From: Candidatus Kuenenia stuttgartensis
GTDB lineage: Bacteria; Planctomycetota; Planctomycetia; Pirellulales; UBA1268
NCBI GenBank assembly: GCA_945897435.1
Contig: CAMDFJ010000007.1
Span: forward strand, 1 to 60,739
Direction of reading: 5' to 3'
DNA length: 60,739 bases
Shown here: positions 1-60,739 of the stretch, in pieces
Numbering within the stretch: the stretch's first letter is position 1
Layout of the letters: every line of letters begins with the position of its first letter
Position numbers and translations under genes: made by a program
Notes under the pieces: model-generated
Database searches by the model: none
What the model was told of the DNA's origin: nothing
What the model saw: the letters and a program-made list of their open reading frames with translations, nothing else

Positions 1-46
1 TGATCGAACGCCCGTGTACACGCGAGCCGGTTCGCCGCGGCCCTGC

Positions 47-71
47 AGATCCGTGCCGCAGGCACGGATCT
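47..71. other. perfect 11-bp inverted repeat upstream of cysteine synthase gene
   Basis: Two 11-base arms (47-57 and 61-71) are exact reverse complements around a 3-base loop. The repeat ends 18 bases before the ATG at 90 and just before a -10-like TACAAT. It could be a terminator hairpin for a gene left of the window, although no T-tract longer than three follows on the plus strand, or an operator covering the -35 region of the downstream gene. Positions 1-46 show no recognisable feature. Confidence 0.5.
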
Positions 72-77
72 TTGCGA

Positions 78-83
78 TACAAT
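78..83 (+). promoter_or_regulatory. possible -10 box (TACAAT), leaderless start
   Basis: TACAAT ends 6 bases before the ATG at 90, and no Shine-Dalgarno sequence lies between. A transcript starting near 90 would therefore be leaderless. No good -35 hexamer is visible, and its expected place falls inside the inverted repeat at 47-71. This is inference only. Confidence 0.3.
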
Positions 84-89
84 AAATTG

Positions 90-1073
90 ATGTCCGAAAC
101 CCCAGCTGCGGCGCAGGAATCAGTCGTTTCGAGCGTGCTCGACCTGATCGCCAACACTCCGATGGTGGAGTTGGGCCGGATCCGGTCGCGGCTCAAACTC
201 GACGGTCGCCTGCTCGCCAAGTGCGAGCAGATGTCGCCCGGCGGCAGCAAGAAGGATCGGATCGCCCTGCACATCATCCGTACGGCCGAGGCCGAAGGAC
301 GGCTTGCTGCCGGACAGCCGGTCGTCGAAGTCACCAGCGGCAACACCGGCACGGGATTGGCGATCGTCTGTCGGGCCCTGGACCATCCCTTCATCGCGGT
401 GATGAGCGCGGGAAACTCCCGCGAGCGGGCCCAGCAGATGCGGGCCCTGGGGGCCGAGGTGGTGGTCACGCCGCAGGTGCCGGGATCGACGCCGGGGCTC
501 GTCAGCGGTCAGGACCTGGAACTTGTGCGGGCTGAAGCACGGAGAATCCTGGCTGAACGGCGCGGTTTTTTTGCCGACCAGTTCGCCACGCCGGCAAACG
601 CGGCCGCCCACGCGCTCTCGACGGCACCAGAGATGTGGCGGCAGTCGGGCGGCACGATCGACGTCTTTCTCGACTTCGCCGGCACGGGCGGCAGCTTCGC
701 CGGCTGCATGCAGTATTTCCGCAACATGAACCCGGCAGTGCGGGGCTACATCGTCGAACCGGCCGCAGCAACCACGCTCGCCACCTGCAGCACTCTGGAG
801 ATGCCGCATGCGATCCAGGGGGGCGGCTACGGGATGCCGTCGCTCACCCAGATGGAAGGCTGCAAAGTGGACGGATATCTCCACTGCTCGGATCAGGAGG
901 CGATCGCGGGAGCGCGGATGCTGGCCGCCGAGGAAGGCCTGTTTGCCGGCTTCAGTGCCGGTGCCCATCTGCACGCCGCCATCGAACTGCTCCGGGGCCA
1001 GGAACGGGGTCGGACGATCGCCTTCCTGGTCTGCGACACGGGCCTCAAGTACCTCTCGACCGACCTCTTCTGA
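90..1073 (+). CDS. PLP-dependent cysteine synthase family protein
   Basis: This 327-residue protein belongs to the cysteine synthase / cystathionine beta-synthase fold-type II family, whose members make cysteine from O-acetylserine and sulfide or condense related beta-substituted serines. The PLP lysine is K55 in the motif PGGSKKDR (usually PGGSVKDR). The asparagine loop SGNTGTGLA lies near residue 92, the phosphate-binding GTGGS near 205, and the C-terminal CDTGLKYLST matches the family ending. No CBS domains follow. The ATG at 90 is chosen because the in-frame TTG at 72 overlaps the hairpin arm and adds nothing conserved. It is a soluble cytoplasmic enzyme transcribed alone and convergent with the next gene. 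The exact substrate (O-acetylserine versus another donor) cannot be read from sequence. Confidence 0.87.
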   Translation: MSETPAAAQESVVSSVLDLIANTPMVELGRIRSRLKLDGRLLAKCEQMSPGGSKKDRIALHIIRTAEAEGRLAAGQPVVEVTSGNTGTGLAIVCRALDHPFIAVMSAGNSRERAQQMRALGAEVVVTPQVPGSTPGLVSGQDLELVRAEARRILAERRGFFADQFATPANAAAHALSTAPEMWRQSGGTIDVFLDFAGTGGSFAGCMQYFRNMNPAVRGYIVEPAAATTLATCSTLEMPHAIQGGGYGMPSLTQMEGCKVDGYLHCSDQEAIAGARMLAAEEGLFAGFSAGAHLHAAIELLRGQERGRTIAFLVCDTGLKYLSTDLF

Positions 1074-1127
1074 ACTCGATCCGATGCTTCTGGCCGAGAT
1101 GCCGCAAGATTTTGAGTAGCACCCTGA

Positions 1128-2429
1128 TCAGGACAATATTTTCCGAATCGGGGTTCCGTCGTGGGCGACCTTGAAGGGACGGAGCGTGGGCGACATCACG
1201 ACCTCGTCCCGCGGCAGTCCGAGGGCCTCGGCCACCGTGGCGTTGAGATCGGCGGGCGTGACACCATCCTCCTCCACGCCATGCCCGCGCTTGTCCGACT
1301 TCCCATAGATCTGGCCGCCCTTGATCCCGGCACCGGCCAGCATCGACGAAAAGACGGCCGGGTGGTGATCGCGGCCGGCGTTGTAGTTGATCGTCGGCGA
1401 GCGGCCAAATTCAGTGGCGAGCACCACCAGCGTGTCGTCGAGCAGTCCCCGCGTCGAGAGATCGCTCAGCAGCGTCCCCACGGCCTGATCGAGGATGCCC
1501 GCCATCTTCGGCAGCGTGTTGTAATCCCACATGGTGTTATGCATGTCCCAGGTACCGAGCGTCACCTCGACGCAGCGAACGTTGTTCTCGATCAGTCGCC
1601 GGGCCAGCATGCAGCCCTGGCCGAATGGGTCGCGGCCGTAGCGGTCGCGGTCCTCAGGCTTCTCCTTGCCGAGATCGAAGGCCTGCAATTCGCCGCTGGT
1701 CAGCAGGGTCGTGGCTTCGTCATAGAAATCGGTGTAGCTCTGCACGCTCTTGAGCGGATACTTCTCCCGAAATCTGCGGTCGAACTTATTGATCAGAGCG
1801 ATCCGCTTTTCGAACGACTCTTCGGTGAGATATTTCGGCGACTGGGTGTTTTCGAGTCCCTTGTTGGGGTCGCCGATCGGCAGCGGGCTGAACGTCGGGT
1901 CGAGGAATCCGGCACCAGGATGCCGTGCCCCTGAGCCGATCAGCACAGTGTCGGGGAGGTTTTTGTTCTGCCGACCCTTGAGCCTTTGGATCCAGGGGCC
2001 GATCGTGGGGTGTCGTTCCGTGGCGATCTGCTCATAGCTCGTTCGCATGAGATATTCGCCCTGCTCGTGATCGGCTGTCTCGGTATTCATCGAACGGATC
2101 ACCGCCATCTTGCCGAACTGCCCGGCGAGGGACGGCAGATACTCGCTGAACTGGACCCCTGCGACACTCGTGTTGATGGCCCCGGTCTGGCCCTGATTCT
2201 CCGAACCGGGCTTCACATCGAACGTGTCGAGGTGGGTCATCCCGCCTTGCATGTAGAGATAGATCAGCCGCTTGGCCTTGCCGCCAGCCCGACTGCCCGC
2301 CTTGGCCTGCTCGGCCCCGATGGCGTCATTCAGTCCGGAATACAGGCCGACGCCCAGCGACAACCGGGCGGCACGCTCGAGAAATTGCCGCCGACTCCAG
2401 CCGTCCATCCGGGATACCACGTCTCGCAT
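1128..2429 (-). CDS. DUF1501 domain-containing protein (sulfatase-like fold)
   Basis: This is a 433-residue DUF1501 protein, a family abundant in planctomycetes and related to the alkaline phosphatase/sulfatase fold. The N-terminus carries a Tat-like motif (WSRRQFLERAARLSLG), implying export. Family landmarks include IYLYMQGGMTHLDTFD near residue 58 and the C-terminal stretches EFGRSPTIN and GRDHHP. The ATG at 2429 is chosen because GAGGTGG sits just upstream; an in-frame start at 2507 would overlap the preceding gene. It lies 74 bases downstream of the TPR-DUF1549-DUF1553 gene, the usual partner, so they are probably co-transcribed. The molecular function of such pairs is unproven; envelope or polysaccharide processing is often suggested. 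Confidence 0.88.
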   Translation of the reverse strand: MRDVVSRMDGWSRRQFLERAARLSLGVGLYSGLNDAIGAEQAKAGSRAGGKAKRLIYLYMQGGMTHLDTFDVKPGSENQGQTGAINTSVAGVQFSEYLPSLAGQFGKMAVIRSMNTETADHEQGEYLMRTSYEQIATERHPTIGPWIQRLKGRQNKNLPDTVLIGSGARHPGAGFLDPTFSPLPIGDPNKGLENTQSPKYLTEESFEKRIALINKFDRRFREKYPLKSVQSYTDFYDEATTLLTSGELQAFDLGKEKPEDRDRYGRDPFGQGCMLARRLIENNVRCVEVTLGTWDMHNTMWDYNTLPKMAGILDQAVGTLLSDLSTRGLLDDTLVVLATEFGRSPTINYNAGRDHHPAVFSSMLAGAGIKGGQIYGKSDKRGHGVEEDGVTPADLNATVAEALGLPRDEVVMSPTLRPFKVAHDGTPIRKILS

Positions 2430-2503
2430 GACCCACCTCGCATTGCCTGATGATCGATCACTCCGCCGCGGTGTCGCAGGCGGCGCCGCAGAATCCCCGC
2501 ACA

Positions 2504-5500
2504 TCACTGCACAAACATGAACTCTCGCGTGTTCACCAGCGACCAGACGACGTTGCCGTAGCCGGCCGGACCGTCGCTGCGAACCTGGGCCATGGCGGTG
2601 GCGATTTCCTCGGCGTCGGGTTCCCGGCTGAGGATCGTGAGAAACACCACCTTCACGCCCTCGGAGAGCGTCTTCTTCCTGACGATGTTGTCGTAGATCG
2701 TGGAATTTTTCTCGAGCAGCATGTGGGTGATCTGGCCGTTGTACATGAACAGCACCTGGGGCACGGAGCCGGAGGTGGACGACGCCGAAATCAGTTCCCG
2801 ATCCGACTGACCGAAGGTCCGCAGAAAATGATTTGGAGGCAGCGGCGAGGGCAGTTCCGAGGCCCTGGCCAGGAGGTTGCCCTTGTATTTGAACTTCTCC
2901 TGGGTCTTGTTTCGGACCTGGTCGAAGTCCCTGACCTTTTTCATCGACACCAGGATCTCATCGGCAGTCGCATTGCTGATATCGATCGTCAGTGCGTCCT
3001 TGTAGACGTCAGCCGGAGCCTCCCGATAGTCGGCCGTCGCCACTGCGAGCGTCACGAACGAGTCCCAGGCCTGCTCGGCGGTCATTCGCCGCAGGGCCGG
3101 TCCTGGGAAGTGATAGGGTGCCCCGAGCGGCACCTCGTCTCTGCAGGCCTGCCGCTGATAGGTCTCTGTATTGAAGAGGATGCGGAGATATTCCTTCATG
3201 TTGAAGTCGAGCCGCTGCATCTCCGACTCGAGGAACTTCATCAACTCCGGATTCTCTGCCACCGTCGAATCCATCATGTCGTCGACGGGTTCGATCTGTC
3301 CGACGCCAAACACCTGCTTCCAGAGCCTGTTGGCGATCGTGACCGCGAACCTCGGATTCTCCTTGGAGGTCAGCCAACGGGCAAAGACCTGCCGCGGCTT
3401 CTCGCCCGGCTTCGGCTTGATCTCCGGGCCGAACAGCGGCTTCGGCTCCACCACGTCGCCCGGCTTCGCATCGCTGTAGGCATAGTCCTTGGGAAGCTTG
3501 ATCTTCCGGCCATCATCGTCGAACACGATCTTCGTGAGCGTCCGCATCTGGGCGTCAAACTGATAGGAAATCCGCCGACGATCCTCCTCCTCCTGTTCGA
3601 TGGCCCCATACTCTTCCTTGAGCCGTTCGCCGGGCTTGTCGGACCAGAACCGTTTGTCGTTGGGATTGGTCCGGGTCTGCGTGGGGAAGACGTAGGCGGC
3701 AGCCTGATAGAACTGCTTCTGCGTCCATTTGTCGAAGGGGTGGTTGTGGCACTGGGCACAGCCGATGCGGGTGCCGAGGAAAATTCGGATTGAGTTGTTG
3801 ACGTTGTCGAGCGGCATGCCCGGGTCGCGCTGGAGATAGCCGGTGGCGGGGCTCTCCCAGGGCAGGCCCTCAGACGAGAGCATGGCATGGACCATCTCGT
3901 CCCATGGCGTATTCGTCGCCAGCGATTGCTTGATCCACTGCCGATAGGGCTCGCCACGGACGTCCTCCGTCGGACGATCCTTGTATCGCAGGACATCGGC
4001 CCAGTAATTGAAGAAGTGGCTGGCGTAGTCGTCGCTGCCGAGCAGCTGATCGATCAGCTTCGTGCGTTTGTCCGACTCGTGCGAGACGAGAAACCGCGTC
4101 GTCTCCTGGTAGGTGGGAATGCGGCCGGCGATGTCGAGATAGATCCGCCGCACGAACGTCTCGTCGTCCGTCTGAGGCATCGGGGTGATCTTGTGCTTGG
4201 CGTAATTCGCGGCGACAAAACCATCGATCTTCTTCGCCGAGGCCAGTGCCTCCGCATGCCGGGCCGGATCAACGGCAGCCGATTCGACATCAAAACGGGG
4301 CGGGGAAGTATCTTCGGGTTTCTTCTTGCCACTGGCCAATTCGTCGAGTTCCTTGGCCTGAGCCAGATCGGCCTTGATCGCGGCGAGCCCCTTCTCGTCG
4401 GGCTTGAGATTTTTTCGAGCCTTGGCCCGACCGGCGTAGGCTGCCGAGAGCTTGGCATTGAGTTCGATGGCCTTCGTGAAATCGTCGACGGCCTTTTCGT
4501 GGTTCTTGGTCGCGAGATGTGCCTGGCCTCGGCCGGCGTAGGCCTCGGCAGACCTCGGAGCGAGCCGGATCGCCTCGTCGAACGCAGCGGTCGCCTGCCG
4601 GGCATCCTTTTTCTGCAGCCAGAGAAGGCCCCGCTGCAGGCGGGCCCGGGCCAGATTCGGTGCGGCAGCGATCGCCGCCTCGACGTCGGCCACCGCCCGG
4701 TCGGTGTCGCCGGCCATCACGGCGAGCAGTGACCGGTCGCACAACGCCTCGGCGAGCTTCGGGTCGATTTCGAGCGCCTTGGAGATGTCGGCGACAGCCT
4801 TGACGAGGTCTTTTTTGCCTCCCTTGGCGATACTGGCCGCCGCCCGCCGCTCGTAGGCGATCGCAAGTTTGGGGTCGAGTTCGAGCGCCTTGTTTTGATC
4901 GCCGATCACGTAGTCGTAGCGGCCCAGACCGCCGTGGGCAAAGCCGCGACAACTGACGGCCAGCGCCGATTTCGGGTCGATCTTCGCCGCTCGATCGAAA
5001 CTGCCGACGGCTTTTTCGAATTCATGCCTGGCCAGATAGGCCAATCCACGGTTGAAGTGGGCGTCGAAGTAGCTGTCTTTCTCCAGGATCGCGAAGTAGC
5101 AGCTGTCGATCGCCGGCAGGTATCTGCCCTGGGCGTACTGCGCCTTCGATCGCTGCACATGGGCCTCGGCCCTCAGGCCGACGAGGGCGGGGTCACGTCC
5201 CCCTTGGCCTGTGACCTGATCGAAATCCTCGATGGCGGCGTCGAGATCACCCTTGCCGGCCCGGGCCACTCCGCGGGCGAGCAGGGCGACCGCTGACTTG
5301 CCATCTGCCGCCAGAGCCTTCTCGGCGGTCGCGAGCGCCTCGTTCCAGCGGTTGGCAGCCGACTGGGCGCGGGATTGCTCAGCGAGAACCTGAGACTGTG
5401 CCTGCTGCTGGGAGCCGGCAGCGGATGTCTCGAGGGCGATGGCAGCCGGCACCCGCCAGACGACCAGGGTCACCAGCAGCAAGGAGCCGAAAACCCGCAC

Positions 5501-5533
5501 GACAAACGAGTTGAACATGCCGACATTCACCAC
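2504..5533 (-). CDS. TPR-DUF1549-DUF1553 fusion protein
   Basis: This 1009-residue secreted protein has three parts. A hydrophobic signal segment covers roughly residues 9-33. About eight tetratricopeptide repeats occupy roughly residues 60-400 (for example AYAGRGQAHLATKNHEKAVDDF). DUF1549 follows from about residue 435 (FVRRIYLDIAGRIPTYQE and the family cysteine motif GCAQCHNHPFDKW), and DUF1553 completes the C-terminus. The DUF1549 partner near 28081 starts with a cytochrome c (PSCyt1) motif, which is absent here; the TPR array takes its place. GTG at 5533 is preferred because GGAGG lies 7 bases upstream; ATG at 5518 is an alternative. It forms an operon with the DUF1501 gene. Its biochemical role is unknown. 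Confidence 0.87.
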   Translation of the reverse strand: MVNVGMFNSFVVRVFGSLLLVTLVVWRVPAAIALETSAAGSQQQAQSQVLAEQSRAQSAANRWNEALATAEKALAADGKSAVALLARGVARAGKGDLDAAIEDFDQVTGQGGRDPALVGLRAEAHVQRSKAQYAQGRYLPAIDSCYFAILEKDSYFDAHFNRGLAYLARHEFEKAVGSFDRAAKIDPKSALAVSCRGFAHGGLGRYDYVIGDQNKALELDPKLAIAYERRAAASIAKGGKKDLVKAVADISKALEIDPKLAEALCDRSLLAVMAGDTDRAVADVEAAIAAAPNLARARLQRGLLWLQKKDARQATAAFDEAIRLAPRSAEAYAGRGQAHLATKNHEKAVDDFTKAIELNAKLSAAYAGRAKARKNLKPDEKGLAAIKADLAQAKELDELASGKKKPEDTSPPRFDVESAAVDPARHAEALASAKKIDGFVAANYAKHKITPMPQTDDETFVRRIYLDIAGRIPTYQETTRFLVSHESDKRTKLIDQLLGSDDYASHFFNYWADVLRYKDRPTEDVRGEPYRQWIKQSLATNTPWDEMVHAMLSSEGLPWESPATGYLQRDPGMPLDNVNNSIRIFLGTRIGCAQCHNHPFDKWTQKQFYQAAAYVFPTQTRTNPNDKRFWSDKPGERLKEEYGAIEQEEEDRRRISYQFDAQMRTLTKIVFDDDGRKIKLPKDYAYSDAKPGDVVEPKPLFGPEIKPKPGEKPRQVFARWLTSKENPRFAVTIANRLWKQVFGVGQIEPVDDMMDSTVAENPELMKFLESEMQRLDFNMKEYLRILFNTETYQRQACRDEVPLGAPYHFPGPALRRMTAEQAWDSFVTLAVATADYREAPADVYKDALTIDISNATADEILVSMKKVRDFDQVRNKTQEKFKYKGNLLARASELPSPLPPNHFLRTFGQSDRELISASSTSGSVPQVLFMYNGQITHMLLEKNSTIYDNIVRKKTLSEGVKVVFLTILSREPDAEEIATAMAQVRSDGPAGYGNVVWSLVNTREFMFVQ

Positions 5534-5745
5534 GTTCGATCCTCCAAAGTGTCAGCGACGGCTGAGCAATTTCCCCAGAATGAAAGTATCAGCAGGATCG
5601 CGGTGGAAGCAAGTCTTACGCCAAACTGTGCCGGCGGGAGTGTCGCGGACGTTTTGAAAGGGATTCCAGACTGCCGCTTGCCCCCATCGGTCGGGTGGCT
5701 ACGGTTCCCGCAGTCAGATTCCTTTTTTTCTTCTGGAGTTGAGAC

Positions 5746-6369
5746 ATGCCCATTTCGAGATTTTTCGCCTGCACGTGCGGATTTGTGTTCAGTCTTGGAC
5801 TGCTGACGGCGGCCCTGACCGCCTCGGCCACGCCCCCCTGCAACGGCAGCCAGGCACCGGTGGCCACCGGCGGCCACGTGATCCAGCATGCGGTCATCCG
5901 CGAGCATTCGACCGCGAACCATGAGGTTCGGCAGGTGGTCTACGCCGACGCGCCCAAGGACATCGTCGACACCGCTGTCGGAGCCGGGACGTTCAAGACC
6001 CTTGCGGCGGCTCTCGGGGCGGCCGATCTTGTCGCGACGCTCAAGGGCGACGGCCCCTTCACGGTCTTCGCACCGACCGACGAGGCCTTTGCGAAGCTTC
6101 CGGCGGGCACCGTGGAAACCCTGCTGAAGCCGGAAAACAAGGAGAAGCTCAAGGAAATCCTGCTTCTCCACGTCGTTCCCGGCAATGTCTATGCGGCCGA
6201 CGTCGTGAAGCTCAAGGAAGCGAAGACTGCCGGCGGGAAGACGGTCTCGATCTCCACCGAAGGCGGCGTGAAGGTCGGTACTGCGAAAGGCCTCTCGAAC
6301 GTCGTCAAGACCGACATCAAGACCAAGAACGGCGTGATCCATGTGATCGACGCGGTCATTCTGCCGTAA
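5746..6369 (+). CDS. secreted fasciclin (FAS1) domain protein
   Basis: This 207-residue protein has an N-terminal signal peptide (hydrophobic core about residues 5-27, cleavage near ASA-TPP) and one FAS1 domain over roughly residues 70-207. The FAS1 H1 motif reads [15 protein letters not shown], the central block LLLHVVPG and the H2 region [16 protein letters not shown]1 domains mediate cell-surface or matrix adhesion, so this is probably an exported or surface adhesive protein. GGAG lies about 9 bases before the ATG. It is divergent from the TPR-DUF1549 gene, with a 212-bp intergenic region in which I see no convincing promoter. It converges with the Ig-like gene and shares a candidate terminator with it. 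Confidence 0.9.
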
Positions 6370-6381
6370 GTGCGACACGGT

Positions 6382-7365
6382 TCAGACCGCCACCGGAGGC
6401 AGGGTCTGCTTCCGGTGGCGGTTGCCGGCCGCATCGGTGATCGTGCCTCCGTAGCAGAGACAGGATTTCACCGGTGCCATGAGCTCGCCTGTGCCGGCAT
6501 CCGCGGCCGTGAATGTGTAGGCGTAGGTGAGCCGATTCGTGCCGCTGCCCTCCTGGTAGCGGGCGAGCGAATCCTTGCCCCGGAACGTGAATTTGAGTGC
6601 GGGAAGCGTGCCGTTGACCGGAGCGACATGCATCGGCTGATCGAACTGGAGCGTCCAGCTGACCACTCCCCCCTCGACCGCCTCGTAGGTCGCCGACTGC
6701 GGCCCTTCGAGACGCGACACCCTGTCGGTGGTCGTGTCGAGCGTGAAACTGACCGAGACGGGCGTCGATCCATTGCCTGCCGGGTCGACCTGTCGCACCC
6801 ACCAGCGGTTTTCGCCAGCCTGCGGCCGGTAGGAACCCCAGACGGCCGTGAGCGGATCGAAACTGCCGCTGTCGCGGCTGAACTGGACCACCGCCCTTGG
6901 CTCCTGCCCGCTGATGGTGAGGCCGGCCATGGTCGTGATTCCATCGCTGGAGGAGACGCCGGTGTCCTGCCTGAGCGACAGATTGAGCGGTGAGGCCGTT
7001 CGGTCGACTTTGATCGCCAGCGGCCGCGTCGGGCTCGTCGAGCGTCCGGCGGCATCGACGATCCGGGCGACGATCCGGTAGTGGCCATCCACCTCCAGCC
7101 CCTCGGGCAGAAACGTGCGGCCGCTGGTGATCGTCGCCGTCTGGGCGGGGCCGCCGTTGACCGTGTATTCGACCCGCTGGCTCGCGGTGACCGTGCGATT
7201 GACCGCAATCGTCGGATTTGATGTGACCCGGTCGGTTCGGCTGCGGCCGGTGTCGTCGGCGAGCCCGATTACGACGGCACAGACCTGCCGCGGTTCCACG
7301 GCCTCGATCCCGAGCCGGATCGGGGCGTCGAGCTGACGGCGACTGGTGGCTCGGTGGCGGGGCAT
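6382..7365 (-). CDS. Ig-like repeat protein with decayed LEPR-like N-terminus
   Basis: This 327-residue protein has no classical signal peptide. Residues about 15-40 contain IEAVEPRQVC, which resembles the LEPR-XLL segment at the start of many large planctomycete surface proteins but is imperfect. The rest looks like bacterial Ig-like modules: one around residues 65-130 (VEYTVNGGPAQ through VDRTAS) and others through residue 310 (VVQFSRDSG, WWVRQVDPAGN, AVEGGVVSWTLQFDQPM). It is short for this class and ends without a cell-wall or PEP-CTERM anchor, so it may be a shortened relative. The ATG at 7365 follows GGAGAGG; the frame stays open upstream to 7545, but that part coincides with a structured leader. 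Function unknown, presumably cell surface. Confidence 0.7.
   Translation of the reverse strand: MPRHRATSRRQLDAPIRLGIEAVEPRQVCAVVIGLADDTGRSRTDRVTSNPTIAVNRTVTASQRVEYTVNGGPAQTATITSGRTFLPEGLEVDGHYRIVARIVDAAGRSTSPTRPLAIKVDRTASPLNLSLRQDTGVSSSDGITTMAGLTISGQEPRAVVQFSRDSGSFDPLTAVWGSYRPQAGENRWWVRQVDPAGNGSTPVSVSFTLDTTTDRVSRLEGPQSATYEAVEGGVVSWTLQFDQPMHVAPVNGTLPALKFTFRGKDSLARYQEGSGTNRLTYAYTFTAADAGTGELMAPVKSCLCYGGTITDAAGNRHRKQTLPPVAV
6386..6422. terminator. bidirectional terminator-like hairpin in a coding 3' end
   Basis: Twelve-base arms at 6386-6397 and 6411-6422 are perfect reverse complements around a 13-base loop. The element lies 17 bases after the fasciclin stop and inside the last codons of the convergent Ig-like gene. 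Neither strand has a strong T-tract, so if it stops transcription it does so by stem strength or with Rho. Confidence 0.45.
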
Positions 7366-7541
7366 GCGATCCTCTCCTGCGGAACTGGGCGACCTTCCCA
7401 AGGGGGGATCGGCTGTCGGCGCGGACCGCAACGATCTGGGCTCAGGCTGACCGGCACAGCGGCCGCAGCTTGCCCATTTCCCAACGGTCGGAATTCCCGC
7501 TGGTGGCGGCGTGAGACCGAGCGGCCTCGCCGACGGTGGCG
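7366..7541 (-). promoter_or_regulatory. structured leader upstream of Ig-like gene
   Basis: On the minus strand this 176-base gap can fold into a multi-part hairpin at 7475-7438: GGGC/GCCC, then GCTG/CAGC, then CGGC/GCCG closing a CGCTGT loop, with an AA/CTGA internal loop. A second short stem (TTCC/GGAA) precedes it and a CCTTGGGAAGG hairpin follows. The Shine-Dalgarno sequence sits at the end. It might be a cis-regulatory RNA; I do not recognise a known riboswitch class. Confidence 0.35.
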
Positions 7542-9608
7542 TCACTCTTCGCCTGCCACCGGGGGCGAGTCCGACGGGGCGGCGATCTGCGGAGCGGTGA
7601 AATAGACGTTGGTCGGCTGGTGCCAGTCTGCGGCCGGATCGCCCCCGCTCAGCACGAACTGGCTGAAGTAGTTTCGCTCGGCGTGTTTGGTTCCGTCGCC
7701 GATGTTGCGGTCGCGGTTATCCGCGCAGCGGTTGTTGAAAAACAGATTGTCGTGGGCCGTCTTGTCGCCGGCCCGGCCCCCAAGTCCGATGCCGCGGCCA
7801 TTCTGCAGGCAGAGATTGGCGGCGATCACGTTTGGGCCGGTGTTGCCCCCGACCGCCTCGTTCCAGACGTGGATGCCCGCGACCCGGTTTCGCTCGAGGC
7901 GGTTTCCGAAGACCACGTCGTGGCGGACCGCCTCCTCGACGAACAGTCCATGGCGACGGTTCCCGGAGCAGACGTTGAACAGCGCCGTGCAGTCGGGTGC
8001 CAGGGCATCGATGTCGATACCGTCGAGGCCGTTGTCGAGGCAGATGTTGTCGATGGCATGCACGTTGTTGGCGACATGGATCCAGATGCCCCGTCCGCCG
8101 CTGTCGGCGACCCGGCAGCCGCGGATGAACAGCGGCCGACCGCCGCGGCCCCGGGTGCTGATGCCGTCGAAGGCGGCTCCCCGCACGACCACGCCGTCGA
8201 TCAGGGCGATGCCTCCCCGGGTGGCGTTGATGCCGTGGAACACCTGCCGATCGGCGTCGAGCAGGCCTCCCGAAAACGATGCACAGCCGTCCTTGGGCAG
8301 CTGCACGACCTGTGTCGGCGGTGCCTTGGCATCGTAGGCGGGGTTGCGCGGCAGGCCCGGATCGGCCCGGATCGTGCCATCGAGCAAGACGCATGTGTTT
8401 GCCGGCAGTTTGAGCCCGTCGGGCGACCTCGAAACGTAATGCCCCGTGAGCGTGAGCACGATCACGTCCTTGGGACGCTTGGCCCGCTCGCCGTCGAGGG
8501 CGGTCTGGATGGCGGCGATGTCGGTCGGCGAGTTTTTGTCCTTCGATCCCGGCATGGGGAGATCCCGCCGGCCCATGCCGGGCACGATCATCGGCCGGGT
8601 GTGCGGATCGGCGGCGGTTGGTGGCTGAAACACCCGGAGCGGGTCGACGTTGCCGCTGGGCCGCATGCGGGAGTTTTGCACGAGCAGGTTGTCCTTGGTG
8701 CCGCTCCCGACCTTCACAGACGACTTCAGATCGTTGTTGAAGAGCAGGTTTCCGCTGCCGCCGATCAGGATCGCCCCGGTCGTGTCACCGCTGCGGTTTC
8801 CGGTCACGAGGTTGCGGCTGGCGGCCTTCGTCAGCGACAGCGTCGTGGTGTTGTCGTCGAACGTGTTGGCGGCGATCACGCCATGATCCGAGGCCGAGAG
8901 AATCCCGGTCTTGTTTCCCACGAGGTCGTTGCCGGCCACGACGCTGCAGAGCGACTGCATCGCCACGGCCATGCCGGTGTTGCCACCGAAATGGTTGTCG
9001 AGGCAGATGAAGCCGGCCGTGCTCGAGGCCTTCAGCCCGCTGCCGCAGTTCGAGATCCGGCAGCGGGTGAGGCTGCCGGCCTCGTTGATCGCCTCGGCGT
9101 TCCGGCCGACAAAGCTGACGCCAGTCGTGCCGCAGCCACGGATCTCGAGCCGATCAATGTTGACCCGGCCACTGTTCTCGATCGCGATGCCGCTGATGGC
9201 GAGGTCATGGCCGTCGATCACTCCGGCCGCGAGGCCGGCAGAGGAGATGAGCACGAGTTCCGCGTCGGCAACCGCGAGCAGGCTCTTGGCGGTCGGCTTC
9301 GGGGTCGCCTCGATCATCGCCCCCTGCTCGAACATCAGGCAGGTTCGCGATCCGAGCCTGAGCGGCTGGTCGCCGACCCTGACCGTGCCCGAGAGCCGGA
9401 CGAGGAGTATCGACTTGGCTGATTCCGAGCGGACCCGATCGATTCTGTGCTGCACATCGGCCGCCGAACCACCCTCGATCGAAAGTGACTTCTGCCCGAC
9501 CTCCGGGCCGGAGCCAGAGCCCGGGCCGGGGGGCGTGAAAAAAGGCTCCGCCGAGGCGACGCGTAATGCCAACAACGCCGTTGCAAAGGCCAGCGACGGT
9601 CGGATCAT
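7542..9608 (-). CDS. secreted parallel beta-helix repeat protein
   Basis: This 688-residue protein has a signal peptide (about residues 1-20, cleavage near ASA-EPF) and then a long series of right-handed beta-helix turns of the NosD / pectate-lyase-like type. The turns show repeated N, G and V ladders, such as NHFGGNTGMAV, NDLVGNKTGIL and NTFDDNTTTLSLTK. A glycine/proline-rich linker around residues 300-350 splits it into two helical halves. No catalytic residues are obvious. Proteins of this type bind or process polysaccharide or act as surface structures. Its ATG overlaps the TGA of the upstream lipoprotein gene (ATGA at 9605-9608), so it is translationally coupled as the last gene of the DUF1559 operon. 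Confidence 0.82.
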   Translation of the reverse strand: MIRPSLAFATALLALRVASAEPFFTPPGPGSGSGPEVGQKSLSIEGGSAADVQHRIDRVRSESAKSILLVRLSGTVRVGDQPLRLGSRTCLMFEQGAMIEATPKPTAKSLLAVADAELVLISSAGLAAGVIDGHDLAISGIAIENSGRVNIDRLEIRGCGTTGVSFVGRNAEAINEAGSLTRCRISNCGSGLKASSTAGFICLDNHFGGNTGMAVAMQSLCSVVAGNDLVGNKTGILSASDHGVIAANTFDDNTTTLSLTKAASRNLVTGNRSGDTTGAILIGGSGNLLFNNDLKSSVKVGSGTKDNLLVQNSRMRPSGNVDPLRVFQPPTAADPHTRPMIVPGMGRRDLPMPGSKDKNSPTDIAAIQTALDGERAKRPKDVIVLTLTGHYVSRSPDGLKLPANTCVLLDGTIRADPGLPRNPAYDAKAPPTQVVQLPKDGCASFSGGLLDADRQVFHGINATRGGIALIDGVVVRGAAFDGISTRGRGGRPLFIRGCRVADSGGRGIWIHVANNVHAIDNICLDNGLDGIDIDALAPDCTALFNVCSGNRRHGLFVEEAVRHDVVFGNRLERNRVAGIHVWNEAVGGNTGPNVIAANLCLQNGRGIGLGGRAGDKTAHDNLFFNNRCADNRDRNIGDGTKHAERNYFSQFVLSGGDPAADWHQPTNVYFTAPQIAAPSDSPPVAGEE

Positions 9609-10087
9609 TCGAGCGTCAGCGTGAAGGAGTTTGGACCATCCGGCGAGACGTCGGCCGTCAGCCCCGAGGTTTGGAACTCCTTGTACTTTGCCGGAAGAAG
9701 AGGCTTCTCGATCAGCGGGTAGTCGATGGTCGGGTCGGGGTTGGGAGGCAGGTTTTGGAGGAACTCGCTCTTGGTGACGCTGATCCGGTGGGGACCGGCC
9801 ACGACCCCCTCATATTCCTTGAACGTTTTCATCCGGAAAAAACCAGCGGAGTCGGTGTGGCCGATCGCCACCTTGCCACGGGCTTTATCATCCGGACTGT
9901 TCGACTCAAACATCACCGTGGCTCCGCCGCAGGGCTTGCCTTGATAGATCACGGTGCCCGTCGCAGAAAACACCTGCGGCCGCATCTTGGTCCATTTGTC
10001 GTCGACGCGTTTTGTGCAGCCGACGATCGTCGCCGTGAACAGGACGCAGATACAGGCGAGCCGAATTGCCGAGGTCCGAATGATCAT
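9605..10087 (-). CDS. small lipoprotein, carboxypeptidase-regulatory-like fold
   Basis: This 160-residue protein has a lipoprotein signal ending in IVGC, with lipidated C24. The body (about residues 43-110) follows the pattern of planctomycete carboxypeptidase-regulatory/transthyretin-like proteins: [17 protein letters not shown], a [11 protein letters not shown] strand and [11 protein letters not shown]. Such lipoproteins are commonly encoded right after DUF1559 pseudopilins. Both ends overlap neighbours as ATGA (10084-10087 and 9605-9608). It is probably membrane-anchored and facing the periplasm, perhaps a partner of the pilin-like product. No enzymatic function is evident. Confidence 0.83.
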
Positions 10088-11241
10088 GGCATACCGGACC
10101 CCTCGCCGCCGTTGCGCGTGCCCAGAGCGCCCCAGACGCCCGCGATGCTGCTGCCCGTTGGACCGGCGCTCCCCTGGGTCGACGATGCGTCCGCGGTGCC
10201 ATTGTCGATCGTTTCAGCGATCCAGAGCACCGCTCCGTCGCCCATCATCACCTGAACGCCTCCGGGGTGTCTGCTTCGGGGAGGAACGACTGCCCGCTGC
10301 CAATCGGTGCTGTTGCCGCTATTACGGTTGGCACAGACCGGCCCGTTGGGCTGGAGCATCGTGTTGAAAAGCATGACGCGGCCTGCGTACATGTTGCTGC
10401 CCGGTACGACATATTCCCTGCCGTTCGCGGCCGGAGTGTAGCCAGTATCGCCCAGATAGACGGACCGGCAGGTTCGGGGACTGCGTTCTGCACTGTCGTT
10501 GGACGAGGTGTAGGTCGCCCACCTGTCGTTCACGACACGCCGCACATTCGATCCGTCGGTATAGAGGTTGCTGAAAGCAAACTCCGCCATGGCGATCGTC
10601 TTCGAGACGCCGTCTGTTGCGTCGCGGAAACGCACCCCCTTGTTGAGACCGAACAGGCCTCGGCCAACGCCTACCGGAGTGGTGGCCGGCGATGCCGCGC
10701 AGACCGTCCCTTCTTCGCACATCAGGTTGCCGAGTTTATCGCCCGCTGAGAGAAGGTAATTGCTGTGTCCCGCCTCGGTGGCGAGTGTTGGTGTCGATGC
10801 ATCCGAAGGACAGAGCGCGGTTTTGATCCGGGTTCGGAATATGGGATTCGACCCTGGATCCGGCCTCGTCCCTGAGGCGATGATCTGGTCGTAGAGGGTC
10901 GCCTGTTCGCAGAACGGAAGCATCGGGACGAAGCCGCTATAGCCACCGGAACCGGCCGGATAGGTCGTTCCATAGTTTGAGGAACTCGGTCCGCCGCAGC
11001 CATAGGGGAGCGAGTTCTTGGCGTCGTGATGGGCGTGCATCGCGATGCCGAACTGTTTCAGATTGTTGCCGCAGTTGGAACGGCGGGCCGATTCGCGGGC
11101 CGACTGCACGGCCGGAAGAAGGAGCCCGACGAGCACGCCGATGATGGCGATGACGACGAGCAGTTCGACCAGCGTGAAGCCCGGGGAACGAACGGCCTGC
11201 GGGGCCGTCGAAGGGCGGCAATGGAAGTCGGGAACGGCCAT
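10084..11241 (-). CDS. DUF1559 pseudopilin-like protein
   Basis: This 385-residue protein opens with a type IV pilin / pseudopilin N-terminal methylation signal ([20 protein letters not shown] near residues 21-40, with Glu at the +5 position), followed by a DUF1559 globular domain. Typical landmarks are [16 protein letters not shown] and the C-terminal [13 protein letters not shown]. These proteins are processed by a prepilin peptidase and displayed in the envelope. Planctomycetes carry large families of them with unclear roles. ATG at 11241 is preferred over the in-frame TTG at 11250. It is the first gene of a three-gene operon, with a palindrome and two hairpins in its upstream region. Confidence 0.9.
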
Positions 11242-11270
11242 TTTTTGCAAGTCCTACGCGGTGAAACAAG

Positions 11271-11327
11271 GAGCGGAGATTTCCCCCCGCTCTCTCTTTC
11301 AACGGTAGGCCTCTACGGCCGCCGTTG
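11271..11327 (-). promoter_or_regulatory. two hairpins in the DUF1559 upstream region
   Basis: Two inverted repeats lie between the palindrome and the DUF1559 start. One spans 11300-11327 (CAACGG/CCGTTG arms with an inner GGCC/GGCC pair). The other spans 11271-11292 (GAGCGG/CCGCTC). If transcription starts upstream they would structure the 5' leader. No known riboswitch was recognised. Confidence 0.3.
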
Positions 11328-11350
11328 CCATTAGCCAATTGGCTAATGGC
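11327..11350. promoter_or_regulatory. 24-bp perfect palindrome (putative operator)
   Basis: Positions 11327-11350 are a perfect palindrome centred on AATT, with core TTAGCCAATTGGCTAA. It lies 86 bases upstream of the DUF1559 ATG and covers the stop codon of the sensor kinase gene. A close relative is found at 18963-18986 between the PEP-CTERM gene and the response regulator gene. Sharing between two promoter regions favours a regulator-binding site over a simple terminator. Confidence 0.5.
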
Positions 11351-13661
11351 CCTTCAATTTCGATGTTTTCGTCGATGAAACGCCCGCCTCTGGCCTGGGT
11401 GAACCCTGCTCAGAAACATCGATCTGGGCGTCGTAGTCCAGCTTTTTGACCTTCGCCCTGATCCTTGTGCCGCTGCCTGTCACCGTTTCGACCGAAAACT
11501 TTCCACCGAGCCGTTCGATCCGCTCCCGCATCCCAGTCAGGCCGAAGTGGCCCTGATCCGGCCCAGCCTGCGTGCCCTCCGCAAACCCCCTGCCGTCGTC
11601 CGCCACGCTGAGTTCGACCGAACCCAAAAGAGGGTCGAACCGTGTCACAACGTCGATCTGGCCGGCGTCGGCGTGGGCGAGGGCGTTGTGGATCGCCTCC
11701 TGGGCCACGAGCAGCAGGTTGCCAGCCAGGAACTGGGGCAGTTCGAAGGGCTCACCCTTGACCTGCACGTCGATGTGCTCGGCATGGCCGTGGCCTGTCT
11801 GTCTGGCGATGGTCGCCAGCGAATCGGCGAACGAGGTGCCCGCGACCGGCATGGTGCGGAGGGCCCAGACCGAGCCGCGGAGTTCCTCGGCGGCGTGGTT
11901 GACCATCTTTTGGGCGACGGCGAGATGTTCCCAAGGGTCCCGGGCTGGAGTGTCGCCCGAGGCCCGGCAGGCGCCGAGCTGAAAGTCGATCCCACGGAGC
12001 GTCTGCAGCAGGGTGTCGTGGAGGTTGGCCGCGAGCCGGTTTCGTTCCCGCAGGGTCGCCTGGAACTCCACGGCCGCATTTCGTCGCGAGCCCATCTCCC
12101 GGGCCAAAATCGCCGATTGGGCGGCCATCTCCCGCCGCAACAGCCAGACCCAGGCGAGCATCCCGGCCAGGACCGCAAGGACTCCCGCCAGCAGGGCCGC
12201 CAGTCGCCGTGGCGTCCACCAGGAGGGCGTCGAGAGCACGCTGACATCGGCGATCGAACGGAGCTGGAGACCGACCTGCTGGAGCACGGGATCGGCGACC
12301 ACCGAGGCTGTCTCCTCGTCGCCATGCAACTGGATCTGCAGGACACCTGTGACCTCGACGTCGCTGCCCGGCGTCAACTGTCTGAAGGGCTCGATGTTGA
12401 ATCCCTCGAACACCGAGGGAACGACCGCCGCTCCGCTGGAGAGCGACAGCAGCACCATGCCGGGGCGGGTCTCTTTGATCTCGATGAGCCTGGCGGGAAA
12501 CGTCACCAGGCAGCCGTCGTAGCTCGTCGGCTCGGCGATGTCGGTCTTCATCCGGGCTTCGTTGTTGATTCTGACGACCTCATCGGGAGCGATCCGTACC
12601 GGTGTGAGCGGAGACTCGTGGCCGATTCGCCTCACGATCGCCTCGATGATTCCTGCCGCCTGACGGCTCATGTCGAGGAATCCGGCCACCTTGACGCGGT
12701 CGCCGGGCGTGAGCGAGATGGCGGAGGGCGTGTTGACCCGCAGGCCGACGAGACCCTGCTGGAGGTAGATGAACTGGCCGGGCACGGCGCAGGTGACGAT
12801 GCCCTCCGTCTGGATGCGGTGGCCCGTGATCGACTCGAACCTGTAGCCGCCGATTTCGTCGAGCGGAACACGCGGCGAGTCGAATGGCTCAGAAGGCGGC
12901 GATTCAATCACATCCAGATCTTCGGCAGAGGCGATCCAGATCGATGGGCAGAGAAAATCGCCGCGGGTGTTGCGGATCGCCCCGAGGACACCCACCATCC
13001 TCACCGTCGCGTCGACGATCTTTTCCGGGGGCATTGCGAGCAGCCGCTTGGAGAGTCGGGCGACCATGCGCCGTGACGCCACCTCGACCACGAGCTTCCA
13101 GTGGGGGCCGTCGTCTCGAAACCCCTGCACGATGCCCGACAGTTCAACCCGCTTGCAGTTGTCGGCACCGTGAAAGAGCCGGGCCGGCTCCGGCCTGGAC
13201 GGCGGCGGCGATTCAGCAGGGCCGAGAACCCGCATCTTCTGGAGCATGATGACCGGGGCGTAACCACCCCGGTCGAGCATGCCGGTCACCTCGACCTCCT
13301 CGCCGAGCGGGAGCGAATTGCGGAGCTTGACCCAGTGCTCGTCGCCGGCGAGGTGCATCGCCTTCACATAGATGCCCGCCGTGTCATCCTGGATCGCGAA
13401 GAAAAACTGATCTGCGTCAGCGAGTGTCACGATACCGCGGGTCGTCAGGCTCGCGGTCCGGCTCCTCGCAGCCGCCGGAAGCGAGAGAATCTCGGCGATC
13501 GGCGTGATGCGGACAGCCGGAGATTCGCCGACCGGAACGGCTGACGGGCGGACATTCTCTTCACCGACGTCGCCGCGAACAATGGCTCCAGAACAGAGCA
13601 ATGCCGCGACAACGAGCCAGCAAGGGATTAGCCCAGCCCTGATCCGATGCCTGAAGTCCAT
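11343..13661 (-). CDS. NarL-family sensor histidine kinase with periplasmic sensor repeats
   Basis: This 772-residue protein has a signal/anchor segment at about residues 8-30 and a long extracytoplasmic region with several OB-fold-like modules (for example LTTRGIVTLADADQFFFAIQD and TEGIVTCAVPGQFIYLQQG). A transmembrane helix lies near residues 485-510. The HisKA_3 dimerisation box RNRLAANLHDTLLQ holds the phosphorylated His548. The HATPase has an N box (AQEAIHNALAHA), a G1 box (VADDGRGF) and a G2-like block (GHFGLTGMRERI). It presumably senses an envelope signal and phosphorylates a NarL-type regulator; the one at 19071 is the obvious candidate. It lies 78 bases downstream of the PEP-CTERM gene on the same strand. 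ATG at 13661 lacks a clear ribosome-binding site. Confidence 0.88.
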   Translation of the reverse strand: MDFRHRIRAGLIPCWLVVAALLCSGAIVRGDVGEENVRPSAVPVGESPAVRITPIAEILSLPAAARSRTASLTTRGIVTLADADQFFFAIQDDTAGIYVKAMHLAGDEHWVKLRNSLPLGEEVEVTGMLDRGGYAPVIMLQKMRVLGPAESPPPSRPEPARLFHGADNCKRVELSGIVQGFRDDGPHWKLVVEVASRRMVARLSKRLLAMPPEKIVDATVRMVGVLGAIRNTRGDFLCPSIWIASAEDLDVIESPPSEPFDSPRVPLDEIGGYRFESITGHRIQTEGIVTCAVPGQFIYLQQGLVGLRVNTPSAISLTPGDRVKVAGFLDMSRQAAGIIEAIVRRIGHESPLTPVRIAPDEVVRINNEARMKTDIAEPTSYDGCLVTFPARLIEIKETRPGMVLLSLSSGAAVVPSVFEGFNIEPFRQLTPGSDVEVTGVLQIQLHGDEETASVVADPVLQQVGLQLRSIADVSVLSTPSWWTPRRLAALLAGVLAVLAGMLAWVWLLRREMAAQSAILAREMGSRRNAAVEFQATLRERNRLAANLHDTLLQTLRGIDFQLGACRASGDTPARDPWEHLAVAQKMVNHAAEELRGSVWALRTMPVAGTSFADSLATIARQTGHGHAEHIDVQVKGEPFELPQFLAGNLLLVAQEAIHNALAHADAGQIDVVTRFDPLLGSVELSVADDGRGFAEGTQAGPDQGHFGLTGMRERIERLGGKFSVETVTGSGTRIRAKVKKLDYDAQIDVSEQGSPRPEAGVSSTKTSKLKGH

Positions 13662-13739
13662 GCAGCCAATATACAGCCCAATACCGGCTCGAACCCCAGC
13701 GAATGAGGTGACCCGGCCAGGCGTTCCTGCGGAGATGAA

Positions 13740-16700
13740 TCAGGCCGCACGCCGGCGGTGGGCCGACAGGGCCGCGATCGCGACACCGATGCCGGTGATC
13801 ACGATCGCCGACGGTTCGGGCACGACGACCATCTGCATCTGCATCACCTGCCCGCCATTGGCGGCGACCGTGGAAACGGTGACCGACTTGGAAGCATCGT
13901 ACTGGGCGAGGGTCTGGTAGGAGAGGCCGTTGTAGAGCACAGACCCGCCGACATCCTCAACGAAGTAGTTGAACGTCGCCCCCGAGATGCTCGAGAGGAA
14001 GTCCGACGCGGTGTTCGTGAAGAATCCGCCTGTCAGCGTGCCGAGTCCCACGGCGGACTGCGAGAAGTAGACGTTCACTGCGTTGGCCGATGAAAGCGAA
14101 CTGAGAAACGCAGTGCCGCCGGTCAGTTTCAGCAGGTCGTTGCCGCTGTTGGCGACGTTTGAGTAGTCGGGATTGGCCTGATTGAATTCGAACGCGAAGC
14201 CGGTGCCAGCCGAGGGATCGAGCGCGATGGCCGAGAGAATTCCGGGGGAGTTACCCGGACCGACGAGGCCGGCACCGGCGAGCGTACCGGCGAGCGTGCC
14301 CGTGCCGCCGAGCGAGGCACCTGCCGCCACGGAAACGTTCGGGCTCTGCAGGCTGCCGTTGACGACAAGTCGGCCGTTGCTCACCGTTGTGTCGCCCGTG
14401 TAGGCGTTCGCCCCCAAGAGCGTGAGCGAGCCGGTGCCGATCTTGTTGAGGGCCGCTGTCGTCGTGCCACCGATGGCGTTGGCAAACGAGACGTTGTTGC
14501 CGTTGGTGTCGAGCGTGGCGACGGTGCCCGCCTTCGTGTCGAACGTGAGCCGATCCGAAATGTCGGCCGTGTTGCCAGTCGCCCACTGGAGCGTGCCGTA
14601 GCCGACATTGCTATCCGTGCGGGTCGTGCCCGAGCCGATCGTGATCGTGCCTGTGCCAAGATTCACGGCCGAGGCGAAGTTGAGCGTGCCGTACATGACG
14701 CGGGTACCGCCTGAATAACTGTTGGTGCCGCGGAGTGAGAGAGTTCCGCTGCCGTTGGCCTTCGAGAGCGTCGCGGCCCACGTGCCGGTGTTGGTGATGT
14801 TGCTGGCGAACGTGACGTTGTTTGCGCCGGTGTCGAAGTAGCCGGTCATCGCTGCCGACCCGGTGCCGATCTGGAGCCGGCCGGAGATGTCGTCCGTATT
14901 GCCGGGCGCCCACCGCAATTCGCCGTTCGTCATCTGGACGGTGCTCGCCGTGGGAATGGCGCCGCTCGTGAATGCCAGGGTATTTTGATTGACATTGGTC
15001 GGGCCGGTGTAGGTATTCGCGCCGGAGATCGTCCAGGTTCCGTTCCCCTGCTTTCTGACGCCGACAACGCTTCCGACACCGTCGGCAATGACTCCGCTGA
15101 ATTCCCCGGAAGCGGTATTCCCGGCGTTGAGTGTGAACGTCTTGGCACCGCTGCCGGTGACGACCACACCTCCCGAGATCGAAAGAGTGCCGGAGTCGAG
15201 TTGCAGCGTGCCGCCGCCGGACGTGCCGGCGAGTGCGATCACCTTGTCGGACGTCTCAGAGGCCCCGAGCCATCGCAGCGTGCCGCCGTTGGTCGTCGAT
15301 CCGAGTGAGATCGTGCCACTGGTGCCGATGGAACTCGCCGCGCCGGCCATGCCGATCTTTGCGACATAGAGCGTGCCCTGATTCACCGAAACACTGCCGG
15401 TGAAGGCACTGGTTTCAGACGTCAGATACCCGCTGCCGGCACCGGTTTTGACGAATGAGATCACCGAACTGCCCGCACCAGCCGGGATTGCGCCCTCGAG
15501 CCTGACGTTGCCTGAACCTCCGAGCGTGAGCGTCTTGGCGCCTTCGTTCGGCGCGGTCCAGTCGCTCGTGATCGTGAGCTGCTGGCCGCTCGTCGCCGAG
15601 TTGATCGTCGCCCCGCCGGTCGCCCCGCCGAGGGCAAATGCCCGGTTCGTCGACTCCGTGCCACTGCCCGTCCAGGTGAACGTTCCCGAAGTCGCTGCGT
15701 TGCCGAGCGAGATCGTGCCCCCTGAGCCGAGGACGCCGTTCAAACCACTGTTCCCCACAGTCGACGACGTCAGCAGGCCCCGCTGGACGTTCAGACCGCC
15801 TGAGAAACTGTTGCCGGTGTTGGTGAGCTGGAGCGTGCCGTTGGCGAGCGTGACGGCGCCCGAGCCACTGATGAGCGTGCCGACGTTTCCACCCTGATTG
15901 TCGGTGCGGGCGAAGACGAGCGAGCCTCCCAAGTCCACTGCGATACCGCTGGTGGAGGCGATCGATCCCGTTGTGCCGCCATTGCCGATCTGCAGCGAGC
16001 CGCCGTCGATGGCCGTCGCACCCGTATAGCTGCTCGAGCCGGTGAGGATGAACGTGCCAGTGCCCGACTTCGCCAGGCCGCCCGTGCCCGCGATCGCACC
16101 GGAGAACGAGGTCGACGTGTTGTCGCCACCAGTCGTGAGCGTGTTGCCGCCGAGCGTGACCGATCCAGCTCCGGCGAGCGAGCCGATCGCGTCGCTGCCG
16201 CCGAGGGCGAACGTGGCGGCACTTTGGACGGTGACGGCAGCAGTGTCGGCAAGCACGTCCGCTCCGGTCGTCGAGAGTGTGCCGTCATTGACGTTCACGG
16301 CACCCGTGAGGGTGTTGGCACCGCCAAGCGAGAGCACGCCCGCTCCGGTCTTCGTGAGGCCGGCGGATCCGGAAAGATTACTGTTGATCGTCGTGGTGCC
16401 CGCCGACGCGGTGAGCGTGTTTTTGGCCGAATCAACGCCGCCGAGCGCTATTTCGCCGCCGGTGACGGTGTAGCCGCCGACATTGAACAGCATCCCGTTG
16501 TTCGCCGATACACCACCGGCATCGACCGTGACCGTGCCGGGAGTGCCCGAGAAGTCAGCTGCCTTGGCCGGGTTCCAGGCACCACCGCTCCAGTTCGTGC
16601 CGCCGGTGGCCGTCCATGCCCCGTCTCCACCGGTGCCATTGAGCCAGTTGAGTAGCTGGGCGGCGGTGTAGGTGATATTGATGTCGTTGCCCGCACTCGC

Positions 16701-18815
16701 GAGTGCGAAGGAGCCGCCGTTGTAACCCGTGAGCGTGTTGTTGAGCGTGAACGCGGCCGAGTCAAACGAGGATCCGAAGCTCGTTGCGCCCAGGATCTTG
16801 AAGACCTTGTCGGTCGAATTGTCGAAGTTGGCGGCACTGCCCGAGAGATTGATGACGAACTTCGAGCCGCTGGAGTTGGCGAACGTGAGAGCCCCGGTCG
16901 AGAGCAGATCCCAGCCGGTGCCCGCGGCGAGCGAGGCGTTCGTCATCTGGATATTGAGCGAGCCGCCGCCGCCGAGCGTGGTCGCCCCGGTCGTGAGGAT
17001 GCCGACCGCGGCCGCGTCGCCGGGGTTCACCGTGCCGGAGATGCTGACGCCGCCGAGCACGGTGCCGGCACCGCTCAGCGTTTTGCCCGACGTGAGCGAC
17101 AGGCCACCCGTTACGGCGGTCACGTCGTAGGTCGCCCCGGAGGCGACATTGAACGCCGACGACCCAACCGAAGCCGCCGAACCCAGAGCGAGGGTGCCGT
17201 CCGAGACCGTCGTGGCTCCAGTGAACGTGTTGGCGTTCGTGAGCGTCAGGCTGCCCGCCCCGGCCTTTGTCAGGCTGCCCGCACCACCGATCAGGCCCGC
17301 GTAGGAGTCGGTCGTCGCCTGGTCGAACGTGATACCGGCGTTGTTGGAGAGCGTGATGTTGTTCCGCAGGCTGGAGGTCGTGCCCACGAGCGACCCGCCT
17401 GAGGCGGTGACATTGCCGGTGTATGTGTTGGTGCCGGTCAGCGTCACGGTGCCGGCGCCCGTCTTCGCGAGCGAAATCACCGAGCCTGCAGTCGTGCCCG
17501 ATCCATCTGCGATCACCCCGGAGAATGCCAGATCGCCCGCACCGCCGAGCGTCAGCGTTTTATTGCCCGAGCCCGACACGCGCAGGTTGCTCGAGATCGA
17601 GAGCAATTGGCCGGCGGTAGCGCTTGTGATCGTGGCACCGCCCGTAGTACCCGACATGGCGAAGACCTTGCTTGTGGTCTCCGTGCCGCTGCCGATCCAG
17701 TTGAGGCCGGCCGCGGTCGAGCCGCTGCCGATCGCGATCGTGCCGCTCGTGCCGAGAGAACTGACCGAGCCGGCCGCGGCGCCGAGGCTCGCGGCCGCAA
17801 GTGTGCCGCCGTTGAGAGAGACGTTGCCGGTAAACGCGTTCGCCGTGCCGGAGAGCGTCACCGTGCCCGTACCGGTCTTCAAAAAGCTGATCACCGAGCT
17901 GGCCGGACCGGCTCCGATCAGTCCGGAGAAACCTATGTTGCCGTTGCCGCCGAGCGTGAACGTCTTGTTGCCCGTGCCGCTGATGAAGAGGTCGCTCGTG
18001 ATCCCGACAAGACTGCCGCCCGTGCTGTTGCTGATCGTGCCGCCGCCCGTGGTTCCAGCCAGCCGGAAGACTTTGCTCGTCGTTTCAGTGCCGCTACCGA
18101 TCCATTTGAGTTCGGCGCTATTGCTCGACCCTCCCAGTTGAATGGTCCCCGAGGTACCAAGCGCACTGGCCAACCCTGCCGCCGATCCAAAGTTTGTGGC
18201 ATTGAGAAAACCGTTTGCCGACACCAAGACCGGCCCACTGAATGTGTTGGAAGTCCCCGAGATCGTAACGCCGCCCGTTCCGCTGTCCTTCGAGACGCCG
18301 CCCGTGCCGCTGATGACACCGGTCAGAAAGGCCAGAGACCCAGCTTGTGCGTTTTGCAGGCTGAGCGTTCCAGTGTTGATGACGATGTCGTTGGTGATCG
18401 TGACCTGGGGCCTTGTGCTTCCCGTAGCAGTACCCGACTGAATCGAAATTCTTCCAAACCCGGTGTTCTGCGAACCGGCATTCGCCTCGAACGATAGCGG
18501 GTTGCCTGCAATCGTCAGCATCGAGGACCCGTTTCCGCCAGAACCGGAAAATGTCAGGGTGTTGAGACTGAACGTACCGGCGACATCGTTGTTTGTGGTA
18601 ACAGTAGCGCTGCTCGCCATGCTGCCCGTGAAGACCAGTGACGTGGTGCTGCTGCTCACCGGGGTCGACGACCAGTTCGTTCCGGCCGACCACTGTGTGG
18701 TCCCTGATGCCGGAACGGTGTACGTGTATGTGACGGGAGCGGCAATCGATGACGTCGCGCCGAATGCCACAGCGGCGGCGATGGCAGCGAGGGCAAGTCT
18801 TGAGTTCGAAAGCAT
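13740..18815 (-). CDS. giant autotransporter-type beta-repeat protein with PEP-CTERM anchor
   Basis: This 1691-residue protein has a signal peptide (about residues 1-27) and about a dozen passenger-associated beta-strand repeats of the type seen in autotransporters, recurring as GTGTVTLSGTANAFTGNVSLNGGTL. The C-terminus is a PEP-CTERM sorting signal: VPEPSAIV, a hydrophobic helix and an RRR cluster. PEP-CTERM proteins are cut and anchored by an exosortase, which is not in this window. No outer-membrane beta-barrel translocator is present, so it is not a classic type V autotransporter. ATG at 18815 is chosen because GGAG lies 8 bases upstream and a good signal peptide follows. ATG at 18863 is possible, and the frame remains open further upstream only as antisense to the regulator. 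Probably a large surface or matrix protein. Confidence 0.86.
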   Translation of the reverse strand: MLSNSRLALAAIAAAVAFGATSSIAAPVTYTYTVPASGTTQWSAGTNWSSTPVSSSTTSLVFTGSMASSATVTTNNDVAGTFSLNTLTFSGSGGNGSSMLTIAGNPLSFEANAGSQNTGFGRISIQSGTATGSTRPQVTITNDIVINTGTLSLQNAQAGSLAFLTGVISGTGGVSKDSGTGGVTISGTSNTFSGPVLVSANGFLNATNFGSAAGLASALGTSGTIQLGGSSNSAELKWIGSGTETTSKVFRLAGTTGGGTISNSTGGSLVGITSDLFISGTGNKTFTLGGNGNIGFSGLIGAGPASSVISFLKTGTGTVTLSGTANAFTGNVSLNGGTLAAASLGAAAGSVSSLGTSGTIAIGSGSTAAGLNWIGSGTETTSKVFAMSGTTGGATITSATAGQLLSISSNLRVSGSGNKTLTLGGAGDLAFSGVIADGSGTTAGSVISLAKTGAGTVTLTGTNTYTGNVTASGGSLVGTTSSLRNNITLSNNAGITFDQATTDSYAGLIGGAGSLTKAGAGSLTLTNANTFTGATTVSDGTLALGSAASVGSSAFNVASGATYDVTAVTGGLSLTSGKTLSGAGTVLGGVSISGTVNPGDAAAVGILTTGATTLGGGGSLNIQMTNASLAAGTGWDLLSTGALTFANSSGSKFVINLSGSAANFDNSTDKVFKILGATSFGSSFDSAAFTLNNTLTGYNGGSFALASAGNDINITYTAAQLLNWLNGTGGDGAWTATGGTNWSGGAWNPAKAADFSGTPGTVTVDAGGVSANNGMLFNVGGYTVTGGEIALGGVDSAKNTLTASAGTTTINSNLSGSAGLTKTGAGVLSLGGANTLTGAVNVNDGTLSTTGADVLADTAAVTVQSAATFALGGSDAIGSLAGAGSVTLGGNTLTTGGDNTSTSFSGAIAGTGGLAKSGTGTFILTGSSSYTGATAIDGGSLQIGNGGTTGSIASTSGIAVDLGGSLVFARTDNQGGNVGTLISGSGAVTLANGTLQLTNTGNSFSGGLNVQRGLLTSSTVGNSGLNGVLGSGGTISLGNAATSGTFTWTGSGTESTNRAFALGGATGGATINSATSGQQLTITSDWTAPNEGAKTLTLGGSGNVRLEGAIPAGAGSSVISFVKTGAGSGYLTSETSAFTGSVSVNQGTLYVAKIGMAGAASSIGTSGTISLGSTTNGGTLRWLGASETSDKVIALAGTSGGGTLQLDSGTLSISGGVVVTGSGAKTFTLNAGNTASGEFSGVIADGVGSVVGVRKQGNGTWTISGANTYTGPTNVNQNTLAFTSGAIPTASTVQMTNGELRWAPGNTDDISGRLQIGTGSAAMTGYFDTGANNVTFASNITNTGTWAATLSKANGSGTLSLRGTNSYSGGTRVMYGTLNFASAVNLGTGTITIGSGTTRTDSNVGYGTLQWATGNTADISDRLTFDTKAGTVATLDTNGNNVSFANAIGGTTTAALNKIGTGSLTLLGANAYTGDTTVSNGRLVVNGSLQSPNVSVAAGASLGGTGTLAGTLAGAGLVGPGNSPGILSAIALDPSAGTGFAFEFNQANPDYSNVANSGNDLLKLTGGTAFLSSLSSANAVNVYFSQSAVGLGTLTGGFFTNTASDFLSSISGATFNYFVEDVGGSVLYNGLSYQTLAQYDASKSVTVSTVAANGGQVMQMQMVVVPEPSAIVITGIGVAIAALSAHRRRAA

Positions 18816-18962
18816 TTGCTGCGCTCCGAGAAAGTACTTCAGTGAAAACAATCTGGATGCCATGGACTCAATTCCCGACTGCAAAAGATGAAGACTGGTC
18901 GTGCGACGGAGAAAATGCCCCCCCCTTTTCCTTACGAATACTATTTCTGGTTCCCGACCACC

Positions 18963-18986
18963 GCTATTAGCCATCTGGCTAGGGAG
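18963..18986. promoter_or_regulatory. imperfect copy of the DUF1559-upstream palindrome
   Basis: The core TTAGCCATCTGGCTAG (18967-18982) matches the palindrome core at 11331 in 13 of 16 positions. The left flank is also conserved (GCTA versus GCCA). It sits in the 255-bp region between the PEP-CTERM gene (minus) and the response regulator gene (plus), 148 bases upstream of the former and 85 upstream of the latter. It is a candidate shared operator. Confidence 0.5.
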
Positions 18987-19070
18987 AAATTGTTTTGATC
19001 GAATTGCCGTAGAATGAATCGTGAAAGCCCGCGAAATTTCCCTTAAATAAAGTTTCCGGATCCCCGAACC

Positions 19071-19748
19071 ATGGGTCCCCCCAAGGCCTCCACTCCCCCC
19101 ATCCGGCTGATGCTGGTCGACGACCATGCCGTGATGCGGGCAGGGCTGGCCAACCTGCTCGGTTCTGGGCTGGGGTTCGAGGTCGTGGCCCAGTCGGACG
19201 ACGGCGAGACGGCCATCCGGCTCTGGCCGAAGTTCAAGCCCGACGTCTGCCTGCTCGACATGACGATGCACGGGATCGACGGTGTCGAGACCCTGAGCCG
19301 ACTGCGGAAGGTGGCCCCCGCCGCCCGGGTGCTGATGCTGACCTCGTCCGATTCAGCCGAGGACATGGCCCGGGCGATGAAGGCCGGGGCCAACGGCTAC
19401 GTCACCAAGAACGTCCAGCACAAGGAACTGTTCGACGCCATCCGGGAGGTCCATGCCGGAGGCCGACCCGTGAGCAGTTCAACGATCATCGAGTCGCGGC
19501 CCACGACGGCCGAGACCGGCGGATCGCCGCTGACGCCCCGGGAGATCGAGGTCGTGGCCCTGATGCGGGAGGGCTTCACCAATCAGGAGATTGGCAGGCT
19601 GCTCGGCATCTCGACCCACACCGCCAAGGCCCATGTCGCAGGCGTGCTTGAAAAACTCAACGCCAGCGACCGTACCCAGGCCGTCGCCCGTGCCTTCGAC
19701 CTCGGCCTGCTCAAGGCCGCCCATCTGCAGGGCAGACCGAAAATCTGA
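19071..19748 (+). CDS. NarL/FixJ-family response regulator
   Basis: This 225-residue two-component regulator has a receiver domain at residues 11-130. The acidic pair D17-D18 and the phosphoacceptor D63 (in CLLDMTM) are visible, as is the conserved VTKN lysine. A LuxR-type helix-turn-helix occupies about residues 155-210 (LTPREIEVVALMREG, NQEIGRLLGISTHTAKAH). It should bind DNA as a dimer upon phosphorylation. It is divergent from the PEP-CTERM gene and separated from the likely cognate kinase gene by that gene. The beta-helix/SGNH gene begins 14 bases after its stop, so the two may be co-transcribed. No strong Shine-Dalgarno is seen before the ATG at 19071. Confidence 0.92.
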   Translation: MGPPKASTPPIRLMLVDDHAVMRAGLANLLGSGLGFEVVAQSDDGETAIRLWPKFKPDVCLLDMTMHGIDGVETLSRLRKVAPAARVLMLTSSDSAEDMARAMKAGANGYVTKNVQHKELFDAIREVHAGGRPVSSSTIIESRPTTAETGGSPLTPREIEVVALMREGFTNQEIGRLLGISTHTAKAHVAGVLEKLNASDRTQAVARAFDLGLLKAAHLQGRPKI

Positions 19749-19762
19749 CCGGAGGATCTCTC

Positions 19763-22504
19763 ATGCCAGCCTTCCGCCGATTGTGTTTCCTGCTCGCACT
19801 TTCGTTGCCGGTGCATCCGGCCGCGAGCGCCGCGACATTCCACGTGGCTCCCACGGGCGACGACGCCGCCGCAGGCACCGCCGCGGCACCGTTTCGCACG
19901 GTGCAGCGCGGGGCCGAGGCGGCCCAGCCCGGCGATATCGTGCTCGTTGCACCCGGCATCTACCGGGAGCGGGTGGCACCGCCCCGTGGCGGCGCCGATG
20001 GAAAGCCGATCCTGTTTCGATCGAAGGAACTCCACAGGGCGGTCATCAAGGGATCGGATCTCTGGAAGCCGGTCTGGAAGCAGGAGGGCGGCCGCGTCTG
20101 GTCGGGCGAGGTCGATCCGAAACTGTTCACCGACGCCTCCCAGGTCGATGGCCCCAATCCGTTCGAGATCGGCTTCGCGAGCACCCCCTACGGCCGCGAG
20201 GGAAAGCCCGAATACGAGCGGCACCTCAAGAAGGAGCGGGCGGGGAATCCCAAGGCCGATCCCGACCTCGTCTACAGCCTCGGCCAGGTGTTCGTGGACG
20301 GCCAGATCCTGCGGCAGGCGCCTTTTCGCAAGGAGATGGAGCAGGAGCCTGGGCGCTGGTGGTATGACCGGTCAGGTCGGCGGCTATTCGTGCACTTCGC
20401 GGCCGACGGCCCGGAGGGGCACGAGGTCGAGATCACGACCAGGCGCCGGATCTTCGCGCCCCACGAACGCGGGCTGGGCCACATCGAGATCGAGGGCTTC
20501 GTCTTCGAGCACTGTGGCAACCAGTATCCGACCGACTTCTGGATCAAGGAGAAGCCGCAGAATCAGCAGGCGGGCGCCGTCGGCACGCGGAGCGGCCACC
20601 ACTGGAAGATCAGGCGCAACCTGATCCGGCTGGCCGCCGGCGTCGGCCTCGACATCGGCAAGGAAGGGTCCGAGGAAAAGGATCTGGAGATCGGCGACCG
20701 CAGGCGGGCCGGCACGCCTGGGCACCACGTCGTCGAGGAAAACTGGATCCTCGACAACGGGGCCGCCGGCACGGCGGGCTACTTTCCGACCCGGGTCGAA
20801 CTGCGGCGGAACGTCGTCGTCGGCAACAACGCCCTCGGATTCACCGGCCAGAAGCGATGGGAAAGCGCCGGGATCAAGCTCCACGGCCCCAAGCATTCGC
20901 TGATCGAGGGCAACTTCACCGCCTGGAACAACGGCGCCCCCGGGATCTGGTGCGACCAGGGGCCGGGCACGGAGACGCGGCTCCTCCGCAACACGAGCAT
21001 CGGCAACAGCAAGGGAATCGACTTCGAGATCGGCGGCAAGGACAACGCCGTCGTCGCCGCCAACGTGCTGATCGACAACGACGTCGGGATCTCGCTCCGC
21101 GAGGCAGGCCACGTGAGCCTGCTGCACAATATCGTTCTCGGTTCGAAGAAGGCGGCCGTCGAGTGCGCCGTCGAGAAGAGCCGCCCCGGCAATTGGTCGG
21201 CCGAGAATGTCAGCTGCCACGACAGCCTGATCGCGGCGCCGGGGTTGCTCGTCAGCGTGACCCGGCCCGACTACATGCGGAGCGCCGGCAGACGGTTCGA
21301 CCGCAACCTCTACGGGGCCGATCCTGCCGAGGCGAAGTGGGCGTTTGCCGCACCGAAGCCCGTCCCCGAGCCGTTCACGGCCTGGCGCGAACTGCTCGCG
21401 AAGTTCAATGACGGCAGCGATGCCGACGGGGCCAGCACCGCCGCAGGCGGCATCGAGCACTTCTTCGACCCGGTCTCGATGGACCTCGTGCTGCGGATCC
21501 CGGAGCAGGCGGCGATTCCCGCCTGCCCGGCCGACAAGCGGCTGCCGACCGACTTCTTCGGCAAGCCGTTCGCCTCCGGCACGGCCACGTCACCCCCCGG
21601 TCCGTTCGCCGGACTCAAGCCCGGCGGCAACCGCTTCCGGCTCTGGAGCGGCCCGCTGCCCGAGCTGCCGAGCGTTGCCACAGTCCCGGACCACGAGCCG
21701 ACGAACGACGCCGAGGTGCAGGCCCAGAACCGGTATCTCGACACGATGTCGAACGCCGACTACGCCAACTGGCTGGCGTTCGTGTCAAAGCAGGAGCCGG
21801 AGCGGCAGGAGTGGCTGAAGACGCTCGAGCGGCAGCTGGGGTCGTTCTACGGTCCTCCCTACATGCGGGACCTGGCCAAAGGCAGCCCCAAGATCACTGC
21901 CGAGAACGACGCCTGGGCCTACGTCAAGGATGATCCCGCCCTGCCCCGGATGCTGATCATCGGCGACTCGATCTCCCGCAGCTACACCGCGCCGGCCCGG
22001 CTGGCCCTCGCCGGCAGGGCCAACGTCCATCGGGCTCCGGCCAACTGCGGTCGCAGCGACTACTTCTTCAAGCATGGCGAAGACTGGCTCAGGCAGAACG
22101 GCAGCAATCGCTGGGACCTGATCACGGTGAACTACGGGATCCACGACTACGACAAGAAGCCCGAGCAGTTTGCCGACAACCTGCGGAAGATCATCGCCCG
22201 GCTGCGGGAGACGGGGGCCAGAATCCTCTGGGTGCGGACGACCCCCTGGGGACGGGCCGACGACGACCTCTCGATCGATCGCAGCCCCAAGACCAACGAG
22301 ACCTCCGACGCGGTGGCGAAGGCCGAGGGACTCGAGATCGTCGATCTCCACGCCCTGTTGATCGACGAACGCGGTCGCCTGCAGGCCGCCGATCGAACCC
22401 ACTGGAAGGACGAGGCCGCCGCCATCCTCGGCAAGGCGGTGGCGAAGGCGGTCGAACCCCATCTCGTCAGGCAGGGCGGTCGAGCACCTGATCGAGATCG
22501 ATGA
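19763..22504 (+). CDS. secreted beta-helix protein fused to SGNH hydrolase
   Basis: This 913-residue protein has a signal peptide (about residues 1-23). A DUF1565-like/right-handed beta-helix region covers about residues 25-520 (FHVAPTGDDAAAGT, FRTVQRGAEAAQPGDIVLVAPGIYRE, then turns such as NVLIDNDVGISLREAGHVSLLHN). A C-terminal SGNH/GDSL esterase domain starts near residue 725: nucleophile Ser736 in IIGDSIS, a glycine block ANCGRS, NYGIHD and the catalytic pair D877-x-x-H880. This suggests binding of a polysaccharide by the helix and removal of acyl groups by the hydrolase. GGAGG precedes the ATG. Its last 38 bases overlap, tail to tail, the end of the FAD oxidoreductase gene. Confidence 0.87.
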   Translation: MPAFRRLCFLLALSLPVHPAASAATFHVAPTGDDAAAGTAAAPFRTVQRGAEAAQPGDIVLVAPGIYRERVAPPRGGADGKPILFRSKELHRAVIKGSDLWKPVWKQEGGRVWSGEVDPKLFTDASQVDGPNPFEIGFASTPYGREGKPEYERHLKKERAGNPKADPDLVYSLGQVFVDGQILRQAPFRKEMEQEPGRWWYDRSGRRLFVHFAADGPEGHEVEITTRRRIFAPHERGLGHIEIEGFVFEHCGNQYPTDFWIKEKPQNQQAGAVGTRSGHHWKIRRNLIRLAAGVGLDIGKEGSEEKDLEIGDRRRAGTPGHHVVEENWILDNGAAGTAGYFPTRVELRRNVVVGNNALGFTGQKRWESAGIKLHGPKHSLIEGNFTAWNNGAPGIWCDQGPGTETRLLRNTSIGNSKGIDFEIGGKDNAVVAANVLIDNDVGISLREAGHVSLLHNIVLGSKKAAVECAVEKSRPGNWSAENVSCHDSLIAAPGLLVSVTRPDYMRSAGRRFDRNLYGADPAEAKWAFAAPKPVPEPFTAWRELLAKFNDGSDADGASTAAGGIEHFFDPVSMDLVLRIPEQAAIPACPADKRLPTDFFGKPFASGTATSPPGPFAGLKPGGNRFRLWSGPLPELPSVATVPDHEPTNDAEVQAQNRYLDTMSNADYANWLAFVSKQEPERQEWLKTLERQLGSFYGPPYMRDLAKGSPKITAENDAWAYVKDDPALPRMLIIGDSISRSYTAPARLALAGRANVHRAPANCGRSDYFFKHGEDWLRQNGSNRWDLITVNYGIHDYDKKPEQFADNLRKIIARLRETGARILWVRTTPWGRADDDLSIDRSPKTNETSDAVAKAEGLEIVDLHALLIDERGRLQAADRTHWKDEAAAILGKAVAKAVEPHLVRQGGRAPDRDR

Positions 22505-24092
22505 GCCGCCGCCGCAGGCTTTTGAAATCGACCGACTGCACCGGGCCTTCGGTCCGCACGGCCATCGATGCCGCCACGCCGGCCGATTCGGCGAGGATCA
22601 TCCAGACCGGCTCCATCCGGATCGAGGTCATCGCGATGTGGCTCGCCGAGCAGCAGACCGGCACGAGCAGGTTTCGGCATTCTGCCTCGGGTGGCACGAT
22701 CGACCGGTAGGGGATCTTGTAAATGCCGCGGTGGACCTCGTCGAGATAGAGCATCGAGAACTCGCCCCCTTGGAGCGCGACCTTTCCGTCGAGCGGAAAC
22801 ATCGCATACGGCCAGTCGTCGACGCCGTAGGAGGCGAGGCCGACCGAATCCTCGGGATCGGTCGTGCCCTCGAGGTCCCTCTGGGTGACGACGTAGCCCG
22901 ACACCATCCGGCGGGCCTCGCGGACATAGAGCTGGTGCGGCCAGCCCGCGGTGTCGTCGAAGGCGCCGGGCTGGAAGCCGACCGTGAGGGCGAGCTGCCG
23001 GAGTTTCTCGGGAACGGAGGGGTCGGTGCGGAGAAACTGGGTCATCCCGCGCATGAAGTTTTGGTGAAACTTCCAGATCCGCGACCGCTCGGCCCAGTCG
23101 CCGTCGGGATAGCCGGCGTTGCAGCCGTAGACCGTGGGGGCGAGCAGGCTGCGGGCGAGGTTTCCGCCGCCGAGCGCATGCACCCGGCCACCGGCCACCT
23201 CGTAGACGCCTAGCTTCCGCATCCGCCGGCCGTTGAGATCGATCCCGGCCGCGAATGCACGGCGATAGACCTCGAAGGTGCGGGGGTCGTAGTCGGCGGG
23301 CGGATCGAGCGGCAGCCGGTCTCCCTCGAAGGCGAATTTCCAGCGGAAGCCGTAGCCCATCGTGAGTTTGTCGGCGCTGCCGAGCGGCCCCATCTCGATG
23401 TTCTGAAGCAACGGCAGCAGGCCGCTCGTGGGATCGCCCGGGGTGACATAGGGATCGACCTCGTAGGCCGCCATGTTGGGCCGGACGCCGGCGAGCGATT
23501 CGCCATGTCGCTCCTGCGACTCGCGGCCAAACGTGTATGACACGCCCGCCTTCGCCATCAGGTCGCCCTCGTAGGAGCAGTCGATGAAGACGCGGGCCCG
23601 GACGGCTCGGTCGCGGGGTGTGGTCGGCGTCGCGACCGGACAGCCCATCGGATCGGGCGGTGCATGGTCGAGCAGGATCGACGCGATCTTCGCGTCGGCC
23701 AGTTGGACGTCCGCCAGGCGATGCTCGAAGACGACCTCGATCCCGTGCTCGCGGACGAGATCGAGAAACCTGGCCCGGTAATGGGCGTCATCGCCGCCGT
23801 CCTTGAGGATCTTCCGGGCCATGCCGCCGACGGCCTCCTTGCGTCCCCAGTCGATGTGGCTCAGGCCGCCGCCCGTCATGCCGCCGAGCCAGCGGCTCGG
23901 TTCGACGATCACGACCCGGCAGCCCTCGCGGCTTGCCGCGACGGCGGCCACGACGCCGGCGGCCGTTCCGCCGTAGACGCAGACATCGGCCACGATCGCT
24001 GCATCGGTCGGCTGGCCGCGGAGTTCGAGGCCCCATCCGCCCGCGAGGGCGGCGCCGCAGCCTGCCACGAACTGTCGCCGGGGGATGCTCAT
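22467..24092 (-). CDS. FAD-dependent oxidoreductase (xanthan-lyase-like family)
   Basis: This 541-residue protein matches the FAD_oxidored family, often annotated in planctomycetes as putative xanthan lyase or secreted FAD-dependent oxidoreductase. A Tat-like start (SIPRRQFVAGCG) suggests folded export with bound cofactor. The dinucleotide-binding fold appears at about residues 38-62 (VCVYGGTAAGVVAAVAA, ending VVIVEP), followed by WLGGMTGGGLSHID and the FIDCSYEGDL block. The C-terminal CSASHIAMTSIRMEPVWM is also typical. It is translationally coupled to the upstream YceH gene (ATGA at 24089-24092). It converges with the beta-helix/SGNH gene, which is consistent with a carbohydrate-processing theme. 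Substrate unknown. Confidence 0.83.
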   Translation of the reverse strand: MSIPRRQFVAGCGAALAGGWGLELRGQPTDAAIVADVCVYGGTAAGVVAAVAASREGCRVVIVEPSRWLGGMTGGGLSHIDWGRKEAVGGMARKILKDGGDDAHYRARFLDLVREHGIEVVFEHRLADVQLADAKIASILLDHAPPDPMGCPVATPTTPRDRAVRARVFIDCSYEGDLMAKAGVSYTFGRESQERHGESLAGVRPNMAAYEVDPYVTPGDPTSGLLPLLQNIEMGPLGSADKLTMGYGFRWKFAFEGDRLPLDPPADYDPRTFEVYRRAFAAGIDLNGRRMRKLGVYEVAGGRVHALGGGNLARSLLAPTVYGCNAGYPDGDWAERSRIWKFHQNFMRGMTQFLRTDPSVPEKLRQLALTVGFQPGAFDDTAGWPHQLYVREARRMVSGYVVTQRDLEGTTDPEDSVGLASYGVDDWPYAMFPLDGKVALQGGEFSMLYLDEVHRGIYKIPYRSIVPPEAECRNLLVPVCCSASHIAMTSIRMEPVWMILAESAGVAASMAVRTEGPVQSVDFKSLRRRLIDLDQVLDRPA

Positions 24093-24802
24093 GAGAGGGA
24101 CTCCTGTTCGAGGTCTGCGAGCCGGGCAACAACCTCGGCGAGTTGCCGCTCGACCGCAGCGAGGCGGGCCTCGAGCGAATGCTCTGGCGAAGCTCGGGGC
24201 TTTTCGGCGCTGGGGCGGGTTTCCGTCGAGACGGTCTCGGCGGTCGCGGTCGGCTGGTCTGCGGTGCCGATCTGTGACCGGACCTTTTCCAGTTTTTCCG
24301 CCGGCAGCAGTCCGTGGGTCAGCATCCGGCCGCGGCCGGGGGGCGAGAGCCAGACGATCAGTTGCTTGGCCGCGAGCGAGTCGAGGTGGGCCCGCAGCAG
24401 GTCGAGGTCGGGAATCGGATCCATCCGGCTGGCCCGGCCCCGCAGGTCGCCCTCGCTCTGCTCGCCGCGAAGGAGCAGTTCGCCCATGATCGCCAGTTGC
24501 TCCTTCTCGACCCCGAGCCATTCGTAGGCCAGGTGGCGATAGCGGGGAATCTTGCCGCTGCCGAAAACCTCGGCCGCCGCGCCGCTCGCCCGCAGCCCCT
24601 CGATCGCCCGCATCACCTGCTCCTCGTCGAGCGTCATCAGCGGGTCGCGGTTGCTCTTCTGGTTGCAGCCGGTGACGAGGGCATTGAGCGAGAGCGGATA
24701 CTGGTCGGGGGTGGTCTTCGCCTTCTCGATCAGCGTGCCGAGCACCCGCCGCTCGTTGGCGTCGAGCGGGCGAATCGCCTTGCCCGCGGAGGGATCATGC
24801 AT
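24089..24802 (-). CDS. YceH-family (DUF480) protein
   Basis: This 237-residue YceH/DUF480 protein has two winged-helix domains: ANERRVLGTLIEKAKTTPDQYPLSLNAL at about residues 15-42 and EKEQLAIMGELLLRGEQSEGDL near residue 98. A low-complexity linker and a short C-terminal coiled coil follow (residues about 205-235). The family is widespread, cytoplasmic and poorly characterised. GAGGA lies upstream of the ATG at 24802. It overlaps the FAD oxidoreductase start by 4 bases; a functional link is not obvious. Confidence 0.9.
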   Translation of the reverse strand: MHDPSAGKAIRPLDANERRVLGTLIEKAKTTPDQYPLSLNALVTGCNQKSNRDPLMTLDEEQVMRAIEGLRASGAAAEVFGSGKIPRYRHLAYEWLGVEKEQLAIMGELLLRGEQSEGDLRGRASRMDPIPDLDLLRAHLDSLAAKQLIVWLSPPGRGRMLTHGLLPAEKLEKVRSQIGTADQPTATAETVSTETRPSAEKPRASPEHSLEARLAAVERQLAEVVARLADLEQESLS

Positions 24803-24895
24803 CGGGCGTCCTCGCCTGGCCTGGGAAGGGGTGTGACCGTGAACTGGAGGAAACAGTTCCGAGTCTGGCAGCGGGCGAGCGGCATGAATAGCCCC

Positions 24896-24934
24896 GGCTC
24901 AGGCGAGCAGGTCGGGAATTACCTTCGCCTGCTC
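24896..24934. repeat. duplicated 3' end of the DUF1501 gene (direct repeat, left)
   Basis: These 39 bases match 26567-26605, the 3' end of the DUF1501 gene, at 37 of 39 positions and in the same orientation. On the minus strand they encode a fragment ending AKVIPDLLA plus stop. The copy lies in the noncoding gap between the AbiE toxin stop and the YceH start, so it is a gene remnant. Confidence 0.8.
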
Positions 24935-24965
24935 CTTTCCCAAACTCGGCCGTCGCTGGCACCAC

Positions 24966-25817
24966 TCAGTCCGCGAGCTTGCCCGCCTGGGCCCGGAAAA
25001 ACTCGCGGCCCCAGATGTCGAGCGTGGGCAGGTCGGCTGCCCGCACGAAGGCCCGCACGTCCTCGCGGGCCCGCGACCAGTCGATCGAATCGATCTTCTG
25101 CTCCAGGGCCCGCAGGCACCAGCGCCGATCGACGTCGGGGGCAGTGCCGGCCCAGGGGCCGGTCTGGGCGAGCGCCGCGGCGAGCAGCCGGTAGTTCACC
25201 GGCGTTCGGCGGGCCGTATACCAGATGAAGTCGAACCAGTCGCGACCCTTGAGATAGCGGCGGCAAAGCACGGCATGGAGCTTGCCGGCGAACAGGCTGG
25301 ACGGGTCGTGGGCGACCGTGGCCTGCGGAAACGGGAAGTCGAGGTAACGCGTCTCGAAACTACCGCCGGCAGGAGGATTCGTGTCGACCTCCAGCTTGAT
25401 GCGGACCATCCGGGCCGGTCCCGTGGTCGGCCGGTACTGCAGCTGGAGCAGGTCGCCGAGGGAGTCGTCCTTGAGAAACGCGGTGCGCACGGCCTGATCG
25501 ACGCGGGAGCGATCCACGAACTCGATGTCGTAGCCGTAGGCGGTCATTTCGCGACGAATGACCGGCAGGTAGGGCTCCAGTCGAAACCTGGCGTCGGGTG
25601 CCTGCAGGGTGAAGTCGAGATCCTCGGAGAACCGCGCGAGCCCGTGCAGAATCCGCAGGCAGGTTCCCCCCTGAAATGCGGCGTGGCGGAAGAAATCGGT
25701 GCGGGCGAGCGCCGCGAGGACCACCTCCTGCGTGATCTCACGGATGGCGCGATCCTCCTCCAGCGTGGAGCTGCAGCCATACGCGGCCAGCCGTTCCTGG
25801 ATCAGCGCGATCGACAT
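24966..25817 (-). CDS. AbiEii-family nucleotidyltransferase toxin
   Basis: This 283-residue protein belongs to the nucleotidyltransferase AbiEii/AbiGii toxin family, the toxin half of the type IV AbiE phage-abortive-infection system. The nucleotidyltransferase signature appears at about residues 49-71 (GGTCLRIL, then RFSEDLDF). The later family motif KGRDWFDFIWY is intact near residue 210. Family members modify tRNA or other targets with nucleotides to stop growth. A strong GGGAGGTGG precedes the ATG at 25817, inside the end of the antitoxin gene, so the two are coupled with a 16-base overlap. It looks complete. Confidence 0.9.
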   Translation of the reverse strand: MSIALIQERLAAYGCSSTLEEDRAIREITQEVVLAALARTDFFRHAAFQGGTCLRILHGLARFSEDLDFTLQAPDARFRLEPYLPVIRREMTAYGYDIEFVDRSRVDQAVRTAFLKDDSLGDLLQLQYRPTTGPARMVRIKLEVDTNPPAGGSFETRYLDFPFPQATVAHDPSSLFAGKLHAVLCRRYLKGRDWFDFIWYTARRTPVNYRLLAAALAQTGPWAGTAPDVDRRWCLRALEQKIDSIDWSRAREDVRAFVRAADLPTLDIWGREFFRAQAGKLAD

Positions 25818-26452
25818 CCGGCCACCTCCCTGCCGAGCCCGGCGAGAAATCTTCGCACCCGCTGCGAGCGATAGTTGGCGGCGAGCGAGCTGCACTGCTC
25901 GGGCTGGATCTCCGCGACGCACTCTGGCGGGAGCCGCAGGCTCTCGATGAGCGGCTCGACGCCCCTCCAGTCGGCCCGGCGCACCGATACGTAGTCCGCC
26001 AGGGCCTTGAGCGGTGTGGCGATGAAGGCTGCCTGCCGGTCGCCTCTGGGGACCCGCGAGACGTCGGCAAAGAGCTTCCGCTGGGGAACGCGATCGAAGC
26101 GAAACGAGCCGATCGGCGTCTGAAACTGGCGGCTTCTCGCGTCGCAGACGCTCGTCACCGTCTCCACCGCCTCTGGCAGCCAGCCGTGGAATGCGAGCGC
26201 TGCTTCGAGGCTCACGTAGCTCGGTCCCATGATGCGCTGGGCGATCGCGAGCGAGTCGATCGGGCGGTCGCGATAGCGGGCTCCCAGGCAATAGAGCCCG
26301 CGGCAGATGCGGATGACTTCGCCGGCCGCGAGGGCGCGTTTGACGAGCGCAGCCTCGGCATCCGCCGATCCACGCACCCACGCGGCCACCTCGGCCCGCG
26401 TGAACACGCCGGCTGGTGACGAGGCGAGGGCCAGTTCCGTAAGTCGCTGCAT
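25802..26452 (-). CDS. AbiEi-family antitoxin / autoregulator
   Basis: This 216-residue protein matches AbiEi-type antitoxins. It has an N-terminal winged helix (VFTRAEVAAWV through VIRICRGLYCLG, about residues 16-60) followed by the AbiEi body (SYVSLEAALAFHGWLPEAVETVTSV). Such proteins neutralise the toxin and repress their own promoter by binding inverted repeats. It is directly upstream of and overlaps the toxin gene. No ribosome-binding site lies before the ATG at 26452; a -10-like TATCAT ends 6 bases before it, suggesting a leaderless transcript. A palindrome at 26464-26482 is the natural operator. Confidence 0.85.
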   Translation of the reverse strand: MQRLTELALASSPAGVFTRAEVAAWVRGSADAEAALVKRALAAGEVIRICRGLYCLGARYRDRPIDSLAIAQRIMGPSYVSLEAALAFHGWLPEAVETVTSVCDARSRQFQTPIGSFRFDRVPQRKLFADVSRVPRGDRQAAFIATPLKALADYVSVRRADWRGVEPLIESLRLPPECVAEIQPEQCSSLAANYRSQRVRRFLAGLGREVAGCRSR

Positions 26453-26458
26453 ATGTGC

Positions 26459-26482
26459 ATGATACTGTCAGAAAATGACAGT
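26459..26482 (-). promoter_or_regulatory. abiE operator palindrome and promoter
   Basis: ACTGTCA (26464-26470) and TGACAGT (26476-26482) are perfect inverted arms around 5 bases. The candidate -10 TATCAT (26464-26459, minus strand) overlaps the proximal arm. A regulator bound here would block RNA polymerase, as in known AbiEi negative autoregulation. Confidence 0.55.
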
Positions 26483-26566
26483 TTCCAGCACGAATAATGG
26501 CCCAACCATGACGGACTCTCCAGATGGCCATTCGGCCGCCCGATGGTGACGTCCGGCTGGAGGAGC

Positions 26567-26605
26567 GGCTCAGGCGAGCAGGTCGGGAATCACCTTCGCG
26601 TGCTC
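26567..26605. repeat. direct repeat, right copy (genuine DUF1501 3' end)
   Basis: This is the intact partner of the repeat at 24896-24934. It contains the last 12 codons of the DUF1501 gene, including its stop at 26570-26572, plus 3 bases beyond. The AbiE pair lies exactly between the two copies. Confidence 0.8.
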
Positions 26606-28063
26606 GACGCCGGTGAGCTTCTGGTCGAGGCCGAGGTACCGGTAGGTGAACCGCTCGTGGTCGAAGCCGAGCAGGTGGAGGACGGTGGCATGGAAGTCGC
26701 GGATGTGCACCGGGTCTTTGACGATGTTGTAGGAGAAGTCGTCGGTCTCGCCGTAGATCTGGCCGCCGCGGGCGCCGCCGCCGGCCATCCACATCGTGAA
26801 GCAGCGGGGGTGGTGGTCGCGGCCGTAGTTCTGCTTCGAGAGTCCCCCCTGGGAGTAGACCGTGCGGCCAAACTCGCCCCCCCAGATGACGAGCGTCTCG
26901 TCGAGGAGGCCGCGGGCCTTGAGGTCCTGCAGCAGGCCGGCGCAGGGCTGGTCGATGTCCTTGCAGCCGTTGGTCAGCCGGCCGACGACGTTGGAATGGG
27001 TGTCCCAGTGGTTGAGATAGAGCTGCACGAACCGCACGCCCCGCTCCACCATCCGCCGTGCCATGAGGACGGAGTTGGCGAATGAACCGGGGTTTTTCAC
27101 GTCCGGCCCGTAGAGGGCAAGCGTGCTTTCCGACTCGCTGGCGACATTCGTGAGATCGGGCACGCTGGCCTGCATCCGGAAGGCCATCTCGTATTGGGCG
27201 ATCCGGGTTCGGGTTTCGGGGTCGCCAAGCTGGTCGAGCGTCCGCTGGTTCAAGGCCTGCAGTCCGTCGAGCGTCGCCCGGCGGACTGCCGACGACACGC
27301 CGGGGGGATTGTTGATGTAGAGGATCGGGTCGCCTGCGCTCCTGAAGCTCACGCCGGCGTGCTCGCCGGGGAGATACCCGCTCGACCAGAGCCGTGCACC
27401 GATCGCCTGCGGCTGCTCGGGCTTGCTCGACCGGGCGACCAGCACGACGAACGTGGGCAGGTCCTGGTTGAGGCTGCCGAGGCCGTAGCTCGTCCAGGAG
27501 CCGAGGCAGGGCCGACCCACGATCTGGTTGCCGGTCTGCATGTAACAGATCGCCGGCTCGTGGTTGATCGCCTCGGTGTGCATGCTGCGGACGAAGCAGA
27601 TCTCGTCGACCATCTTCGCCGTGTGCGGCAGCAGTTCGCTCACCCACATCCCGCTCTTGCCGTGCTGGGAAAACCTGAACTTCGAGGGGGCGATCGGAAA
27701 CCGCTTCTGGCCGCTCGTCATCGTCGTCAGCCGCTGGCCGTTGCGGATGCTCTCGGGCAGATCCTTGTCGTACCAGTCGTCCATCTTCGGCTTGTAGTCG
27801 TAGAGATCCTGCTGCGGCGGGCCGCCCACCATGTGAAGGTAGATCACATGCTTCGCCTTCGGGGCGAAGTGGGGCCCGATCGCGCCGGCCACCCGCTCGA
27901 TGTCGGCGGTCGGCCCGGACGAGGCGTTGGCCAGGACCGTGCGGCCTCCCAGGAGCGTGGCGAGCGCTGCACCGCCGAGCAGGTGGCTGCCCTGCTCGAA
28001 GAACCGCCGCCGGGTGAGATTCAGGCCGAGTTCGTCGAGCGGGGAACGAATGGGGGGAATCAT
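26570..28063 (-). CDS. DUF1501 domain-containing protein (second copy)
   Basis: This 497-residue DUF1501 protein has a Tat-like N-terminus (LTRRRFFEQGSHLLGG, about residues 17-32), the early landmark IYLHMVGGPPQQDLYDY and later blocks GEFGRTVYSQGG and GRDHHPRCFTMWMAGGG. It is longer than the copy at 1128. ATG at 28063 has GAGGTG 9 bases upstream. A GTG at 28084 overlapping the previous stop is less likely. It is the downstream partner of the cytochrome-DUF1549-DUF1553 gene. Its last codons are duplicated on the other side of the AbiE pair. Confidence 0.9.
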   Translation of the reverse strand: MIPPIRSPLDELGLNLTRRRFFEQGSHLLGGAALATLLGGRTVLANASSGPTADIERVAGAIGPHFAPKAKHVIYLHMVGGPPQQDLYDYKPKMDDWYDKDLPESIRNGQRLTTMTSGQKRFPIAPSKFRFSQHGKSGMWVSELLPHTAKMVDEICFVRSMHTEAINHEPAICYMQTGNQIVGRPCLGSWTSYGLGSLNQDLPTFVVLVARSSKPEQPQAIGARLWSSGYLPGEHAGVSFRSAGDPILYINNPPGVSSAVRRATLDGLQALNQRTLDQLGDPETRTRIAQYEMAFRMQASVPDLTNVASESESTLALYGPDVKNPGSFANSVLMARRMVERGVRFVQLYLNHWDTHSNVVGRLTNGCKDIDQPCAGLLQDLKARGLLDETLVIWGGEFGRTVYSQGGLSKQNYGRDHHPRCFTMWMAGGGARGGQIYGETDDFSYNIVKDPVHIRDFHATVLHLLGFDHERFTYRYLGLDQKLTGVEHAKVIPDLLA

Positions 28064-28080
28064 GTGCGGAGCACCTCGTC

Positions 28081-31320
<3,240 letters not shown>

Positions 31321-31510
31321 ACGATCTCCCGAATACGGGCCCCAAGTGGGACGAATCCCTCCCGCAGCCCCCAAACACTATTAGGGAAGTCGGCGTTGCG
31401 CTCCGCCGTGAATTTGTATGAAGATTAGCACCCGAACGACCTCCCGGCAACCTTTCAGCAGCTGGCGCAGGGGGGCGTTTTCAGGGTTTTTCCCGGCCGA
31501 AAACCGACGT

Positions 31511-34500
31511 ATGCACATCTGGTTTCCGGGGGATCTCAGCCTGCTCTCCATTATCCTCGGGGGACTTTTTGCCATGACGCAGCATCAAACTTTTGGTGAT
31601 CAGGCGGCCGCTGTACCGGGGCCGCGGGCCGAGCAGTGGCAGCGGGTCGAACAGGCACTCGCCGACGGCAAGCCGAAGTCGGCCGCCGAGGCGCTCGGGG
31701 GAATCGAACAGGCGGCAACCGTCGACAAGGCCTGGGCGGAGGTGTCCCGCGCGATCGCCTCGCGGGTCGTCGCCGAGACGGGCGACCGGCCCGAGGATGA
31801 TCCTGAGCGGATCGTGCGGCTGGCGGCGGCGATCGAGAAGGCTCCAGCGGAGACGCGGGGCGTGCTCGAGGCGATCCGGGCCAACTGGACCTGGGAATTT
31901 TTCCAGAACAATCGCTGGCGGTTTGCGGGCCGCACTGCCGGCGGCGCAGCGGACGACTCCGCCGAGCCACCCTCGATTGCGGAGATCGCTTCCTGGGATC
32001 TGCCGATGATCGTCGGCGAGATCCGCGGCCGGTTCGCCGTCGCCATCGGCCAGAAGGACAAGTTGACGAAACTCCCGGTCGCCGACTGGTCGGCGATCAT
32101 CGAGAAGGGGACGATGGCCGACGCCTATCGGCCGACGGTCTGGGACGTGGTCGTCCGCGACGCGCTCGCCTTCGCCGCCTCGGGCGAACGCGGCCTCGTC
32201 GACCCCGAGGATGCCTTCGCGATGGCGGCTGACGGGCCGGCGCTCGGGACGAGCGACGCCTTTCTGGAATGGAAACCGGAGGCCGATCCGCAGGTCACCG
32301 ACGCCGATTCGCCGCTCTTGCAGTCGGCCCGGTTGTTTCGCGAACTGCTTGCCTTTCACCGAGGCGACGCAGACCAGACTGCGTTTCTGGCCGCCGACCT
32401 CGATCGGATCCTCTGGGCTTCGGACGCGGCCGTGGGCGCGGACCTCGACGAACGGAAGCGGGTCGCACTGGAGGCCTTTGTCGCACGGGCCGGAAACCAT
32501 GAGACGGCCTCGCTGGCCCGATTTCATCTGGCGTCGCTCGTGCGGGAGCAGGGGGATCTGGTCGCGGCCCGGAAGATCGCGGCGGAAGGGGAGCAGAAGC
32601 ATCCTGACTCGGCGGGCGGCCGGCTCTGCAGAAACGTCGTGGCCTCGATCGATGCCCGCTCGCTGGAGGTGTTCGTCGAGCGGACCTGGGCGGCGCCCTG
32701 GCCCGCGATCCGGGTGCGGTATCGGCAGCTTCCGGCGGTCCATCTGCGGATCGTGAAGGACGATTGGCAGGCCCGGCTGGCGGACGGCCGCTACGGGTAT
32801 GGCTGGCTGGATGATGGTGCGCGGAAGTCGCTGCTCGCCGCGACACCCGTGAAGGCATTCTCAATCGACCTGCCGGCGACACCCGATCACCAGGAGCGGG
32901 ATCACGATCTGCCCGTGCCGAGGGATCTCGAGCCGGGCCAATACTGGGTGCTCGCCTCTGCCAAGTCGGACTTCGGCGACGACGACAACGTCGTCTTGGC
33001 GAGACTGGTCTGGGTGAGCCGGCTGGCGCTGGTCGGCGAGGGGACAAATCCGCGGGTCGGCGAACCGCTCTCCGGCCATGTCGTCGACATCGCCTCTGGC
33101 GAGCCGGTCGCCGGAGTGAGCCTGCAGGCATTCGTTCGTACCGAGCGTGGCAAGTCGGCGGCGTTCGTACCGGGCAAGACAGTGACGACCGATGCCGATG
33201 GCCGCTATCAGATGCCCGCCGAGCAGGGCTGCGAACTGGTGATCGTCGCCCGAGCCCAACTCGACGGCCGTGAGGAGATCGTCGGCAGCGACCGGTCCCA
33301 CGTCTGGCAGCAGACGCCGCAGGGGGCCCAGGACACGATCGTGATGATGACCGACCGGGGCATCCATCGGCCGGGACAGATCGTGTTTTTCAAGGGCATC
33401 GTCTGCCACTGCGATCCGGAGAGTCGGGATTACTCCGCAGTCGCCGGGCGGGCGGTCCGCGCGGTGCTGCAGGATGCCAACGGCCGCGAGGTGGCCCGCT
33501 CGGAACATGTGACCAACGCCAACGGCTCGTTCAACGGGACGTTTCCGATCGCGGCATCGGCGTTGCCGGGACAGTGGACGATCCTCGCCGAAGCCCAAAA
33601 CGCGGCCGGCGCGGCAACCGCAGCCGGCGCAGCGGGTGTTCGGGTGGAGGAGTACAAGCGGCCGAAGTTTCTCGTCAAGCTCGAGCCGCCGCAGTCGGAG
33701 GTGCGGCTCGACGAGGCGGTCACGCTGACCGGCACCGCCACCACCTACACCGGCCTTCCGGTGGCCAACGCGAAGGTCCGCTGGCGTGTCGAGCGGGAGA
33801 CCCGGTTTCCGATCTGGTGCCGCTGGTTCTTTCCCTGGCTGCCCTTCGACGACGGGGCGGCGCGGATCGCCCGCGGCACTGCGATCACCGATCCAAACGG
33901 CGGCTTCAGCCTCACGTTTCCGGCCCGTCCCGATCTGACGATGCCCCGCGAATCGGCGCCCGTGTTCACCTATGCCGTGACGGTGGATGTCACCGATGCC
34001 GGCGGTGAGACCCGCGGAGATGAACGCAGGCTGAATGCGGGCTACGCGCCGGTCGAGGTTGGTGTTCATGCCGACGCATGGCAGGAGGTCGGCAGGGATG
34101 GCGGCCCGGCGACGGTGAAAGTCGAGATCGACAGCCACTCGCTCGACGGGCATCCGCGGGGGGCCACCGGCACGATCACGGTCTCGAAGCTGATCCAGCC
34201 CGACGCAGTGGCCCGTGGAGATCTGTTCGGCACGCTCCCGCGCCGACGCTCCCGGCCGATGAAGGCCGAGAGAGGCGTCGGTGCACCCCGACCCGCTGAA
34301 ACCGATCCGGCGAATCCCGAGACCTGGGCCGCTGGAGAGGCGGTGTTTTCGGAACAGGTGACCACCGATGCCACCACCGGAAAGGCGGTCATCTCTCCGC
34401 GGCTGGGGGCAGGCATCTACAGGGCAATCTTCGAGATCCCGGCCAAAGGCGACGTCCCGGCCGTCAAGGCCTCGCACCTGATCGAGGTGATCGATCCCGC

Positions 34501-37500
34501 CGCTGATCGCTATCAGGTGAAGCGGCCGCTGCAGCTGACTGCGAAGCAGCTCACGGCAGTCCCGGGGAGCGAGTTCACGGCCCTGATCGGCACGGGCCAT
34601 GACGCCGGACGGGCATTCGTCGAGATCTGCCGCGGTGGCAGGACACTTTCATCGTTTTGGACTGCTTCTGGCCGGACCCAGTGGCCGGTCACGGTGCCCG
34701 TGACAGATGCCGACCGGGGTGGGTTCACGATTCGTGCCTGGCTTGTGCGGGATGGGCGACTGCGGAGCGAATCAATCACCGTCGATGTGCCCTGGACCGA
34801 CCGCCGACTCGATGTCGTCTGGCAGCGGTTCACCCGCCGGGTTGAGCCGGCCGCCCAGGAGGTCTGGCGGGCGAAGATCACGAGCGTCGCAGATCCAGTT
34901 GCCGGCGAGGCAGCGCCCGTCGCGGCCGAGATGGTCGCCACGCTCTACGACCAGTCGCTCGACGCCCTCGCCGAGCACCCTTGGCCGGCCGGGCTCGCCA
35001 GCCTGTTTCGTCGCGAGTGGGATCCACGATCTGCCAGTTTCTCGAATGGCGGCAGCACGCTCAGCCATGTGTGTGGCCAGTTCAAAAGCCGCTACGACGG
35101 GGTCGAGATGACCTATCGGGAACTCCTGCGGGACTCCTTCGGGCCGCCGAGCGGGAGACAATGGCGTCGGGGAATGGAGCGAGGAATGGCCATGGCGATG
35201 CCGATGGCCCCTGTTGCGGCTCGGGAGTTGGATATGGATGCCTCAAGCCTGAACGAGGAGGCCGAGGTTGCCACCAACGGCGTGCTTCGGAAAGACAAGG
35301 CAGCGGATCGAGACTTCAATCGCCAGGGAGGCGGGCCGCAGCCGCGTGGCTCGGCGACCCCTCCTCCGCCACGGAAGAACCTCGCCGAGACCGCCTTCTT
35401 CCTGCCGACCCTCACCTCGGCGGCCGATGGCAGCCTGACGATCGAGTTCACCCTTCCCGACACGCTCACCACCTGGCAGTTCAAGTCGCTCGCCCACGAT
35501 GCCCGGCTCCGCAGCGGCACGCTGCTCGACAGCTGCGTGGCCGCCAAGGATCTGATGGTCGAGCCGATGCTGCCACGGTTCCTGCGCGAGGGGGACACGG
35601 TCGAGATTCCGGTGAAGCTCAGCAATCGCTCGACCGGCAGGCTCTCCGGTGAGGTGCAGGTTGCCCTCAGCGACGCCCGCACCGGCGTGGCCCGCGACGA
35701 ACTCCTGGCCACGGCCCGCAGCCAGCCGTTCGATCTGGCGGCCGGCGAATCGAAGCCCGCGTTCTTCACGGTCAAGGTGGCCGACGGCACCGAGACGCTC
35801 CGGGTGCTGGCCACGGCCTCGGCGGGCCGGGCGAGCGACGGCGAGGAGTCGCTGCTGCCCGTGCTCTCAAAGCGGGTGCTGGTCACCGAGACGGTGCCGA
35901 TCACGCTCCGCGGCCCGGCTGAAAGGACGGTCACGCTTGAACGACTCGCCAGGCCGGCCGACACGATCGAGAGCCAGTCGCTGGTCGTCCAGGCGGCTGC
36001 CAACCCCGCCTGGTACGCCGTCCTTGCGTTGCCTTCGATCATCGAGGAGAGCGACGAGAGCACCGAGACCCTCTTCACCCGGCTCTATGCCAACAGCCTT
36101 GCCCGGCATCTTGCGACCTCCGATCCGCGGATCGCCGGAATGTTCCAGCAGTGGAAGGGAACCGATGCCCTCGAGAGCCCGCTCGAGAAGAACGCCGACC
36201 TGATGAAGACGCTGCTTGAAGAGACGCCCTGGGTTCGCGAGGCGGTCGATGAAGGAGAGGCTCGTGCCAGGATCGGGCTGCTCTTTGACGCCACGCGGGC
36301 TGGCAACGAGGTCGCAGCGGCGGTCACACGACTGGAGAGCCTGCGGAATCAGGACGGTGGCTGGCCCTGGTTTCCGGGCGGGAGCAGCTGCGACCCGGTG
36401 ACGCTCGGAATCATCGCGGGCTTCGGCAGGCTGCGGGCGAGCGGCGTGGATCTCGACATGCAGCCGGCGATCGCCGCGATTCCCTGGCTCGATCAGCGGC
36501 TCATCGAGGAGAAGAAGCGGGCAGAAAAGATCCCAGAGCCCGTGCTCACTCCGATCGGGGCCTATGCCCTCTACGCCCGCAGCTTCTTCAAGGAAGACTC
36601 GCCTCCGCAGGGTGAAGCGGCGAAGGCGATCGCCTGGGGGCTCGACGTGGCCCGGAAGCGGTGGAACAAGATCGACGAGCGCCGCTCCCAGGGGCATGCT
36701 GCGATCGCGGTCTTCAGATCGGGCGATCGGGAGACGGCGGCCTCGATCATCGACAGCCTCAGGCAGCGGAGCACCGGGCTCGATGGCAGCGAGGAGAACT
36801 GGCAGGGGATGTGGTGGCGGGATCCGCATCCGGTCTGGTGGAGCTGGGTGAGCGCCCCGATCGAGACACAGGCGATCATGATCGAGGCCTTCGACGAGGT
36901 TGCCGGTGACGCCAAGGCCGTCGAGGCGATGAAGGCATGGCTTTTGTCACGGAAGCGGACGAGCCGCTGGCCGGGGAACCGGGCCACGGCCGACGCAGTG
37001 GCGGCGCTGCTTGGCCGCGGAGACGACCTGCTCGGCTCCCGGGAGGCCGTGACGGTCACGGTCGGCGACGAGAAGATCGAGCCCCGCAAGACAGAGGCGG
37101 GCACCGGCTTCTTCGAGGAGCGGTTCGTGCGACGCGAGATCACGCCCCGGCTGGCGAAGGTCACGCTCCGCAAGCCCGACGAGGGTATCGCCTGGGGGGG
37201 CGTTCACTGGCAGTATCTCGACGACATCGCCAACGTGCCGGCTGCCGGCCGCGAGGAACTGGCGATCGAGAAGCGGCTTTTTGTGAAGCGGTTCACGAAG
37301 GCCGGGCCGCAGCTTGAGCCGATCGGCGGCGGGGCCGGCGAGAAGGCCGGGTCGAACCTCGAGCCGGGCGACGAACTGGTCGTGCGGCTGGTCGTGACCA
37401 GCGATCGCGACTACGAGTTTCTCGAACTCGTCGATCACCGGCCGAGCCTGACGGAGCCGATCGACCTGCTCTCGGGCTGGCGCTGGAACGACGGCGCGGG

Positions 37501-37693
37501 CTGGTATCTGGCGATCCGCGACGCCAGCACGCAGATGTTCTTCGAGCGGCTGCCTCGGGGCACGCACGTCTTTGAATACTCGCTGCGGACGGCCCATCGG
37601 GGCAGCGGATCGAGCGGCTTCGCCACGATCCGCAGTCGCTACGCGCCGGAGTTCTCCGCCCACTCGCAGAGCATTCCGGTCGAAGTCAGGTAG
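31511..37693 (+). CDS. alpha-2-macroglobulin family protein lacking the thioester
   Basis: This protein of about 2060 residues matches the bacterial alpha-2-macroglobulin (MG) family, large periplasmic protease traps or envelope guardians. The MG landmark TDRGIHRPGQIVFFKG is near residue 617, and the bait/alpha-2 region is marked by FFLPTLTSAADGSLTIEFTLPDTLTTW. At the place where relatives carry CxEQ followed by YANSLA, this protein reads ESTETLFTRLYANSLA (near 36060), so the reactive Cys-Gln pair is missing. No other CxEQ occurs. ATG at 31511 gives a credible signal peptide. ATG at 31418 would add 31 residues, and ATG at 31574 has the best ribosome-binding site but loses the signal. The next gene starts 2 bases after its stop. 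Confidence 0.85.
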   Translation: MHIWFPGDLSLLSIILGGLFAMTQHQTFGDQAAAVPGPRAEQWQRVEQALADGKPKSAAEALGGIEQAATVDKAWAEVSRAIASRVVAETGDRPEDDPERIVRLAAAIEKAPAETRGVLEAIRANWTWEFFQNNRWRFAGRTAGGAADDSAEPPSIAEIASWDLPMIVGEIRGRFAVAIGQKDKLTKLPVADWSAIIEKGTMADAYRPTVWDVVVRDALAFAASGERGLVDPEDAFAMAADGPALGTSDAFLEWKPEADPQVTDADSPLLQSARLFRELLAFHRGDADQTAFLAADLDRILWASDAAVGADLDERKRVALEAFVARAGNHETASLARFHLASLVREQGDLVAARKIAAEGEQKHPDSAGGRLCRNVVASIDARSLEVFVERTWAAPWPAIRVRYRQLPAVHLRIVKDDWQARLADGRYGYGWLDDGARKSLLAATPVKAFSIDLPATPDHQERDHDLPVPRDLEPGQYWVLASAKSDFGDDDNVVLARLVWVSRLALVGEGTNPRVGEPLSGHVVDIASGEPVAGVSLQAFVRTERGKSAAFVPGKTVTTDADGRYQMPAEQGCELVIVARAQLDGREEIVGSDRSHVWQQTPQGAQDTIVMMTDRGIHRPGQIVFFKGIVCHCDPESRDYSAVAGRAVRAVLQDANGREVARSEHVTNANGSFNGTFPIAASALPGQWTILAEAQNAAGAATAAGAAGVRVEEYKRPKFLVKLEPPQSEVRLDEAVTLTGTATTYTGLPVANAKVRWRVERETRFPIWCRWFFPWLPFDDGAARIARGTAITDPNGGFSLTFPARPDLTMPRESAPVFTYAVTVDVTDAGGETRGDERRLNAGYAPVEVGVHADAWQEVGRDGGPATVKVEIDSHSLDGHPRGATGTITVSKLIQPDAVARGDLFGTLPRRRSRPMKAERGVGAPRPAETDPANPETWAAGEAVFSEQVTTDATTGKAVISPRLGAGIYRAIFEIPAKGDVPAVKASHLIEVIDPAADRYQVKRPLQLTAKQLTAVPGSEFTALIGTGHDAGRAFVEICRGGRTLSSFWTASGRTQWPVTVPVTDADRGGFTIRAWLVRDGRLRSESITVDVPWTDRRLDVVWQRFTRRVEPAAQEVWRAKITSVADPVAGEAAPVAAEMVATLYDQSLDALAEHPWPAGLASLFRREWDPRSASFSNGGSTLSHVCGQFKSRYDGVEMTYRELLRDSFGPPSGRQWRRGMERGMAMAMPMAPVAARELDMDASSLNEEAEVATNGVLRKDKAADRDFNRQGGGPQPRGSATPPPPRKNLAETAFFLPTLTSAADGSLTIEFTLPDTLTTWQFKSLAHDARLRSGTLLDSCVAAKDLMVEPMLPRFLREGDTVEIPVKLSNRSTGRLSGEVQVALSDARTGVARDELLATARSQPFDLAAGESKPAFFTVKVADGTETLRVLATASAGRASDGEESLLPVLSKRVLVTETVPITLRGPAERTVTLERLARPADTIESQSLVVQAAANPAWYAVLALPSIIEESDESTETLFTRLYANSLARHLATSDPRIAGMFQQWKGTDALESPLEKNADLMKTLLEETPWVREAVDEGEARARIGLLFDATRAGNEVAAAVTRLESLRNQDGGWPWFPGGSSCDPVTLGIIAGFGRLRASGVDLDMQPAIAAIPWLDQRLIEEKKRAEKIPEPVLTPIGAYALYARSFFKEDSPPQGEAAKAIAWGLDVARKRWNKIDERRSQGHAAIAVFRSGDRETAASIIDSLRQRSTGLDGSEENWQGMWWRDPHPVWWSWVSAPIETQAIMIEAFDEVAGDAKAVEAMKAWLLSRKRTSRWPGNRATADAVAALLGRGDDLLGSREAVTVTVGDEKIEPRKTEAGTGFFEERFVRREITPRLAKVTLRKPDEGIAWGGVHWQYLDDIANVPAAGREELAIEKRLFVKRFTKAGPQLEPIGGGAGEKAGSNLEPGDELVVRLVVTSDRDYEFLELVDHRPSLTEPIDLLSGWRWNDGAGWYLAIRDASTQMFFERLPRGTHVFEYSLRTAHRGSGSSGFATIRSRYAPEFSAHSQSIPVEVR

Positions 37694-37695
37694 AC

Positions 37696-38601
37696 ATGCA
37701 TCCCGCAGAAAATTCGGCGCTGGAAATCTGCTGGTGGCGGGATCGCCGCGGCTGGCCTCTGGCATGGATCGGACTCGTACTGATTGCCAGCGGAATCGCC
37801 CATGCGATCCTGTACGCCGTGGTGGGCGGTCCCTGGGAGGGGGCAGTCTCATGGCGGAAGCCGATCCTGTTCGGGATCTCGGGCGGCCTCACGAGCCTGT
37901 CGCTGGGCTGGGTCTGGGCCCATCTCCCCTGGCGTCGGGGCGATCTCTTTCTGGCGGTCGCGACCGCCTGGTCCCTGCTCGTCGAGGTCGGCCTCATCGA
38001 CCTGCAACGCTGGCGGGGTGTGGCCAGTCACTTCAACCGGCAGACGGCGTTTGATTCGTTCGTCTACGACGCGATGGGAGCCCTGATCCTGTTCGTCAGC
38101 ATCGTTGCACTCGATCTCACGATCCGTTGCTTCCGGCAGCCGACCTCCTTCGCCCCCGAGATGCTGCTCGCCGCCCGTGCCGGACTCGTCCTGCTTGTGA
38201 TCTCCTGCCTGCTCGGCATCTGGGTTGGCATCTATGGCGACATGCGGACGGCGGCTGGACTGCCGGCGGAGATCTATGGGGCGGCCGGCGTGCCGAAGTT
38301 TCCTCATGGTGCGGTGATCCATGCACTGCAGTGGCTGCCGCTCTTGGCCTGGTTGGCCCGTCAGGCCGCCGTCCCCGAACGGCTTCGCATGCCACTGGTC
38401 GCCAGTGCCGCGGCCGGGTCTGCCCTGGTCGGCGTCTATGCCCTTCTCCAGACCCTCTCCGGGCGGGCCCGTTTCGATGCGTCTCTCGGCCCTGCCCTGC
38501 TGCTTGCCGCAGGCATCCTGCTGCTGGCAGTGCCGGCTCTGGCCAGTGCAGCCTGGTGGTTGGGAAACCGTCGGCGAAGGCAGACGCCCGTCGCAGGCTG
38601 A
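37696..38601 (+). CDS. multi-pass membrane protein of unknown function
   Basis: This 301-residue, very hydrophobic protein has about seven predicted membrane segments, for example around residues 22-42, 55-75, 85-100, 126-145, 158-178, 240-260 and 266-290. I do not recognise the family. It starts 2 bases after the alpha-2-macroglobulin stop, so the two are probably co-transcribed, and it may anchor or assist that protein. It ends with a basic tail (NRRRRQTPVAG). It converges with the DUF202 gene. Confidence 0.7.
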   Translation: MHPAENSALEICWWRDRRGWPLAWIGLVLIASGIAHAILYAVVGGPWEGAVSWRKPILFGISGGLTSLSLGWVWAHLPWRRGDLFLAVATAWSLLVEVGLIDLQRWRGVASHFNRQTAFDSFVYDAMGALILFVSIVALDLTIRCFRQPTSFAPEMLLAARAGLVLLVISCLLGIWVGIYGDMRTAAGLPAEIYGAAGVPKFPHGAVIHALQWLPLLAWLARQAAVPERLRMPLVASAAAGSALVGVYALLQTLSGRARFDASLGPALLLAAGILLLAVPALASAAWWLGNRRRRQTPVAG

Positions 38602-38638
38602 ACCACGAGGCCCGGTATCCGCAGGGCGTTTTCGCCGC

Positions 38639-39046
38639 TCACTCCCAGACTGGTGAACTCGCCTGCACGAGCATCATCGCCAGTCCCAGAATGCCGATGA
38701 CCACGAGCGCCAATCCCAGCATCTGGGCGATCGGCAGTCGTTCGGAATAGCGATAGTCGTCGCTTCGGATCATCGCCAGCACGTGTCGGTGCTCCCACAT
38801 CCCGGCGAGCGTGGCGGCGATCCCGAGGACGATCATCGCGATCCCGAAGACCCTCGTCTTGAGCGGCGAGAATTGGTTGGCGTGGGCGTCGAGGGCATGG
38901 GCCGCCTGGCCAAACCGCTCGATGCCGAACCCGAGGCTGATCATCGCCAGACTGGTGCGGATCCATGCCAGCAGCGTGCGATCGGCCGCCTCGCGGTTGC
39001 GTTCGCGTGCCAGTTCGTTCGTCAGTGAATGACCGGTGTCGCCCAT
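38639..39046 (-). CDS. DUF202 (YidH-like) membrane protein
   Basis: This 135-residue protein has the DUF202 signature near its N-terminus (ADRTLLAWIRTSLAMISLGFG, residues 21-41, written here as two overlapping blocks RTLLAWIRTS and SLAMISLGFG) and three membrane helices at about residues 28-46, 66-86 and 108-128. DUF202 proteins are small inner-membrane proteins of unknown role. It is transcribed alone, and the repeat-rich gap upstream separates it from the next minus-strand gene. Confidence 0.87.
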   Translation of the reverse strand: MGDTGHSLTNELARERNREAADRTLLAWIRTSLAMISLGFGIERFGQAAHALDAHANQFSPLKTRVFGIAMIVLGIAATLAGMWEHRHVLAMIRSDDYRYSERLPIAQMLGLALVVIGILGLAMMLVQASSPVWE

Positions 39047-39065
39047 CCTGGAAAGGCTACCAAGA

Positions 39066-39081
39066 CGGGCTGAAGCCTGTC
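39066..39081 (-). repeat. degenerate palindromic repeat copy, inverted
   Basis: On the minus strand this reads GACAGGCTTCAGCCCG, a 16-base partial match to the repeat at 39094. With that copy it forms a larger inverted pair. Confidence 0.6.
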
Positions 39082-39093
39082 ATTGCCCGGTCT

Positions 39094-39113
39094 GGGACAG
39101 GCTTCAGCCTGTC
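39094..39113 (+). repeat. palindromic intergenic repeat, copy 1
   Basis: GGGACAGGCTTCAGCCTGTC contains 8-base arms GACAGGCT/AGCCTGTC around TC. It recurs exactly at 39336 and partly at 53965 and 39066. All copies are intergenic, which resembles a REP-like family. Confidence 0.8.
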
Positions 39114-39335
39114 GTTTGAAGACCTGCCCGGCCCGTATTGGTTCGTCGGCGGTGACATGCTCGGAGTCGGCGGATTTTGCTACAGGGGGCGGTGTTGGCC
39201 GGCTGAGAGTTGGGAGTGAGGCGCAAAATTCACCGTCTCCTGCGCGTGCCCCCGACCGACTCCTCAGCATCTGGAGTTTGTGGAGAGAGAGGGAGGAAGA
39301 GGATTGGGGAGAAAAAGTCTGCCTCTGTCCGAAGT

Positions 39336-39355
39336 GGGACAGGCTTCAGCCTGTC
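39336..39355 (+). repeat. palindromic intergenic repeat, copy 2
   Basis: This is an exact copy of the 20-base unit at 39094. Weaker similarity continues for about 12 bases (ATCTTCAAGAAC here, GTTTGAAGACCT at copy 1). Confidence 0.8.
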
Positions 39356-39425
39356 ATCTTCAAGAACCGCCACCCCGCGCCAGGCCCGGAGGGCCGGGTA
39401 AGAACCAGCGACCTGAGGTCGCCAA

Positions 39426-39455
39426 GGAAAATTCGGCAGGATGCCGAGATTTTCC
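39426..39455 (-). terminator. terminator-like hairpin after hypothetical gene
   Basis: Arms at 39426-39438 and 39442-39455 pair over 12-13 bases with one bulge around a 3-base loop. They begin 6 bases past the stop of the gene at 39462-39953. A second perfect 7-base inverted repeat (39408-39422) follows directly. There is no long T-tract. Confidence 0.5.
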
Positions 39456-39461
39456 GTGAAC

Positions 39462-39953
39462 TTAGAGGTTCATCCCGAGGAATCCGCCGGCGGCGTCACT
39501 GGCGGCCTGCTCGCGGGCCAGTCGCTCGAGCGCCCGGGAGAGATCCCCTGCGGCGATGTAACGATCAAACTCGATCTCGACGGCGTGTTTCACCGACAGC
39601 GACAGCCACTGGACGGCCGGCTGGGTGAGCCAGTCGCAGGTTTCCTTTTCGAGACGGATGTCGAGGTCGCTGCCGACCGTCTTGCGGTCGAGTTCGTCGG
39701 TGATCACGGTGCCTTCGAACACGAATCGGGTCCAGCCGACGGCGGGATCGTTGGTGAAGCGAAACGTGCAGCCGGCATTCGTGAGATAATAGGTGTTGCG
39801 GGTTCCGTGCCGGGCCACGGCCCGCTGCATCCGTTCGAGGCGGGCGCGGAACAGGGGCGATGCGTCGAGTGGGATGTCGAGTCTGGGCACGCCCCGCAGT
39901 GGTGTGCAATCAAACGTGACGGCGATGGCGGGATTGGAAGAGGCGGTGCTCAT
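39462..39953 (-). CDS. conserved-looking hypothetical protein
   Basis: This 163-residue soluble protein has no signal or membrane segment and no family I recognise. Visible features are a beta-rich middle (NTYYLTNAGCTFRFTND, WTRFVFEGTVITDE) and a charged helical C-terminus (FDRYIAAGDLSRALERLAREQA) ending GGFLGMNL. Its ATG (39953-39951) shares the CATG tetranucleotide with the ATG of the divergent ApbE gene, so any promoter lies inside the neighbour. Base composition and codon use look like the rest of the window, and a hairpin follows the stop. Function unknown. Confidence 0.65.
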   Translation of the reverse strand: MSTASSNPAIAVTFDCTPLRGVPRLDIPLDASPLFRARLERMQRAVARHGTRNTYYLTNAGCTFRFTNDPAVGWTRFVFEGTVITDELDRKTVGSDLDIRLEKETCDWLTQPAVQWLSLSVKHAVEIEFDRYIAAGDLSRALERLAREQAASDAAGGFLGMNL

Positions 39954-41034
39954 GGTTGGAAAAGTTTACCCGATGATCGGAGGCCAGAGAGCCGTCTGGA
40001 CCGGGCTTTTCGTCGTCATGGCCTCCTGCCAGGCGGCTGGAGCCGGGCAGGTGGACCGTATTCGTGATTCCCAACGACTCATGGGCGTGCCCTGGACGAT
40101 CACGGTCTACTCCGAGCCGGCCGTCGGCCGGCGGGCCCTGGCGGCCGCGTTTGCAGAGGTCGCCCGATTGGAGGGAATTCTTTCAGACTACGATCCGGAG
40201 AGCGACCTCTCCCGACTCTCGGCGGCCTCTCCGATGGCTGCCGCCGTACCCGTGGACGACGACCTCTGGCAGGTGCTCGTGCGGGCTCTGGAAATCCGCG
40301 ACGGCAGCGGCGGGGCGTTTGATCCGACGGTCGGGCCGCTGACCAGTCTCTGGCGGCAGGCCCGACGTGCCCATGTGCTTCCATTGCCCGCGAAACTCGC
40401 CGCAGCGCGGGCGGCGGTCGGGGCGGATGGTCTTCGCCTCGAACCGGACCGACGAGCCGTGAGGCTTTCGAAACCGGCGATGCGGCTCGATCTCGGTGGA
40501 ATCGGGATGGGATATGCGGCCGACCGGGCGCTCGAGGTGATCCGCGATCATGGCGTGACTGCCGCGATGATCGATGCCTCCGGCGACATCGTCGTCTCGG
40601 GTCGGCCACCCGATCGCCCGGGCTGGCTGATCGGGATCGCCGCAGTGGACGGCCGGGCCGCCCCGGCGGCGGACGGTGCTTGGCTGATCCTCGAGAATGC
40701 CGCGGTCACGACCTCGGGCGACGCCTTTCAGGCGGTCGAGATCGATGGCACGAGATATAGCCACATCGTCGATCCACGAACCGGTCTGGGTGTGCCCGGG
40801 CCGGCCGCGGTGACGGTGATCGCGGCCGATTGCACGACGGCCGATGCGGTCGCGACCGCGGCCAGCGTGCTCGGATCGGCTGCGGGGCCGCCTTTCGTGG
40901 AGTCGATGCCTGGTGTCGCGGCCCGATTCATCTGGGGTCAGGGCATCGCGGCCCGGGAACTTCGCACGTCTCGCTGGCCTGCCCAGAGTGACAATGCAGT
41001 CGGCCCAGACGATGGCAGTTCGGGCAAACATTGA
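39952..41034 (+). CDS. apbE: ApbE-family FAD:protein FMN transferase
   Basis: This 360-residue exported protein belongs to the ApbE family, which uses FAD to attach FMN covalently to a threonine of target flavoproteins such as RnfG/NqrC-type subunits. The signal sequence covers about residues 10-32. Family blocks are MGVPWTITVYSEP, LEGILSDYDPESDLSRL, GGAFDPTVGPL, LDLGGIGMGYAADRAL and SHIVDPRTGLGV. The usual AKGYA lysine is replaced by Met in IGMGYA. GAGG lies 8 bases before ATG 39952; ATG at 39973 is an alternative. No obvious target flavoprotein is encoded nearby. Confidence 0.87.
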   Translation: MVGKVYPMIGGQRAVWTGLFVVMASCQAAGAGQVDRIRDSQRLMGVPWTITVYSEPAVGRRALAAAFAEVARLEGILSDYDPESDLSRLSAASPMAAAVPVDDDLWQVLVRALEIRDGSGGAFDPTVGPLTSLWRQARRAHVLPLPAKLAAARAAVGADGLRLEPDRRAVRLSKPAMRLDLGGIGMGYAADRALEVIRDHGVTAAMIDASGDIVVSGRPPDRPGWLIGIAAVDGRAAPAADGAWLILENAAVTTSGDAFQAVEIDGTRYSHIVDPRTGLGVPGPAAVTVIAADCTTADAVATAASVLGSAAGPPFVESMPGVAARFIWGQGIAARELRTSRWPAQSDNAVGPDDGSSGKH

Positions 41035-41226
41035 CGATTCCCCGAAGTTTGCCGGTTGTGAGGCCGATAACTCCTTCGCTGTCGCTGCGCCCTGGTGCAG
41101 GCGATGCGGGCGTGGAGTCGGGGGGCCCCACGCCGGGAAACGGTCGCGATTCCGCGACTCGATTCCCCCTGGGCGCAGCGGCGGCATTTTGAGCACTGAT
41201 TCGCCCTGCGACTCCAAAGGCCCCCC

Positions 41227-43581
41227 GTGCCCCGAACCGCCCGCACCATCTGGGTGATCCTGACGAGCATCTCGCTGCTCGGCGGGGGCTGTGCGCCGCG
41301 ACAGCCATTCTACTTTTTCGAGGATGGCGACCTTTCGCACTATGTCGGCGCGATCCAGAAACTCGAATACCCCGATACCGAGCAGCAGCCGCTCGGTGAG
41401 GCCGCCGGCACGACCGAACCGCTGACGTTGACCAACGCGAAGTTCGACCAGATCTGGGAACTCTCGCTCGAGGAGGCGATCCGCACGGCGCTCGAAAATG
41501 GCAAGGTCTTGAGGAATCTCGGCGGCAGGTTCGCGAGCTTCGGCGGCCCCCGGCCCCAGACAGGCGAGCCCCCGGTCTCGCTGCTCACGAGCCCGGCGCA
41601 GACGCCGACGATCTACGATCCAGCGATCGTTGAAACCGACCCATTCCGGGGTGTCGAAAGCGCGCTTGCTGCCTTCGACGCCCAGCTGTCTGCAAGTTCG
41701 ACCTGGGAGTCGGGCAACCGGCCGCAAAACGTCGACCCGATCTTCCAGACATTCCTCTTCGTGCCAGTGCTCCGCACCGTCAACGGCACCAACACCCTGG
41801 GCGTCACCAAGCGAACCGCGACCGGTGCCCAGTTCGGCGTCTCGAACAGCATCAGTTCGGCCAACACCAACAACGCCTTCCGCGACGTCGACACAACCTG
41901 GACGACGGCCTACGACTTCAGCTTCAATCAGCCGCTCTTGCAGGGGGCGGGCGTCACCTACAACCGGATCGCCGGACCGGACACTTTCGACAATGTCTTC
42001 GGCCGGCCGAACTTCCGCGGCGTTCTGCTGGCGAGGATCAGCGCCGACATCTCGCTGGCCGAGTTCGAGGCCGGCGTCCGCAACCTCGTCAGCGACACGG
42101 AGCAGTCCTACTGGGAGCTCTACTTCGCCTACCGAAACCTCGAGTCCCGCAAGGCTGGACGCGACAGTTCGCTCGAGGCCTGGCGGAAGGTGCACGCCCT
42201 CTATGTCGAGCAGTCGCGGGGCGGCGAGGCCGACAAGGAGGCCCAGGCCCGCGAGCAGTATTTCTTCTTCCGCAGCGAGGTGGAGCAGGCGCTCACCGAC
42301 GTCTACCGCTGCGAAAACAGGCTGCGGTACATGATGGGCATCAGCTCGAGCGACGGCCGGCTGATTCGTCCGTCTGACGAGCCGACCACCGCCAGAATCG
42401 CCTTCGACTGGCAGCAGTCGCTGGTCGAGGCGTTGTCGCGGTCGGCGGAACTCCGCAAGCAGAAGTGGGTGATCAAGCAGCGGGAACTCGAGCTCACCGC
42501 CGCCAAGAACCTGCTCCTCCCCCGTCTCGATATCGGCGGCCGCTGGCGGTTTCTCGGTGTCGGCGAGGAACTCCTCAATCAGGACTACGAGCCCTTCCCA
42601 AACCCGGGTCCGGTGGTCGGTGGAAGGGTTACCAAGTCACTCGTCGGCACCGACGCCTACTCCTCGCTCCTCAGTGGCCGCTACCAGGAGTGGCAGGCCG
42701 GGGCGCAGTTTCAGATGCCGCTCGGCTTCCGTCGCGAGCTCTCGACCGTTCGCAACTTCCAGCTGAGCCTCGCCCGCGAGCGTGCCCGGCTCCAGGATGA
42801 GGAACTGGAGGCCTCGCACGCCCTCGTTGAGGCGGTCCGCAACGTCGACACCAACTTCGCCCTCTCGCAGACCAACTTCAACCGCCGGGTCGCCGCGGAG
42901 CGTCAGGTGGAGGCGGTGCAGGCGGCCTACGATGCCGGCACCGTGACGCTCGACCAGCTGCTCGACGCCCAGCGACGTCGGGCCGAGGCTGAGAGCACCT
43001 ACTACCGGGCGATCGTCGATTACAACCGCTCGATCTCGCAGCTCCATTACCGCAAGGGTTCGCTGCTCGAATACAACGGCGTGTTTCTCGCCGAGGGACC
43101 GTGGCCGGGCAAGGCCTACTTCGACGCCCACCGCCGGGCTCGCCAGCGGGACGCCAGCCTCTATCTCGACTACGGCCACTCTCGCCCCGGCGTCTTCAGC
43201 CGCGGTGCGATCACCCAGAACTTCGAGTCGGTCGGCGCCGATGCCCGTGCCGTGCAACTGCCGCCTCGGGATCCGGCGACCCGCGACGATTCCGACAACG
43301 GACGCCGCGTCTATCCGGGCACGCCGCAGGAGAAGGGCCGCAGCACAGCACCGGAACTGCTCCCCTCCCCGTCGGCCGGTCCGATGCTGCCGCCGGCACC
43401 CGGCATGCCCACGGCCGGTTCGCTGCCGCCGGCCTCCGACGGGGCCGAGGCGCTGCTCCTCCCCACGGCCGCGATCCAGGATCACGCAGTCAGGGCCGTT
43501 GCCAACTGGACCAAGGCCGGCCCCGCGCCCGCCCCAGCTGTGACGGCGCCAGACGCGGCCGCGGCATCCGACCTGCGGTAG
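41227..43581 (+). CDS. TolC-family outer-membrane efflux protein with long C-terminal tail
   Basis: This 784-residue protein has a signal with a lipoprotein-like end (SLLGGGC, C22; the -3 glycine is atypical). Two OEP/TolC repeats cover about residues 75-610, with coiled-coil segments such as FEAGVRNLVSDTEQSYWELYFAYRNL and AVQAAYDAGTVTLDQLLDAQRRRAEAESTYY (quoted in part). A tail of about 165 residues follows: first the planctomycete-type block GPWPGKAYFDAHRRARQRDA, then a proline-rich low-complexity end. TolC forms the outer-membrane channel for efflux or type I secretion. No RND, MFS or HlyB/HlyD partner is adjacent. GTG at 41227 is the start, with AAAGG upstream. Confidence 0.86.
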   Translation: MPRTARTIWVILTSISLLGGGCAPRQPFYFFEDGDLSHYVGAIQKLEYPDTEQQPLGEAAGTTEPLTLTNAKFDQIWELSLEEAIRTALENGKVLRNLGGRFASFGGPRPQTGEPPVSLLTSPAQTPTIYDPAIVETDPFRGVESALAAFDAQLSASSTWESGNRPQNVDPIFQTFLFVPVLRTVNGTNTLGVTKRTATGAQFGVSNSISSANTNNAFRDVDTTWTTAYDFSFNQPLLQGAGVTYNRIAGPDTFDNVFGRPNFRGVLLARISADISLAEFEAGVRNLVSDTEQSYWELYFAYRNLESRKAGRDSSLEAWRKVHALYVEQSRGGEADKEAQAREQYFFFRSEVEQALTDVYRCENRLRYMMGISSSDGRLIRPSDEPTTARIAFDWQQSLVEALSRSAELRKQKWVIKQRELELTAAKNLLLPRLDIGGRWRFLGVGEELLNQDYEPFPNPGPVVGGRVTKSLVGTDAYSSLLSGRYQEWQAGAQFQMPLGFRRELSTVRNFQLSLARERARLQDEELEASHALVEAVRNVDTNFALSQTNFNRRVAAERQVEAVQAAYDAGTVTLDQLLDAQRRRAEAESTYYRAIVDYNRSISQLHYRKGSLLEYNGVFLAEGPWPGKAYFDAHRRARQRDASLYLDYGHSRPGVFSRGAITQNFESVGADARAVQLPPRDPATRDDSDNGRRVYPGTPQEKGRSTAPELLPSPSAGPMLPPAPGMPTAGSLPPASDGAEALLLPTAAIQDHAVRAVANWTKAGPAPAPAVTAPDAAAASDLR

Positions 43582-43588
43582 TCCCGCC

Positions 43589-44737
43589 TCAGCGGGCAGG
43601 GAGCGAGATGGCGTCGACAGCGGCCTTGAGCCGGTCTGGATCGGCGGCCCGAAGCCGATCGAGAAGGACCCTCGCCCTGGGCATCGGGCAGGTGGTGAGG
43701 TATCCGGCAATCGCCCGCCGGACGAGCGGGTCGTCCTTTCCGGCAGTGTCCCAGAGGCCCGCCACCGCATCGGTCGCCTCCCAGGCCTCGTAGCGGGCCA
43801 GATCGATCACGGCATCGGCCGCGACCGCAGGGCTCAGGGCAAGCACCGCCGTCGCGGTCGCGATTCTCGGCTGTGGAATCCTGGCCGGGAGGTTCTCCCA
43901 GGCGAACCGCAGCGCTGCGAGCAGCTGTCGCTGATCGACCGGTCGGGCCGTCTTCCCGAGCAGTCCCCGGCCCTCGAGATAGTCGAGGCCCTGCTCCCCC
44001 TCGGCCACCAGGACGCCCCCCATGATGCCGTCGATGCCAGTCCGAAAATCGCTGGCCGGGGCCTCGATCGCATCACGGAGCGCGGCGATGGAGGCACGTC
44101 TTTCGGCGCTCTCGGAGGCATGTTCCGCGGTGATCCCGAGCAACAGGCCGTAGAGGCCGCGCCGCTGCTGCGTGATGCCGGGCTCCAGAACCCATGCCCG
44201 CAGCAGACTGGCATCGAATGCCGTCGCCGCGGTCCGCACCGCCGTGAACGGCGCGAGCCCAAACTCGGTGAATGCATCGGCGGCGATCGCCGGGTTTGGG
44301 TGCTCGAGTCGCTGGGCGAACCAGGCCAGACGTTCGCCCGCGGGCTCTTTGATTCCGGGAGCGGCGGCGACGTGACCGAGGAGCGTCTCGTCGGCGGCGA
44401 CGGCCGACCAGCGGGCCGTCGGACCATCACCATCGCGAAACAGCAGGGCAAGCCCGGAGAGCGGTCCCTCCACTCGGGCCAGAACGATCTCGCCAGGAGC
44501 GGCATCTCCGCGGATCAGTTGTCGGATCGTGCAGGGCTGCAAGGAACGCCCATCCGGAGAGTTCGTCGGCGAGCCGGTCGCCTCCCCCACGGCCACGGCG
44601 GAGGCGGTGTCGCGGCGTTCCGCCAACGATCTTCCGACAACGCCGCAGAACGGGCAGGCGAAAGCGTTCAGGGTGATCGAGACGAGCCCACTGGCGACGA
44701 CCATCGACACGCTTCGACGGCCGAAGGCTTTTCGCAT
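43589..44737 (-). CDS. exported CPFC-motif protein A
   Basis: This 382-residue protein has a signal peptide immediately followed by ACPFCGV (C28 and C31), an alpha-helical body resembling HEAT-type repeats (ARYEAWEATDAVAGLWDTAGKDD and similar) and an ending of repeat units such as CPMPRARVLLDRLRAADPDRLKAAVDAI. It is a paralogue of the protein at 48866-50404: both share the CPFC start, LAWF/LAFF-QK-LEDP/LEHPN blocks, and DLARYEAWEATD versus DLARWEDWSAID. It lacks the C-terminal membrane helix of that protein. It is the last gene of the minus-strand block, 4 bases after the AIM24 stop. CPFC could be a redox or metal site; function unknown. Confidence 0.7.
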   Translation of the reverse strand: MRKAFGRRSVSMVVASGLVSITLNAFACPFCGVVGRSLAERRDTASAVAVGEATGSPTNSPDGRSLQPCTIRQLIRGDAAPGEIVLARVEGPLSGLALLFRDGDGPTARWSAVAADETLLGHVAAAPGIKEPAGERLAWFAQRLEHPNPAIAADAFTEFGLAPFTAVRTAATAFDASLLRAWVLEPGITQQRRGLYGLLLGITAEHASESAERRASIAALRDAIEAPASDFRTGIDGIMGGVLVAEGEQGLDYLEGRGLLGKTARPVDQRQLLAALRFAWENLPARIPQPRIATATAVLALSPAVAADAVIDLARYEAWEATDAVAGLWDTAGKDDPLVRRAIAGYLTTCPMPRARVLLDRLRAADPDRLKAAVDAISLPAR

Positions 44738-44741
44738 CGGA

Positions 44742-45416
44742 TCAGCTCGACGCGGCAACGCCACCGGTCTGGTCGTTCTGCATCCGTGCACGCCAGTACG
44801 GAGTCGTGCAGATCAGGAGGCGTCCCGTCCCCTCGTAGGCGAAGGCCAGTTTCTGGCCCGACATCCAATAGCTGATCCACGACTTCGCCGGCCGCCGCAT
44901 CGAGAGCGAGATTCCGGTCGTGCGGGCGACGACGAAACGGCCGTCCACGATCAGGCGGTCGTTGGAAAGCTGGATCTCCTCGACGGGGCCTTCGACTGCG
45001 AGTACCGCCTGCCCATCCCCCTTGAGCGCGGTCTTGTACCAGAGCAGCCCCTCGTCGGCCCAGTAGGAGGTCCAGAAACGCTCCCGGTAGATCGAGAGTT
45101 TGACCTCGCCGTCGCTGGCCCAGAAGCACTTGCGGTCGAGAACCCACTTCTCACCCGGGTTGATCTGCATCACGTGATAGCCGCCGAGCGAGGAGTCGAG
45201 GTAGACGTTGCCCGTGCCGTGGTACCTGGGCCGCAGCAGCGACTCATCGGAGAAGAGCGACACCCACCAGGCCTTGAGCGACGGCAGCGGCACGTCCATC
45301 GTGATCGCGCCCTTGAAGTGGTTGAGCGCGCCCCGCTCCGCTCGGACGTCGTCGTCGGCGAGTCCGACCTTCACCCAGCGCATACCCTCGGTGTGCTCGA
45401 CCTCAAACGTTGCCAT
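44742..45416 (-). CDS. AIM24-family protein
   Basis: This 224-residue protein belongs to the AIM24 (formerly DUF124) family, a beta-rich fold related to tryptophan RNA-binding attenuator-like proteins. Landmarks are GTGNVYLDSSLGGYHVMQI, WVLDRKCFWASDGEV, GPVEEIQLSNDRLIVDGRFVVART and the final RLLICTTPYW. It has no signal peptide. The strong site GGAGGTGG precedes the ATG, which lies 14 bases inside the UrtA-like gene, so translation is coupled. The bacterial function is not established. Confidence 0.83.
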   Translation of the reverse strand: MATFEVEHTEGMRWVKVGLADDDVRAERGALNHFKGAITMDVPLPSLKAWWVSLFSDESLLRPRYHGTGNVYLDSSLGGYHVMQINPGEKWVLDRKCFWASDGEVKLSIYRERFWTSYWADEGLLWYKTALKGDGQAVLAVEGPVEEIQLSNDRLIVDGRFVVARTTGISLSMRRPAKSWISYWMSGQKLAFAYEGTGRLLICTTPYWRARMQNDQTGGVAASS

Positions 45417-46761
45417 TGATATCCACCTCCGCCCCGCGGGTCACACCATCCTTGGTCCAGTCGACACCCCAGCCGGGGAAGGCGATCTGCGGATAGGGAT
45501 CGGGTTCGATGGGAGCCTCCAAGGCATAGACGATGTCGAACTGGCGGTCAGTTCGGATTCGGCCCATCCGGAAAAACTTGTTCGTGTGCTGGGTTTTGGG
45601 ATCGAGGCGGACGGGGCCGCCAGGACCGGCGAATTCGAGCCCGTCGCGAAATGCCTGCCGCACCGCCTCGGTCTCGAACGAACCCGCCTTTTCGACGGCC
45701 TTCTTCCAGAGGTGCACGAGGCACCACTGGGGCTCCATCGGGTCGCCGGTCACGCGGTCGTAGCCGAACTCGCGGCGGAAGCCCTCGATCCACTTCCGGT
45801 TTTCTTCGCTGTCGAGGGTCTGGAAGTAGCAGCCCGCCGCGTAGTGACCCCGCACCTGCTTCGGTAGCAGGCTCCGGAGTTCGTCCTCGGCGACGCTCGT
45901 GGAGACGACCGGCAGTTTGTCGGGATCGACCTTCGCATCGGAAAGCGCGGCGAACAGGCCGAGGTTTGAATCGCCATTGACCGTGTTCAGTACGCTGTCG
46001 GCCCCGGAGGCAAGGATCTTCTTGACGACAGCCGTGAAATCCCGGTCGCCGAGTTCGACGTAAGCCTCTCCCATCGGCTTCAGGCCCTTCGCCGCCAGAT
46101 ACTTCTTGGCGATCAGGTTGGCGGTCCGTGGAAACACATAGTCGGAGCCGACGAGAAAGATTCGCTTCCGCGATCCTCCGGCTGCCGACGTCATCCAGTC
46201 GAGCGTGGGGAAAATCTGCTGGTTGGGAAGCGTGCCGCCATAGACGACATAGCGGGAGGACTCGTTTCCCTCGTACTGCACCGGATAGAAGAGCAGCTTC
46301 TTGAATTCCTCGACGATCGGCAGCACGGCCTTGCGGCTGGTGCTCGTCCAGCATCCGAAGAGCGCCACCGCGCCCTTGTCGAGCAGTTCCCGGGCACGCT
46401 TGGCGAACAGGTCTGGCCGGGAGCGGGGATCTGGAGCCCGAGGATCGATTTTCCGGCCGAGGATGCCCCCCGCGGCATTGATCTGCTCGAAGGCATGGAG
46501 TTCGATGTCGCGAAGCGACGTCGAACTGATCGCCATCGGCCCGGTCTGTGAATTGAGCAGGCCAACGAGCACTTCCGGCGGTTCCCTCTTCGGGAGGCCA
46601 ACGGAACAGCCGGCGAACAGCACTGGGGACAGTGCTCCGGCAGCCGCGAGCGTGGCCGCAGCCCCCTCGGTCAGGGCCCGCCGGCGGCTGACGCGGGGAG
46701 CCTGCCGGCGGGGAAGCGGGGCCGGCTCTGGCCTGGTGATCTCGTCGCCGGACATCTTCAT
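45403..46761 (-). CDS. UrtA-like ABC-type substrate-binding lipoprotein
   Basis: This 452-residue protein has a twin-arginine-like segment (SRRRALTEGA, from residue 25) and a lipobox LFAGC (C52), suggesting a Tat-exported lipoprotein. The mature part is a type I periplasmic-binding fold closely resembling urea/short-amide receptor UrtA: VGLLNSQTGPMAISSTSLRD, INAAGGILGRKI, FGCWTSTSRKAVLPIVEEF, YPVQYEGNESS and PNQQIFPTLDW. No UrtB-E permease or ATPase genes are adjacent. Its ATG overlaps the DUF4239 stop as TGATG, and the AIM24 gene overlaps its end. The ligand may be urea or an amide by family, but the gene context argues for a sensor or receptor role instead of bulk import. Confidence 0.83.
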   Translation of the reverse strand: MKMSGDEITRPEPAPLPRRQAPRVSRRRALTEGAAATLAAAGALSPVLFAGCSVGLPKREPPEVLVGLLNSQTGPMAISSTSLRDIELHAFEQINAAGGILGRKIDPRAPDPRSRPDLFAKRARELLDKGAVALFGCWTSTSRKAVLPIVEEFKKLLFYPVQYEGNESSRYVVYGGTLPNQQIFPTLDWMTSAAGGSRKRIFLVGSDYVFPRTANLIAKKYLAAKGLKPMGEAYVELGDRDFTAVVKKILASGADSVLNTVNGDSNLGLFAALSDAKVDPDKLPVVSTSVAEDELRSLLPKQVRGHYAAGCYFQTLDSEENRKWIEGFRREFGYDRVTGDPMEPQWCLVHLWKKAVEKAGSFETEAVRQAFRDGLEFAGPGGPVRLDPKTQHTNKFFRMGRIRTDRQFDIVYALEAPIEPDPYPQIAFPGWGVDWTKDGVTRGAEVDINGNV

Positions 46762-47597
46762 CAGTCCTCGTTCATCCGCTTGTAGACCATTTCAAACGCC
46801 TCCGACGAGACGCTCACGTCGCCGCGAAAAGGCTGGTTCATGTCGAAGATCAGGTGTATCACCACCCCGAGGTAGGCGGCGAGGATGCCCCCCAGCAAGA
46901 GTTGTGTGACAAACTTCATGTCGAACAGCCAACAGAGCACGATGTTGAAAATTGCCCCGAGGAGCATCACGGTCCACATCGTGGCCGGCAGTGCCGACTT
47001 GACCGAGAGCAGCCGCATCCGGCGATATTCCAGGAAGCCGTTGAATTGCCGCAAGGCCTCGGCGTGGAGGATCTCCTGGGCAGGCGTCTGCGGCTGAAAC
47101 TCGACCATCTTCTCATGGATCGCCGAAGCCCGGATCGTGCCCTCCTCCGGGACGATCCCCCGCTGCTGCAGCGGCCAGGCATACTTGATCACGTAGCGGG
47201 TGTAGTCGCGGAGCAGCCAGCGGAGGTTCTGGCCGTAGGGTTCGGGATAGCAGGAGACGTCTTCGTAGAGCGCCGACAGGCTGGCCGCCTCGCGGGTGAC
47301 GTTGGCGCTGGCGTCGGCGACATTCTCGTAGGCGGTGACCGCGATCAGGCCGAGCAGCAGTCCGTAGAACACGCAGAAGCAGGAGAGGATGTATCCGACG
47401 ATGTCGTTCGCGGCCGGCGTAGGCCTGATGAACTGGCGGAGGAACGGCCGCAGGAAGATCGAGCCGATCCAATAGAAACCGACGAATGCGAGGAGAAAAT
47501 AGAGGGTTCTCTCGAGGGATGGAACCTCGTAGAGCCGGAACCAGAAATCGGGGTCGAGCAAAAAATTGAACATGGCCGAATATGCTACCAACGTCAC
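46761..47597 (-). CDS. DUF4239 membrane protein
   Basis: This protein has 278 residues from the GTG at 47597, or 270 from ATG 47573. It has about four membrane segments: residues 33-50, 68-90, 208-226 and 230-250. The family signature FYGLLLGLIAVTAYENVADA is followed by a cytoplasmic or periplasmic helical region and the end NQPFRGDVSVSSEAFEMVY. The GTG has AGAGG 11 bases upstream and leaves only 4 bases to the DUF3299 stop, so it is preferred. DUF4239 proteins are uncharacterised. Coupling to the UrtA-like lipoprotein (TGATG) suggests that the two act together. Confidence 0.8.
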   Translation of the reverse strand: MTLVAYSAMFNFLLDPDFWFRLYEVPSLERTLYFLLAFVGFYWIGSIFLRPFLRQFIRPTPAANDIVGYILSCFCVFYGLLLGLIAVTAYENVADASANVTREAASLSALYEDVSCYPEPYGQNLRWLLRDYTRYVIKYAWPLQQRGIVPEEGTIRASAIHEKMVEFQPQTPAQEILHAEALRQFNGFLEYRRMRLLSVKSALPATMWTVMLLGAIFNIVLCWLFDMKFVTQLLLGGILAAYLGVVIHLIFDMNQPFRGDVSVSSEAFEMVYKRMNED

Positions 47598-47601
47598 CGA
47601 A

Positions 47602-48156
47602 CTACTGCACCTCTTCCCCGTCGAGCGCGTAGATCGCGAGGTGCCTGCCGTCGGGGCCCCGCAGTTCCTCGAGGTGAAATGCCCCGGTCACGGCGACGGG
47701 CCGAATCGAGAAGTTCGCGGTCTTGCCCGGTGCCATCCGGACGACGATGCAGTCGTAGAGGGCGGCGCCGGGGCCGAAGCAGCATTCCATGTTGTCGCGG
47801 ACGAGGACGAACTGGGTCAGGCCGGTCTGCTGGAAACTCGGCAGGATGTAGCCGCGGATCCGGACCCGTTCCCGCTCGAGGGCCGTCACCCGCTTGGGCA
47901 GCAGATCGCGGCTGAAGTCCGACCCCTTCTCCATCTCAAACTTGATGTCGTCGAACGTGATTTCACGCGGTTTGCCCGAGGCCTGTCCCGAGACAGGGGC
48001 GGGTGTCGGGGCGGCGACCTGGTGCCTGCCGGGGCCAGCCAATGCAGCCGAATCGCGGGCAGTGGGCCTGGATGCTGCGGGACCGCCGCAGCCGAGCAGC
48101 TGGATGATCAGCGGGGCGATCAGAACCAGAGACCTTCGGCTACCGCACACGGGCAT
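47602..48156 (-). CDS. DUF3299 lipoprotein
   Basis: This 184-residue protein has a lipoprotein signal (LLGC, C23) and a DUF3299 domain at about residues 75-180: RVRIRGYILPSFQQTGLTQF, VLVRDNMECCFGPGAALYDC and FHLEELRG. The CC pair and following Cys could bind metal. It begins 17 bases inside the upstream DUF3299 gene, and a longer in-frame reading to 48540 is merely antiparallel or out-of-frame overlap. By recall, DUF3299 genes often accompany LolD/FtsX-type ABC genes, as in the block further upstream here. Confidence 0.78.
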   Translation of the reverse strand: MPVCGSRRSLVLIAPLIIQLLGCGGPAASRPTARDSAALAGPGRHQVAAPTPAPVSGQASGKPREITFDDIKFEMEKGSDFSRDLLPKRVTALERERVRIRGYILPSFQQTGLTQFVLVRDNMECCFGPGAALYDCIVVRMAPGKTANFSIRPVAVTGAFHLEELRGPDGRHLAIYALDGEEVQ

Positions 48157-48832
48157 CTTCCAGGTGATAGAGGACGCCGCCGTCGAGGGCCGGCGTGCCG
48201 GTGGGCCGGATGGCGAAACGGCCGGCGATCTTGGTGAGTCGGGGTGAAAACGGGATGCCCTTCGGATCTCGGAGCTGTACGAGGACACGGTCGGTGATCT
48301 TCGGATTGCCACCGAAGCAGCAGTCGCCCTGGTCGCGGACGAGCAGAAACTGCGAGATGCCGGTCTGCTGTTTTCCGGGATACATGTATCCCTTGAGGAG
48401 CACGTCGCGGCCGTCCATCTCCCGGGCGGAATCGGGGATGGCGTTTGCCGGATCGCCCGGCAGCGGCTGGAGCGAGGCGAACGTGAGTCGAGAGAATCCC
48501 TCCGGCAGTTCGGCGGCGTAGACGGCGGAGAGATAGACAAGCCCGCCGACGAGCGAAACCGCCGAGAGGACCATCGCAGTGATGGCCAGCGGCCTGCCTG
48601 TCAGCACCTCCGGCCTCGCGGCGATGTCGCGGACCGCAACCAGGCCCAGCATGAAACCGAGGACGGGCACCACCACCAGCCACCAGTCGACGAATGCCAG
48701 CGGTGAGAGCAGGCCGAGAACGATCGCCGCGATCGCCGTGCTGGCGACCGCACGGTAGAGGTTTGGCTCGTCGCGGGGCGGCCCTTCCGCCCGATCATCT
48801 CCGGATGACGATTCGAAAAGACCAGCTGCCAT
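48140..48832 (-). CDS. membrane protein with C-terminal DUF3299-like domain
   Basis: This 230-residue protein has three membrane helices at about residues 28-50, 52-70 and 82-105, in a DUF4190-like arrangement. The extracytoplasmic DUF3299-like domain (DVLLKGYMYPGKQQTGISQF, LLVRDQGDCCFGG, VLVQLRD) is clearly paralogous to the next gene, including the Cys-Cys pair. It lies 33 bases after the CPFC protein B stop and overlaps the next gene. It presumably displays the domain on the outer face of the cytoplasmic membrane while its paralogue is lipid-anchored. Function unknown. Confidence 0.73.
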   Translation of the reverse strand: MAAGLFESSSGDDRAEGPPRDEPNLYRAVASTAIAAIVLGLLSPLAFVDWWLVVVPVLGFMLGLVAVRDIAARPEVLTGRPLAITAMVLSAVSLVGGLVYLSAVYAAELPEGFSRLTFASLQPLPGDPANAIPDSAREMDGRDVLLKGYMYPGKQQTGISQFLLVRDQGDCCFGGNPKITDRVLVQLRDPKGIPFSPRLTKIAGRFAIRPTGTPALDGGVLYHLEDARVR

Positions 48833-48865
48833 CGCTGCATCCAGAGCCAGGGTCGGAAGCGAAAA

Positions 48866-50404
48866 TCAACGCGAAACCGGACCGGATTCCGGTGGCGGCT
48901 GCGGCCGCAGAAGGAACCAGGAGGCGATCCCGATCGCGACCGCGATCGCCCCCCACAAGGCCCACTTGGATGGCGTTGTCTGATCCTGCCGGGCCTCGGC
49001 GGCGGACGGAGTCGGGAGTGCCGATCCTCCCGGAGGAATGTCGTCGGTGGCGTCCTCGTCGGCGATCACCGGGGCAATCCGGGCCGCCAGAGCCGCGTCG
49101 TCGTCTCCTGAACCGGAAGTGGCGGACGGCAGCATGGGCATGCCTGCTGAAGGATCACCCGGCTCGGCCTCGTCATCGACCTGCTTCGAGGAGCCTCCGG
49201 CGGCCGGGTTTGTTCCGGCCAGGCCCGCGAGCCCGGCCAGTGTCGCCGCCCGGCGGACGGCCTCAGGGTCGATCTTCTCCAGTTTCTTGATCGCCTCGGC
49301 AGCCGCGGGGAGCGGGCAGGCACGCAGGTAGTTCACGACCGGCTCGCGGACAAAGATCGAGTCGGCGTCGGCCTTCTCGAAGAGTTCGGTCAGCCGGTCG
49401 ATCGCCGACCAGTCTTCCCAGCGGGCCAGATCGGCGATCACGAGATCGGCCAGCTTTGGTTCGTCGAGGAGGATTCGCAGCGACTTGAGCACACGCTCTC
49501 GGGGCACCGAGTCAGACTCCTCACCGAGGAATCGTAGTGCCATCACTGCCGCATAGGTTTCAGTGAACGGCACGTCGCGGCCGCGCCGGTCGAGAAACAG
49601 CCGGTCGACGAGGTCGAGCCCCTCGGGACCGCGGAGCGTGACGTAGCAGGCGATCAGGGCATCGAGACCCGAGCGGATTTCAGCCTTATCCTCGCCGAGA
49701 TCGGTTCCCTCGAGAATGGCTCCGATCCGTTCGGCATCGGCCTTGGTGCCGCAGACGCCGAGCATCGTCGCATAGAGCCGCCGCCGACTCGACTGGACCT
49801 TCGGATTCTCGATCCAGGCGAGCAACTGTGTCGGATCCATCCGCGACTCGAGTCCGCGAACGTCGTCGTAAGGGGCGACGGCGAACTCGTCGTAGGCATC
49901 GCGGGCCAACGTTTCGTCGGGATCCTCGAGGTGCTTCTGGAAGAAGGCCAGCCTGTCGGAGCCCTTCTCGGGAAGGTCGGCGAGTTTCCTCAGATACTCG
50001 ACGGCCCGATCGCTCACCGGGATCGGACTCGACCAGACGAGGTTTGGCGGCTCGATGCCCATCAACAGGAAAAGCGAACCGACCGGTTTTTCCTCGAGCA
50101 GGATCGTCTCGATCGGTGCGGCTTCCCCGCCAAGCAGGCCGGCCTCGTCGACGACAGTCGATCCTTTGAGCACCTCGACCACCGCGAACCTGCCCTTCGG
50201 CAGCGGACCTTCGGCCCGTGGCGAGAGCGATCCGGCCGGTGGCGGTTCGACCAGCCGCGCGATCACGGCAGCCTGGCTTTGGGCGATCTCCTGGGCGAAC
50301 GTGAGCGAGACCGCCGAACAGAACGGGCAGGCCTCCACCCGCGTGGCGTGCACGAGGAGGGTGACTGCGAGTGCGAACGCCGTGAATTTCCGCGAGGCAG
50401 ACAT
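48866..50404 (-). CDS. exported CPFC-motif protein B, membrane-anchored
   Basis: This 512-residue protein has a signal peptide ending just before EACPFCSAV (C26 and C29), a helical repeat body to about residue 400, an acidic proline/serine-rich linker, and a C-terminal transmembrane helix (WALWGAIAVAIGIASWFLL, about residues 479-497) with a short tail. It is a longer paralogue of protein A at 43589. The Cys pair at the new N-terminus after cleavage would face the periplasm. ATG at 50404 is chosen for the signal; the frame continues upstream to 50521 without support and enters the inverted-repeat element. It is the first gene of the tight seven-gene run. Confidence 0.72.
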   Translation of the reverse strand: MSASRKFTAFALAVTLLVHATRVEACPFCSAVSLTFAQEIAQSQAAVIARLVEPPPAGSLSPRAEGPLPKGRFAVVEVLKGSTVVDEAGLLGGEAAPIETILLEEKPVGSLFLLMGIEPPNLVWSSPIPVSDRAVEYLRKLADLPEKGSDRLAFFQKHLEDPDETLARDAYDEFAVAPYDDVRGLESRMDPTQLLAWIENPKVQSSRRRLYATMLGVCGTKADAERIGAILEGTDLGEDKAEIRSGLDALIACYVTLRGPEGLDLVDRLFLDRRGRDVPFTETYAAVMALRFLGEESDSVPRERVLKSLRILLDEPKLADLVIADLARWEDWSAIDRLTELFEKADADSIFVREPVVNYLRACPLPAAAEAIKKLEKIDPEAVRRAATLAGLAGLAGTNPAAGGSSKQVDDEAEPGDPSAGMPMLPSATSGSGDDDAALAARIAPVIADEDATDDIPPGGSALPTPSAAEARQDQTTPSKWALWGAIAVAIGIASWFLLRPQPPPESGPVSR

Positions 50405-50458
50405 CACCGTGAGTGTACCGGAGATCTCGTGCAGCGCCTTGCTCGACGGACCCGGCCC

Positions 50459-50602
50459 GGCTCGGGGCTGCCCGTGCCCCGTCGCCGGACGTTCGCCCAG
50501 GCCCTCCAGGCCTGAGCTCACTCGGATGCTGACGGCGCTGCGGCCTCCATGGCTGCGGTTGTCATCATACGCTGGCTCTCAGGGCACGGGCAGCCCCGAG
50601 CC
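50459..50602. repeat. 144-bp element with perfect 21-bp terminal inverted repeats
   Basis: 50459-50479 and 50582-50602 are exact reverse complements, starting GGCTCGGGGCTGCCCGTGCC on the left. The 102-base interior carries no gene. No target duplication is evident at the flanks. It could be a MITE-like remnant, a large cruciform or a strong RNA stem. Confidence 0.75.
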
Positions 50603-50663
50603 TCCTCAATTGGGAAGGGAGAGGGTATTCGATGCTTCAATTCCATGCGGGAGGTGAGGGCCC

Positions 50664-50692
50664 GCCCGTCCGGCGACGGAGCATCGACGGGC
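50664..50692 (-). terminator. weak terminator-like hairpin after ABC permease
   Basis: GCCCGTC (50664-50670) and GACGGGC (50686-50692) can pair across 15 bases; a competing CCGTC/GACGG hairpin lies inside. It begins 31 bases past the permease stop. No T-tract is seen. Confidence 0.3.
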
Positions 50693-50722
50693 CCGAAGCC
50701 GCGTCAGGCACGTTGGCGAGAT

Positions 50723-52045
50723 TCAGCCCGGGCCCTGCAGCCACTTGGCCACGTCGGTGCGGTAGGCGGCGATCGCCGGCAGCAGCGCGGCGGCGATCGC
50801 GAGGATGATCAGGAACGGCACGAGCAGGGCCTCTGCCGCCGGCGACGCCGAAAAGACGCTCGCCGAGACGCCGGCGTTGGTGGTGATCAGCGGGCCGATT
50901 GCCCCGACGAGCAGATGGCCGAGCAGCCAGCCGGCGAGGCCACCACCCACTGCCAGAAGCACCGCCTCGATGAGCACCGTTGTCAGGACCTGGGAGCGGC
51001 GGGCCCCGAGGGCCCTCATCACCGCCACGTCGCGACTGCGTTCGAGCGACGAGCCAACCATGCTGACGAGGATGCCGATCGTGGAGACGAGCACGACAAG
51101 CGCCGTGACGAGGAGCAGGAGCAGTTCGAGTGGTCGGACGAAGAGATCGAGGAGCTGCCTGATCTCCGCCACCGGCAACGCGGCCTGACCATCGCGGCCC
51201 TCGTTGATCGCGGTCCGCAGGCCCATCGCCGTGAGTTCCGCGGGCAGGCCCGGCAGCGAGGCCGTTTCGAGCAGGATCGCAGTCACCTCCCGCTGGGCAT
51301 AGGGAAGCGGGATGTGGCCCGACGGATGGGCCGCCACGGACGGCCCTGCGGTCTCACCCTCAGACAGCGGTTTGGCATGGCCATCCTGAAGATAGAACCC
51401 CTCCATGTTGACGAACACGCCCCGGTCGATCGGCGTGTCGGTGCGGGCCAGGATGCCGACGACCTTGAAGGGGTCGTGGACCGCGCCGTCGTCGGCGCCA
51501 TGCGTCGGCGCGAAGGCGTCGCCGACCTTCAGCCCCAGATTGGCCGCCACGCCCGCGCCGAGGATGCCGCCGAAGAAGTCGTCATCGCTGAAATTCGTTC
51601 CGGCAGCGAATACGAACGGCTGGCCGTCACCTCGCCTGAGCCGGCCGAAGAAGGCGGCATTCGTGCCCACGACCCGGTGGCCGCGGAAGTAGTCACCCAT
51701 GCAGATCGGGACGGCGGTTGCCGTGCTCGCCGCATACTTCCCATCGACGCCATCGGGCCGGGAGGCGGCCGGGAGAAATTCCTGATAGAAGGCCCAGGAG
51801 ACGTTCTCGATCGGCCTGCTGATGAAGTAGACGCTGTTGAGCACGAGCTGCAGCGGGCTTCCCTTGGCGCCGACGATCATGTTGTAGCCGAGGCCCGATC
51901 CCGACTCGAAGGCCTTGTTGACGATGCCGCCGGTGACCAGCGTGGCCACGACGAGCGCCACGCCGAGTGCCAGCGAGAGCGCCGTCAGGATGCTCGTGAG
52001 GAGTCGCTGCCGGATGTTTCTCCAGGCGATGCCGATGAGCGTCAT
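50723..52045 (-). CDS. FtsX/LolC-type ABC transporter permease
   Basis: This 440-residue permease has the MacB/FtsX topology. One N-terminal membrane helix (about residues 15-40) precedes a large extracytoplasmic domain (about 45-310), followed by three C-terminal helices (about 320-345, 370-395 and 405-430). Landmarks are WRNIRQRLLTSILTALSLALGVAL and SSLERSRDVAVMRALGARRSQV. Such permeases use the partner ATPase to drive lipoprotein release, mechanotransmission or periplasmic export, not classical uptake. Its start overlaps the ATPase stop (ATGA at 52042-52045). Confidence 0.88.
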   Translation of the reverse strand: MTLIGIAWRNIRQRLLTSILTALSLALGVALVVATLVTGGIVNKAFESGSGLGYNMIVGAKGSPLQLVLNSVYFISRPIENVSWAFYQEFLPAASRPDGVDGKYAASTATAVPICMGDYFRGHRVVGTNAAFFGRLRRGDGQPFVFAAGTNFSDDDFFGGILGAGVAANLGLKVGDAFAPTHGADDGAVHDPFKVVGILARTDTPIDRGVFVNMEGFYLQDGHAKPLSEGETAGPSVAAHPSGHIPLPYAQREVTAILLETASLPGLPAELTAMGLRTAINEGRDGQAALPVAEIRQLLDLFVRPLELLLLLVTALVVLVSTIGILVSMVGSSLERSRDVAVMRALGARRSQVLTTVLIEAVLLAVGGGLAGWLLGHLLVGAIGPLITTNAGVSASVFSASPAAEALLVPFLIILAIAAALLPAIAAYRTDVAKWLQGPG

Positions 52046-52746
52046 GCCGGCCTCGCCTGGGTGTCGTGGCTGCGGGCGGCCCGGTTGAAGTCTTCGAGCC
52101 GGATCCGCCTTGGAAACTGTTCGGCCACGCTCCGGTCGTGGGTCACGACGAGCAGTGCCGCCCCCTCGGCCCGGCAGGTTTCACGCAGCAGTTCGATCAC
52201 CTGCTGCTGGTGAGCCGTGTCGATGCTGGCGGTGGGCTCGTCGGCCAGCACGACCCTCGGCCGGTTGGCGAGCGAGCGGGCGACGGCCACCCGCTGCTGC
52301 TGGCCGACGCTCAGTTCGGCTGGCTTGTGGTCGAGCCTGTGGCCAAGGCCGACGGCTGCGAGCAGGCTGGCGGCGCGGCCGCGGTCGGGCCGGGACGAGC
52401 CGAACGACATCGCCACGAGAACGTTTTCAATCGCCGTGAAGCCAGGAAGGAGATTGAACTGCTGGAAGACGAGGCCGAGGCAGTCTGCCCGCACACGGTC
52501 GCGGCTCGCCTCGTCGACGCGGGCGATGTCGCGGCCGTCGATGAACACGCTTCCGCTGTCGGGCCGCATGATCCCGGAGACGACGTTGAGGAGCGTCGAT
52601 TTGCCCGAACCGCTCTGCCCCTCGAGGGCACACTGCTCCCCCGGCTCGACGGAAAAGGAGTCGATGTCGAGGACGGCGACGGTCTCGCCGCCGGGCGAGA
52701 TGAACGACTTGCGGACGTTGCGGAGTTCGATGACCGGGGCGGGCAT
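52042..52746 (-). CDS. LolD/MacB-type ABC transporter ATP-binding protein
   Basis: This 234-residue ATPase has Walker A GQSGSGKST (residues 43-51), Q-loop FQQFNLLPG, signature LSVGQQQRVAVARS, Walker B VVLADEPTAS and H-loop VVTHD. The length and the FNLLP motif fit the LolD/MacB/FtsE group. It is co-encoded with the FtsX-type permease. No membrane-fusion partner is encoded beside it; the nearest outer-membrane channel is the plus-strand TolC at 41227. It is divergent from GAPDH, with 147 bases between the starts. Confidence 0.92.
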   Translation of the reverse strand: MPAPVIELRNVRKSFISPGGETVAVLDIDSFSVEPGEQCALEGQSGSGKSTLLNVVSGIMRPDSGSVFIDGRDIARVDEASRDRVRADCLGLVFQQFNLLPGFTAIENVLVAMSFGSSRPDRGRAASLLAAVGLGHRLDHKPAELSVGQQQRVAVARSLANRPRVVLADEPTASIDTAHQQQVIELLRETCRAEGAALLVVTHDRSVAEQFPRRIRLEDFNRAARSHDTQARPA

Positions 52747-52811
52747 GGGTCCGGTCAATCTACGCGAAGACCGCGGCAGCCTGTCAAAAACGCTCCCCCC
52801 ATGGCGGCCGA

Positions 52812-52841
52812 TTGAGCCGATGCGTTGGGCCGGTGTATATT
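52812..52841 (+). promoter_or_regulatory. candidate promoter of GAPDH gene
   Basis: TTGAGC (52812-52817) and TATATT (52836-52841) are separated by 18 bases. They predict a start near 52849 and a 5' leader of about 45 bases. Confidence 0.5.
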
Positions 52842-52893
52842 CCGCCGCCTGCCAAGTTCCGCACTCCCTCCCCAAAGCCCCAGGAGACGTCAC

Positions 52894-53910
52894 GTGTCCA
52901 TTCGCGTCGGCATCAACGGTTTCGGTCGCATCGGCCGCCTCACCTTCCGCGCCATCTACGAGAAGTACGGACTCAAGGGAGACGTCCAGGTGGTGGCCCT
53001 CAACGACCTCACCGACGCCAAGACCAACGCCCACCTGCTCGAGTTCGACTCCAACTACGGCCCCTTCAAGGGAGAGGTCGGCTACGACGGCAATGACCTC
53101 GTCGTCGATGGCCAGAAGATCAAGGTCTTCGCCGAGAAGGATCCGGCCTCGATCCCCTGGGGCAGTCAGGACGTGCAGGTGGTCGTGGAGAGCACCGGCT
53201 TCTTCACCGACGCCACCAAGGCCGTCGCCCACAAGCGGGACAGCGTCAAGAAGGTGGTGATCTCGGCCCCGGCCAAGAACGAGGACCTGACGATCGTGCT
53301 CGGCGTCAACAACGAGATGTACGACCCGAAGAAGCACCACGTGATCTCCAACGCGTCCTGCACCACCAACGGCCTGGCCCCGGTGGCGAAGGTGCTTCAC
53401 GAGACCTACGGCATCGACCGCGGCCTGCTGACGACGGTGCACGCCTACACCAACTCCCAGAAGACGGTCGATACGGCGGCCAAGGATCTCCGCGATGCCA
53501 GGGCGGCGGCCCTCAACATCGTGCCGAGCAGCACCGGCGCCGCCAGGGCGGTCGGGCTCGTGATCCCGGCACTGCAGGGCAAGTTCACGGGGATGGCCTT
53601 CCGCGTGCCCGTTCCGACCGTGAGCGTCGTCGACTTCACGGCGCTGCTCAACAAGGAGGCCTCGCCGGCGGAGATCAACGCCGTCATGAAGAAGGCGGCA
53701 GAGGGCCCGCTCAAGGGCATCCTCCGCTACACCGACAAGGAGCTGGTCTCGACCGACCTCAAGGGGGACAGGCACAGCTCGATCTTCTCGGCCGTCGACA
53801 CGATCGGCCTCGGCAACTTCGTCAAGGTGGTGAGCTGGTACGACAACGAATGGGGCTACTCCAACCGGGTCGCCGACCTGCTCAACTTCCTCGAAGACCG
53901 CGGGCTGTAG
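52894..53910 (+). CDS. gap: glyceraldehyde-3-phosphate dehydrogenase
   Basis: This 338-residue type I GAPDH catalyses NAD-dependent oxidation and phosphorylation of glyceraldehyde-3-phosphate in glycolysis. The N-terminal Rossmann motif is GINGFGRIGR, the catalytic Cys156 lies in SNASCTTNGLAP, the histidine segment is LLTTVHAYTNSQ, and the C-terminus has SWYDNEWGYSNRV. Full length for the family. GTG at 52894 is the start, with AGGAG 8 bases upstream; the frame continues upstream but without a family match. A partial palindromic repeat lies between it and the convergent lipoprotein gene. Confidence 0.98.
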   Translation: MSIRVGINGFGRIGRLTFRAIYEKYGLKGDVQVVALNDLTDAKTNAHLLEFDSNYGPFKGEVGYDGNDLVVDGQKIKVFAEKDPASIPWGSQDVQVVVESTGFFTDATKAVAHKRDSVKKVVISAPAKNEDLTIVLGVNNEMYDPKKHHVISNASCTTNGLAPVAKVLHETYGIDRGLLTTVHAYTNSQKTVDTAAKDLRDARAAALNIVPSSTGAARAVGLVIPALQGKFTGMAFRVPVPTVSVVDFTALLNKEASPAEINAVMKKAAEGPLKGILRYTDKELVSTDLKGDRHSSIFSAVDTIGLGNFVKVVSWYDNEWGYSNRVADLLNFLEDRGL

Positions 53911-53964
53911 GCTCGCGGCGTCGAGAGACGGAATCCTGTTCGGCTGGGTGGATGCTGCTGAATC

Positions 53965-53982
53965 GGGACAGGCTTCAGCCTG
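53965..53982 (+). repeat. palindromic intergenic repeat, copy 3 (partial)
   Basis: The first 18 bases match GGGACAGGCTTCAGCCTG of the units at 39094 and 39336. Weak similarity then continues (GATCGTCAAAAAC). It lies between two convergent genes, where its AGGCT/AGCCT stem could help stop transcription. Confidence 0.75.
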
Positions 53983-54009
53983 GATCGTCAAAAACTGCAG
54001 AAATCGAAG

Positions 54010-54975
54010 CTAGCGGGCTGGAACCGTGGCTTCGGCCTCGTAGACCTGGCCGTCGAAAGAGGTCATCCGAACGAACAGCCGGACGTGATCGCCGGTCGGG
54101 ATCGTGCCCTGCCAGGGGAGCGTGAAGTGCAGGCCTCGGGCCCTCGAGGTCCGTCTGAAATGGCCCATCGCCTCGGCGGAGGGAACTTCCCAGACGGCGA
54201 TCCGGGTTCCATTCCCGGAGGCATCGGCGACGGCCGGATCGCAGGCCAGGATCGAGACGTCGCCGGCCGCCGAAACGAGCCGTCCGTCGCCGTCCCGCGG
54301 CTCGAACACGACCGTCATGCCGTCGCTCGTACCGTCGCCATCACCATCGAATCCGCAGCTCTTCGCCGGGTTGATCACGATCTGATCGATCTGCCCCTCG
54401 GCCGCGAGGCTCTCCTCGTGCGACAGCCTTCGGACGGTGGGGGCCGCCGCGCCGCGGTCTGCCGGCAGCGGCGGCACTCCGTCGAGGGCGGGGGGGGCGA
54501 TCGTCGCCGGTGGAGTCGATGGGGCCGTCGAGCCGCCTGCTGGGCCGAACCGCAGACCGCCCCCTTCGGGAGCCGCCGGGCTCGAACCGCCGCCGACCGG
54601 GGGAACTCCCAGCGGCTCCGGCAGTGCCAGCGGGGGAACGGCCAGTGGAGGAACGGCGAGCGGGGGAACGGCGAGCGTTGGTGCCGACGGGCGGGCTGGC
54701 CCGGCCACGCCGGGTGGCAGGCTGATCCGGGACGGCAGTGAGGCATCGGCATCGACGATCCCCAGTTGCTTCCGCAGGCTGCTGTTTTCCCGGGATGCCA
54801 TCTCGAGCCGGGAGCACTTTTCCTGCAACGAGTCCTGCAGTTGGTAGATCTGATCCTCCTGCATCCGCAGCTCCCTCTCCAGAAGCTGCTGGCTGACATC
54901 GCTGCGGCAGCCGGCCAGAAGGAGCCAGGCGACGACCAACGTTCCGCGGGCGAAGCCGTTCGCTGTGCTGTTCAT
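54010..54975 (-). CDS. lipoprotein with coiled coil and proline-rich linker
   Basis: This 321-residue protein has a lipoprotein signal ending LLAGC (C23) and a coiled coil at about residues 28-70 (LLERELRMQEDQIYQLQDSL, SRLEMASRENSSLRKQ). A proline/alanine-rich linker with LAVPP repeats covers about residues 85-175. A beta-rich C-terminal domain (about 195-321) contains a DGDGDGTSDG calcium-like loop and an ending EAEATVPAR. AGGAGG lies 6 bases before ATG 54975. I do not recognise the C-terminal domain. It is likely tethered in the periplasm and spans a gap through the linker. It lies 65 bases downstream of clpP on the same strand. Confidence 0.78.
   Translation of the reverse strand: MNSTANGFARGTLVVAWLLLAGCRSDVSQQLLERELRMQEDQIYQLQDSLQEKCSRLEMASRENSSLRKQLGIVDADASLPSRISLPPGVAGPARPSAPTLAVPPLAVPPLAVPPLALPEPLGVPPVGGGSSPAAPEGGGLRFGPAGGSTAPSTPPATIAPPALDGVPPLPADRGAAAPTVRRLSHEESLAAEGQIDQIVINPAKSCGFDGDGDGTSDGMTVVFEPRDGDGRLVSAAGDVSILACDPAVADASGNGTRIAVWEVPSAEAMGHFRRTSRARGLHFTLPWQGTIPTGDHVRLFVRMTSFDGQVYEAEATVPAR
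54626..54670 (-). repeat. three tandem 15-bp coding repeats
   Basis: Three 15-base units (54626, 54641 and 54656), each differing by 1-3 bases, encode LAVPP-type pentapeptides in the lipoprotein linker. The copy number is likely variable. Confidence 0.7.
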
Positions 54976-55040
54976 GATGCGCCTCCTGCGCCTCAGACCA
55001 GGGATCTCAGTCTCGTTTCCGATGCGGCCCGCAGCGACCG

Positions 55041-55655
55041 CTAACCGACGCTCTTGATCTCGGCCTTGGCGGCGGGCATGTGCTCGATCACCTCGTCGAT
55101 CAGGCGGTAGTCGAGCGCCTCCTGCGCCGACATGAACCTGTCGCGATCCGTGTCCTGCTCGATCTTCTCCAGCGGGTGGCCGGTGTGCTTGAGCAGGATC
55201 GCGTTGAGCTTGTGCTTGATGTTCTTGAATTCCTTGGCGTGGATCATGATTTCCTCCGCCGTGCCCTCCATGCCGGCCAGCGGCTGGTGGATCATGATCC
55301 GGGCGTTGGGCAACGCCTTCCGCTTGCCCTTGGCGCCTGCGGTCAGCAGCACGGCACCCATCGATGCGCACTGCCCGATGCAGTAGGTTGCGACGTCGCA
55401 GGTCACGAACTGCATCGTGTCGTAGATTGCCAGTCCGGCGGTCACGCTGCCGCCGGGGGAATTGATATAGAGGTGGATGTCGGCCTTGGGATCGTCCGAC
55501 TGCAGGAACAGCATCTGGGCGACGATCGCATTCGCGACCTCGTCGTTCACCTGCGAGCCGAGGAAAATGATCCTGTCCTTGAGCAGGCGGCTGTAGATGT
55601 CCATCGCCCGCTCTTCGCGGCCGCTCTTCTCGATGACGTATGGGATCAGAGGCAT
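55041..55655 (-). CDS. clpP: ATP-dependent Clp protease proteolytic subunit (second copy)
   Basis: This 204-residue serine protease subunit carries the triad Ser98 (GQCASMGA), His123 (MIHQPL) and Asp168 (QDTDRD), at the spacing of E. coli ClpP. It should form the barrel that degrades substrates fed by ClpX or ClpA. It is encoded 4 bases after the other ClpP gene and clearly paralogous to it, so a mixed-ring barrel is possible. No clpX lies in the window. Confidence 0.96.
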
Positions 55656-55659
55656 GGGC

Positions 55660-56322
55660 TCAGTCCTTTTCCTTTTCGTCGTCGCTGGTCACCGGCGGCT
55701 TTGTGAGGATCTCGTCGACGAGGCCGTATTCCTTCGATTCAGCGGCGGTCAGATAGCGGTCGCGATCGGTGTCCTTCTCGATCCGCGAGAGCGGTTGACC
55801 GGTGTGGCTCGCGAGAATCTCGTTGAGGATCGCACGGGTCTTGAGGATCTCGTCGGCCTGGATCTCGATGTCGCTCACCTGGCCGCCGACCTGGCCGTAG
55901 GGTTGGTGGATCATCACCTTGGCGTGGGGGAGAACGAATCGCTTCCCCTTGGCTCCACCGGCCAGCAGGACGGCTCCGCCGCTGGCAGCGAGGCCGACGC
56001 AGTAGGTCGCGACCGGGCAGGAGAGGATCTGCATCGTGTCGTAGATCGCCATCGTGGCGGTCACGCTGCCGCCCGGCGAGTTGATGTAGAAGTGAATGTC
56101 TTTGCGACGGTTCTCGCTCTGGAGATAGAGCAGTTTCATCACCAGTTCGTTGGCGTTGCCGTCGTAGATCTCTCCCTGCAGGAGAATGATCCGGTTCTCG
56201 AGCAGCAGGTCACCGAGCGTCATCTGCCGCTGCCGCTGGTAGTCGCGTTGGGCGCTTGAAGCGGAGAACAAGGCGGGACCCCTGGCGGAGGCGTCGAAGT
56301 TGGGTTGATTCATCGCGGGCAT
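55660..56322 (-). CDS. clpP: ATP-dependent Clp protease proteolytic subunit (first copy)
   Basis: This 220-residue ClpP paralogue has triad residues Ser114 (GLAASGGA), His139 (MIHQPYG) and Asp184 (KDTDRD). Compared with the second copy, the residue after the nucleophile is Gly instead of Met, and there is an N-terminal extension of about 18 residues and a charged tail (DDEKEKD). GGGAG lies 5 bases before the ATG at 56322; ATG 56313 is an alternative. It sits 9 bases after the trigger factor stop, giving the classic tig-clpP order with a duplicated protease gene. Confidence 0.95.
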
Positions 56323-56331
56323 CGTACTCCC

Positions 56332-57828
56332 TTAGGAACGCCTGCCTGGGGCGGGCGAGCCGGACGATTCGGCATGCTTGGCCGTCGGAATCTCTTCCTC
56401 GCCGACCACGACTCCGCAGACCGCATGGTCCACGGCATCGGCATCCGGACGGGGAAACTCGAACGGCACGTCGGTGAACGAGGCTTTCTCGGTGACGAGA
56501 TCGAGCGTCTTTCGCTCGATGATCTGGTTGCGGAGCACGTCCATCAGGCCCCGCTTCTCGAGGCTGGCCCGGACGCGACGCGGCGATTCCCCCGACTGGG
56601 CTGCGATCGCCCGAATCTCGTCGTCGTAATCGCCGCCAGTGTCGGAGATCGATTGATCCTCGGCGATCCGCTCGAGGATGAAGTGCTCCTTCAGTGCCCG
56701 GGCCGTGCTGGCCATCACCGACTGACGCAGTTCGTTGACATGGCGGCGGATCGAGTCGTCGTCGAAACCGCTGCGACGGAGTTCGAGGATCGACCGCTCC
56801 AATTCCCGCTGGCTCTGGCGACGGAGCAGGTCGGGGGGCAGATCCCAGTTGGCCGAGGCGGTCAGGGCACTGGCGACCTGCTGGCGGACCTGCCGGCGGC
56901 GATGCCATTCAAGCTGGTTTTCGAGTTGCTTGCGGATCGCGTCGTGAAGGGCGTCGGCCGATTCGAAGCCGCCGAGTTCGAGCAGCAGTTCGGGGGAGAG
57001 TTCGGGCAGTTCGAGTTTCTTCACCTCGAGTACCTGAAGTTCCATCGTCACGTCCTTGCCGCGGAGCGACTCGACGGCCGCCTCGTCGGAAATCTTCACG
57101 GTTGCCGTGACGGTCGTGCCGGGCTTGGCCTTCTTCACGAGTTTTTCAAAGCCGTCGAGCGAGGCGTCGGCGAACGACAGGCTCGGACGGACGAGGATCT
57201 CGAGTTCATCGGCGGCCGAGAGCACCGTATCGCCGTCCAGAAACCGGAGATTGGCGACGATCATGTCGCCTGCCGCAGGGGCACCATCGTGAGGCACCAG
57301 CCTGCTCCGCTCGCGGAGCACGTTGGAGAGAGCCTCGGAAACGTCTTCCTCGGAGATCGTGCGGGTCGGCCGTTTGATCGCCAGCCCCTGCCACTTCGGC
57401 ATCTCGAACTCCGGCCGGACTTCGATCGCAAACTCGAAAGTCATCGGCCCCTCGTCGGGCAGGACGACGGCCCCGACGTCAAGATCTGGTTCGCTGATCG
57501 GCGAGAGCTTCTCCTGCTCCGTCACCTGCGAGAGGGCCTCGGTCAGCAGTCGGGAACGAATCTGGTCGGCGAGTTCACCCTTGAACCGGCTGCTGACGAG
57601 CGATCTGGGTGCCCGGCCCGGGCGGAAGCCGGGCAACAGGGCCGTCGGCATCAGTTCCTTGACCGCCTCGTCAAAATACCGAGAGATGTCTTCCCGCGGG
57701 ATCGAGACCTTCACCTTCCGCTGGCAGGTCGAAACCTTGTCGATCGACACATCCAACTGGAGGGGCGTTCGCGACTCCTCCCCGGAGGCGTCGGCGGAAG
57801 GAGCGGCAGCGGCGGCGGTTTCAGACAT
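56332..57828 (-). CDS. tig: trigger factor
   Basis: This 498-residue ribosome-associated chaperone and peptidyl-prolyl isomerase is somewhat longer than E. coli Tig (432). The N-terminal ribosome-binding domain (residues about 25-130) has the docking motif FRPGRAP in LLPGFRPGRAPRSLV. The FKBP-like domain covers about residues 165-250, and the long helical C-terminal domain follows (DLLRRQSQRELERSILELRR). A low-complexity alanine/serine start and an acidic/proline tail account for the extra length. ATG 57828 is preferred; upstream frame to 57885 is weak. It heads the tig-clpP-clpP run. Confidence 0.93.
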   Translation of the reverse strand: MSETAAAAAPSADASGEESRTPLQLDVSIDKVSTCQRKVKVSIPREDISRYFDEAVKELMPTALLPGFRPGRAPRSLVSSRFKGELADQIRSRLLTEALSQVTEQEKLSPISEPDLDVGAVVLPDEGPMTFEFAIEVRPEFEMPKWQGLAIKRPTRTISEEDVSEALSNVLRERSRLVPHDGAPAAGDMIVANLRFLDGDTVLSAADELEILVRPSLSFADASLDGFEKLVKKAKPGTTVTATVKISDEAAVESLRGKDVTMELQVLEVKKLELPELSPELLLELGGFESADALHDAIRKQLENQLEWHRRRQVRQQVASALTASANWDLPPDLLRRQSQRELERSILELRRSGFDDDSIRRHVNELRQSVMASTARALKEHFILERIAEDQSISDTGGDYDDEIRAIAAQSGESPRRVRASLEKRGLMDVLRNQIIERKTLDLVTEKASFTDVPFEFPRPDADAVDHAVCGVVVGEEEIPTAKHAESSGSPAPGRRS

Positions 57829-57974
57829 GAATGGGTTCCGGAAAACAGACTCTGACGAGGGAACTTGTGGAGGGATCTCGAGCACATCCGGCGATCAGGA
57901 GGCGTCGCCACGGCTGGCCACGCTCCCCATCAACAGACCGCACACGTCGAGCCCGGGAAAGCGGACTGAAAGGA

Positions 57975-58047
57975 AGCGGGTGATGGGATTCGAACCCACG
58001 ACAACCACGTTGGCAACGTGGTGCTCTACCAACTGAGCTACACCCGC
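57975..58047 (-). tRNA. tRNA-Gly (anticodon GCC)
   Basis: The 73-base cloverleaf on the minus strand has acceptor GCGGGTG/CACCCGC, D arm GCTC/GAGC, anticodon stem CCACG/CGTGG with loop TTGCCAA, and T arm GTGGG-TTCGAAT-CCCAT. The discriminator is U, as expected for glycine. The CCA end is not encoded. It lies 146 bases upstream of tig on the same strand. Confidence 0.97.
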
Positions 58048-58352
58048 ACGCCGAGGCCCGGCACACGACCAACCCTCGGAACTCGGCGATTATAGGGGTG
58101 CAGGGGGTGGCCGCAAGATCACCCTCTGGGGAGTCCCGGTTTTTTACGGAAACTGGAAAGGCCTGTGAATCGGCGCGAATGGGGCCGCTTTCGGACGCCG
58201 GTCGCCTCGCATCAAGGTTGCGTCCCAGGCCAGGAAACTGGCTGCACATCCGGCCCGACATGCTTCCATATGGCAGTTGCCCGTCTCGCAGATCACACTT
58301 GGTGATCGGGTCTGATCCCCGTTCGTCCTCCACGATCCCAGGCGTCTTCCCA
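58048..58352. other. 305-bp gap between tRNA-Gly and panB
   Basis: Apart from the tRNA promoter at 58089-58116, I see no gene or repeat here. A promoter for panB must lie within it, but no convincing plus-strand pair of boxes was found. Confidence 0.5.
58089..58116 (-). promoter_or_regulatory. promoter of tRNA-Gly
   Basis: On the minus strand TTGCGG (58116-58111) and a consensus TATAAT (58094-58089) are 16 bases apart. This predicts a start near 58082, about 35 bases before the tRNA. It may also serve tig and clpP. Confidence 0.7.
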
Positions 58353-59147
58353 ATGTCTCTCAGGCGGGTCACCACGCTCGACCTCCTCGCCGCCAAGCGG
58401 GAGGGCCGTCCGCTCACGATGGTTACGGCCTACGACTGGCCGACGGGACGGCTCGTCGATGCTTCCGGTGTCGATTGCGTGCTGGTCGGAGACAGCGTGG
58501 CGATGGTGGTGGCCGGCAGGGCATCGACGATCCCGGCCACGCTCGAGCAGATGATCTACCACGGCGAGATCGTCGCCCGGGCCGCGAGCAGGGCGATGGT
58601 TGTGGTCGACCTGCCGTTTCCGCTTCAGCATCTTGGCTGCCGGACGGCGGTCGAGGCGTCGGCCCGGATCCTCAAGGAAACCGGCTGCCAGGCGGTCAAG
58701 CTCGAAGGCACGGCCGGACAGGCCGATGTGATCGCGGCGATCGCGGCCGCCGGCATCCCGGTGATGGGGCACGTCGGCCTCCGGCCGCAGGCCGTGCACC
58801 AGCTCGGTGGCTACCGGATGCAGCGGGACATCGACACGCTCCTCGCCGATGCCCGGGCTGCGGCGGAGGCGGGCGCGTTCGCCGTGGTCCTCGAATGCAT
58901 CCCGACGGAGGCGGCCAGGCTGATCACCGAAACGATCCCGATCCCCACGATCGGAATCGGTGCCGGCCTGCACTGCGACGGGCAGGTGCTCGTGCTCCAC
59001 GATCTCGTGGGACTCTCGCTCGACCGCGTCCCGAGGTTCGTCCGCCAATACGCCGACGCCAAACTCGCCATCAGCGAGGCGCTGCTCGCCTGGCGGGAGG
59101 ATGTCCTGCAGCGGCGGTTTCCCGGCGCCGCGGAGACGCTCGGATGA
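58353..59147 (+). CDS. panB: 3-methyl-2-oxobutanoate hydroxymethyltransferase
   Basis: This 264-residue enzyme transfers a hydroxymethyl group from methylenetetrahydrofolate to alpha-ketoisovalerate to make ketopantoate, the first step of pantothenate and CoA synthesis. Family blocks are [19 protein letters not shown] (quoted in part), [46 protein letters not shown] with the catalytic Glu, and IPTIGIGAG. Full length. ATG 58353 is chosen by the family start ([12 protein letters not shown]); the frame upstream to 58098 has no match. Its stop overlaps the next start (ATGA). Confidence 0.96.
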
Positions 59148-60739
59148 GGACTGAAGAGGCGGCTGCCGCCCCCGGCCCGGCGGCCAACAGACTCGCCGAC
59201 ACGACCAGCCCCTATCTGCTCCAGCATGCCGCCAATCCGGTCTGCTGGCAGCCTTGGGACGAGGCGTCGCTCGGGCAGGCGATCCGCGAAGACAAGCCGA
59301 TTTTTCTCTCGATCGGGTATTCGGCCTGCCACTGGTGCCATGTGATGGCCCACGAAAGCTTCGAGGATTCCGCCACCGCGAAAGTGCTCAACGAGCACTT
59401 TGTGAACATTAAGGTCGACCGCGAGGAGCGGCCCGACATCGACAGCGTCTACATGACCGCGGTGCAGCTGTTGACCGGCCGCGGTGGCTGGCCGATGAGC
59501 GTCTTTCTGACACCGAAGCTGGAGCCGTTCTTCGCCGGCACCTACTGGCCTCCCGAGCCACGGATGGGGATGCCGGGATTTCGCCAGGTGCTCGCGGCGG
59601 TCGTCGAAGCCTGGAATCAAAGGCGCGATGCGGTGGTCCGGCAGGCGGATGCGCTCACCGCCGCACTGGCGGGGCCGCCTGCCAGAGCCGCGGCCCCGGC
59701 GGCCGTGTCCGAGGATCTGCTCGATGCGGCGGCTGCCGGTCTGGGGAGGTCCTACGACAGGCGACAGGGAGGGTTTGGGGCCGCGCCCAAGTTTCCCCAT
59801 CCGATGGATTTGCGGCTCCTGCTGCGAACGTTCGCCCGGAGCGGACGACAGGCCGACCTCGAAATGGCAACGCACACGCTCCGCTGCATGGCCGCCGGCG
59901 GTATTCACGACCATCTCGGCGGCGGCTTCGCCCGCTATTCGGTGGATGACCGCTGGCTGGTGCCGCATTTCGAAAAGATGCTCTACGACAACGCCCTGCT
60001 GGCGACGGCCTACCTCGAGGCCTGGCTCGTGACGACTGATCCGGCCTTTGCTGCCACCTGCCGCGGCATCCTCGACTATCTGCTCCGCGACATGACCGAC
60101 CCTCAGGGCGGCCTCTGGAGCGCCGAGGATGCCGACAGCGAAGGCGAGGAGGGCCGCTTCTACGTCTGGTCGCCCGACGAGATCACGGCCGTCCTCGGGG
60201 CGGACGAGGCGAGGCTTTTCTGCGAGGCCTACGACGTCACGCCGGCCGGGAACTTCGAGGGTCGGTCGATCCTCAACCTGCCACGTCCGATCGCACGACT
60301 GGCCGTGGCCTACGGCATCGAGGAGGCGGAACTTTCCCGCCGGCTCGGCATGGCGCGGGAAAAACTGCTCGCGATCCGGGCGAAGCGGGTGCGTCCCGGC
60401 ATCGACGACAAACTGCTCGTGGCCTGGAACGGGCTGGCGATCGACAGTCTTGCCCGGGCCGGCGCCGCCTTCGGGGAACCGCGATACGTCGAGGCGGCCC
60501 GCCGGGCGGCCGACTTCCTGCTCGCCGAGTGCCGTGATGCGGAGGGCCGCCTCGCCCACCAGTGGCGTCGCGGACGGGCGAGCGGGCTGGCGTTTGCCGA
60601 CGACCTGGCCTGCCTCGCCAACGGTCTCGTCAGTCTGTACGAGGCGACCTTTGAAGAGCGTTGGATCGCCGCGGCCTGCGAGCTCGCCGACCGCTTGCTG
60701 GCGTTCGTCGATCCAGAGGGCGGGGGATTTCATCAGACG
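59144..60739 (+). CDS. YyaL/SSP411-type thioredoxin-domain protein (3' end outside window)
   Basis: At least 532 residues are visible, with no stop before the right edge. The N-terminal DUF255 thioredoxin-like domain carries [10 protein letters not shown] near residue 60, preceded by [15 protein letters not shown] and followed by VKVD-like [12 protein letters not shown] and [11 protein letters not shown]. The remainder is an alpha/alpha-barrel related to N-acylglucosamine epimerases ([32 protein letters not shown]). The family is widespread (human SPATA20, Bacillus YyaL) with unproven chemistry. The ATG overlaps the panB stop, so translation is coupled. Family members are about 650-700 residues, so roughly a fifth is missing. 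Confidence 0.9.

Follow-up and report, generated by a model that had tools for sequence, protein, structure and literature searches.

Genes and palindromes of the locus

The window, by which we designate the whole stretch of 60,739 nucleotides that was analyzed, contains a two-component system whose kinase and regulator genes flank the gene of a giant protein, as proposed in the initial annotation. The response regulator (positions 19071 to 19748, plus strand) belongs to the NarL/FixJ type. It contains receiver (Response_reg, PF00072, 4.8e-29) and GerE (PF00196, 2e-15) domains, has VraR and NarL among its PDB relatives, and harbors the recognition helix STHTAKAHVAG. The sensor histidine kinase (11343 to 13661, minus strand) comprises a signal peptide, extracytoplasmic OB-like barrels, one transmembrane helix, and the HisKA_3 (PF07730, 2.3e-12) and HATPase_c (PF02518, 1.2e-11) domains of NarX/DesK-type enzymes. 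In an AlphaFold model based on 24 sequences (mean pLDDT of 74), tandem OB-like β-barrels occupy residues ~50 to 480 and are followed by the transmembrane helix. In a structure search, the catalytic core resembled the structures of DesK and VraS. The tandem-OB HIN domains (5z7d) were rejected as a guide to the ligand of the sensor since the match was too weak for this purpose (TM-score of about 0.13–0.2). The tandem OB-like sensor (residues 50 to 480) is conserved across the whole kinase family, and relatives of the kinase are present in records from Planctomycetota, Verrucomicrobiota, and Acidobacteriota.

The giant protein (13740 to 18863, minus strand; ~1707 residues, with an uncertain start codon) harbors nine β-strand repeats (PATR/TIGR02601), and its gene is divergent from that of the regulator. 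A PEP-CTERM-like motif, recognized by pattern, is present in its C-terminal tail, VVPEPSAIVITGIGVAIAALSAHRRRAA; no PEP-CTERM model of Pfam or NCBIfam was listed at E ≤ 0.001, and the models flagged only the β-strand repeats. Downstream of the kinase gene, the minus strand encodes an H-X9-DG pseudopilin of the DUF1559 type (10084 to 11241; SBP_bac_10, PF07596, 2.8e-45; TIGR04294) with a prepilin N-terminus (PF07963, 1.5e-6). The end of this gene overlaps the gene of a small lipoprotein-like protein (9605 to 10087, minus strand), which recurs beside DUF1559 genes in the sister modules described below. The next gene in the same direction, encoding a right-handed β-helix protein (7542 to 9608, minus strand), probably belongs to the DUF1559 unit. 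On the other side of the locus, a gene for a right-handed β-helix and GDSL-lipase protein (19763 to 22504, plus strand) starts 15 bp downstream of the regulator gene. Further away, the C-terminal part of an 893-residue frame (24966 to 27647, minus strand) matches the AbiEii nucleotidyl transferase of type IV toxin-antitoxin systems (6e-29).

Two palindromic sites had been singled out in this region and both are present. Putative operator 1 (11327 to 11350), GCCATTAGCCAATTGGCTAATGGC, is perfectly palindromic over its 24 bp and includes TTAGCCA-AT-TGGCTAA; no longer perfect palindrome without a gap was detected in the window. It is located between the kinase and DUF1559 genes, overlaps the stop codon of the former, and lies ~86 bp upstream of the ATG of the latter (about 11241). 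Since the site is nested in the kinase gene at its 3' end, transcripts of the DUF1559 genes may arise from operator 1 as well as by read-through from the kinase gene. Putative operator 2 (18967 to 18982), TTAGCCATCTGGCTAG, i.e. TTAGCCA-TC-TGGCTAG, is located in the divergent region between the giant and regulator genes, its center being ~97 bp upstream from the regulator start. Operator 2 matches operator 1 at 13 of 16 positions, as initially reported, the expectation from shuffles being 0. Two of the three mismatches fall in the 2-bp spacer and the third at an outer base. Thus, both sites are exact copies of TAGCCA-NN-TGGCTA, a 6-2-6 dyad. A scan for sigma-70-type promoters detected none. The regulator would be expected to prefer TTAGCCATCTGGCTAG over TTGGCCATCTGGCCAA.

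Distribution of the dyad

The whole 3.0-Mb genome was searched for the dyad with up to one mismatch. Three places were found, all of them exact copies, versus ~0.09 exact copies expected from base composition. The third place, C114:6231, corresponds to the D-arm of a gene for tRNA-Cys. Outside this gene, the exact dyad is private to its own module. The initial annotation would have taken scattered genome-wide matches as evidence against a regulatory role, and the matches were not scattered. It had also asked whether matches to the core lie upstream of DUF1559 and PEP-CTERM genes; the exact dyad is missing from ~26 other DUF1559 genes of the same genome. This restriction led us to reject the idea that the site defines a DUF1559/PEP-CTERM regulon across the genome. 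For motif scans, it is worth noting that the tRNA-Cys D-arm at positions 1495 to 1567 of L002, and in relatives, holds TAGCCAAGTGGCTA, which exactly matches the operator dyad.

A longer form of the dyad, TTAGCCANNTGGCTA, was searched across 79 genomes. It occurred mostly once per genome and in almost all cases read TTAGCCACTTGGCTA, as in the D-arm of tRNA-Cys. The identity of the tRNA was checked in the genome of the window; in relatives, the recurring single TTAGCCACTTGGCTA matches are probably due to the same D-arm. Matches other than TTAGCCACTTGGCTA were confined to the genome of the window (G000), G029 (contig C154), G059 (C78), and G004 (C208), in each case beside, and upstream of, a regulator gene of the window-type subfamily; these regulators are orthologues or close paralogues displaying 66–77% identity. 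In G029 and G059 (loci L033 and L106), the dyad is located in the divergent region, where the adjoining divergent gene is the orthologue of the β-helix and GDSL-lipase gene of the window, and a second copy with one mismatch is found upstream of DUF1559. The conservation upstream of orthologues that the initial annotation had called for is thus observed. In G004, two tandem dyads precede the regulator gene, and the divergent neighbor again encodes a β-strand-repeat protein. At the position of operator 2, the dyad is kept in L033, L106, and L107, and with one mismatch in L112 (G090); no tRNA gene was found in the first three loci. The 12 core bases are 11–12/12 identical between copies. For the 43-bp flanks, identity between different genera is mostly ~14–50%, which is near the random level.

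Sister modules and the recognition helix

Relatives of the kinase (E ≤ 1e-60) were detected in 29 of the 72 genomes of the family, with up to nine copies per genome. These genomes are fragmented metagenome assemblies in which gene starts are approximate and species labels may be wrong, and the regulators were gathered by similarity to that of the window, which under-samples distant subfamilies. A kinase and a regulator gene were located within 1.5 kb of each other at 46 of 80 loci, and a DUF1559 or prepilin gene was present within 5 kb at 41 of 80, versus ~8 expected from a density of one DUF1559 gene per 70 kb. Neighboring cargo genes encode β-strand-repeat giants in L111, L112, L052, and L107, and right-handed β-helix proteins in L037, L162, and L106. 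The identity matrices of the kinases and regulators are correlated (r = 0.64; 0/2000 permutations), a co-divergence that fits cognate pairs.

Palindromes are enriched in the intergenic DNA of the modules, with 13 observed versus 0.8 expected at scores of at least 17 bits, and 8 versus 0.25 at scores of at least 19 bits. Most upstream dyads are centered 66–142 bp ahead of the regulator start, where a site for autoregulation and for control of the divergent gene would be expected. At the same positions, different paralogues carry different palindromes. Word C, ATTGGAGN4CTCCAAT, has six exact sites in 72 genomes, and these are confined to three contigs that also bear close relatives of the module; the regulators have the helix SERTVRAHVTA in two of these contigs, and a stop codon interrupts the regulator gene in the third (G029:C189). 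Word E, ATTGTCGN4CGACAAT, has eight exact sites family-wide, including seven at loci with the helix TERT[VAS]RAHV. Words B and D are less specific since exact matches at module loci are limited to three of nine for word B (TTGGCCANNTGGCCAA, helix STRTAKAHVAA) and three of seven for word D (ATTGGCGN4CGCCAAT, helix SERTARAHV), family-wide, the other six and four having no module regulator nearby.

A template blind to the helix (TTwxyz-N4-complement-AA) was used to scan 50 kb around 62 regulators, with a non-inverted template as the control. The scan returned 21 exact dyads versus 0 for the control, and 36 versus 5 once one mismatch was allowed. At least one dyad was found in 27 of the 62 loci; the lack of a template dyad in the 35 remaining loci of this first set is partly due to contig ends and stringency. 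Two operator positions follow the helix. Position w (position 4) is A with a histidine in the helix (5/5) and G with an arginine (22/26), whereas position z (position 7) is C with a lysine (13/16) and G with an arginine (12/15). In other words, the change from H to R is accompanied by the change from TTAGCC to TTGGCC and, three residues on, the change from K to R by that from C to G. Fisher tests by distinct helix type, in which phylogeny is ignored, gave p = 3e-4 for K/R and p = 0.01 for H/R, and the tree suggests that the helix changed independently few times. A rule based on three positions accounts for 27 of 34 locus-operator pairs, versus 6.5 when the labels were shuffled. Two related loci with the helix TARTARAHIEA are counterexamples, with GGCA in place of the expected GGCG. 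The dyad TTGACCGGACGGTCAA of L069, located 201 bp before the regulator gene and within the end of the kinase gene, was set aside as off the rule.

Loci outside the sample carry more weight, because the rule was largely read from the data that it fits. Genome contigs from outside the family, not used in forming the rule, were scanned. Three exact dyads were obtained versus 0 for the control; they occur in L205 and L223 only, and both loci are as predicted. L205, from an assembly labelled Lentisphaerae (helix SERTAR), has GGCG twice, adjoining the gene of a 1866-residue β-repeat protein, and L223, from an assembly labelled Akkermansia (helix TRRTAK), has a GGCC dyad. The predicted GGCC was also found, with one outer mismatch and near a prepilin gene, in L217 (Planctomycetes bacterium CA13, helix TARTAK; site sequence as in L288) and in L287, from another family (helix TARTAK). 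A single match of this kind means little alone since one-mismatch matches numbered 9 versus 7 for the control. Together, four out-of-sample loci (L205, L223, L217/L288, and L287) carry the operator predicted from the sequence of the helix. The template dyad was not found in most of the more distant loci of Verrucomicrobiota and Acidobacteriota, where the helices have other residues at the H/R position.

The two code positions may have a structural counterpart in DegU. K194, K197, and N198 of the DegU recognition helix make the base contacts in a model of the DNA complex (PMC9263151), and the code positions have the i, i+3 spacing of K194 and K197, with which they may align. VraR, a homologous regulator, has lysines at both aligned positions.

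Several further palindromes were observed in the scanned genomes. The closest module (L109, G096:C116; kinase, 66%), whose regulator gene runs off the contig, has the palindrome ATTGTCCGaaCGGACAAT in its divergent region (positions 490 to 515), from which the rule predicts a TERTxK helix for the G096 regulator. L041, whose regulator has the helix TERTAK, shows a GTCC dyad 88 bp before the regulator gene. Two identical AAATTGGCGGCGCCGCCAATTT palindromes (L283 and L286, G089:C157:5181 and 5654) lie at a distance of 473 bp from each other. The surrounding 1.5 kb contains no match to a kinase, regulator, or DUF1559 gene, and these palindromes are possibly another repeat or the mark of a distant cargo gene. 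The palindrome TCCTATTGGCGGATCCGCCAATAGGA (L284, G090:C115:5282), which likewise lacks a module regulator in the surrounding 1.5 kb, is a possible remote target or chance occurrence.

Proposed operators of the local regulator and comparison with known systems

We consider it very probable that the two sites of the window are operators of the local NarL-type regulator, each module of the family having its own operator, specified by the recognition helix, and its own surface-protein genes. Other readings of the palindromes are considered improbable. The palindrome at 11327 could be an intrinsic terminator or mRNA hairpin ending the kinase gene, with no relationship to the site at 18967. As RNA, it would form a 10-bp stem with an AAUU loop in a region that folds with a z-score of -5.7, and it overlaps the kinase stop codon. 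However, there is no T-run on the transcribed minus strand, and the match on the plus strand is antisense to the genes. In the window, L033, L106, and L107, the dyad also precedes divergently oriented genes, a position in which a terminator would make no sense, and it is the sequence, not pairing alone, that is conserved and tracks the helix of the regulator. We regard this explanation as improbable. To the same small degree we would credit the view that the dyads are operators of a different DNA-binding protein, whose gene lies elsewhere, and that the local regulator is a bystander. Each genome does encode many NarL-type regulators, but the operator word varies from one paralogue to the next, and also across families, in step with the helix of the neighboring regulator, and exact copies of words A, C, and E are rarely found away from a local regulator. 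Finally, although the modules are multi-copy and patchy and the half-sites short, chance or a repeat or mobile element (MITE, REP) is a most unlikely source of the shared word, in view of the two non-tRNA copies in the genome, their unrelated flanks, and the excess of intergenic dyads over expectation.

If the sites are operators of the local regulator, the kinase would sense an extracytoplasmic signal through its tandem OB-like barrels and phosphorylate the regulator, whose C-terminal dimer would bind the 7-2-7 dyad TTAGCCA-NN-TGGCTAA. At 18967, the regulator would control divergent promoters, with its own gene and the β-helix gene on one side and the β-repeat giant and kinase genes on the other. 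At 11327, it would control the DUF1559, lipoprotein, and β-helix genes. Binding of both sites and control of the regulator/β-helix, β-repeat/kinase, and DUF1559 units by the predicted regulator is the most likely interpretation. The observations behind it are the dyads, their restriction to the locus, their conservation, and their covariation with the helix; it is binding, the pairing of the kinase and regulator, the signal, and the direction of regulation that we infer. The proposal of the initial annotation that one signalling unit governs pilin-like and β-repeat surface products is supported by these comparisons, and the idea that the regulator binds both sites is strengthened by the covariation of helix and operator across paralogues. 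What had not been anticipated is that the site is private to its module and that sister modules appear to use other palindromes, predictable from the helix. If each regulator has its own operator, the step of DNA recognition probably keeps sister copies of the same genome insulated from each other. On balance, we lean toward the broader view of a multi-copy NarL-type family, spread over Planctomycetota and other phyla, in which private helix-coded operators would define orthogonal channels from sensor to surface protein, each with its own pseudopilin/β-repeat cassette. This would suggest how many duplicated signalling pairs coexist in a cell without cross-activating each other's genes. The paralogous regulators and their matched operators would also offer a natural series for decoding the binding specificity of a very large family, which could be tested by single residue swaps.

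Regulators of the NarL/FixJ family, such as NarL, VraR, DesR, DosR, and DegU, recognize inverted-repeat operators. The regulator of the window resembles them in its receiver and GerE domains, and differs in belonging to a family of many paralogues with a readable relation between helix and operator and with locus-private sites. In Proteobacteria, the PrsK/PrsR two-component system, which depends on sigma-54, is associated with a motif shared by sites upstream of PEP-CTERM genes, and further regulators and motifs were foreseen for such genes (Haft et al., 2006; PMC1569441). Both systems combine a kinase/regulator pair with a DNA motif common to sites upstream of surface-protein genes. However, PrsR, an NtrC-like sigma-54 activator, has a single motif for many PEP-CTERM genes (PMC1569441), whereas the regulator described here is of the NarL type, its putative site is a simple dyad confined to the locus itself, and its paralogues have different dyads. 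Its Pfam matches (Response_reg and GerE) include no sigma-54 activator or Fis domain. Duplicated EnvZ/OmpR pairs become insulated at the interface between the kinase and the regulator (Nocedal and Laub, 2022; PMC9208753). The signalling pairs described here similarly diverge after duplication, which would avoid cross-talk, but the divergence concerns the regulator-DNA step, in many copies.

Outside Proteobacteria, the module provides a candidate regulator and DNA site for DUF1559 and β-repeat surface genes; our literature search found no paper that assigns DUF1559 genes a regulator or an operator of their own. Rhodopirellula baltica has 74 DUF1559 genes, the expression of which depends on stress (PMC2754498), and large families of such genes are common to this species and the planctomycete genomes analyzed here. 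In a small sample of the latter, the module-free genomes G003, G010, and G013 harbor 26–38 DUF1559 genes and the module-rich genomes G004, G022, G029, and G059 harbor 55–64.
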